A stretch of DNA of 31,787 bases from IMG/VR virus record IMGVR_UViG_3300042691_022068, positions 1 through 31,787 of that record. One strand, given 5' to 3'. Shown one piece after another: positions 1-31,787 of this stretch. Source of the DNA: a virus. The notes under the pieces are model-generated. The model did no database searches. It saw nothing but the letters and a program-made list of their open reading frames with translations, and was not told where the DNA came from. Made by a program: the position numbers and the translations under genes. The stretch's first letter is position 1, and each line of letters starts with the position of its first letter.

Positions 1-490
1 TTTTCATTGTGATGTTCTGTGCTTCATCAACGATTATGAATGTATCATCTATAGAGCGTCCGCGTATATAAGCAAGTGGCGTAATTTCTATAAGTTCATG
101 ATGAATAAGTTCATCTGTTAGCGGTTTACCAATTATCTTGTAGAAATTGTCCATAAAGGAAATCATAATAGGTTCCATCTTTTCTTTAAGAGTACCTTTG
201 AGAAAACCTATGTCTTCTCCTTCAAGAACTGTTACACTCTTTGCTACAATGATTTTCTTAAATTCGCCTTTCGCAAGTAAACGAAGAGATTCAGCACAGG
301 CAACATAAGTTTTACCAGTACCAGCTGGACCCGCACAAATAACGATTTGATTATTGTTTATTTGTTTAGCAAATTTCTTTTGATTCTCGGTTTTACATCT
401 AAGTGAAATATCCAAACGGGTAAGTAACCTCTGTTGTGGAGTCAACGAATCATATATCTCGTTGTTTGATGTTGATCTTCTTTTAGCCAT
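1..490 (-). CDS. phoH: PhoH-like P-loop ATPase (3' end outside window)
   Basis: The 163 visible N-terminal residues carry a Walker A motif GPAGTGKT (54-61) and a Walker B motif FIIVDEAQN (151-159), with KSVTVLEGEDIGFLKGTLKEK between them, the typical arrangement of PhoH-family ATPases. Phage PhoH proteins are common in large myoviruses; their role is unsettled, with RNA metabolism or helicase-type functions proposed. The start is the ATG at 488-490, preceded by an A-rich stretch without a Shine-Dalgarno motif. The C-terminal part, probably about 80-100 residues, lies beyond the window edge. It is the last gene seen in the minus-strand late operon, 13 bases after the Cys-rich gene. Family assignment is firm; the biological role is not. 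Confidence 0.93.
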   Translation of the reverse strand, partial: MAKRRSTSNNEIYDSLTPQQRLLTRLDISLRCKTENQKKFAKQINNNQIVICAGPAGTGKTYVACAESLRLLAKGEFKKIIVAKSVTVLEGEDIGFLKGTLKEKMEPIMISFMDNFYKIIGKPLTDELIHHELIEITPLAYIRGRSIDDTFIIVDEAQNITMK

Positions 491-503
491 AGGATTTGTT
501 TTT

Positions 504-758
504 TTACCACTTTTCTCCTGGGCATCTACATTCTACACATAGCACTTTTTTGTCAATCTGACAACCGCAACCGTTGAAGAAATCTCCATTAGGTTTCATA
601 CCGTGTTTTTCTGTGGAACATATAAACCCTTCTCGAAGTGGGCATGTTGCGCATATAGACATTCTAGTTTCTCCTAGCAATTTTATTTCAGGATCTAGTA
701 AGTTTACTGCGTTTAAAAAGCTGTTAAACCAGCCTTCAGCTATGTGTTTAAGAGCCAT
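504..758 (-). CDS. small Cys-rich, probable zinc-binding protein
   Basis: An 84-residue protein with eight cysteines (36, 39, 47, 64, 66, 74, 77, 79) arranged as CxxC...C...CxC...CxxCxC, ending in CPGEKW. The spacing suggests one or two bound zinc ions or a compact metal-binding knuckle. Small phage proteins with a CGC core and a terminal CPxxxW are familiar from large-phage genomes, but I know no function for them. It starts 3 bases after the HAD gene stop and precedes phoH, so it is probably translated from the same message. No signal peptide or membrane segment is visible. The start ATG has no Shine-Dalgarno sequence. Confidence 0.75.
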   Translation of the reverse strand: MALKHIAEGWFNSFLNAVNLLDPEIKLLGETRMSICATCPLREGFICSTEKHGMKPNGDFFNGCGCQIDKKVLCVECRCPGEKW

Positions 759-761
759 GTA

Positions 762-1346
762 TTAGACTTTAACCGTTTGTACTTTAACGTCTTTCTCTTT
801 CTCAATTTCTTTCGCAAGTGCTAAGTTGTCATCATTATCATCAAAGAATATGAAATCATTATATCCTTCTTCTACAAAACGATGTATAGCTTCTTTTTTC
901 TTTTCTGCGATGTTTCCCTTAAAACCATACTTTGGATCATTAACCGCGATAACTAAATCAGGGTGAATGTCAATTCCGTTTTCTAGGAAAAAATTACGAA
1001 TTAGAGCAGAGCTTGATCTTGCGGTAACTATCGATACATGAACACCATTGTTATAGAATTTGAGAAGCTCATCCATAATATGTGTAATGAAAGTGCTCTT
1101 TCTAAGAATATCAGCATCTTCAAATTCTTCAAAAGATAGCGTATGTTTTGGGTCTGTGTGTGCAAAATGGTTAAATTCAGCAGGCGTCATTTCTTTAAGA
1201 ACTCTTCCGTTTTTAGGGTCAAGAACTTTTATCTTTGCTGCTGAAATTATGAGGGTATCATCAAGGTCAAAAATCGCTAACTTTTCTGAGCGACCACCTT
1301 TGATTGTTGCTTCATTTAGAACTTTATGTATTCTTCTATTGACCAT
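762..1346 (-). CDS. HAD-superfamily phosphatase
   Basis: A 194-residue protein with all four HAD motifs in order: motif I DLDDT (27-31; nucleophile D27, acid/base D29), motif II VTAR (107-110; T108), a lysine region KKK (149-151), and motif IV FFDDNDDN (167-174). This is a minimal haloacid-dehalogenase phosphatase with a small cap insertion between motifs I and II. Related phage enzymes act as nucleotide or polynucleotide 3'-phosphatases, but the substrate cannot be read from sequence. The first 31 bases overlap the 3' end of the upstream structural gene. No later in-frame ATG lies before motif I, so the overlapping ATG is the likely start. It sits among structural genes but is probably enzymatic. 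Confidence 0.88.
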   Translation of the reverse strand: MVNRRIHKVLNEATIKGGRSEKLAIFDLDDTLIISAAKIKVLDPKNGRVLKEMTPAEFNHFAHTDPKHTLSFEEFEDADILRKSTFITHIMDELLKFYNNGVHVSIVTARSSSALIRNFFLENGIDIHPDLVIAVNDPKYGFKGNIAEKKKEAIHRFVEEGYNDFIFFDDNDDNLALAKEIEKEKDVKVQTVKV

Positions 1347-2671
1347 TCTGTGTATAGTTTATTTATCTCATCGTAAATTGCGGATATTGAAAAAGCCCAT
1401 GTATCACCTTGCGCAAATGTGCCCCAAACATTCGGATCAGCATAAAATCTAGCCCTAGTTGATGTTTTCTTTAACTTAGGAATAATTTTTCCGCTTGCAG
1501 GAAAACCAGCTCCAGTTACACCATCGTGTGTGTAAATCTTAGTATTAAGTATAGAAGATCTCCAAGCAGGCGTAATAACGATAGAGCCGAAGCCGTCAGC
1601 TCGTTTAACATTAATAGCAAGATAACGATCATTTCCTGGATAAACTTGAGTAACGCTATCTACGTAAAAATCACTTGTGCCTAGCAAAGAAGGCAACTTA
1701 TCTATGTATGATAGTCCTAAAGGAACAGGCCAGCCTTGTCCAGTCGAAAAATAATCAACAGTCTTGTTAGAATAAACATAAATTGTGTTTGTTCCAACAG
1801 TTGCATCGTAAACAGTAAATTCATTAATGATTAATTCGCCTTTATCATTTAATCTTGTTAATCCTATACTTGTGCTTCCAATAAATTCTATTGTTTTTTC
1901 GCAAGCAGCATCTGTACCAGGGTTTTCTATTTTTAAAGTGGTTACTACACCAGCGCCTACAAATGCCTTGATAGAAACATCAGGATTCTGAACTATACCC
2001 GGCACCTCATAAATAAAGTAGTTACTAGGTGCAGTTGTATCTCTTGCCATTATTCTATACTTACGGCTCTCTTGATTAACATCATCCCAGTAAAAATACA
2101 GATCTTGTGTATTACGATCGTATGATGCAGAAAAGTTTATTGGCGGGACTGCGTTATTAAAAGTGCTAGGATCTTGGTATAATTGTCTGTTCCAATAAAA
2201 TGTATCACCTGCTTCTAAAACAAGAGGGTCTCCTTGTATAACAGCACAGTTTAACATATATGTATAAGTATAAGTAGGACCTACTGCTATAAAACTTATA
2301 TTTTCCACATTTCCTATGTATCCTCTAACCCAATCATTAGCACTACTTTTAACTAAAAAAGGATCTCCGTTTTTAATTAGGTTTGACCCAAATAAACCTG
2401 GGTTAGTAGCTGGTGATGCACTTAATGTAGCAACATACTTAATAACGAATGTGAATACATTTAAGTTACCAGTTTCTCTTAAAGTAGAACTTACGCTAAA
2501 CACAGTTGCATCGTATGAAACGCTATAGTCATCGGTGGGCGTAATCTCTGAAGTAAAGATTTTCCCTTGTAGAGTACCAGCTGGTATATTACCATCTTCA
2601 ACAGAAGGCGGTCTTAATGATTGATCTTGGAAATCTGAGTAGATTTCTGGCGCATTATTACGTATTCTCAT
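1316..2671 (-). CDS. structural protein following the gp7-like gene (baseplate/fibre candidate)
   Basis: A 451-residue protein rich in beta-prone, Thr/Ser/Asn/Gly segments with few charged helices, which suits a phage surface or baseplate protein. I recognise no catalytic motif. Its start overlaps the end of the giant gp7-like gene by 14 bases, suggesting coupled translation. In T4 the gene after 7 is 8, a baseplate wedge protein of 334 residues, so a gp8-like role is possible by position only. The middle segment (about 180-240, including FSASYDRNTQDLYFYWDD) resembles a fibronectin-III-like sandwich, which would also suit a fibre or fibre-attachment protein. Structural nature is fairly safe; the exact role is open. 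Confidence 0.6.
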   Translation of the reverse strand: MRIRNNAPEIYSDFQDQSLRPPSVEDGNIPAGTLQGKIFTSEITPTDDYSVSYDATVFSVSSTLRETGNLNVFTFVIKYVATLSASPATNPGLFGSNLIKNGDPFLVKSSANDWVRGYIGNVENISFIAVGPTYTYTYMLNCAVIQGDPLVLEAGDTFYWNRQLYQDPSTFNNAVPPINFSASYDRNTQDLYFYWDDVNQESRKYRIMARDTTAPSNYFIYEVPGIVQNPDVSIKAFVGAGVVTTLKIENPGTDAACEKTIEFIGSTSIGLTRLNDKGELIINEFTVYDATVGTNTIYVYSNKTVDYFSTGQGWPVPLGLSYIDKLPSLLGTSDFYVDSVTQVYPGNDRYLAINVKRADGFGSIVITPAWRSSILNTKIYTHDGVTGAGFPASGKIIPKLKKTSTRARFYADPNVWGTFAQGDTWAFSISAIYDEINKLYTEWSIEEYIKF

Positions 2672-5600
2672 AGATGGTTAAAAAATCTTTTCTGGTGTAA
2701 TTCTTCTTATTACCGTTAGAATCAGTTATTTCCAATTCAATCGTAAACTTACCTGGGCGGTCAAATGTCCACATGATAGCAGGATCTGTTAATTCGACTA
2801 GAGTTTTTGTATCATCTGAAAGTTTCCAATAGAAACCGCTTTTTCCGGCAATTCTGCTAGCATCAGAAGAAAAGTAAACCGTTGAGCCTGAAGGCAATTT
2901 AACGGGTTCTATTCCTATATAAGTGTCTTCCCATCTCCAAGTACCACCTATAGCTGATTCGTATGGTAAACGATTAGATTGCGCTTCTGCAATTAAATCA
3001 TTGTCCCAAACAGGTAAAGCAGGCGGAGTTGGGTTCATGGTAAAACTATACTGTGGCGGTAAATCTGCAGCAGGATACCATCCACCTGGCAAAGCTAGAG
3101 GGTTGAGACCTTCATATTGATAAATTTGATAGTATCTGCTTGTCATCAAGAACTCTTTGAGTCCGCCTTCAAATGCACCTACAAGTCCAACTCCATAACC
3201 AAATTGCTTTGTAACATTCTTTAACGGATACGAGTGACAGATAGGTGTATTGACTAAATTAAGAGGATCTTCAAATGTAACACCGTTCTGACCTATTAGC
3301 CATCCTAAATGATCAGTACTAGGTGTTGATGCAACTGCATGTATCTTTAGGTTAGCAGCGTTTTGGAAAACCAACGTAAAGTCTACTAATTCATCAGAAT
3401 ACCATTCAACATCAAAAGAACTATTTACTTGCGTAAGAGTAGAAGCTGTGTCAAGTGTAAGAGATATGACACTTCCTTGAAACGAAGCAATTTCTACTAC
3501 ACGTGCAGGTAGTGCTGGTGAAACAGGAAGACCTGGTCCAGTAATGATTTCTCCTACGTAAATTTCATTTTCATTTAGGCCAGTGATTTTGCTAATTACA
3601 GCTGAACCGTTTTTAACATTACCAACAAAATTTAATTTCTTTGGTAGAGGATTAACCATTTGAATGTCATTGGGTGTAGCACCAACAAAAGGATAAACTT
3701 GAATTTCAGCAGCAGGTCCGGTAAATTCAGAAACTACTACATCAAACGGTATAGGTGCTGGGCCAGCACCGTTAGCATCTATAATAAGATCTGGGTAATC
3801 ATATGTATTTAGATAACCAAAGAATCTTTCTTTATCTACATTTTCTTCACCAAGTAATTCATATTCAAATCTTGAAAGCGCAGTGTTATCAGTTGCTCGT
3901 AATTCATAAAGAGCTTGCGACCATTTTTCTCCGTTTGACATACCACCAATGATTCCTTGGAAAAAGAATGTTATGTCATTGTTGAATTGTATACTACCGT
4001 TTTGGTCAACACCAGTTATGATAAAGTCACAAGCAATTCTTTCTTGAAAATCTACAGTATCCCATGTATGATAACAACTTTCATCCCATGTAACTGTTCT
4101 GTAGTTCTTCCATTGCTGAACCAGAGTGCCTATTTTAGTTTCAGCAAAGTCTTCATCAAACTTTCTTTGCATAACTTGAAATGATGAAGAACTTCTTAAA
4201 AGCTCAGATTCAATATCGTCTACGGTTATGATAGTGTTTGTTGTATTTCTCCAATATCCTGTGTTAGTTACAAGAAGAGAATAATCGCCAGAAGCAATAC
4301 CATGATCGTAATACCACCCAGTTCCCGCGGTAGTTACAGCAAACTCAGGAGCAAGCGCGTTATTAAAATCTCCACTTGAAGGGTACATGTTAAAGTCCAT
4401 ATAAATCTCTGCATTACCTCCAGAGTTTTGCCCTAAGTAAGTTCTTGTTGGGAATTCATTGTATTCATATTCTATCCATATACTTGCACCACCACTTTGC
4501 CATGTTGCTAGTTGAGAAGTTAGACCGTCAATATCGCCACCGTCAAGTGCTACAAAATCAATTACATGAACTCCTGTATAGCCAGCAGGTAATCCTCCCC
4601 AAATATCAAAAGGGTGGCCCGTGTTACTTGTGTCAAAGAAAACGTGAGTAGTTCTAAGACGTTGCTCATATATTCTTCCTAAAAGAGGATCCTGCACATA
4701 AATGGTAATAACAGAAAAACCAGGTGTGATTTCTGCTGTTGGATCAGCTGGAAGACATCCAGGTAAACCTAAAGCAGGAGTTGCGCTAAGTATGTATAAC
4801 TTACCTATGTGGTCATAAATAAGAGGATCATTAATTGGACTTCCTTTGATAACCCATGTAGAATTTGCTGGAGTAGAATCCCAAATCAAGTTTCCATTTA
4901 CCAAGTTATCACCACGATATTGATAAATCATTCCTAATTCACCGCCATCATAATAAATTGAATCAGTACCTCCGCCGTTTAAAGTTATGTTATTTGGCTG
5001 CCCTGCGAGAGGGAGAGTATCTTTACCTATAATTTGTGTGCGATATCTCTTAGGAATATCATCAGCACCAAACAGACGAATGTAATCACCTATCACAATA
5101 CCATTAGGATTGGTAACTGCATTATAGATTTGATCACCAGCAAGAACAACCGTTCCACCAACCTCTCTTAAAACTTGCCATGTAGTAGGGCTGTTAGTAA
5201 ATGCAGAAGGCGGTATAGCAGTAAGTTCAATTTCAGTTTGCCCGGGTGTTCCGTAATTTGCATTTAGAACTTCTAACTGATATGTAACTCCGTCGCGTCG
5301 AATGAATATCCAATCATTAGGATTAATTGCAGGTTCTATTTCAGGGTACGCTCTTTGACCTGATACAACGATTGTTGGGTTAAGAGTTGATGGAGTAGTT
5401 GTAGAATCTGTATATGAAATAACTGGACCTTCAACATTATCTTCAGGCGAAACCTGAATAACATCAACAGGCACCTTTATCGGATAGTTATATTCATTAA
5501 CTCTATTTAAGTTCCCGGTTTCTAAACTGTCCCATCTTACACGAGCAGAATCCCATGTAGTTAATGTAAATGCGGGGTTTACCCATCTACCAAAAGCATT

Positions 5601-8600
5601 TTCCCAATTATAGCGAATTCCTTCTGGTAACACCGGTTGAAGATCTACAGGATTGGGTTCAAACTCAGGTATTGGCGGTTGATAGTACTCATCCCAAGTA
5701 TCAACGCATCCTTCAATATATCTTGCTACGTACGCATATGTAGCGTCAGGTAATACAACCTCTATAAAATTATTCTTAATTTCATTAATAAAGTTGTTAT
5801 CAGTATCATATGCAATCATTTCAACAGTATACTTTCCAACATAAGGAAGTATAAGTTGATGATTGATTAAATCGTCTATAGGTTTAATTCCTGAAAAGTA
5901 ATTAAACTGGTGAATAGGATTTTCTGGCGCAGTTAAAGTTACTTTCCATTCCATCTGATAGAAATCGCCTCTTCCTAATTCATCCCATGTATACAAGTTC
6001 CCAACATGCCCACCTTTCGGCGAGATCGTTGGTGCTGATGTATATCCACTACCTGGGTTAGTAACACTTACGCCTTCGTGAATTTCAATCTCATCACCAG
6101 CAACAGTAGTAATTACAACCGGTGAACCGTCAAATTTTGTAAGTATTACTTGAGAAAACGGTTGGTTTACGGCACTTACAATAGTTCCTTCCGGTATGCC
6201 AGGGCCTTTTATGATTCTGTTAGGACTTACAACATTGCTACCCGTAGCAGGTAATAGTGGAGACAAGTCCAAAACATTTCCTGCAACAGCAGTTACAGTA
6301 AAGTTAAGAATTTTAAGTTGCCCGTTTCTTAATTCAGCAGGCGCAGATAAACCACAGACTTCTCCACCAGTTCCATCACCTCCGCCTACAACAAATGTTG
6401 GTGCATATCTGTAAACATTACCAGGACTAACAATTTCAACAGCTAATAGCTGCCCAGATCCTGAAGGCAGTTCACTTACATAACCTTTAAGTACTGCGTC
6501 GCTTCCACCACCAAGAGAGTTCCATGTATACGGAACTTCATCCCATGTAATATCAAATGCTGTTTTTAAGTCAAGCGGTGCTCCTACAGGAGAACCAGCA
6601 ACATTAATAAACCCAAAGATTGGTGCGTTATCATTTAGATAACCTACCGGTGAATTATTTACCGTTATTAAGTCTAAGTTAATAGCTGATCCTATATTCG
6701 GTAAAATGTCAACAGTTGGTATGTTGCTATACTTAATTCCTTTTGTAGTAAAACCTATGCTCTCAAGTTCGAATGGTATGTCTGTTGATAAACAGTTAAA
6801 TCCTTGAGCAGAAGCAGCAACATATTGAGTACCAGAGATTCTTGAAACGCTTGCCTGTGAAAACCCGGATGTAGGCAAAGAAGAATAGTTTGATCCTTGA
6901 TGTAATCCTGATTGTATTGCAAAGTTAGTTACTTCACCATTAGGACCAACAGTATTAACTGTGATTCTTATCGGCACTTCATAAACTCCTCCGCTTAAAG
7001 TAATAACGTCACCAGGTTGATAACCGACACCGCTTGGTGTAAGAGGCGCAATAATTCCTAAAGAATATGCACGCATCTTTGTGTAACCGCTTGCTTGCTG
7101 ATACGCTTGTCCAGGAAAAGATACCTGAGGAATCTGTCCCCAATAAGGACCTCCCGGCGTTGCTACAAGAGCATTGTTTATGTTATACTTATTTGTGTAT
7201 TCTCCAAGTAAATCAAAGTATGGCGGAGAAGGTAAAGTTTCATCTGGGTCAAAAGGAATAGTACTCTCAACTTCAATAGTCTTCTTATCAGCATCAAAGT
7301 CAATTTGACGAGTAAGATCTACATTAAAGTAGTTGCTTGGATCATTCCAAGAATTTACAGAATATCTGTCGTAATAAACACCTTCTCCAGTAATATCAAC
7401 TATTCTTGAGTTAAGAGGTAAGAATTTCTCTTTTAAGTATCTCTTAAGTGCAAATAGTTTAATTAAGACTTCTTCATTAGTATATTCAAATGCGTCTTGT
7501 GTAAGAGGCATTCCAAAACTATCAAATTCTCCGCTGTCTTTAATTAAGTCATAAAATAAACCAAATCTACTTGTCTTCTTGTAATGCTTGCTGGGAACAA
7601 GATTAACTTCTTGCTTTGTGTTACCCTTATCTTTTAACTGAAAAGGGATTTGTACTTGTCTGTACTTGCCAAAATACTCATCGTCTTCGTTAACATTTAA
7701 GAAGTATTCTTTGACGCGAATATCATAATAACCAAACCAGTTAAGCATGTTAACCAATCCTTTGTATGATCCTACATAAGGCCAGATGTTATTGCCTTCA
7801 AGCAACATTTCTTTTCTCTTTGCGTTGAGAAGAACGTTGTCCGGCAAATCTTCGTTTACATCAGAATCTCTAAGAATAAGTTCTTGTTCAAAATCTACAT
7901 CACGGCCAAAGTTCTGAAGCAAAAGACCTAATCTTTCATCTTCAGCAACAGTTTCTCCTTCGTATAAACCAAAGAATACTCTTACAGGAGTTGGGTATGT
8001 AACGTCATCAAGATTAATTTGCGCAGCATAAACACCTTCGTAATCAGCTCTTAGTCCTATGTTAAAAGCAAGAGCATTTTGATAGATTCTTTGGTATACA
8101 GTTCTTTGATAAGTACCGTTACCTGTTGGAAAAGTATCAACGGGTGTACCTTCTTGTGGGTCATCTACCTCAAAAAACTGTTCTCTGAATTTTTCTATAG
8201 TCGGGTAATCTTCATTGTATACTACATCAAACAAGAAAAATTCTTCGTCGCTAGACGGATCTAATGAAATTCTAAACAAAGGAATTACACCAAATCTCAT
8301 AGTGCTTGTTAGCGTAGGAGGGAGAATTTGCGATGATTCAAAAACAAGTTCTGTCGGTGATACTTTAACAAGTTCATGTCTTCCGTCCAAAGAAGAAGAA
8401 CCTAATGTATCAAAAATTCTTATAGTATTACCTACACGTAAATTATGAGGTTTGAAGAACTCGATGTTTACGCTACCAGTAGGTAAACTTTGACTGATAG
8501 TAACAGTATTATATGTTGTATCAATAGAAGAAACAAAGGCTATGTCAGAAATTCCTGTTCCGACCACAAACATTCCAACTTCTATAAGAGATATCGTTGC

Positions 8601-9200
8601 AGGCGGTATGCCCCAGATAACAGAAGGCTTATTCTGCAATACGTTACCAGATGCAGAAATAGTAGATATTTTAACAGTAGCGCTTGTTCCGTTAGCTGAA
8701 TAACTTTGAATATCAAAAGGTCCGTATTCATCAGAACGAGGAAAGCAATATGCTTCGTTACCGTTTGCATCAAATACATTTTCTACTATAAACAATTGGT
8801 CAGTTGCGACCAAGCCAGTAGATACTGGTTCTAAAAATTGATTAGTAAATAAGAAAGAAGATGTATAAGAAAAACCTGAGTTTTCTATAGGATATGTAAC
8901 ATTAAAAGATGTTATTACACCGCTTATAGAAAGAGTTAAATCTATAGGATCCGTTGTCCAAGTTGCACCTGATTGCGCATCTTCGAATTTTAAGTAAGTA
9001 CCAGGATTATACCCTTGACCGCCTGCCAAAATCTCTACATAGATGATTCTGCCAGCTATGTCAGTATACGCATTGATAAGTGCGCCGTTCCCTTTTATGT
9101 CTCCGGGATCGACAACAGTAACGACAATCGATTTTGACTCAGTAGGTGATAAGCTGTTACCTTTCTTATCAAATAATCTTAGTTTATTTACTAATAACAT
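2658..9200 (-). CDS. giant gp7/gpI-like baseplate wedge protein with C-terminal repeats
   Basis: At 2180 residues this is the largest gene in the window; T4 gp7 has 1032. It follows the gp6-like gene with only a 90-codon ORF between, the T4 6-7 order. Around residues 465-500 the motif YVGSYKGLVNMLNWFGYYD resembles the KGT...A...LG signature of P2 gpI, the gp7 counterpart. The remaining two thirds is a mosaic. It has GxGYxxxP turns near residues 55, 760 and 1050, about six TWDE/TWDS-type motifs between about 885 and 1710, and PKD-like strands near 1125 and at the extreme C-terminus (GKFTIELEITDSNGN). It probably forms a wedge backbone with exposed beta-domains. The start ATG shares its A with the preceding stop (TAATG). 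The wedge role is inferred from order plus the motif. Confidence 0.7.
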   Translation of the reverse strand: MLLVNKLRLFDKKGNSLSPTESKSIVVTVVDPGDIKGNGALINAYTDIAGRIIYVEILAGGQGYNPGTYLKFEDAQSGATWTTDPIDLTLSISGVITSFNVTYPIENSGFSYTSSFLFTNQFLEPVSTGLVATDQLFIVENVFDANGNEAYCFPRSDEYGPFDIQSYSANGTSATVKISTISASGNVLQNKPSVIWGIPPATISLIEVGMFVVGTGISDIAFVSSIDTTYNTVTISQSLPTGSVNIEFFKPHNLRVGNTIRIFDTLGSSSLDGRHELVKVSPTELVFESSQILPPTLTSTMRFGVIPLFRISLDPSSDEEFFLFDVVYNEDYPTIEKFREQFFEVDDPQEGTPVDTFPTGNGTYQRTVYQRIYQNALAFNIGLRADYEGVYAAQINLDDVTYPTPVRVFFGLYEGETVAEDERLGLLLQNFGRDVDFEQELILRDSDVNEDLPDNVLLNAKRKEMLLEGNNIWPYVGSYKGLVNMLNWFGYYDIRVKEYFLNVNEDDEYFGKYRQVQIPFQLKDKGNTKQEVNLVPSKHYKKTSRFGLFYDLIKDSGEFDSFGMPLTQDAFEYTNEEVLIKLFALKRYLKEKFLPLNSRIVDITGEGVYYDRYSVNSWNDPSNYFNVDLTRQIDFDADKKTIEVESTIPFDPDETLPSPPYFDLLGEYTNKYNINNALVATPGGPYWGQIPQVSFPGQAYQQASGYTKMRAYSLGIIAPLTPSGVGYQPGDVITLSGGVYEVPIRITVNTVGPNGEVTNFAIQSGLHQGSNYSSLPTSGFSQASVSRISGTQYVAASAQGFNCLSTDIPFELESIGFTTKGIKYSNIPTVDILPNIGSAINLDLITVNNSPVGYLNDNAPIFGFINVAGSPVGAPLDLKTAFDITWDEVPYTWNSLGGGSDAVLKGYVSELPSGSGQLLAVEIVSPGNVYRYAPTFVVGGGDGTGGEVCGLSAPAELRNGQLKILNFTVTAVAGNVLDLSPLLPATGSNVVSPNRIIKGPGIPEGTIVSAVNQPFSQVILTKFDGSPVVITTVAGDEIEIHEGVSVTNPGSGYTSAPTISPKGGHVGNLYTWDELGRGDFYQMEWKVTLTAPENPIHQFNYFSGIKPIDDLINHQLILPYVGKYTVEMIAYDTDNNFINEIKNNFIEVVLPDATYAYVARYIEGCVDTWDEYYQPPIPEFEPNPVDLQPVLPEGIRYNWENAFGRWVNPAFTLTTWDSARVRWDSLETGNLNRVNEYNYPIKVPVDVIQVSPEDNVEGPVISYTDSTTTPSTLNPTIVVSGQRAYPEIEPAINPNDWIFIRRDGVTYQLEVLNANYGTPGQTEIELTAIPPSAFTNSPTTWQVLREVGGTVVLAGDQIYNAVTNPNGIVIGDYIRLFGADDIPKRYRTQIIGKDTLPLAGQPNNITLNGGGTDSIYYDGGELGMIYQYRGDNLVNGNLIWDSTPANSTWVIKGSPINDPLIYDHIGKLYILSATPALGLPGCLPADPTAEITPGFSVITIYVQDPLLGRIYEQRLRTTHVFFDTSNTGHPFDIWGGLPAGYTGVHVIDFVALDGGDIDGLTSQLATWQSGGASIWIEYEYNEFPTRTYLGQNSGGNAEIYMDFNMYPSSGDFNNALAPEFAVTTAGTGWYYDHGIASGDYSLLVTNTGYWRNTTNTIITVDDIESELLRSSSSFQVMQRKFDEDFAETKIGTLVQQWKNYRTVTWDESCYHTWDTVDFQERIACDFIITGVDQNGSIQFNNDITFFFQGIIGGMSNGEKWSQALYELRATDNTALSRFEYELLGEENVDKERFFGYLNTYDYPDLIIDANGAGPAPIPFDVVVSEFTGPAAEIQVYPFVGATPNDIQMVNPLPKKLNFVGNVKNGSAVISKITGLNENEIYVGEIITGPGLPVSPALPARVVEIASFQGSVISLTLDTASTLTQVNSSFDVEWYSDELVDFTLVFQNAANLKIHAVASTPSTDHLGWLIGQNGVTFEDPLNLVNTPICHSYPLKNVTKQFGYGVGLVGAFEGGLKEFLMTSRYYQIYQYEGLNPLALPGGWYPAADLPPQYSFTMNPTPPALPVWDNDLIAEAQSNRLPYESAIGGTWRWEDTYIGIEPVKLPSGSTVYFSSDASRIAGKSGFYWKLSDDTKTLVELTDPAIMWTFDRPGKFTIELEITDSNGNKKNYTRKDFLTIYENT
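4081..6549 (-). repeat. dispersed repeat encoding T-W-D-E motifs
   Basis: The plus-strand 12-mer TCATCCCATGTA occurs exactly at 4081-4092, 5980-5991 and 6538-6549. Near copies lie at about 4062 and 5550, and a variant at about 5690. On the coding strand it spells the recurrent protein motif T-W-D-(E/S/T) of the giant baseplate protein. The repeats are spaced irregularly by hundreds of bases, so they look like a recurring structural motif in related domains and not a tandem array. Confidence 0.6.
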
Positions 9201-9472
9201 TAATTCAAGTACTTATAGTTCTTATCTACCGTATAGTTAAAAGCTTTCTTGATGTTGCTTGCATAGTCCATTATATAAGCAATGAACTTTTGAAATTCAC
9301 CTATGATAGCCTCTCTTTTTGGATCATTAAGAAGATAAAATGAAACAGATCTTTTGATTGAATTATTTCTCCAATCGTAACCAGTATTCTTTAAGTCATC
9401 AAACTGATGATATGTATACTGATAGTAACTCTGCCTTGTTAAGTATGCTCCTTTTCTAGGTTCTGTTGCCAT
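9200..9472 (-). CDS. small protein between the gp6- and gp7-like genes, unknown
   Basis: A 90-residue basic, Tyr-rich protein (for example RQSYYQYTYHQFDDL near the N-terminus) with a probable amphipathic helix at about 50-80. I recognise no family. Its position, wedged between the gp6-like and gp7-like wedge genes with a TAATG stop-start overlap to the latter, suggests a minor baseplate wedge component or assembly factor. The start lies one base after the gp6-like stop. T4 has no equivalent small gene at this point. The ORF is very likely real because it closes the gap between two certain genes exactly. Confidence 0.65.
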   Translation of the reverse strand: MATEPRKGAYLTRQSYYQYTYHQFDDLKNTGYDWRNNSIKRSVSFYLLNDPKREAIIGEFQKFIAYIMDYASNIKKAFNYTVDKNYKYLN

Positions 9473-9473
9473 C

Positions 9474-11168
9474 TTATGTATTCTTAATGTTATCTATGTT
9501 TATTCTATGAATGTCCATGTTAAGAGACTTAGAAGTACTCTTACCGTATGCAATGTTAATACTTCCAGGTTTTGATTGGTCAGCAGTATCATAATAAAAA
9601 TAACCATTTCTTGCTGCCCATCCTCCACGAATTAACGCGTATTCACCTCTTCCAATAACCACATCTCCAAAAGAATCTATACCTATGTCAGGTTTGTTAA
9701 CGTTTGCAGGATCGCTTTTGAAAACTTCATTTTCTTCAGATACAAACCAAAGGTTAACTGAATCTACACCAGGCACGTTTTCAATAATTGAAATCAGGTC
9801 AGACTTTGGTATCTTGTCTCGTCTGCGATTATTTAAGAAGTACTCGCTGCATTTAGATATTACTTGTTGTGAAATAGTTTCTTTGCTATAACCTTCAAAT
9901 GCAGAAATGTTTATATTTACCACATATCTTTTAACCACAGGATCTATAATCTTTACTATCGTAGTTAAAATCTTTTGTCCGCTTTGCTCAATGTAATCAT
10001 ACACCTTTTGTTTTTCTTCGTCGGTTAAAAGAAACAGCGAATAAGGAACAGTAAAGTAGTCAGCGTTACTAGGTTTTCTCTTATTAACGTCTGGTATTAA
10101 GAAAAGATAAACTACGTTATCATCAGAAACATCTCCATCATCAAGAGTACTGAATGCATCAATTACGCTAAAGATGTTAAACTTCTGCAAGAAGTAAACG
10201 TATGAATCAGCATTCGCTAAAACGTATGATCTTGAAGTTTTTGGAGCAAGAACTCGGGTTAGATAAATTGGTTCAGCATCAGAACCAAACATTATAGGTT
10301 TGTTAATAGCAATATCAATAACTTCGTCAATCTTGATAGCATTTCCAAGTAGATCATAAACAGGTTCATCAAAAGCAAATTCAGGAATGCCTTCTAAAAT
10401 GTTACCTGCGTTTCCGGCAGTTGTAAGATATTCAACACGAATAGTAGATCCTAACGGCGGAGCAGCACCAAAGAATCCGTTACCGAAATATAAGTCTAAT
10501 CCTCCGCTGATACCTGTCTTAACTACTACACCTTTTTCTTCATAAGGCATATCATAAACAGAATCGTATTGCTTCCATACTTCAGAATTTACATACACCT
10601 TAATAAAGAAGTTATCAATCTGAGCGTTCTTCTTAGGATTAATAGCAAATGATTGTAAAGGTAATCCTGTACCAGTTACAGTTTGGGATTCAATAGCGCC
10701 TTGTGTAACTTTAACTTCTATAGTATTTTTACCAGTCAGGTTCATTCTTATTTCTTCTACGTCAGTAGTTATTGTATAAGAAAGACCCGAAGAGTTATCA
10801 ATTAAGCGAGTGTAATTTGGAATAATTACAGTGTTTCCGTAAAGATCTATTGGGTTGCCATTATATGTTAAATTAATAGTGCCTGATGCAGCAACAGCTC
10901 TAGAAGGATTGTGACCTGCGATACGAGCAAGACTTCTTACGGATACATCACGAGTAGCCGTAAAGATATTCATTTCAGTTACGCTATCTTCAACATAATA
11001 AAAGATTAGTTTTCCTAAATCAAGCATTACGCTTAGCAACTGACCATAGGCACTTGCTGGTGAAAATACGTCTCCTACTTGTGCAAAGGTTCTAACAAGA
11101 TAGTTTTGTGCGTCAGCGGCTAACTCGTCATAGCGTATTCTGTTGTACTTAAAGATTTCTAATGCCAT
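9474..11168 (-). CDS. 6: baseplate wedge protein, gp6/gpJ family
   Basis: A 564-residue protein with the look of the baseplate J family. It has an N-terminal helical segment beginning with YDELAADAQNYLVRTFAQVG and a conserved central part with SVRSLARIAGHNPSRAVAASG (about 75-95). Next comes a long beta-rich region, then a C-terminal domain with a VNINISAFEGYS...IPKSDLISIIENVPGVDSV pattern typical of J-like proteins. In T4, gp6 dimers form the ring linking the six wedges around the hub. It lies immediately downstream of gp25, as W and J lie together in P2. It is somewhat shorter than T4 gp6 (660 residues). Assignment by motif and neighbourhood is strong. Confidence 0.88.
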   Translation of the reverse strand: MALEIFKYNRIRYDELAADAQNYLVRTFAQVGDVFSPASAYGQLLSVMLDLGKLIFYYVEDSVTEMNIFTATRDVSVRSLARIAGHNPSRAVAASGTINLTYNGNPIDLYGNTVIIPNYTRLIDNSSGLSYTITTDVEEIRMNLTGKNTIEVKVTQGAIESQTVTGTGLPLQSFAINPKKNAQIDNFFIKVYVNSEVWKQYDSVYDMPYEEKGVVVKTGISGGLDLYFGNGFFGAAPPLGSTIRVEYLTTAGNAGNILEGIPEFAFDEPVYDLLGNAIKIDEVIDIAINKPIMFGSDAEPIYLTRVLAPKTSRSYVLANADSYVYFLQKFNIFSVIDAFSTLDDGDVSDDNVVYLFLIPDVNKRKPSNADYFTVPYSLFLLTDEEKQKVYDYIEQSGQKILTTIVKIIDPVVKRYVVNINISAFEGYSKETISQQVISKCSEYFLNNRRRDKIPKSDLISIIENVPGVDSVNLWFVSEENEVFKSDPANVNKPDIGIDSFGDVVIGRGEYALIRGGWAARNGYFYYDTADQSKPGSINIAYGKSTSKSLNMDIHRINIDNIKNT

Positions 11169-11177
11169 TTCAATTCA

Positions 11178-11540
11178 TTATGTTGCTACAACGCCAAGGT
11201 ATTTCCTGCCGTCTATGTATATATCTATGTAAGCAATATCTCTTACTGTCCCAGGGACAAAACTAACTTGTAAGTCAATTTTGTAATACTGCGACTCAGG
11301 AACATACTTAGAAACTTGACCAAAAAAGTTTTGCTGTAGCTGAAATGCATTAAAATTTAATTCGAATAGATGATACTCAAGATCTAACCCAATGTCAGGC
11401 AACCCAAGAACCTCTCCACGATTAGTAAACAAAATCATACGAAGTTTCGTTAATAACGCTTCAATAGGATTGTGTGTTTCTAACAGCTGATAGTTATACT
11501 GTGGGTCGTTTAGGTTTCTGCAGTAGATTTCTGTTAACAT
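11178..11540 (-). CDS. 25: baseplate wedge protein gp25 / gpW
   Basis: A 120-residue protein of typical gp25 length (T4 132). It has the family's core pattern: helix NPIEALLTKLRMILFTNRGEVLGLPDIG at about 24-51, with the GE (42-43) and P-x-IG (48-51) signature, then a second helix and a C-terminal beta hairpin ending IDGRKYLGVV. The protein belongs to the wedge core that joins the sheath to the baseplate, and related proteins serve contractile injection systems and type VI secretion (TssE). It sits directly before the gp6-like gene with a 9-base gap, a conserved pairing. No Shine-Dalgarno sequence precedes the ATG. Confidence 0.9.
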   Translation of the reverse strand: MLTEIYCRNLNDPQYNYQLLETHNPIEALLTKLRMILFTNRGEVLGLPDIGLDLEYHLFELNFNAFQLQQNFFGQVSKYVPESQYYKIDLQVSFVPGTVRDIAYIDIYIDGRKYLGVVAT

Positions 11541-11541
11541 A

Positions 11542-12273
11542 TTAGTGGAATATGTAGAACCAGTCTGGGCTGTTCTCGTCGTCTATTTTTTGTTTTATTT
11601 GTTCAATTTCTTCTTTACCTTCATCAGTCATTTTACTACCGTCAATAGCAATACCACCTGGTAAGTTAAACTGAAACATTCCAAGTATTCTACCAAGAGA
11701 GATTTTCCCTTGTGCAATTACATATCTTTGAAAGAACCAATCATCATATAATTTAGACTCTTCAATCTTTACATATGTATTTATGAAAAGATTTTTCTTA
11801 GGGTCACGACCAAGAATCTTTAATCGATGTGTGTTTGTGTTATAGTCGTATCTAACTCTTTCAAGTATGAATGCTTTTGTAAGATCCCAATAAGAATACT
11901 GAGCAGTACGTAATACCAAATCATCAGAAGCAAATGGCGCAAGATAAATTTCTGCAGCAAGAAGTCGGTTATCACTAAAGTCTCTATCAATAGTTCCTAA
12001 TCTACCACCACCTGATATCTCACGACATTCAAATACGCTAACTACACAGTCAGGCAAAAGAATGCTTCGCGTTTTCTTAAATTCAGGGTCCCCAAACCAC
12101 TGTCGTTGAATTACATAATACTGTGTTTCTACAGCAGGTCCGTAATTAATATAGAACCAATTCAGAGCTTGGTCAACTATACGTTCAGCTTCTCTGGCAG
12201 GAATAGAATAAGGAAGAGCACCACTTGCGGTGATCTCATTATTTATTAGTTCTATTAATTCGTCTCTAGTCAT
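11542..12273 (-). CDS. structural adaptor-like protein (neck or wedge candidate)
   Basis: A 243-residue protein whose N-terminal part is helical (TRDELIELINNEI, then EAERIVDQALNWFYINYG). A beta segment follows with ILLPDCVVSVFECREIS (about 71-87). This layout, helices first and then a 'LP-x-x-V-x-SV' strand, is reminiscent of head-tail adaptor or neck proteins such as the gp13-type connectors. It ends one base before gp25, so it could equally be a wedge component. No enzyme motif is visible. I treat it as a structural protein with uncertain place in the particle. Confidence 0.55.
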   Translation of the reverse strand: MTRDELIELINNEITASGALPYSIPAREAERIVDQALNWFYINYGPAVETQYYVIQRQWFGDPEFKKTRSILLPDCVVSVFECREISGGGRLGTIDRDFSDNRLLAAEIYLAPFASDDLVLRTAQYSYWDLTKAFILERVRYDYNTNTHRLKILGRDPKKNLFINTYVKIEESKLYDDWFFQRYVIAQGKISLGRILGMFQFNLPGGIAIDGSKMTDEGKEEIEQIKQKIDDENSPDWFYIFH

Positions 12274-12280
12274 ATAAAGA

Positions 12281-12625
12281 TTAGTCTAATTCAGGAGCAA
12301 AACCAAGGCTGTTTGCGCAATCTTGCTCAAAGTAAGCCTTTTGACTGCGAGGATATTCATGTGTAAATACTACCTTATCATCTTGAATAATCTCAAGAAG
12401 GTATGAACCCTTGCTAGTAGTACCAGCTTTAATTACCCATTCGTTTCCGTTGCGTTTTTCATCTGCATAATATACTTGAACAAAGTCAAAACGATTATCA
12501 TCATCTTCGTCAGTTCTTTCTTCGTCAAACTCAAAAGAAACTCCTCCTAAGTGCAGTTTCTTTTCTATGTCAAACGGCAAATGAGCTTCATTCAAAAAGT
12601 TTTCAAATGTTTTAATGTGCTTCAT
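12281..12625 (-). CDS. small acidic protein with capsid-targeting-like N-terminus
   Basis: A 114-residue acidic protein beginning MKHIKTFENFLNEA. T4 internal head proteins begin MKTYQEFIAEA, a capsid-targeting sequence cut by the gp21 prohead protease after (I/L)-x-E. Here L-N-E at 11-13 would be the matching cleavage site. The rest has a DEERTDEDDDNRFDF acidic patch and a small alpha/beta-looking domain (FVQVYYADEKRNGNEWVIKAG). Packaging into the head, or ejection with the DNA, is therefore a reasonable inference. Similar N-termini do occur on other proteins of T4-like phages, so the caveat stands. The start ATG lies inside the end of the 42-codon ORF (14-base overlap). Confidence 0.65.
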   Translation of the reverse strand: MKHIKTFENFLNEAHLPFDIEKKLHLGGVSFEFDEERTDEDDDNRFDFVQVYYADEKRNGNEWVIKAGTTSKGSYLLEIIQDDKVVFTHEYPRSQKAYFEQDCANSLGFAPELD

Positions 12626-12740
12626 TTTCAGCTTTTAATTTTTTAAGAACCTTTTCGTTTTCTAAGATTCTTTTTAGATTTTTTGCTAAGTTACGACGGT
12701 TGCGAGGCATACCGGGTTTTTCTTTCTTTGCTCGTGCCAC
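12612..12740 (-). CDS. hidden 42-codon basic ORF
   Basis: Reading from GTG at 12738-12740, a 42-residue protein starts MARAKKEKPGMPRNRR and ends in a predicted charged helix LKRILENEKVLKKLKAENEAH. It fills almost exactly the gap between the amidoligase-like gene (stop at 12753) and the acidic gene, overlapping the latter's start by 14 bases, like other overlaps in this operon. An alternative ATG start at 12710 gives 32 residues. The composition is strongly basic with Lys/Arg/Glu alternation, as in coiled-coil or nucleic-acid-binding peptides. I recognise no family, and the call rests on fit and composition only. Confidence 0.5.
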   Translation of the reverse strand: MARAKKEKPGMPRNRRNLAKNLKRILENEKVLKKLKAENEAH

Positions 12741-12752
12741 TTTTCATAGAAG

Positions 12753-14174
12753 TTATTTTTTCTTGGAATCTTTTTCCTTTTTGTTTTTCTTGTCTTGGGT
12801 AGCATCTTGAAAAGTATTTCCACCGGAATTACCAGTTTCGCTAGGCTGACCTTCAACAATCATAGTATCTTTGGAAATTTTTGCAAGTTTTCCAATTTCA
12901 CCATTACGAATAACACCTCGATTAACTTGACAGTTAATGATGTTTTTCTTGTTTTCAATGAAGCAATCATTTAATACGTTATCAAGATGCAATTCACATT
13001 CTGCAACTTTACTAAAGTCAACAGTATTGCCTTTTACAAAATTACCGTCTTGTATTCTTGAGTTCTTAATCTTGCAATCATAAAACCATGCTCTATGAAT
13101 AACACCTTCAATTTCACAATTGATAAACTCCATATCGGATAACTTACAGTTACTCAACTTGGTATCTTTTAATTGAAAACGACCTATTTCTTTGTCGTAA
13201 TTAAAAGCACCCTTTTTCATTTTTCCTGTAACTATAAGATCAAACAGTTTTTCGCGAATGTTGCCCCACATAGATTCCAATACTTGCGGATCTGCGTTCA
13301 TATCAACTCCAACTTCAATATCAGGAAACGCTTTTTGAAAATGTTCGTATTTAACAAAAGCTTCATATATCTTCTTGTCAATATCAGTCATTTTCTTGAA
13401 GTCTCTCTTTTCTTTGTCGGTGAATCCTTCAAAGTTTAGGGTATCATATAAGTGAAGAATAAAGTAATCGACCAAATCAAGAATTTTCTTTGTCATCTTT
13501 TCATAATCTTTACCGCCTAGGTAACGATACTCAAGATATCCTTTTTCCGCTTTTAAGAAGTTAACTCCATAATACTTCTCATCAGCAGGAAGAGTTAGCG
13601 TGGCACGGCTAAAATCTTCCAGTGATGGAGAATAAAAAAGAACCCTGTTAGGTCTTAGTGTTTTAATACTTCTAGCATAAACACTTCCTTCTCTTTTAGG
13701 GAATATGTCATATATTTTCTTTTCGTCAAAGGAAAGAATAAACTTTGGTATGTTCATATTAGGAATGGTAAAACGAGTAGGAACCGCGTTTTCATCAATA
13801 CTAATGTTTACGTGTATAGAACATCTTTCATTAGTATAACCATTACTGCCAATCCATTCAAAGACTTTAATTAAGACATTTCGTGCATCTTTATACTTCA
13901 TCGGTCCAGTAACCAATTCACACATACTCTTACCTCCTGAATAATCAGGTTCTAATTTGAATATGTCAGCAGTAGGAGCTACTGGTGAGTGATAAAGAGG
14001 CTTAGGTTCTGTTAAGGAACTCAATGCAAGAGGGACTACTACCCTTCTCTTTACAAATTTTGCAATATCCTTTGCAGTTTCAAATACATCCATTGAGCTA
14101 TAAAACTCAAATTCGAATCCAATTTTTCCACCGTCAAGAACCTCAGTCTTAGTGTAATTCTTTTTAACCTTCAT
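12753..14174 (-). CDS. amidoligase-like enzyme fused to a pentapeptide-like repeat domain
   Basis: Read from ATG 14174 (473 residues). An in-frame ATG at 14216 would push deep into the S1 gene, whereas 14174 gives an 11-base overlap like its neighbours. Residues 15-240 match the amidoligase (COOH-NH2 ligase, glutamine-synthetase fold) layout: GFEFEF (19-24), CELVTGP (85-91), CSIHVNIS (118-125; family form CG-HVH) and YLEYRYLGGKDY (213-224; family form EFR-x-x-G-T). These enzymes form amide or isopeptide bonds using ATP. Residues about 335-428 repeat a five-residue rhythm (LKDTKLSNCKLSDMEFINCE) typical of pentapeptide-type right-handed beta-helices. The tail after 440 is disordered and Lys-rich. 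Substrate unknown; the surroundings suggest expression with virion genes. Confidence 0.72.
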   Translation of the reverse strand: MKVKKNYTKTEVLDGGKIGFEFEFYSSMDVFETAKDIAKFVKRRVVVPLALSSLTEPKPLYHSPVAPTADIFKLEPDYSGGKSMCELVTGPMKYKDARNVLIKVFEWIGSNGYTNERCSIHVNISIDENAVPTRFTIPNMNIPKFILSFDEKKIYDIFPKREGSVYARSIKTLRPNRVLFYSPSLEDFSRATLTLPADEKYYGVNFLKAEKGYLEYRYLGGKDYEKMTKKILDLVDYFILHLYDTLNFEGFTDKEKRDFKKMTDIDKKIYEAFVKYEHFQKAFPDIEVGVDMNADPQVLESMWGNIREKLFDLIVTGKMKKGAFNYDKEIGRFQLKDTKLSNCKLSDMEFINCEIEGVIHRAWFYDCKIKNSRIQDGNFVKGNTVDFSKVAECELHLDNVLNDCFIENKKNIINCQVNRGVIRNGEIGKLAKISKDTMIVEGQPSETGNSGGNTFQDATQDKKNKKEKDSKKK

Positions 14175-15360
14175 TTGGCAATGATAAGAAAATTTTATCG
14201 TTATGAACTCTATCAATAGAAACCATTACTGTGTCTCCAACGGTAAAGTTCTTTTTCTTTGTTTTGATCTCTTTTTGGGAAATCATTCCGCAGATATCTT
14301 TTTGTAATTTAACTAACGTTCCAAAAGGTTGTACTGAGATAACTTCGCCTCCTCGAATAGTTCCAAGATTTTTTTCTTTAAACTCTTCAAGTTCTAATCT
14401 TTTAAATGTCGGATCTTCATCTGTAAGAATAATTTTCTTATCAGCAGTAATTTCCTTTATCCAAAAAGTTAGCTCATTTCCAGCCGTTACTTCACGGTCA
14501 TTAAACTTCTTTTTCATTTCAGCGGTCATTTTGCTCGTATGCAATAAACCTGTGAATATCTCATCAAACTCAACGAACACCCCGTACTTAGCTACACCTG
14601 TAACATTTCCTGTGTACATCTTATCAGTTTCTAATTCACTAATTTTGCTAGGCAATATCATATTCACGTATTTCTTATACGAGAATACAAATGTATTGCT
14701 TTCGCGTAAGTAATCTTCTACAACGACAGGAATTTCTTTTCCTATCATGCTGTCAAAATCTCTTACGATATTTGTAGCAGCAAGTGATCCAGGTAAGAAA
14801 CCTTTAATTCCTGCGACAAATATGATAAACCCACCACCGTTCTTTTCAAGTATCTTACCAATGTAAGCAGTTGTTGGTTTAGCAATTTCTTTGAAAAGTT
14901 CACTCTTGATCTTTTCTTCCATTCCTCTAGAAATAGAAACCTTAACATAAGGTTCTACTTGCTCGACAATAGCTTGTACTTCTTGGTTTAAAAAGTAGCT
15001 TTGTCCTTCCTCGGTATTTAAGTACGATGAAAAACCGTCAGGATCCATGTTAATTGTGTTCAAGTAGCCTTTTTCTCTTTTAAGATCTACTACTGCATCA
15101 ATTAATCCTCCGAGTATTACATGCACTTCTGACTTGTTAGTGGCTCTGACAGAAATAATTTTTCTAGTCTCACCTTCTTTGAGTTCTTTGCTTAAGATTT
15201 CTTGTCCGAGAATCATTTTCTCGTAAAGGTCTAAAGCATAAGGCTCCAAGCAGTAATTCTTAGCGCCGTATTTTGCTAAGATCTCAGGATTGGGTTTTCT
15301 TCTTTTACCAGACTCCAGTCTGTCCCAATCAAATTCTTGTGTGTTTTTTTCTGTGTTCAT
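14164..15360 (-). CDS. multi-S1-domain RNA-binding protein
   Basis: A 398-residue protein with three recognisable S1 (OB-fold) repeats. They are about 163-231 (AYIGKILEKNGGGFIIFVAGIKGFLPGS), 246-316 (YTGNVTGVAKYGVFVEFDEIFTGLLHTS) and 331-395 (GTIRGGEVISVQPFGTLVKL...GMISQ). Repeat 2 has the classic G-V-x-x-x-x-YGVFVE...GLLH pattern of ribosomal protein S1. The N-terminal 140 residues may contain one more degenerate repeat. It could bind mRNA at initiation, substitute for or compete with host S1, or protect phage RNA. A promoter-like ATATATAC lies 15-24 bases upstream of its ATG, so it may be expressed separately as well as by read-through. S1 folds are certain; the role is inferred. Confidence 0.85.
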   Translation of the reverse strand: MNTEKNTQEFDWDRLESGKRRKPNPEILAKYGAKNYCLEPYALDLYEKMILGQEILSKELKEGETRKIISVRATNKSEVHVILGGLIDAVVDLKREKGYLNTINMDPDGFSSYLNTEEGQSYFLNQEVQAIVEQVEPYVKVSISRGMEEKIKSELFKEIAKPTTAYIGKILEKNGGGFIIFVAGIKGFLPGSLAATNIVRDFDSMIGKEIPVVVEDYLRESNTFVFSYKKYVNMILPSKISELETDKMYTGNVTGVAKYGVFVEFDEIFTGLLHTSKMTAEMKKKFNDREVTAGNELTFWIKEITADKKIILTDEDPTFKRLELEEFKEKNLGTIRGGEVISVQPFGTLVKLQKDICGMISQKEIKTKKKNFTVGDTVMVSIDRVHNDKIFLSLPNEG

Positions 15361-15374
15361 TATTTTAGATTTTA

Positions 15375-15384
15375 GTATATATCA
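15375..15384 (-). promoter_or_regulatory. late-promoter-like element before the S1-domain gene
   Basis: The minus strand reads TGATATATACTAAAAT immediately upstream of the S1-domain gene. The same TGATATATAC(C)TAAAA string precedes the gene at 27296, and a variant precedes the gene at 30835. T4 late promoters consist of a TATAAATA -10 box only, and this looks like a divergent version. If the usual distance to the start of transcription holds, the leader would be only about 8 bases long. Confidence 0.55.
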
Positions 15385-15393
15385 TACTGTTCT

Positions 15394-18300
15394 TTACGCA
15401 AAGTATGGTGCCACATAACTATTTCCTAACAGAGCATTTCTCTGCGCAGTGGCAACCAATTGATCCAGCCAAATTATGAATGGAAAGTTTTTTGTTGAAA
15501 GTCCTTCCCATGCAGGTAAGATTTCTTTAGGTTTTGACGGATGTATTTTAGTTAAGACCGCTCTCGTTGCAGGAAAAGCACATCCTAATAGAATTACTGG
15601 AAAAGGTATGTTTTCACTGGTAAACGTAGCAGCGCCTTTTACGATAGGGTCAACATAATCTTTTATGAATTTAGGATTAAGTTCTAAGAAAGGACCTTCA
15701 GGTTTAGGAGGGTCCGGAGAAACAAATTGAGATATGATTGACAAGAAAGGCGATTTAAGATTAGATGCCGCGTCTATTAAAGAACCCAATACATCTAAAG
15801 CAGGGAATGCTATCGTTTCTAACAGAGAAAACAAAAATGCTTTGATGTCAGGACCTGCTATTTGGTCAAGGTTAACGCTGAAGAGTAACTTTATGATGTT
15901 TAGAATAGCAGCAATCTTTGAAGCAACATCCGGTGATCCTAAGTTATTACAAATCTGATTAATGTAGCAGTCGGCAAAATCTTTTAGCGCAGATAGAAAA
16001 TCTTTAATAGCATTTTTTATGATTGCAAGAATTTTCTGTCCGGGTATTTCTATTTGAATAGGTAAGCCAACTTTAGGAAGTCTTACCGTAAAAGTTTTAA
16101 TGAAGTTTTGTAAAGCTTTCTTAATTTCTTTAAGAAGCGAAACACTTATGTCAATAGGAATAACAAGAGGAGGCAATAAGTCTAAAAACAAATTAACTCC
16201 AAGCTGAAATAATTCTTCCGCTGACGGTAATTGAACTGCAAAGTCAATGATAGCACTAAGTGCTCTAAGAATAAGATCATCCGCAAGACCTAAGATTATA
16301 TTAGGTATGTTTTTGATTGTTTCTAATGCGAGCGCAATTCCTGGCGGTAGCGGCGGAATAGGAACATTAGTATAACACGGTTCAGGAAGTACCGGCAAAA
16401 TGTCAGCAACTGAAACAAACCCTAATTTCTCAGGTGTTATCTTTTTAATAGCATCTTCTATCTGTTTTCTTAATAATTCTTTAACTAAATCTAATCTTTT
16501 CTTTGCCGCTTCTTCAGGGTTTCCTAAATCTAATTCAGCTTCAAGTTCATCTATCTTTGCGTCAAATTCTGCAAATATACCTATTGATGTAGTGGCCGCT
16601 GTGTTAGCTCTAACAAGTTCTTTTAATTTAGCGGTTACATCAAGAGGGTTATTAATAGCAAGTCCTATTTCTTTAAGAAGTTTTTGCGCTTCTCCTGGCG
16701 CTGTTTTAAGAGTACTTATCAAAGAATTCACAGTGTCAAGCATAGCAATCGCATTAGGAAGTTCCATCATCATGCCAGTTGAATCCCTTGGTATTTTTAT
16801 TCCTGGAACATCAAGCCCGTCTAAACTTGCAATTAAAAGATCTATAACAGCTTTCAGTGCTAACTTAATTGCTTCTGCATTATTACAGTCAGTAAACTTT
16901 AAAGCATTCTTAATTAAGTCCTTAACTTGTAAAGCTGTTGGTGTATTTCCACCAAAGATGGGTGGGTCAGGAATAACTAATTCATCTACAGATTTCTTAA
17001 TTTTACCTTTTATGTTATCGATAACCGTCTTTGAAGAATCAGGTTTATTTACATCTAATCGCGTAGACCCTGAAAACAAGTTGCCGGGGAACTGCGTAAG
17101 GTTAATTCTTAATGTAGTATCAAGACCAGGCAATAGTTCAAGTAAGCTCTTGTTATCAAAGTCAGTTATTCCTAAAGCAGGATCCGGGATTTTGCTAGGA
17201 CCTGTCAGGGTAACAGCAAAAATGGCTTGTTGCTTTTCATCAATTAGCATTACATATACATTCGGAATAATTCCACCAGCTGCGCCAATCCAAAACACAA
17301 AAGTACCTACAGGTGTTGAAAGCGTCAAAAGATGGACCCATAAGAATGGCATAGGAATACTTATGACAGGGTCAGGTATTCCCATAGCAAGTGTTGGAAT
17401 TGCTGCGGGAACTGGTATTTGTAAAGCTACCGGGTAGTATCTAAACAATCGCTTATTCAAAAACTGTAAGTCAGGTATTGGCATAAGACTTACCGTTTGC
17501 ATAATTTTAGTGTATTCCCTCCAATAACAATTCTTTTTGTAATCAGGGCAACCGTTAGAACCTTTAAGACCTAGCGGATCACTTCCTAAAAGATCTTTGC
17601 ATTTCTTTTCAGTACCAGGCGATTCTTTTCCACCGCCAGCTTTTTGAGCGCATTCAGTAATAGCCGCTTTTTGTTTTTCTATACAATCATTTGATTCTTC
17701 TATAATCTTGACTAACCCGTTTAGCTCTAACTGCAGTTTCTTTAAGAATTTTTGAGAAATAGTTAATTCATTTACAAACTTATCAGGGTTAAAAGTCTCA
17801 AAGTTTGATACGCTAATGTTTGAAAAACCAGTAGATCCCAGCATATCATAAAAAGATAGCTTTGCTTCAAGTCTTGCATAAAACTTAATCTTTTGAATGT
17901 AGGGTTCTGCATTCGAACTGCTCAAGATTTGCGTTGCTAACGAATTTATTTTTCCGCGAGTAAGTTCTTCCAATTTTTCTATAAAAGGAACAGCAACAGA
18001 CAAGTCTACGTTACATTCTTTGACAGAAGTAGGAACTTCTTGAACAATAGTAGAGCCGTCGCCGGACTTAATTTCCACTGTTGATTTTGTACCTAAAGCA
18101 TTTCCTTGACTATCATATTGTGGTTTAGGTGAAGTATACCCTTGCTCTTGCCATGTAAATAAGTCATCAATTCTATTAGGTGAATAGTACTTTTTCCAAA
18201 GACCGTTTTCTAAAAAACCTGTTCTTGGTGATCCTTCACCAGATATGAATGTATAGTTTTCAACTTTAAGATAACTATCAAAAATTGTATCTTCTGCACC

Positions 18301-19941
18301 ATTTAACGACTGCACTAATAAAGTATCTAATCTGCCTTTAATTGCAGGATTCGTAATAATCATTTCCAATGACTTACCGTTGTCTTTAAATCCTGTAAGA
18401 TTGGATATGGAATTTGTAGATCTTTTTACCTTTTTTCTAGCCTTTTCTACATAATTTTCGAAATCATATGTATTAAACCCTGTAATGTTAAATTCATCTT
18501 TAATTTCTGCCTCAAGACCTGCTTGAAAACTATCTACAGAACTCTGGTAATTTTCTTGTAAAGAATTTAATGATTCATTAAAGCTGTTTTTCTGAGCGGT
18601 TAAATTTGCTCTTTCTACATCAGATAAATTAGTTAATGCTAACTTTGCATTAACATCGGCTAACTGAGAATTTATTGAGGCTTTTTCTTTTGCTATCGCA
18701 ACAAACGGTGGATTCAATAAGTTTTTGGCAGTAGCTCTTTCTGAAATGTATATGTGATTTAAGTCATGTAAAAGAGCAACTTCTTTAAAAGCATAGTATC
18801 TGCTGATAGCATTAACTTTTTTCTTTCCACATTCATTCATTATATCTTGTGCCTTTTTAACACAAGCTAACATATTTTCAGTTTTCTTTAGTTCATCTTC
18901 AGGATTTGGTAAGTCAAGACCGTTAATCAGATCTTGTATGTCTTGTATGTTTCCAAGAGGCACTTCTGGTTCAATTGGAACTACGCAAGGTATTGCTTCT
19001 TCTACTTCATCGGTAGAAAATTTCTTAGTCTTTGAAGGTCTTTTGCCACAAAGATCCATTTTACCAACTTCTTTAAGTTCTTTAACCAGAGAATCACCAA
19101 CTTCACCTTTAAGTTTTTTCTTGATAGCGTTAGCAGCTTTAAGATTATCTTTATAGATTTTTTCTGCAATAGCTCCAAGATTTTCTTCTATGTATAGATT
19201 AATTCCTTCACGTTCTAAAATAGAAAAGAATTCTTCAGCGGTGGCTGCTGCTAATAATTCTGTCAGAATAGCAATGTCTTTAATTTCTTTCTTAGCGGCA
19301 TCTTTTAATTCTTTTAATGACTTACCGGAAGAAGGCGTTAATAAAGATTTGATCTTTTCGTTTTTAAGAGCTGCGAGAGCTTTTTCAGGTGTATTAAAAT
19401 TTGTATCAACAGCTGGTCCCCATGAAACTTCTTTTGTAGATATAGCAAAACGAAGGTTTACTGAAACGGGACCCATCTTGATAGACTTGTTTAGCGTAAT
19501 AGCTGGAACAGTAAGAGAGATCTTGACGTCTTTCATTTTGCTTGTGTCAAGACTAGGAAGAACTTTACTTACATCAATAGTAGGGTTATCTGACAAGTTT
19601 TTTGCTGATGCAGCAGTAGCTTGTATTTTAGAAGTATCTAAAGAGGCAAAGTCAATTGAAAAAACTTCCTTGGTTAAATTTACAACATCACCAATAGCTC
19701 CACCTAGTGTTGCATTTATTGTGTCTAATAACTTTAAGACGCGATCTTTATCATTAGGATTTTCTACCGCAGGTAATGCCTTCTTAGCAAAAGCTTTAAT
19801 ACAAGTGTCATCATCTTGCTCCGTTGCATTGATATTTTGTCCAGCATTTGGGTCAAGAAGAGAACTTATTTCATTTAAGACGCTTTTTGCATCATTAGAA
19901 AGTTCATCGCAGCAATCACATCCTTTTTTGATTTCATTCAT
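15394..19941 (-). CDS. 1515-residue structural protein (hub-associated or tape-measure candidate)
   Basis: A very large protein placed directly after the spike gene, with a TAATG overlap. The N-terminus carries a C-x-C-C cluster (8-11). Residues about 415-480 form a heptad-rich, probable coiled coil (AKEKASINSQLADVNAKLAL). Residues about 840-905 form a long hydrophobic, proline-broken stretch (IPVPAAIPTLAMGIPDPVISIP, then LWVHLLTLSTPVGTFVFWIG) that may enter or contact a membrane. The C-terminal 500 residues are Leu/Ile/Pro-rich helices. Length, coiled coil and hydrophobic segments would suit a tape measure, but the position after hub and spike would suit a hub-interior protein. I recognise no homologue with certainty. 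Confidence 0.6.
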   Translation of the reverse strand: MNEIKKGCDCCDELSNDAKSVLNEISSLLDPNAGQNINATEQDDDTCIKAFAKKALPAVENPNDKDRVLKLLDTINATLGGAIGDVVNLTKEVFSIDFASLDTSKIQATAASAKNLSDNPTIDVSKVLPSLDTSKMKDVKISLTVPAITLNKSIKMGPVSVNLRFAISTKEVSWGPAVDTNFNTPEKALAALKNEKIKSLLTPSSGKSLKELKDAAKKEIKDIAILTELLAAATAEEFFSILEREGINLYIEENLGAIAEKIYKDNLKAANAIKKKLKGEVGDSLVKELKEVGKMDLCGKRPSKTKKFSTDEVEEAIPCVVPIEPEVPLGNIQDIQDLINGLDLPNPEDELKKTENMLACVKKAQDIMNECGKKKVNAISRYYAFKEVALLHDLNHIYISERATAKNLLNPPFVAIAKEKASINSQLADVNAKLALTNLSDVERANLTAQKNSFNESLNSLQENYQSSVDSFQAGLEAEIKDEFNITGFNTYDFENYVEKARKKVKRSTNSISNLTGFKDNGKSLEMIITNPAIKGRLDTLLVQSLNGAEDTIFDSYLKVENYTFISGEGSPRTGFLENGLWKKYYSPNRIDDLFTWQEQGYTSPKPQYDSQGNALGTKSTVEIKSGDGSTIVQEVPTSVKECNVDLSVAVPFIEKLEELTRGKINSLATQILSSSNAEPYIQKIKFYARLEAKLSFYDMLGSTGFSNISVSNFETFNPDKFVNELTISQKFLKKLQLELNGLVKIIEESNDCIEKQKAAITECAQKAGGGKESPGTEKKCKDLLGSDPLGLKGSNGCPDYKKNCYWREYTKIMQTVSLMPIPDLQFLNKRLFRYYPVALQIPVPAAIPTLAMGIPDPVISIPMPFLWVHLLTLSTPVGTFVFWIGAAGGIIPNVYVMLIDEKQQAIFAVTLTGPSKIPDPALGITDFDNKSLLELLPGLDTTLRINLTQFPGNLFSGSTRLDVNKPDSSKTVIDNIKGKIKKSVDELVIPDPPIFGGNTPTALQVKDLIKNALKFTDCNNAEAIKLALKAVIDLLIASLDGLDVPGIKIPRDSTGMMMELPNAIAMLDTVNSLISTLKTAPGEAQKLLKEIGLAINNPLDVTAKLKELVRANTAATTSIGIFAEFDAKIDELEAELDLGNPEEAAKKRLDLVKELLRKQIEDAIKKITPEKLGFVSVADILPVLPEPCYTNVPIPPLPPGIALALETIKNIPNIILGLADDLILRALSAIIDFAVQLPSAEELFQLGVNLFLDLLPPLVIPIDISVSLLKEIKKALQNFIKTFTVRLPKVGLPIQIEIPGQKILAIIKNAIKDFLSALKDFADCYINQICNNLGSPDVASKIAAILNIIKLLFSVNLDQIAGPDIKAFLFSLLETIAFPALDVLGSLIDAASNLKSPFLSIISQFVSPDPPKPEGPFLELNPKFIKDYVDPIVKGAATFTSENIPFPVILLGCAFPATRAVLTKIHPSKPKEILPAWEGLSTKNFPFIIWLDQLVATAQRNALLGNSYVAPYFA

Positions 19942-20774
19942 TATGAACTTACTTTAACGTTTTTAGAAGTAGACAGCTGTTCAAAAGCAGCAGCTTGTGA
20001 ACTATAAACACCAGGTGTTGAAGGTAACTTTCCGTCAACTGCAGTGGCAAGAGATTTTAAGAATGTCCATAAAGGCTCAGCAAGAACGGCTGAATATGTA
20101 GGAGCTGGTCCAAGTTTTGTTACTGCTGAACCGTTCATAGCAACTTCGGTAGATTCTGCTCTAATCAAAGAATTAGAAGTTAGATTAATACTTGAGTTAC
20201 ATGTGATGTTTATATTAGGACCTATAAGTTCAATTATACTTTCACTGCCAGAGTGTTCTATAGTGATGCTAGTATCAGGGTTTATTGTTATGTGTGAATC
20301 TCTTAAGAATATCTCCATACCGTTATCTGGTGTGTAGTATACTCTTAAATTTTCATCTTGGTCCCAGCCAAAAACATGACTGTTTAGATATGAATTGGTA
20401 ATAGCCGCTTGCATATCAGTATTTATGTTCATAATAGCAGAATACTCAGGGGAGTAAATGTTGCCATCACAAAAATTTACTGAAACTATTGTTCCTATCT
20501 TAGGTACACTTAAATTACCAAAGCCTCCGTCTCCACCAGCAAAAAAGTTATTACTTCTAGGATATGCCCACGGAATATCCTCTGTCGGTAATTCTGTTCT
20601 TTTAGTTTGTCCAGCTATAGGTTTATTGTTTTTATCAAGAACTGGCTCTTCAAAGTCAAAGATGCCAAACACCATTATTCTGCAACGGCCTTCACGATTA
20701 GGGTCGTCGTTATCAACAACTCGACCTACAAATATACCCGTTGATAAAAATTCTTTACTAAGAGTGTTTGCCAT
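19941..20774 (-). CDS. baseplate central spike, gp5/gpV-like, without lysozyme domain
   Basis: A 277-residue protein. Residues about 12-115 form an OB-fold-like segment (GIFVGRVVDNDDPNREGRCR at the start; VPKIGTIVSVNFCDGNIYSPEY at the end), the N-terminal domain of gp5 and gpV spikes. Residues about 150-215 are short alternating strands (HITINPDTSITIEHSG, then INITCNSSINLTSNSLIRAES), the triple-stranded beta-helix of the needle. T4 gp5 (575 residues) has a lysozyme domain between these parts; here they are joined directly, as in P2 gpV. The trimer would sit under the hub and pierce the outer membrane. It is followed by the 1515-residue gene with a TAATG overlap. Confidence 0.85.
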   Translation of the reverse strand: MANTLSKEFLSTGIFVGRVVDNDDPNREGRCRIMVFGIFDFEEPVLDKNNKPIAGQTKRTELPTEDIPWAYPRSNNFFAGGDGGFGNLSVPKIGTIVSVNFCDGNIYSPEYSAIMNINTDMQAAITNSYLNSHVFGWDQDENLRVYYTPDNGMEIFLRDSHITINPDTSITIEHSGSESIIELIGPNINITCNSSINLTSNSLIRAESTEVAMNGSAVTKLGPAPTYSAVLAEPLWTFLKSLATAVDGKLPSTPGVYSSQAAAFEQLSTSKNVKVSS

Positions 20775-20794
20775 AATTCTTTATTTTAAGCATA

Positions 20795-22801
20795 TTAATT
20801 AGAAACTCTAGAGCTTCCGCGATTTCCTTTTAAACCTGGAAAACCTATGTTTCCTAATCCAGGCCCTTCCAATTTAGTTCCGTTGTTTTCAAGACTTGTA
20901 CTTCCTAAGTCTGTGGATTCAGCTTTATCACCTTCAAGAGGAACTGTTGATGTATCAAGATTAGCGTCTATGGTAGATGCTGGTCCTTCAAGCGCTTGTT
21001 TTGCTACTGCTTGAGCAGCAACCGGAGATGCGCCAAACAAGATTTTTCCAAGCTCAGATTGCAAAAGTGGTTTATTGCTTGCTGATTGTAAAGTTTGATT
21101 TGGAGGATTAGGTGAAGTTGCTTTAGGAGGTTCTAATCTAGTGAGTTCACCAAGTGTAGCATTCGCTAAAGAAGTACCTGCTGTAACTGATTGAATTTCT
21201 TTAATATCTCCAATGAAACCTTTGATGATATCAATATCAGCTCCACTTAAATTAACATTATCTGCCATAGTAGAAGCTTCTTCGGGGGATTTAGCAAATT
21301 TACTTAATAAACCTTGTATAGCAGCTACTGGGTTATTTAGAATCCCTTGTAGTTCACCCGCTAATGTGGTTAAAGATAATCCATATACATTGCCTAAAAA
21401 GGCCGCTCTAAGCAAATTTCCTGCTAGAGAACGAGCTCTAGATCCTACATCAACACTTCCTAAATTCCCTTCAACCAAAGTGTTTGATGCTTGTAATACC
21501 GAGTTTCCACCTAATGCATTTGCATCAGCAAGATTAACAGGTGATGGCTGAGATTCTTTTAAATCTATGTTTGTTAATGAAGACGGAGCAGGTTGCGCTT
21601 CTCCGCTTAAATCAGCTCTTTGCGCTCTTCCTGGTAAATTTTGACTTGGACTAGGCATACTATAAGCTCCTATAACGCCTTCCGTTTTTGAAGCAGCTGA
21701 AGAATTTCTTGCTCGCTCATCTTTAAAACCATCTGCATTATTATATGATATGTCTCTTATATCACCGGCAAATTTGCCAACGTTTTCTCCTCTTGTCACA
21801 CCATCGCCAGCTTCTCCCTGAATGCTGGTCGCTTTTGTAAACGAAGAATACATTGCAGCCTTTCCACGTTGGTAATTATAGAACGTATCAGCTATAAGAC
21901 CGCCCATCATACCGTAGTTATTAACTTCACGTATAGCACCAACCTTTATAGGTATTTTTACATGAGCTGGTTTATCTCCAGCGTATCTTGCTAAGTCTCC
22001 TAGATAACCTATACTTTCTTCAGTAAGAAAGTCAAATTCGCAGTAATCAAGTCTGTAACGTATGAATGAACCTGTATTAAAAAAAAGTCCTAGCGGGTTT
22101 CCGTTTTCATCTGGTGTGGAAGGAGATCCTACACTAGGAACACCTGGCACAGTAGGATTAGCTATTAATGGTCTTTTGATATAACGAATTTCAGTAACCC
22201 ATAGGTCCATTGAAAAGTAGCGTTGAGTATCAGGCAACATATGTCTCATGTTAGCAAAATCATATGAAGCTTTTCTGTAGCAATCTATAAGATATGTCAT
22301 TTTCATCGAAATGGTTTCATGACATTCAAATATGATTTTTTTATCTTTAGCACGATAAGGATTAGCAGGATCAACTTTCCAAAGAGCTTCAAGTCCAGTT
22401 ACTTTTTCAAATATCCAAGGTTCTTTAGCAACTACTTTCAAAAAGCCTTCTCTAAACTCTCTAATCATACCAGCTCGGTAATACTCGCCTCTTCTTCTTA
22501 AAAAGCTTTCAGCTCCATCAGCAACATTTTTGTATCCTGCAATTCCTCCAGCCTCAGGCGTCTGTCCGCTTGGTCCTCCTTCATCATAGTCCATAAACAA
22601 TCCCATTGGTAAAACGTCCATGTCTAAGTTTGTAGGATCGTAGTATCCGTCCGGGTTAATTGCAAAATAGAATCCCATGTATGTAGGATCTTCATAATCT
22701 GCCCATCTGCTAAGACTTGCATCGTCGCCAGTAGTACGGCGTGGATTCCACTGACCGTTACCGGTTAAAAACCCTTTTGTAATTTTGTCCGTTAGATACA
22801 T
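20795..22801 (-). CDS. tube-initiator/baseplate protein with disordered C-terminal half
   Basis: A 668-residue protein in two parts. The first 310 residues look folded, with RHMLPDTQRYFSMDLWVTEI and RYLDYCEFDFLTEES-type strands similar in feel to tail-tube and tube-initiator (T4 gp48/gp54) proteins. The last 300 or more residues are rich in Ala, Ser, Asn, Pro and Gly with short helices and look flexible. It sits between the hub and spike genes, where T4-like phages keep hub and tube-cap genes. The tube-initiator suggestion is tentative, since no decisive signature is present. A promoter-like ATATATAC is located almost at its start codon. Confidence 0.5.
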   Translation of the reverse strand: MYLTDKITKGFLTGNGQWNPRRTTGDDASLSRWADYEDPTYMGFYFAINPDGYYDPTNLDMDVLPMGLFMDYDEGGPSGQTPEAGGIAGYKNVADGAESFLRRRGEYYRAGMIREFREGFLKVVAKEPWIFEKVTGLEALWKVDPANPYRAKDKKIIFECHETISMKMTYLIDCYRKASYDFANMRHMLPDTQRYFSMDLWVTEIRYIKRPLIANPTVPGVPSVGSPSTPDENGNPLGLFFNTGSFIRYRLDYCEFDFLTEESIGYLGDLARYAGDKPAHVKIPIKVGAIREVNNYGMMGGLIADTFYNYQRGKAAMYSSFTKATSIQGEAGDGVTRGENVGKFAGDIRDISYNNADGFKDERARNSSAASKTEGVIGAYSMPSPSQNLPGRAQRADLSGEAQPAPSSLTNIDLKESQPSPVNLADANALGGNSVLQASNTLVEGNLGSVDVGSRARSLAGNLLRAAFLGNVYGLSLTTLAGELQGILNNPVAAIQGLLSKFAKSPEEASTMADNVNLSGADIDIIKGFIGDIKEIQSVTAGTSLANATLGELTRLEPPKATSPNPPNQTLQSASNKPLLQSELGKILFGASPVAAQAVAKQALEGPASTIDANLDTSTVPLEGDKAESTDLGSTSLENNGTKLEGPGLGNIGFPGLKGNRGSSRVSN

Positions 22802-22805
22802 ATAA

Positions 22806-22813
22806 GTATATAT
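22806..22813 (-). promoter_or_regulatory. late-promoter-like ATATATAC before the 668-residue gene
   Basis: The minus strand reads AAAATATATACTTATATG, where the last ATG is the start of the 668-residue gene. It matches the ATATATAC core seen upstream of three other genes, but the surrounding bases are less similar. At this distance transcription would begin at or next to the start codon, giving a leaderless message. The match could be accidental in AT-rich sequence. Confidence 0.35.
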
Positions 22814-22814
22814 T

Positions 22815-24410
22815 TTAACCTGTACCAGGCACTGGCCATTCTCTTCTCTTTAAGTAAAAGATTTCAGTGTAACTAGGAACATTATTAGTTGGTGCGTTGG
22901 CAGTAAAGTTGGTTGTGCCAGGAACCATTGAGTAAGTAATCTTCATACCATCAACCATATAAAACCCGCTATAGATTTGGTTAGCTGTCATGTTTGCTTC
23001 TGAACCTGAATCTATGGTATCTGATACTTCTTCCGGCGTAGTGTTCTGCCTTCTTGCATTAACATTACTTTGTGAATAAACAAGAACAGGAATTTTTTCT
23101 CCACGGTATATGTTTGGGTTCCATCTTTCAACGTGGGCAATCATATACATTTTTTCCAATTCTTCATTATTTCGCGTATTCCATAGTTCTGCATAGTAAT
23201 ACTTGTCATGAACATCTTCATATTGTACTCCTTGCCAATACCTCTTGTTTTGAGTTTGCCAATAAGTTTCAACAGATTTCCCGTCTGGGTATTTCTTAAA
23301 TGAACGCCCTTTTAGAAGTATCTTTTTATCAGCAGCTCCTTCTGTAATCAGCGGATCTACAAAGATATTCCAAAATTGTAAACTTTGGTAATCAAAGAAT
23401 TGCGAAAAACTCTTATAGCCCCACTTCTTAGAAATAAATGAAGAATTATTTTCAATACCGTATTGCTTAATGAACATATTTGTGTCCTTTAAAGATGATA
23501 TGTCAGTTAGCATTTTTGCAGTGGTCTTCTGAGAAGATTCTGACATTTGATCTTTGTCATTATAGACATCTCTAAACTGACTTGCGTCTAAAAGAGCAAC
23601 TTCAATTCTACCGTCACCAGCAACCTGTGGGTTGACATTTACAAAGTTTAAGTGATAGTAGTTATCAATAAAAACTTTGTAAAAAGATTGTTCATTTTTC
23701 CATGCATGACCTGCTACATGATTGATAAAGTTGTACAAACTATCACCTGCGCATAGCCACCTTTGAGAATCATCAGTAAAGGTTTCATTAGTAGCAAATC
23801 CTAGTCCTAAGTCTTTTGCAACATTTTGTAATACTTCAAAAGTCGTTCCGCTATATGACTTTAACACTTCATCGTGTATATGAGGTATAAACAATTCCCC
23901 GAGAATAGTAAGAGTGCCGCCCTGCCCTTGCGAAACACCTGGCGATATATCAACTCTGGTTATTAAGAAATCGTTTCTTATTGGCTTAAAGGCATCTGCT
24001 TTTGCTCTAACAAAGACGTTAACCAAGTCACCATCTTTTGGTACAGACGTAAACTTAAACCCTGTATTTGTGCCATCCAAAATAATTTCTAATCTAAGAG
24101 TAGGTATAAATTCTGTTGAATCAATCTCAAAGTCATAGATATCTCCGGTGTTAAAAGCTACAGCGTTTATCATTATGAAAGGATAAGTAGTACCCAAAGT
24201 GTTTTGAACCTGGTATCCTGATTCAACACCTTTTTGGTCTCCCATGTTTTCAGATGTTCCTTGGAATGCATCTTCAACAATCATATCATCAACCTGTATA
24301 GTAGGTTTTAGCAAAGATCTAATTATACACTCTTCTGGATTAGTATCCCGTCTTTGGTTGGGATTCTCAGGTACTGCCTGTAAAAAAGGATTAACAAAGC
24401 CGTTTGACAT
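22815..24410 (-). CDS. baseplate hub protein, gp27/gpD-like
   Basis: A 531-residue protein whose middle part has the pattern of late-control D/gp27 hub proteins. A beta-rich opening leads into GTTFEVLQNVAKDLGLGFAT. Then comes the characteristic DSLYNFINHVAGHAWKNEQS followed by FYKVFIDNYYHLNFVNVN (about 185-260). In T4, gp27 trimers form the hub on which the gp5 spike sits. The spike gene lies two genes downstream, in agreement. T4 gp27 is 391 residues; the excess here is mainly in the C-terminal third, which has a long polar linker (NVNARRQNTTPEEVSDTIDS). It starts on a TAATG overlap with the LysM-like gene. Confidence 0.78.
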   Translation of the reverse strand: MSNGFVNPFLQAVPENPNQRRDTNPEECIIRSLLKPTIQVDDMIVEDAFQGTSENMGDQKGVESGYQVQNTLGTTYPFIMINAVAFNTGDIYDFEIDSTEFIPTLRLEIILDGTNTGFKFTSVPKDGDLVNVFVRAKADAFKPIRNDFLITRVDISPGVSQGQGGTLTILGELFIPHIHDEVLKSYSGTTFEVLQNVAKDLGLGFATNETFTDDSQRWLCAGDSLYNFINHVAGHAWKNEQSFYKVFIDNYYHLNFVNVNPQVAGDGRIEVALLDASQFRDVYNDKDQMSESSQKTTAKMLTDISSLKDTNMFIKQYGIENNSSFISKKWGYKSFSQFFDYQSLQFWNIFVDPLITEGAADKKILLKGRSFKKYPDGKSVETYWQTQNKRYWQGVQYEDVHDKYYYAELWNTRNNEELEKMYMIAHVERWNPNIYRGEKIPVLVYSQSNVNARRQNTTPEEVSDTIDSGSEANMTANQIYSGFYMVDGMKITYSMVPGTTNFTANAPTNNVPSYTEIFYLKRREWPVPGTG

Positions 24411-25033
24411 TACTTGTTGTTATTTAGGCGGTTTTTAACTAATCTTGCTAAGAATTCACTTTTAGAAATTGGTTCTTCACAAGCTTCTTTACTCTTGGTA
24501 ACATTTGGACCAAAGTAAAGTTTTCCGTTTCTTAATTGTATTTCTTTATCTCCAAAATCTGCATAATTAGGAGGAAGCGCATTTTCCTGTGCTGATTTTT
24601 CACCAGGCTTTTTATTTCTTTTGTCAAACTCTTTAAGTTTAGGATCAACTCTAGAGTCTTTTTCAGGCGCAAGATATTGTTTACGAATATCGTTAATCTT
24701 AGCCTGTTGATTATTGATATTTCTAAAGTTCTTGTTCAAACTGATTGGGTCATAAATGACAAGAAGATCGCCATCATCTATTGAAAGAGGGTTGCTTATA
24801 TTATTGAACTTTAAAATTTTTTCAATCATATCCATGTTACCATACATCTTCTTAGAAATTAAATCTATTCGCATAGAAGTTTCTTGCGTAACGAGGTAAT
24901 AGTTAATACCCTTTGGCGCTTGTGAAGGATCAACAGTTATGTCTCTGTGAATAAAGTCAATATACGGTTCCCCGTTTGTCTTATCTTTAATCTGCGGCTT
25001 GGTGTTTTGTGTTACATTAAATTCGATTGGCAT
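24410..25033 (-). CDS. LysM-like, gp53-type baseplate wedge protein
   Basis: A 207-residue protein. Residues about 45-96 follow the LysM pattern: YYLVTQETSMRIDLISKKMYG, then an N-x-I-x-NP turn and GDLLVIYDP. T4 gp53, a wedge protein clamping the wedge to the hub, has a LysM-like fold with the same 'R-x-DLIS-x-K-x-YG' signature, and it sits in a similar gene neighbourhood. The C-terminal 100 residues are charged and probably extended. It is unlikely to be a cell-wall enzyme because no catalytic domain accompanies the LysM. The length is close to T4 gp53 (196). Confidence 0.75.
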   Translation of the reverse strand: MPIEFNVTQNTKPQIKDKTNGEPYIDFIHRDITVDPSQAPKGINYYLVTQETSMRIDLISKKMYGNMDMIEKILKFNNISNPLSIDDGDLLVIYDPISLNKNFRNINNQQAKINDIRKQYLAPEKDSRVDPKLKEFDKRNKKPGEKSAQENALPPNYADFGDKEIQLRNGKLYFGPNVTKSKEACEEPISKSEFLARLVKNRLNNNK

Positions 25034-25043
25034 AGTCTATTAA

Positions 25044-27296
25044 TTATTTTCCCATCCATTTCACACCAGCTGAAATAGTTGCATTAAGCGTGTTCTTTAA
25101 TCTAGGTATTACTGATTGTGTGTAATATCCTTTTACGTTGTCCAATTCGCGTGGATCCCCAAGTAGAGGGTTTCTTCCGTAGTATCCGCTTCTTCCGTTA
25201 TTAAATCCTCCGCGAGAACCACCCATTCCTTTGCCGTTTCTATTTGCTACCACGCCAGAAGATTCACCCCAAGGATTCGGTCCTGATTTAGTACCACCTG
25301 TCGAAGTATCCACAGCAGTTGTATTGTAAGAAGAGAAGCTGTTTTCATATCCTTTAGGTACTGAATACACTCTACCTGAACCTTTGTTAAACATAGATTC
25401 TATACCAGCTCTATCACGAGGCATACCGTGCTCTAATGTAACAACTGCTTTTAATTCAGTCGGAAAGTCATCTGGCCCAAGTTCATCATTAAAACTTATT
25501 TCTATACCCGTACATATAAGATTACCAATCATCATCATCGGGTTAAGAGGGTTTCCAACTGTTAAGTGCCATTCGCCAACAGGATCTCCTGTCAATAGAG
25601 AGTGAATCCCTTGCATGAATCCCATACCTTGGGTGGTATTCATTAACATTGCTCCGGATAAAGCACCTGACGCAATTGATTTAAGACCACCAATAGGATC
25701 GTCAAAGAATTTTTGAAACATATCACCTACGTTTTCCAATGCACTTGCGAATTGATCACCTAAAGCATTAAAGAATCCGTCGACGTCGCCTTTCATCCAG
25801 GCATCTCTACCAGCAGAACCTCCTAAGAATGGAGGTATACCTCCTTGTGCAGCCATTGGCATGTAGCGGTTCATACCGCCCCAGAATGCTGCTTCATTAT
25901 ATGTAAGTAACATCAAGTTACCAAGAATGTCAAGCATAGCAGCTTTAGAGTTAATACCTCCAATACTTCTTGCTACATACTCAAATTGTAACTTAATCTC
26001 GTGTTTAAAGGTAACTCCTCGTTCACGTGCCTTTGTACTATCAATAACAGTTACTGGACCAAGAATCTTGTTAGCGTAAGGACCATTATTGTAAGGGTCA
26101 GGTGGTGGTCCACCACCCACTGAAGGTTTAGCAGCAGCAGGTCCACCTGTTAAGTAACCTAATACAGCAGCAAAACCAGGCGCAGGTCCGTTTGCTTGTG
26201 GAAGAGATCCTGAAAAGTTAACCTCCCAAACATCCGCTTTAACTTCTTTCCACTTTAATCCTGCACTTATAGGACCAAGAATTGTAGATATTTTATTACC
26301 CGGATCTTCGCCTAAAAATGTTATAGCTGTTGCAGCAGGAGTTAATTTTGAAGACTCTACATCACCTTTTGCTTCTGACACGGTTCCAACGTTATCAATA
26401 ACGGGAAACGTATATCGGCGTAAAGTAATCATATAGTTAAGAGGAATCTTCTTCCAATACTTTAAGAACACAAAATCTTGGTAGCGATAAGGAAACTTTG
26501 TATTGCCCGGTCTTTCACACCATTCAACTAATTGGGAAACCGATAAGTCGGTTGTTAAGCCTGAACCTCCAACTCCACCGGTTGCACCAGCATTAGGGCT
26601 TTGTACATTTGCAGTCACGTCATACCAACGAGGCTGATTTTCTCTATCTATTAAGTATTTGTTACCAAGACGGCCAGCGGCTGCTTGTAAGTTAATGTAG
26701 GCATTATAGTTCATTAATGAAGGCACACCCCAATGTTCAGGTGCCTTATCTTTCATTTGCTTAGCAGTTACTTCTGGATTAGATGCACTTACTGGACCTG
26801 TGTTACCAGCGGTAGGACCTTCAATGCTAATAACAAACCCTTCAGTTAATGTAGATTGTATTTCTTCAGCATTGCAAAAACTATAAACAACAGTTCCGTC
26901 ATCAGCGACGTTAAAGATTAAACGCGGATCAAGAGGTAAAGTAGTATTTGGACCGCCGCCTAAACCACCAGTTGTTCCGTCGGTTGTGCTAGGTTCAGTT
27001 CCTTCCTCACCAGGTACTGGTTGCGGAGGATACACAGTGCCTGTGCCAAATTGCGCTTCAAGATTTGCGTAAGCTTCATCTACAGTAAGACCGTAATTTA
27101 ACACCCAGCCAGAAAGCGGACCGGTTGTTCCTAATTGCATAGTGTATACATCTGGTCCAATAGACTTGACAGCAACCTTGTATGGTGGATCCTTAGGTCC
27201 ATTGTAAGGTGCAGCTGTAGGTCCAGTAGCACCCGTTTGACCGTTTGCTGGGCCAGTTGCTCCTTTATCCTTTGTCTTTTTTGTACCAGTGGTCAT
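25044..27296 (-). CDS. tube/baseplate junction protein with collagen-like N-terminus
   Basis: A 750-residue protein, first gene of the minus-strand operon and preceded by a late-promoter-like element. The N-terminal 30 residues contain Gly-x-x triplets (GATGPANGQTGATGP), and further G-rich patches appear near 110-120 and 240. The C-terminal region (about 580-650) has GEWHLTVGNPLNPMMMIGNL and ELGPDDFPTELKAVVTLEHG, which I associate with structural proteins at the tail-tube/baseplate junction of large myoviruses. The middle carries a membrane-like helix-rich stretch (about 500-560). A structural role is likely; the gp48/gp54-type assignment is a guess. No Shine-Dalgarno precedes the ATG. Confidence 0.6.
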   Translation of the reverse strand: MTTGTKKTKDKGATGPANGQTGATGPTAAPYNGPKDPPYKVAVKSIGPDVYTMQLGTTGPLSGWVLNYGLTVDEAYANLEAQFGTGTVYPPQPVPGEEGTEPSTTDGTTGGLGGGPNTTLPLDPRLIFNVADDGTVVYSFCNAEEIQSTLTEGFVISIEGPTAGNTGPVSASNPEVTAKQMKDKAPEHWGVPSLMNYNAYINLQAAAGRLGNKYLIDRENQPRWYDVTANVQSPNAGATGGVGGSGLTTDLSVSQLVEWCERPGNTKFPYRYQDFVFLKYWKKIPLNYMITLRRYTFPVIDNVGTVSEAKGDVESSKLTPAATAITFLGEDPGNKISTILGPISAGLKWKEVKADVWEVNFSGSLPQANGPAPGFAAVLGYLTGGPAAAKPSVGGGPPPDPYNNGPYANKILGPVTVIDSTKARERGVTFKHEIKLQFEYVARSIGGINSKAAMLDILGNLMLLTYNEAAFWGGMNRYMPMAAQGGIPPFLGGSAGRDAWMKGDVDGFFNALGDQFASALENVGDMFQKFFDDPIGGLKSIASGALSGAMLMNTTQGMGFMQGIHSLLTGDPVGEWHLTVGNPLNPMMMIGNLICTGIEISFNDELGPDDFPTELKAVVTLEHGMPRDRAGIESMFNKGSGRVYSVPKGYENSFSSYNTTAVDTSTGGTKSGPNPWGESSGVVANRNGKGMGGSRGGFNNGRSGYYGRNPLLGDPRELDNVKGYYTQSVIPRLKNTLNATISAGVKWMGK

Positions 27297-27313
27297 GTAT
27301 TACACTTATTTTA

Positions 27314-27324
27314 GGTATATATCA
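27314..27324 (-). promoter_or_regulatory. late-promoter-like element for the minus-strand late operon
   Basis: The minus strand reads TGATATATACCTAAAATAAG, 18-28 bases upstream of the first gene of the operon. It is nearly identical to the element before the S1-domain gene. It lies in the 79-base divergent gap, back to back with a similar element on the plus strand. Confidence 0.6.
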
Positions 27325-27347
27325 CTGTCATATACAAATCTTAACTA

Positions 27348-27360
27348 TGAATATATAGTC
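27348..27360 (+). promoter_or_regulatory. late-promoter-like element for the divergent plus-strand operon
   Basis: The plus strand reads TGAATATATAGTCTAAATA, 16-28 bases before the ATG of the poly-Asp gene. It shares the TGA-ATATATA-(C/G)-TAAA pattern with the minus-strand elements. Nothing else in the 79-base gap looks like a host sigma-70 promoter with both boxes. Confidence 0.5.
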
Positions 27361-27375
27361 TAAATATAATCAACT

Positions 27376-27609
27376 ATGAATAAAAGAGTATTAAACTTTT
27401 CCGACTTTTTGTCAGAGTCTGATGAATTAGAAAAAGATCTTGTTAAGAAGAACGTTCGTGCTGAAGCAAGCGGTGAAGAAGAAGAAGACAAAGAAGCTGA
27501 AATTGACGCAGCAGAAATTGCTGATGACGATGATGACGATGACGACGACGACGACGATGAAGTTGCTTCTGACGACACTTCTGCCTCAGACGGTGGAGCA
27601 GATATCTAA
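27376..27609 (+). CDS. small very acidic protein, prohead-core-like, with poly-Asp run
   Basis: A 77-residue protein starting MNKRVLNFSDFLSESDELEK and continuing into an acidic tail with a run of 12 aspartates (codons at 27523-27558). T4 gp67, a prohead core protein of 80 residues, is similarly short with a very acidic C-terminus and is cut by the gp21 protease. Here L-S-E at 12-14 matches the (I/L)-x-E cleavage rule. Placement at the head of a divergent operon with another small protein of the same N-terminal type supports an internal head or scaffold role. The GAY codon run is a simple repeat and may vary in length between relatives. The gp67 link is by character, not by alignment. Confidence 0.6.
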   Translation: MNKRVLNFSDFLSESDELEKDLVKKNVRAEASGEEEEDKEAEIDAAEIADDDDDDDDDDDDEVASDDTSASDGGADI

Positions 27610-27625
27610 AAAACATTACACCTAA

Positions 27626-27925
27626 ATGAAAAACATTAAAACATTTGAAGACTTTCTTGGTGGGTCGAACAAGACTAACGAAGAAGCTGAGGGAAAAGGG
27701 TACAAAGTAGCACTTGACACAATCATTAAGAGTGCTGAAGAAATTAAAGGTCTTATTACCGACGACGAAGATCTTGAAGCGTGGGTACAAGACAAGATTA
27801 CCATTGCTGAACATAACATGGAAGCAATTCTTGGTTATATGAAAGGCGAAGGTGGAAAGAAAAAAGTTGAAATACCAGTTCAAGGTGATATGAAAACTGG
27901 CGGAATGTTAAAAGACGAAAACTAA
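27626..27925 (+). CDS. small protein with capsid-targeting-like N-terminus and conserved helical domain
   Basis: A 99-residue protein beginning MKNIKTFEDFLGGSNK, nearly the same opening as the minus-strand gene at 12625, but without an L-x-E directly after it. Residues about 28-72 form a helical domain (ALDTIIKSAEEIKGLI, then EAWVQDKITIAEHNMEAILGYM). I associate this WVQDKIT-type pattern with small structural proteins of marine myoviruses, without a known function. It starts 16 bases after the acidic gene and ends in a TAATG overlap with the CapA-like gene, so the three genes are one transcript. Internal head protein is the favoured guess. Confidence 0.62.
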   Translation: MKNIKTFEDFLGGSNKTNEEAEGKGYKVALDTIIKSAEEIKGLITDDEDLEAWVQDKITIAEHNMEAILGYMKGEGGKKKVEIPVQGDMKTGGMLKDEN

Positions 27926-28980
27926 TGCACGTTTTACCTTTTGATAAGTTTGCTAAAGGCAATTTCAAGATAGCATTTCTTGGGGACATAATGTGCGAAA
28001 ATGCAGCACTTTTGTCAGTTATTAATGACGACCCATTTCAATTCATAAAACAGTGGTTATATTCCACTGATTATGTTGTGGGTAACCTTGAGACTACTTT
28101 TAGCGGTGAAACAAGCAGCTATCCTAAATTTTCTACGAATGATTTGTTGGCTGACGAATTAGGAAGTTTTGTCAATCTTGTGTTTACCGCAAATAATCAT
28201 TGCTTTGACTTTGGAATAAAAGGTGTTGAGAGAACTATTGAAATACTTGATGAATTTGGTATTAATCATATAGGGACTAATGCTTTGCCTAAAATTCGTA
28301 GAACTTTTGATACTGACTTAAAAGGTCATAAGTTATCTTTTCTAAACTATACACAATTTATCAATGAAACGAAGAAAGACCCAATTTACAAAGGAATTAA
28401 TACCCCCGAAACACCACCAAACCTCATCAATTTTTACACTCAAGCCCAAGCTAAAGAAACGATTGATCTGGCGAAAGAGAGATCCGAAATTGTCTTTGTT
28501 GGAATCCATCAATCATCTAGAGAAATTAATGCAAGAGAACTCGAACGAACAAGTACAGGAGAACAAAGAGAGTTCTTGGCTTCCGTAAATAAACTTGGTG
28601 CTGATGTAGTAATAGGAGGACACCCTCACTACTTTCAAGGCGGGGAATTACTTGAAGACGGAAAGATTATTGTCTATTCGCTTGGTAATTTCTTCTCAAC
28701 AATGAATAGTCCTAAGTATACAACTAACTGCGGCTGTATTATGTTAATGAGCTGTGATAGTTACACAAACATTAGATATACTTTTCTTCCTATAGCAACT
28801 GTTAAGAATGAAAAGAATAGTCACTATTATGTTATACCGATAGCGCCACTTGAGGGTGGAAACTATTCATGGGTAACTAATGAACAACGTGATACGCTTC
28901 TTGAAGAATTAGGCAGAATAAGAAAGACCTTAAGAAGTTGTTCTCTTATCGAGGAGGAGCTCCCGGTCCACTTTTTCTAA
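27925..28980 (+). CDS. CapA/PgsA-family metallophosphoesterase-like protein
   Basis: A 351-residue protein with the CapA (poly-gamma-glutamate capsule protein) motif series: FLGDIM (18-23), GNLET (53-57), ANNHCFDFG (89-97), a histidine at 195 in GIHQSSRE (family form HWG-x-E), GADVVIGGHPHYFQ (225-238) and YSLGNF (251-256). The metal-binding D21, N91, H92, H195, H233 and H235 are in place, so the dinuclear-metal phosphoesterase site may work; the HWG variant is unusual. No signal peptide or membrane anchor is seen, unlike bacterial CapA. It begins on a TAATG overlap with the small head-like gene. Its 3' end overlaps the convergent gene by 51 bases. Its substrate is unknown. Confidence 0.85.
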   Translation: MHVLPFDKFAKGNFKIAFLGDIMCENAALLSVINDDPFQFIKQWLYSTDYVVGNLETTFSGETSSYPKFSTNDLLADELGSFVNLVFTANNHCFDFGIKGVERTIEILDEFGINHIGTNALPKIRRTFDTDLKGHKLSFLNYTQFINETKKDPIYKGINTPETPPNLINFYTQAQAKETIDLAKERSEIVFVGIHQSSREINARELERTSTGEQREFLASVNKLGADVVIGGHPHYFQGGELLEDGKIIVYSLGNFFSTMNSPKYTTNCGCIMLMSCDSYTNIRYTFLPIATVKNEKNSHYYVIPIAPLEGGNYSWVTNEQRDTLLEELGRIRKTLRSCSLIEEELPVHFF

Positions 28981-29403
28981 AGAATCCAGCCAAACGACTG
29001 GTACAGGTTCACAATTAACAATGTGAACCTTTTTTATTGTAGGATAAAACAAGACTTCTTCAAAGAGTTCGTAATACTCTTCTCTTTTCCACTTATCAGT
29101 TAAAAAGATAACACTTTCTATACCGCGAATGTCTTGTGAAAAGTGAATGACTTCTCTGATGATTTCGTCATTAAACTCAGGGTTACTGTAAATGACGCCT
29201 AAAAGTTTTTTACTCCCGGCACCATCTGCAATCATTTTGCGAATCTCTTCGTTAACTATGAATCCTGAGCACATGTCAAGATCATCTTTTTCGAATCCCA
29301 TTCGCTCAATAATCTCGTCGCTGTTAACTATGAGATATTTTCTGAGATTTAAGAAACACTTCTTAATTTTGTTTCTATCATCAAAGGTGATGTATAAATT
29401 CAC
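28930..29403 (-). CDS. unknown protein, convergent with the CapA-like gene
   Basis: A 157-residue protein starting at GTG (29401-29403), where the GTGA overlap with the upstream stop indicates coupled translation. It has an alpha/beta alternation (LLGVIYSNPEF, IESVIFLTDKW, KKVHIVNCEPVPVVWLD) reminiscent of a Rossmann-like or nucleotide-handling fold, but no P-loop or other motif is present. Its last 51 bases overlap the CapA-like gene tail to tail, and the terminator of the plus operon lies inside its coding sequence. I do not recognise the family. Confidence 0.6.
   Translation of the reverse strand: MNLYITFDDRNKIKKCFLNLRKYLIVNSDEIIERMGFEKDDLDMCSGFIVNEEIRKMIADGAGSKKLLGVIYSNPEFNDEIIREVIHFSQDIRGIESVIFLTDKWKREEYYELFEEVLFYPTIKKVHIVNCEPVPVVWLDSLEKVDRELLLDKRTTS
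29005..29036 (+). terminator. intrinsic terminator of the plus-strand operon
   Basis: A perfect 9-base-pair stem AGGTTCACA / TGTGAACCT with an 8-base loop (ATTAACAA), followed by TTTTT, lies 25 bases after the CapA-like stop. The T-run is only on the plus strand, so it ends the plus-strand transcript. It sits within the coding sequence of the convergent minus-strand gene. Confidence 0.82.
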
Positions 29404-29753
29404 TTCTTATTGTTTGATTTTTTAAGTAGAGCCTTCTCTTCTTGACGGCGCTTTCTTTCAGCTAAATCAAGAGCTCTTTTTTCTGCATGCTCGCGATTCT
29501 TTCTAACATGTTCTTCAGCTTCTTCATGAGACTTACCTTGCTCTATTAAGTTTTGCATAATTACTGCATCGCGATCAGCCTCGGCTTGTATTCTAGCATT
29601 TTCAGCTTCTTGCAGATTTCTTAAGTGAATCTGATTACCAGCTTCTCGTTTCTTCTTGCGAATTTCAGCTTTTTCAGCTTCATTCATTCTATGGTATTCT
29701 TTAAGGAGACCCAAGTTTTTCTCCATTTCACGTCTTTGCTTATGATTATACAT
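29400..29753 (-). CDS. highly charged coiled-coil protein
   Basis: A 117-residue protein that is almost wholly Lys/Arg/Glu/Ala helix, for example EAEKAEIRKKKREAGNQIHL and HVRKNREHAEKRALDLAERK, with Lys-rich ends. It probably forms a long single or coiled-coil helix. I recognise no family; DNA binding, scaffolding or assembly roles all fit. It starts with an 8-base overlap with the Nudix gene and ends in a GTGA overlap with the next gene. Confidence 0.65.
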   Translation of the reverse strand: MYNHKQRREMEKNLGLLKEYHRMNEAEKAEIRKKKREAGNQIHLRNLQEAENARIQAEADRDAVIMQNLIEQGKSHEEAEEHVRKNREHAEKRALDLAERKRRQEEKALLKKSNNKK

Positions 29754-30288
29754 AATTCATTGATTTTGCGTACATATAATTGAATAATCTTAAAAAGGCA
29801 CTAAGAACTAACCCTTCATCAGAAACTAATCCATCACCTACTTTCACTAAAGAAAATTCTGAAAGGGTTTCTTTTTTAGAGCCATCCCCCTTAGGCTTAT
29901 TGATGTCCTTACCAGTAACATCTGCTGCAAAGATTGGTATTACCTTGTCACCATCTTTAGATGGGTAGATAGTGCCTAAAAAGATCCATTTACCCATTTC
30001 GTCTTCAGTCATATCAATACCGCCTTCTTCTAAAAGTTCTCTCTTAGCGGTAAATAATAAACTGTCATCTTCATATTCAACAGTTCCTGTGATAAGAGTA
30101 TCGCAATAATCGCCTTCGCGAAATTTGTTATACTCATGAAGTAAGCCGATATTTTCTATCATGCCGTTTGAATCTACTGTATAAGGTAAAACCGCAACAG
30201 ACATATGCTTTGAACGTAATCCTACGTGACCTTCAATGTCTATTACATCAAACCACTTTTCTTCAAGCAATACTTTAGGCTGTTTCAT
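29746..30288 (-). CDS. Nudix hydrolase with variant Nudix box
   Basis: A 180-residue protein. The second half of the Nudix box is canonical, RELLEEGGI at 83-91 (REUxEExGU). The first half, GTVEYEDDSLLFTAK from 68, has one residue too many for the G-x5-E spacing and has Asp where the Glu is expected. The two catalytic glutamates of EE-x-G (87-88) are intact, so hydrolysis of a nucleoside diphosphate derivative is likely. Upstream residues 30-60 and the FLGTIYPSKDGDKVIPIFAADV strand are like ADP-ribose-type pyrophosphatases, so ADP-ribose or NAD-related substrates are plausible but not shown. The start overlaps the upstream stop by 14 bases. Confidence 0.85.
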   Translation of the reverse strand: MKQPKVLLEEKWFDVIDIEGHVGLRSKHMSVAVLPYTVDSNGMIENIGLLHEYNKFREGDYCDTLITGTVEYEDDSLLFTAKRELLEEGGIDMTEDEMGKWIFLGTIYPSKDGDKVIPIFAADVTGKDINKPKGDGSKKETLSEFSLVKVGDGLVSDEGLVLSAFLRLFNYMYAKSMNYV

Positions 30289-30835
30289 TTTTATTAGTTT
30301 TTTGTTTCTTTTTAATATCTGTCCAAATCTGTTTTGCTACTTCTATACGAATATCACTAATAGTTGTAGCTAAAAACTCTAACACATGTTCTTCACCGTT
30401 ATCATAAGAGTCTGAAAGAACTTTCATTAATTCAGCAGGTGGTATATCAACCTCGATGTCCAATTTAATTTTAGTGCTTACTTTCTTACTATCCAAAAGT
30501 AATCTACTTATAGGATTTTCAGGTGCACGATTTTTTGGTTCAAAATGTTCAACCGGAGCAGGGACTACTGTTCTTTGTAAAGGTGGGTTGTGTTCAGGTG
30601 GTAAAGGTTGATAAGAAGATTGAGGCTTCATCATTTCAGCATCAATAAATCCTTCGCTTTCGCTAGCAACTTCAATGAAGTAGTCTCCTAAAAGAGCTTC
30701 GTTCCCACGGCTGCCATCGCTAAAAATCAAGAAATTCATATCACCATCGCCTTGAATTTCTCCTTCCCATTTAACAAATTCACCAGTTCTATCTCCTTTG
30801 AGCCACTGAAAAGTTTTGCTTGTAGTTTCGGTCAT
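30275..30835 (-). CDS. unknown 186-residue protein with proline-rich linker
   Basis: I take ATG 30835 (MTETTSKTFQWLKGD). A longer in-frame ATG at 30991 would lie inside the upstream gene and add an uncharacteristic extension. The protein has an N-terminal beta-looking part (FVKWEGEIQGDGDMNFLIFS), a Pro-rich linker (about 75-105) and a helical C-terminal part (KIKLDIEVDIPPAELMKVLS) with a Lys-rich end. A late-promoter-like element lies 14-25 bases upstream. I recognise no family. The two-domain layout and promoter suggest an abundant virion or assembly protein, but this is only inference. Confidence 0.65.
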   Translation of the reverse strand: MTETTSKTFQWLKGDRTGEFVKWEGEIQGDGDMNFLIFSDGSRGNEALLGDYFIEVASESEGFIDAEMMKPQSSYQPLPPEHNPPLQRTVVPAPVEHFEPKNRAPENPISRLLLDSKKVSTKIKLDIEVDIPPAELMKVLSDSYDNGEEHVLEFLATTISDIRIEVAKQIWTDIKKKQKTNKNETA

Positions 30836-30848
30836 TTTAATTGTTTTA

Positions 30849-30860
30849 GTATATATTTCA
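30849..30860 (-). promoter_or_regulatory. late-promoter-like element before the 186-residue gene
   Basis: The minus strand reads TGAAATATATACTAAAACAATTAAAATG, ending in the start codon. The ATATATACTAAAA core is the same as before the S1-domain gene. It falls in the 28-base gap after the preceding stop, which also points to a real regulatory site. Confidence 0.55.
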
Positions 30861-30863
30861 TCA

Positions 30864-31193
30864 TTAGAACTCGATGAAATGTTTATATTCTTCGTAGTAT
30901 TCTTGCATCCAGGGTGCAGAGAGTCCTTGGTGGATCCACCCGATGTATTCATTCCTAAAGCCTTGAAGAAATTCTTGAATATGCCCTTCATAATCGTTAT
31001 CTGCTAAGTGAAGTATATCCAACATAGATATCTTAAAAGTATGATACGTTCCTTGAACTCTCCAGAACATATAGAGAACTCGGTTTAAGTACTCGTAACC
31101 GTACTCAATGGTTAAAGGTGATGTCCATTTTGGGACTTCAATTTCAAAAGTCCCAACACCTGTTAAAGTACTGAAATCTTTGTGAAACGGCAT
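30864..31193 (-). CDS. unknown 109-residue protein
   Basis: A 109-residue protein rich in aromatic residues (Trp, Tyr, Phe) with a mixed alpha/beta look (TIEYGYEYLNRVLYMFWRVQ, then DYEGHIQEFLQGFRNEY). I recognise no family and see no catalytic motif. It starts one base after the stop of the 88-residue gene, so the two are probably co-translated. Phages of this type often carry such small proteins in accessory clusters. The reading frame is convincing by spacing and composition. Confidence 0.6.
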   Translation of the reverse strand: MPFHKDFSTLTGVGTFEIEVPKWTSPLTIEYGYEYLNRVLYMFWRVQGTYHTFKISMLDILHLADNDYEGHIQEFLQGFRNEYIGWIHQGLSAPWMQEYYEEYKHFIEF

Positions 31194-31194
31194 A

Positions 31195-31461
31195 TTAGTT
31201 ATTTTCCTTCTTAGCAGCTAGTTCATTTTCCATAGCTTGCACTAGCAATTCAAAAATTTCGCCTCTTGACTGATTATGCAATTTACCGATTGCTTCTAAA
31301 TCTTGGCGCATCGTTCTTGAGTTAAGAACAGGTTTATCGCCGTCCATGATTTGTATGATGATGTTATCCCAATCTTCATACTTGGTATTTGCTTGTGCTT
31401 CAAGCATAAGTTTAAGATTTTCTTTTGCTTGTTCTAATTCTTTTTCGTTGTTTTGTTCCAT
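31195..31461 (-). CDS. small helical protein, unknown, with rare Shine-Dalgarno-like site
   Basis: An 88-residue protein from ATG 31461. A longer start at 31515 would run back through the promoter to the terminator's T-rich tail and is rejected. Residues 1-25 form a charged helix (EKELEQAKENLKLMLEAQ) and the C-terminal 45 residues another. It is the only gene here with a visible AAAGGA, 8 bases before the ATG, and it follows an exact TATAAATA. Acidic Lys/Glu-rich ends suggest a soluble protein. I recognise no family. Confidence 0.6.
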   Translation of the reverse strand: MEQNNEKELEQAKENLKLMLEAQANTKYEDWDNIIIQIMDGDKPVLNSRTMRQDLEAIGKLHNQSRGEIFELLVQAMENELAAKKENN

Positions 31462-31478
31462 TATGATATCCTTTGATA

Positions 31479-31486
31479 TATTTATA
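31479..31486 (-). promoter_or_regulatory. exact T4-type late promoter box TATAAATA
   Basis: The minus strand carries TATAAATA, the T4 late -10 consensus, 18-25 bases upstream of the 88-residue gene and just downstream of a terminator. The two together mark the start of the minus-strand cluster 31461-28930. AT-rich sequence makes chance matches possible, but the location is apt. Confidence 0.65.
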
Positions 31487-31514
31487 TTCACATGTTTGAA
31501 AAGAGTTTTCTGCA

Positions 31515-31548
31515 TAAAGAAACCCGGACGATAGCGAAATCTCCGGGT
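31515..31548 (-). terminator. intrinsic terminator of the upstream small gene
   Basis: On the minus strand the stem ACCCGGA / TCCGGGT (7 perfect pairs, 13-base interior that can itself pair GAT/ATC) is followed by TTTCTTT. It lies 45 bases after the stop of the small gene at the window edge and would end its transcript just before the TATAAATA promoter. Confidence 0.78.
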
Positions 31549-31552
31549 CTCA

Positions 31553-31585
31553 AGTTTGTCGTAACAAACTCCGGTCCTAAGCCGG
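31553..31585 (-). other. two further hairpins in the 3' leader of the terminator
   Basis: Next to the terminator sits a perfect 7-base-pair hairpin, AGTTTGT / ACAAACT with the loop TACG on the minus strand (31553-31570). A short CCGG / CCGG hairpin (31571-31585) lies before it. Together with the terminator they give three hairpins in a row in 65 bases, more structure than a terminator needs. It may be a processed or stable 3' end. Confidence 0.5.
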
Positions 31586-31593
31586 TTAAAGTT

Positions 31594-31787
31594 TTAGTCT
31601 TCCAATTTAGCAAGTCCTTTTTCTACAGCTAAATCAGCATTAGCTTTGGACATGATAAGGGTCATTTTGTGACCGTCTTTAGTTACACCTTTTGCGATGT
31701 AACCACCTTTAGAAGTTCGAGAAATTACAGCTTCGTGCATTTCTTCTTTTTGCTTTGTCTTTAGACAATACGCGATGATTTGATCCA
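31594..31787 (-). CDS. small protein resembling a cysteine-depleted DUF5679-type zinc ribbon (5' end outside window)
   Basis: The visible 63 residues read ...DQIIAYCLKTKQKEE, then ISRTSKGGYIAKGVTKDGHK, and end AVEKGLAKLED. The pattern A-YC-xK-x-K...G-x-x-A-x-KG-V-x-x-x-G-x-K-M recalls DUF5679-type zinc ribbons, whose form is AYC-VKC...KG-CP-CG-K. Three of the four expected cysteines are replaced here (T, T and D), leaving one. A zinc site is therefore unlikely, though the fold may remain. It ends 45 bases before the terminator. Its beginning lies beyond the window. Confidence 0.6.
   Translation of the reverse strand, partial: DQIIAYCLKTKQKEEMHEAVISRTSKGGYIAKGVTKDGHKMTLIMSKANADLAVEKGLAKLED

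Follow-up and report, generated by a model that had tools for sequence, protein, structure and literature searches.

Glutamine synthetase (GS)-like amidoligases (Amidoligase_2), of which Iyer et al. reportedly gave an account in 2009, form an acyl phosphate and subsequently synthesize an amide. In HK97-type capsids, cross-linking is self-catalyzed. For phage LUZ24 and crAss-like phages, the amidoligase gene was found in a cassette together with GATase and COOH-NH2 ligase genes, located beside replication genes. According to one proposal, the cassette changes the surface of the host so as to prevent superinfection (PMC5498523).

The gene analyzed here is located in a 31,787 nt stretch of viral DNA (IMG/VR virus record IMGVR_UViG_3300042691_022068), in the following termed the window. 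It is a conserved gene that is inherited along with tail and baseplate genes in the largest phages known, and it encodes an amidoligase-type domain fused to a beta-helix. The fusion was regarded as undescribed in a sequence-only reading of the window, and the literature searches likewise turned up no description.

Domain structure and family assignment

The gene and its parts are arranged as follows (window coordinates):

12753..14174, minus strand: whole gene, single copy, encoding the 473-aa amidoligase/beta-helix fusion; open reading frame with an ATG at 14174
13425..14132, minus strand: GS-like Amidoligase_2 catalytic domain, residues ~15-250 (PF12224 match to residues 17-193; GS match in Foldseek)
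14103..14120, minus strand: motif 1 GFEFEF, residues 19-24; invariant G19, E21, E23; E. coli GS counterpart GPEPEF
13917..13952, minus strand: motif 2 EPDYSGGKSMCE, residues 75-86; invariant D77, S79, G81, E86
13800..13817, minus strand: motif 3 IHVNIS, residues 120-125; GS counterpart MHCHMS; position 121 is H or Q
13515..13577, minus strand: KYYGVN ... LEYRYLG, residues 200-220; invariant K200, G203, N205, E215, R217, G220
13224..13493, minus strand: helical linker, residues 228-317 (AlphaFold2 secondary structure)
12852..13211, minus strand: pentapeptide-type beta-helix, residues 322-441 (Pfam, MfpA profile match, lag-5 test and model); invariant N325, R423
12756..12851, minus strand: Lys-rich tail, residues 442-473; mostly modelled with low confidence, variable within the family

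The four amidoligase motifs noticed in the sequence-only reading were confirmed as GFEFEF (residues 19-24), EPDYSGG...E (75-86), IHVNIS (120-125) and LEYRY (214-218). With the exception of H121, no key residue of these motifs varies among 86 non-redundant family members. The Pfam search matched Amidoligase_2 (PF12224) to residues 17-193 of the window protein with an E-value of 0.0045 and 17.3 bits, which is below the curated cut-off of 22 bits. Among 77 diverse family members, 26 were matched at E<0.01, the best with 2.5e-7. A PHROGs search with the window protein resulted in zero matches. The PF12224 scan of six whole genomes was silent everywhere, controls included, and the family's own profile replaced it for whole-genome scans.

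Modelling with AlphaFold2 resulted in pLDDT values of 89-90. In the model obtained with the family alignment (pLDDT 89.2, pTM 0.84), the catalytic domain, the helical linker and the strand ladder are all predicted with confidence. Foldseek searches of the full model against the PDB identified glutamine synthetases (best E-value 4.4e-6, probability 1.00) as well as the pentapeptide protein MfpA; for the catalytic part alone, the top matches listed were exclusively GS (best 1.5e-5). The TM-scores to GS in Foldseek are low (about 0.2-0.4), so the GS-like domain found here is a divergent version, and the geometry of its GS-type active site is a predicted one, to be read at this level of similarity. 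GFEFEF, IHVNIS and LEYR align with GPEPEF (E129, E131), MHCHMS (H269) and IEVR (E357, R359) of E. coli GlnA, and the E-x-R at E215/R217 matches E357-x-R359 of GS. Profile-profile comparisons were not significant for E. coli GlnA and weak, likewise not significant, for LUZ24-type amidoligases (E 0.083); the homology to GS therefore rests on fold and motifs. Against viral models (BFVD), many named phage amidoligases matched the catalytic part in Foldseek.

The profile search and the structure prediction suggested in the sequence-only reading thus both pointed to the proposed enzyme, with Amidoligase_2 matched below the cut-off in the window protein and well in the best member, and with a GS-like fold predicted. 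Membership of the Amidoligase_2 enzyme family is near certain. Within this family, the protein would represent a phage-specific branch of glutamine synthetase-fold ligases.

For the C-terminal part, Pentapeptide_4 matched residues 332-379 of the window protein below the cut-off (E 3e-4; Pfam) and 43 of the 77 diverse members, and the family profile matched MfpA with 7e-5. The five-residue rhythm read from the sequence was reproduced by the lag-5 autocorrelation of core residues (p=0.005 for the window protein, p<0.0005 for the family average); by the same test it is restricted to the C-terminal part, with no such signal in the catalytic domain, the linker region or elsewhere in the two remaining parts. 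The length of about 90 residues given initially had to be extended to about 110-120, as the AlphaFold2 model contains a regular strand ladder over residues ~322-440. The Lys-rich tail is present as described, with residues 443-457 below a pLDDT of 50. It is not a defining part of the protein, because it is poorly modelled, evolves faster in the more distant pairs (higher dN/dS) and is reduced to 5 residues or fewer in one clade. These short tails also rule out the Lys-rich tail as a general amine donor.

Conservation of the fusion and relatives without beta-helix

Relatives were identified by protein searches in huge-phage genomes of 462-735 kb, five of them complete. Two profile-guided scans of IMG/VR yielded several hundred related stretches each, and 80 from either scan were retained. 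From IMG/VR and the five complete genomes, 165 full-length orthologues were collected, including the window copy. Both domains are present in all of them (165/165), so that the same fusion, which the earlier reading had proposed to look for in related phages, is a property of every collected orthologue. An 85% identity limit resulted in 86 non-redundant copies. The full-length gene is present exactly once in all 14 family records that were searched (14/14). LR756502.1, a 642-kb phage, has an additional partial hit for the amidoligase profile at 208717-208992 (E 9.5e-7, one internal stop), far from the main copy. No cellular relatives were found in the genome collection with a scan that relies on matching short conserved peptides.

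Thirteen residues of catalytic type are the same in all 86 non-redundant copies, which have diverged to 26% identity. The invariant positions of the catalytic part are those listed above together with R161 and Y166, and N325 and R423 of the beta-helix are likewise invariant (n=86). Position 121 is occupied by H in 68 and by Q in 18 of the 86 copies, with 17 of the 18 Q members forming one clade; this subclade may therefore have altered or lost catalysis. Strong purifying selection acts on the catalytic domain as well as on the beta-helix: the dN/dS of each was ~0.03-0.10 for all pairs that allowed an estimate of dS.

The family profile also identified AUZ94978.1 of Agrobacterium phage Atu_ph07 (2.1e-20), which scores 30.2 bits against PF12224, above the cut-off. 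Its gene (gp196 by offset count from the published portal number) is one gene from the portal gene and inside the cluster of CDS 170-215. This is one of the three clusters that account for most of the virion proteins identified by mass spectrometry (PMC6102473). Salicola phage SCTP-2 encodes two tandem amidoligase paralogues (gp124/gp125, 33% identical, L014:6924-10684) upstream of the head maturation protease and one gene away from it. Since these beta-helix-less outgroups adjoin head genes, the linkage of the core to virion genes probably predates the gain of the beta-helix, an order of events suggested by the rooted tree.

Position among virion genes and co-inheritance

The following neighbours were identified in the window:

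14164..15360, minus strand: S1-domain protein, upstream (Pfam S1 7.6e-23, three repeats); its stop codon is overlapped by the amidoligase ATG
12281-12625: 114-aa protein between the amidoligase and Ad2 genes, starting with MKHIKTFENFLNEA
11542..12273, minus strand: head-tail adaptor, Ad2-like (phrog_211 1.3e-10)
11178..11540, minus strand: baseplate wedge, gp25-like (phrog_43 / phrog_261 weak, 0.003-0.004; conserved position)
9474..11168, minus strand: baseplate wedge, gp6 / Baseplate_J (phrog_219 8.8e-34, PF04865 1.5e-6)
19941..20774, minus strand: baseplate hub / tail lysozyme N-terminal-like protein (phrog_430 6.7e-14)

Virion genes are thus found on both sides, in agreement with the operon position initially proposed. 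A virion marker was present in the examined flank of 79 of the 86 loci. For clade 1, Ad2 was found in all 50 loci (50/50); in 46 of them, it is the first labelled gene downstream on the same strand. The S1 gene was found in 47 of the 50 and is the first labelled gene upstream in 46. Clade-2 genes are located near a conserved protein of ~750 aa and a sheath-like gene, the Ad2/gp25 linkage being retained in basal members. A DHH phosphoesterase is among the clade-2 neighbours, and for some of these loci no virion marker was seen in the examined flank. Clade 2 includes genomes >634 kb with Bacteroidetes as predicted hosts (PMC7162821). The divergence of the enzyme followed that of its neighbours, with a Mantel r of 0.965 for gp6, 0.92 for gp25, 0.91 for Ad2 and 0.954 for S1.

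Two neighbouring proteins were considered and ruled out: the clade-2 downstream gene as a substrate, since it is the DHH phosphoesterase, and PGA_cap as a functional partner, since it occurs in 2/20 records only. The latter, a CapA-like protein (27925-28980, plus strand, E 4e-43), is encoded divergently to the tail operon; the 20 records comprised related genomes and controls. The window also encodes a 2180-aa protein (2658-9200), located downstream of the baseplate genes and with a PKD domain at its end. The S1 protein of the late operon is common to Lak phages and stands beside tail genes in clade 1. A scan for promoters and terminators remained at chance level.

Many proteins of LR745206 (634-kb phage, 400 kb scanned; loci L209-L228) start with MK(Y/H)(L/I)K.(F/Y)NE or M.KKY..FI.E, with 24 regex matches compared to 6.6 expected in shuffles. 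We take this N-terminus, shared with the 114-aa neighbour, to resemble the T4 capsid-targeting sequence, and it may mark packaged or processed proteins. A capsid-targeting-like N-terminus in the fused family itself was unconvincing, though it was seen in the SCTP-2 paralogues and in neighbouring proteins.

Proposed function and comparison with known systems

We favour an active ATP-dependent amide ligase that is docked by its beta-helix to a virion protein, which it modifies or cross-links; our confidence in this reading lies just under the halfway mark. ATP and metal would be bound through the conserved Glu/Asp/His and E-x-R residues. A carboxylate would be activated as an acyl phosphate, and this would be passed to an amine, resulting in an amide or isopeptide bond. 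The C-terminal beta-helix may act as a rigid docking arm toward a virion or assembly protein of the same late operon (neck, baseplate, tail), and the docked protein would be modified or cross-linked during particle building, possibly in the virion itself. Location alone does not place the gene product in virion assembly, because the operon also holds the non-structural-looking S1 protein; modification of a virion protein is consistent with both synteny and co-inheritance. The members with Gln at position 121, the low TM-scores to GS and the clade-2 loci with a DHH phosphoesterase or without a virion marker also weigh against the favoured reading. In a more specific and more doubtful version, the beta-helix-docked ligase is dedicated to huge-phage assembly, where it would introduce covalent modifications or cross-links into proteins of the neck, tail or baseplate, as an enzyme-catalyzed counterpart of the HK97 system.

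An active amidoligase could also act on a small metabolite or on a polymer of the host surface (the stem peptide of peptidoglycan), e.g., for superinfection exclusion as suggested for the podovirus cassette, the late operon then reflecting only the timing. This is unlikely, even though the LUZ24 / RIO-1-type cassette amidoligases belong to the same enzyme family. GATase_6 (PF13522) and COOH-NH2_lig (PF14395) were found in 0/5 complete family genomes, while the LUZ24 positive control was matched, and a surface polymer is less favoured as the target because these two diagnostic cassette partners are missing. The gamma-glutamylamine cyclotransferase PF06094, present in 3/5 complete huge-phage genomes, would fit such a target; it is sporadic and unlinked, never adjacent, and was found in 2/14 further records (most of them maybe fragments). 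Furthermore, the amidoligase gene is firmly tied to virion genes and co-inherited with them, whereas the LUZ24 and crAss-like cassettes adjoin replication genes.

A cytoplasmic target is less probable still, namely the S1-domain protein or a host ribosomal protein that would receive amino acids in a RimK-like manner, steering late translation. The S1 gene directly upstream, which overlaps the amidoligase start codon, its position in 46/50 clade-1 loci and its Mantel r of 0.954 speak for such a link, but the S1 gene was found in 0/36 clade-2 loci and is tens to hundreds of kb away in complete genomes. In addition, there are Lak phages with an S1 homologue but without the amidoligase, and the Atu_ph07 and SCTP-2 homologues adjoin head genes.

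The protein could also have a purely structural or scaffolding role in the neck or baseplate, without catalysis and with GS fold and beta-helix as building blocks. This would fit a single-copy gene in virion clusters, one subclade without His121 and the common use of beta-helices in virion architecture. It is equally improbable, since a loss of catalysis throughout is not expected when thirteen residues of active-site type show no variation at all in sequences that otherwise diverge to 26% identity.

If virion proteins are the target of the docked ligase, huge phages would finish or strengthen their particles by enzymatic amide chemistry, which to our knowledge would be new for tailed phages. 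Even with a different substrate, the family represents a lineage of phage amidoligases distinct from the surface-modification cassette already known.

The window family shares the four-motif catalytic pattern, the profile matches and the GS-like fold with the Amidoligase_2 / GS-like amidoligases. It differs in its divergence, with mostly low scores for the Pfam model, and in the added helical linker and C-terminal beta-helix. The same full-length architecture is found in UniProt A0A6J5PQ40 of an uncultured Caudovirales phage (TM 0.83-0.89, 28% identity), an uncharacterized protein without annotation or functional description. The five-residue repeat beta-helix is known from MfpA and Qnr (PF13599); compared to these, the helix of the window protein is shorter, degenerate and fused to an enzyme. 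AUZ94978.1 of Atu_ph07 and gp124/gp125 of SCTP-2 have homologous amidoligase cores in virion neighbourhoods but differ by the missing beta-helix, a long insert after motif 1 and, for SCTP-2, two tandem copies. LUZ24 gp18, Pseudoalteromonas PSA-HP1 and crAss-like cr108_1 also have a phage-encoded amidoligase fold, but as part of replication-side modules that contain genes for GATase, COOH-NH2 ligase, ATP-grasp and cyclotransferase as well. Unlike in these LUZ24-type cassettes, the enzyme of the window family stands alone amid virion genes.
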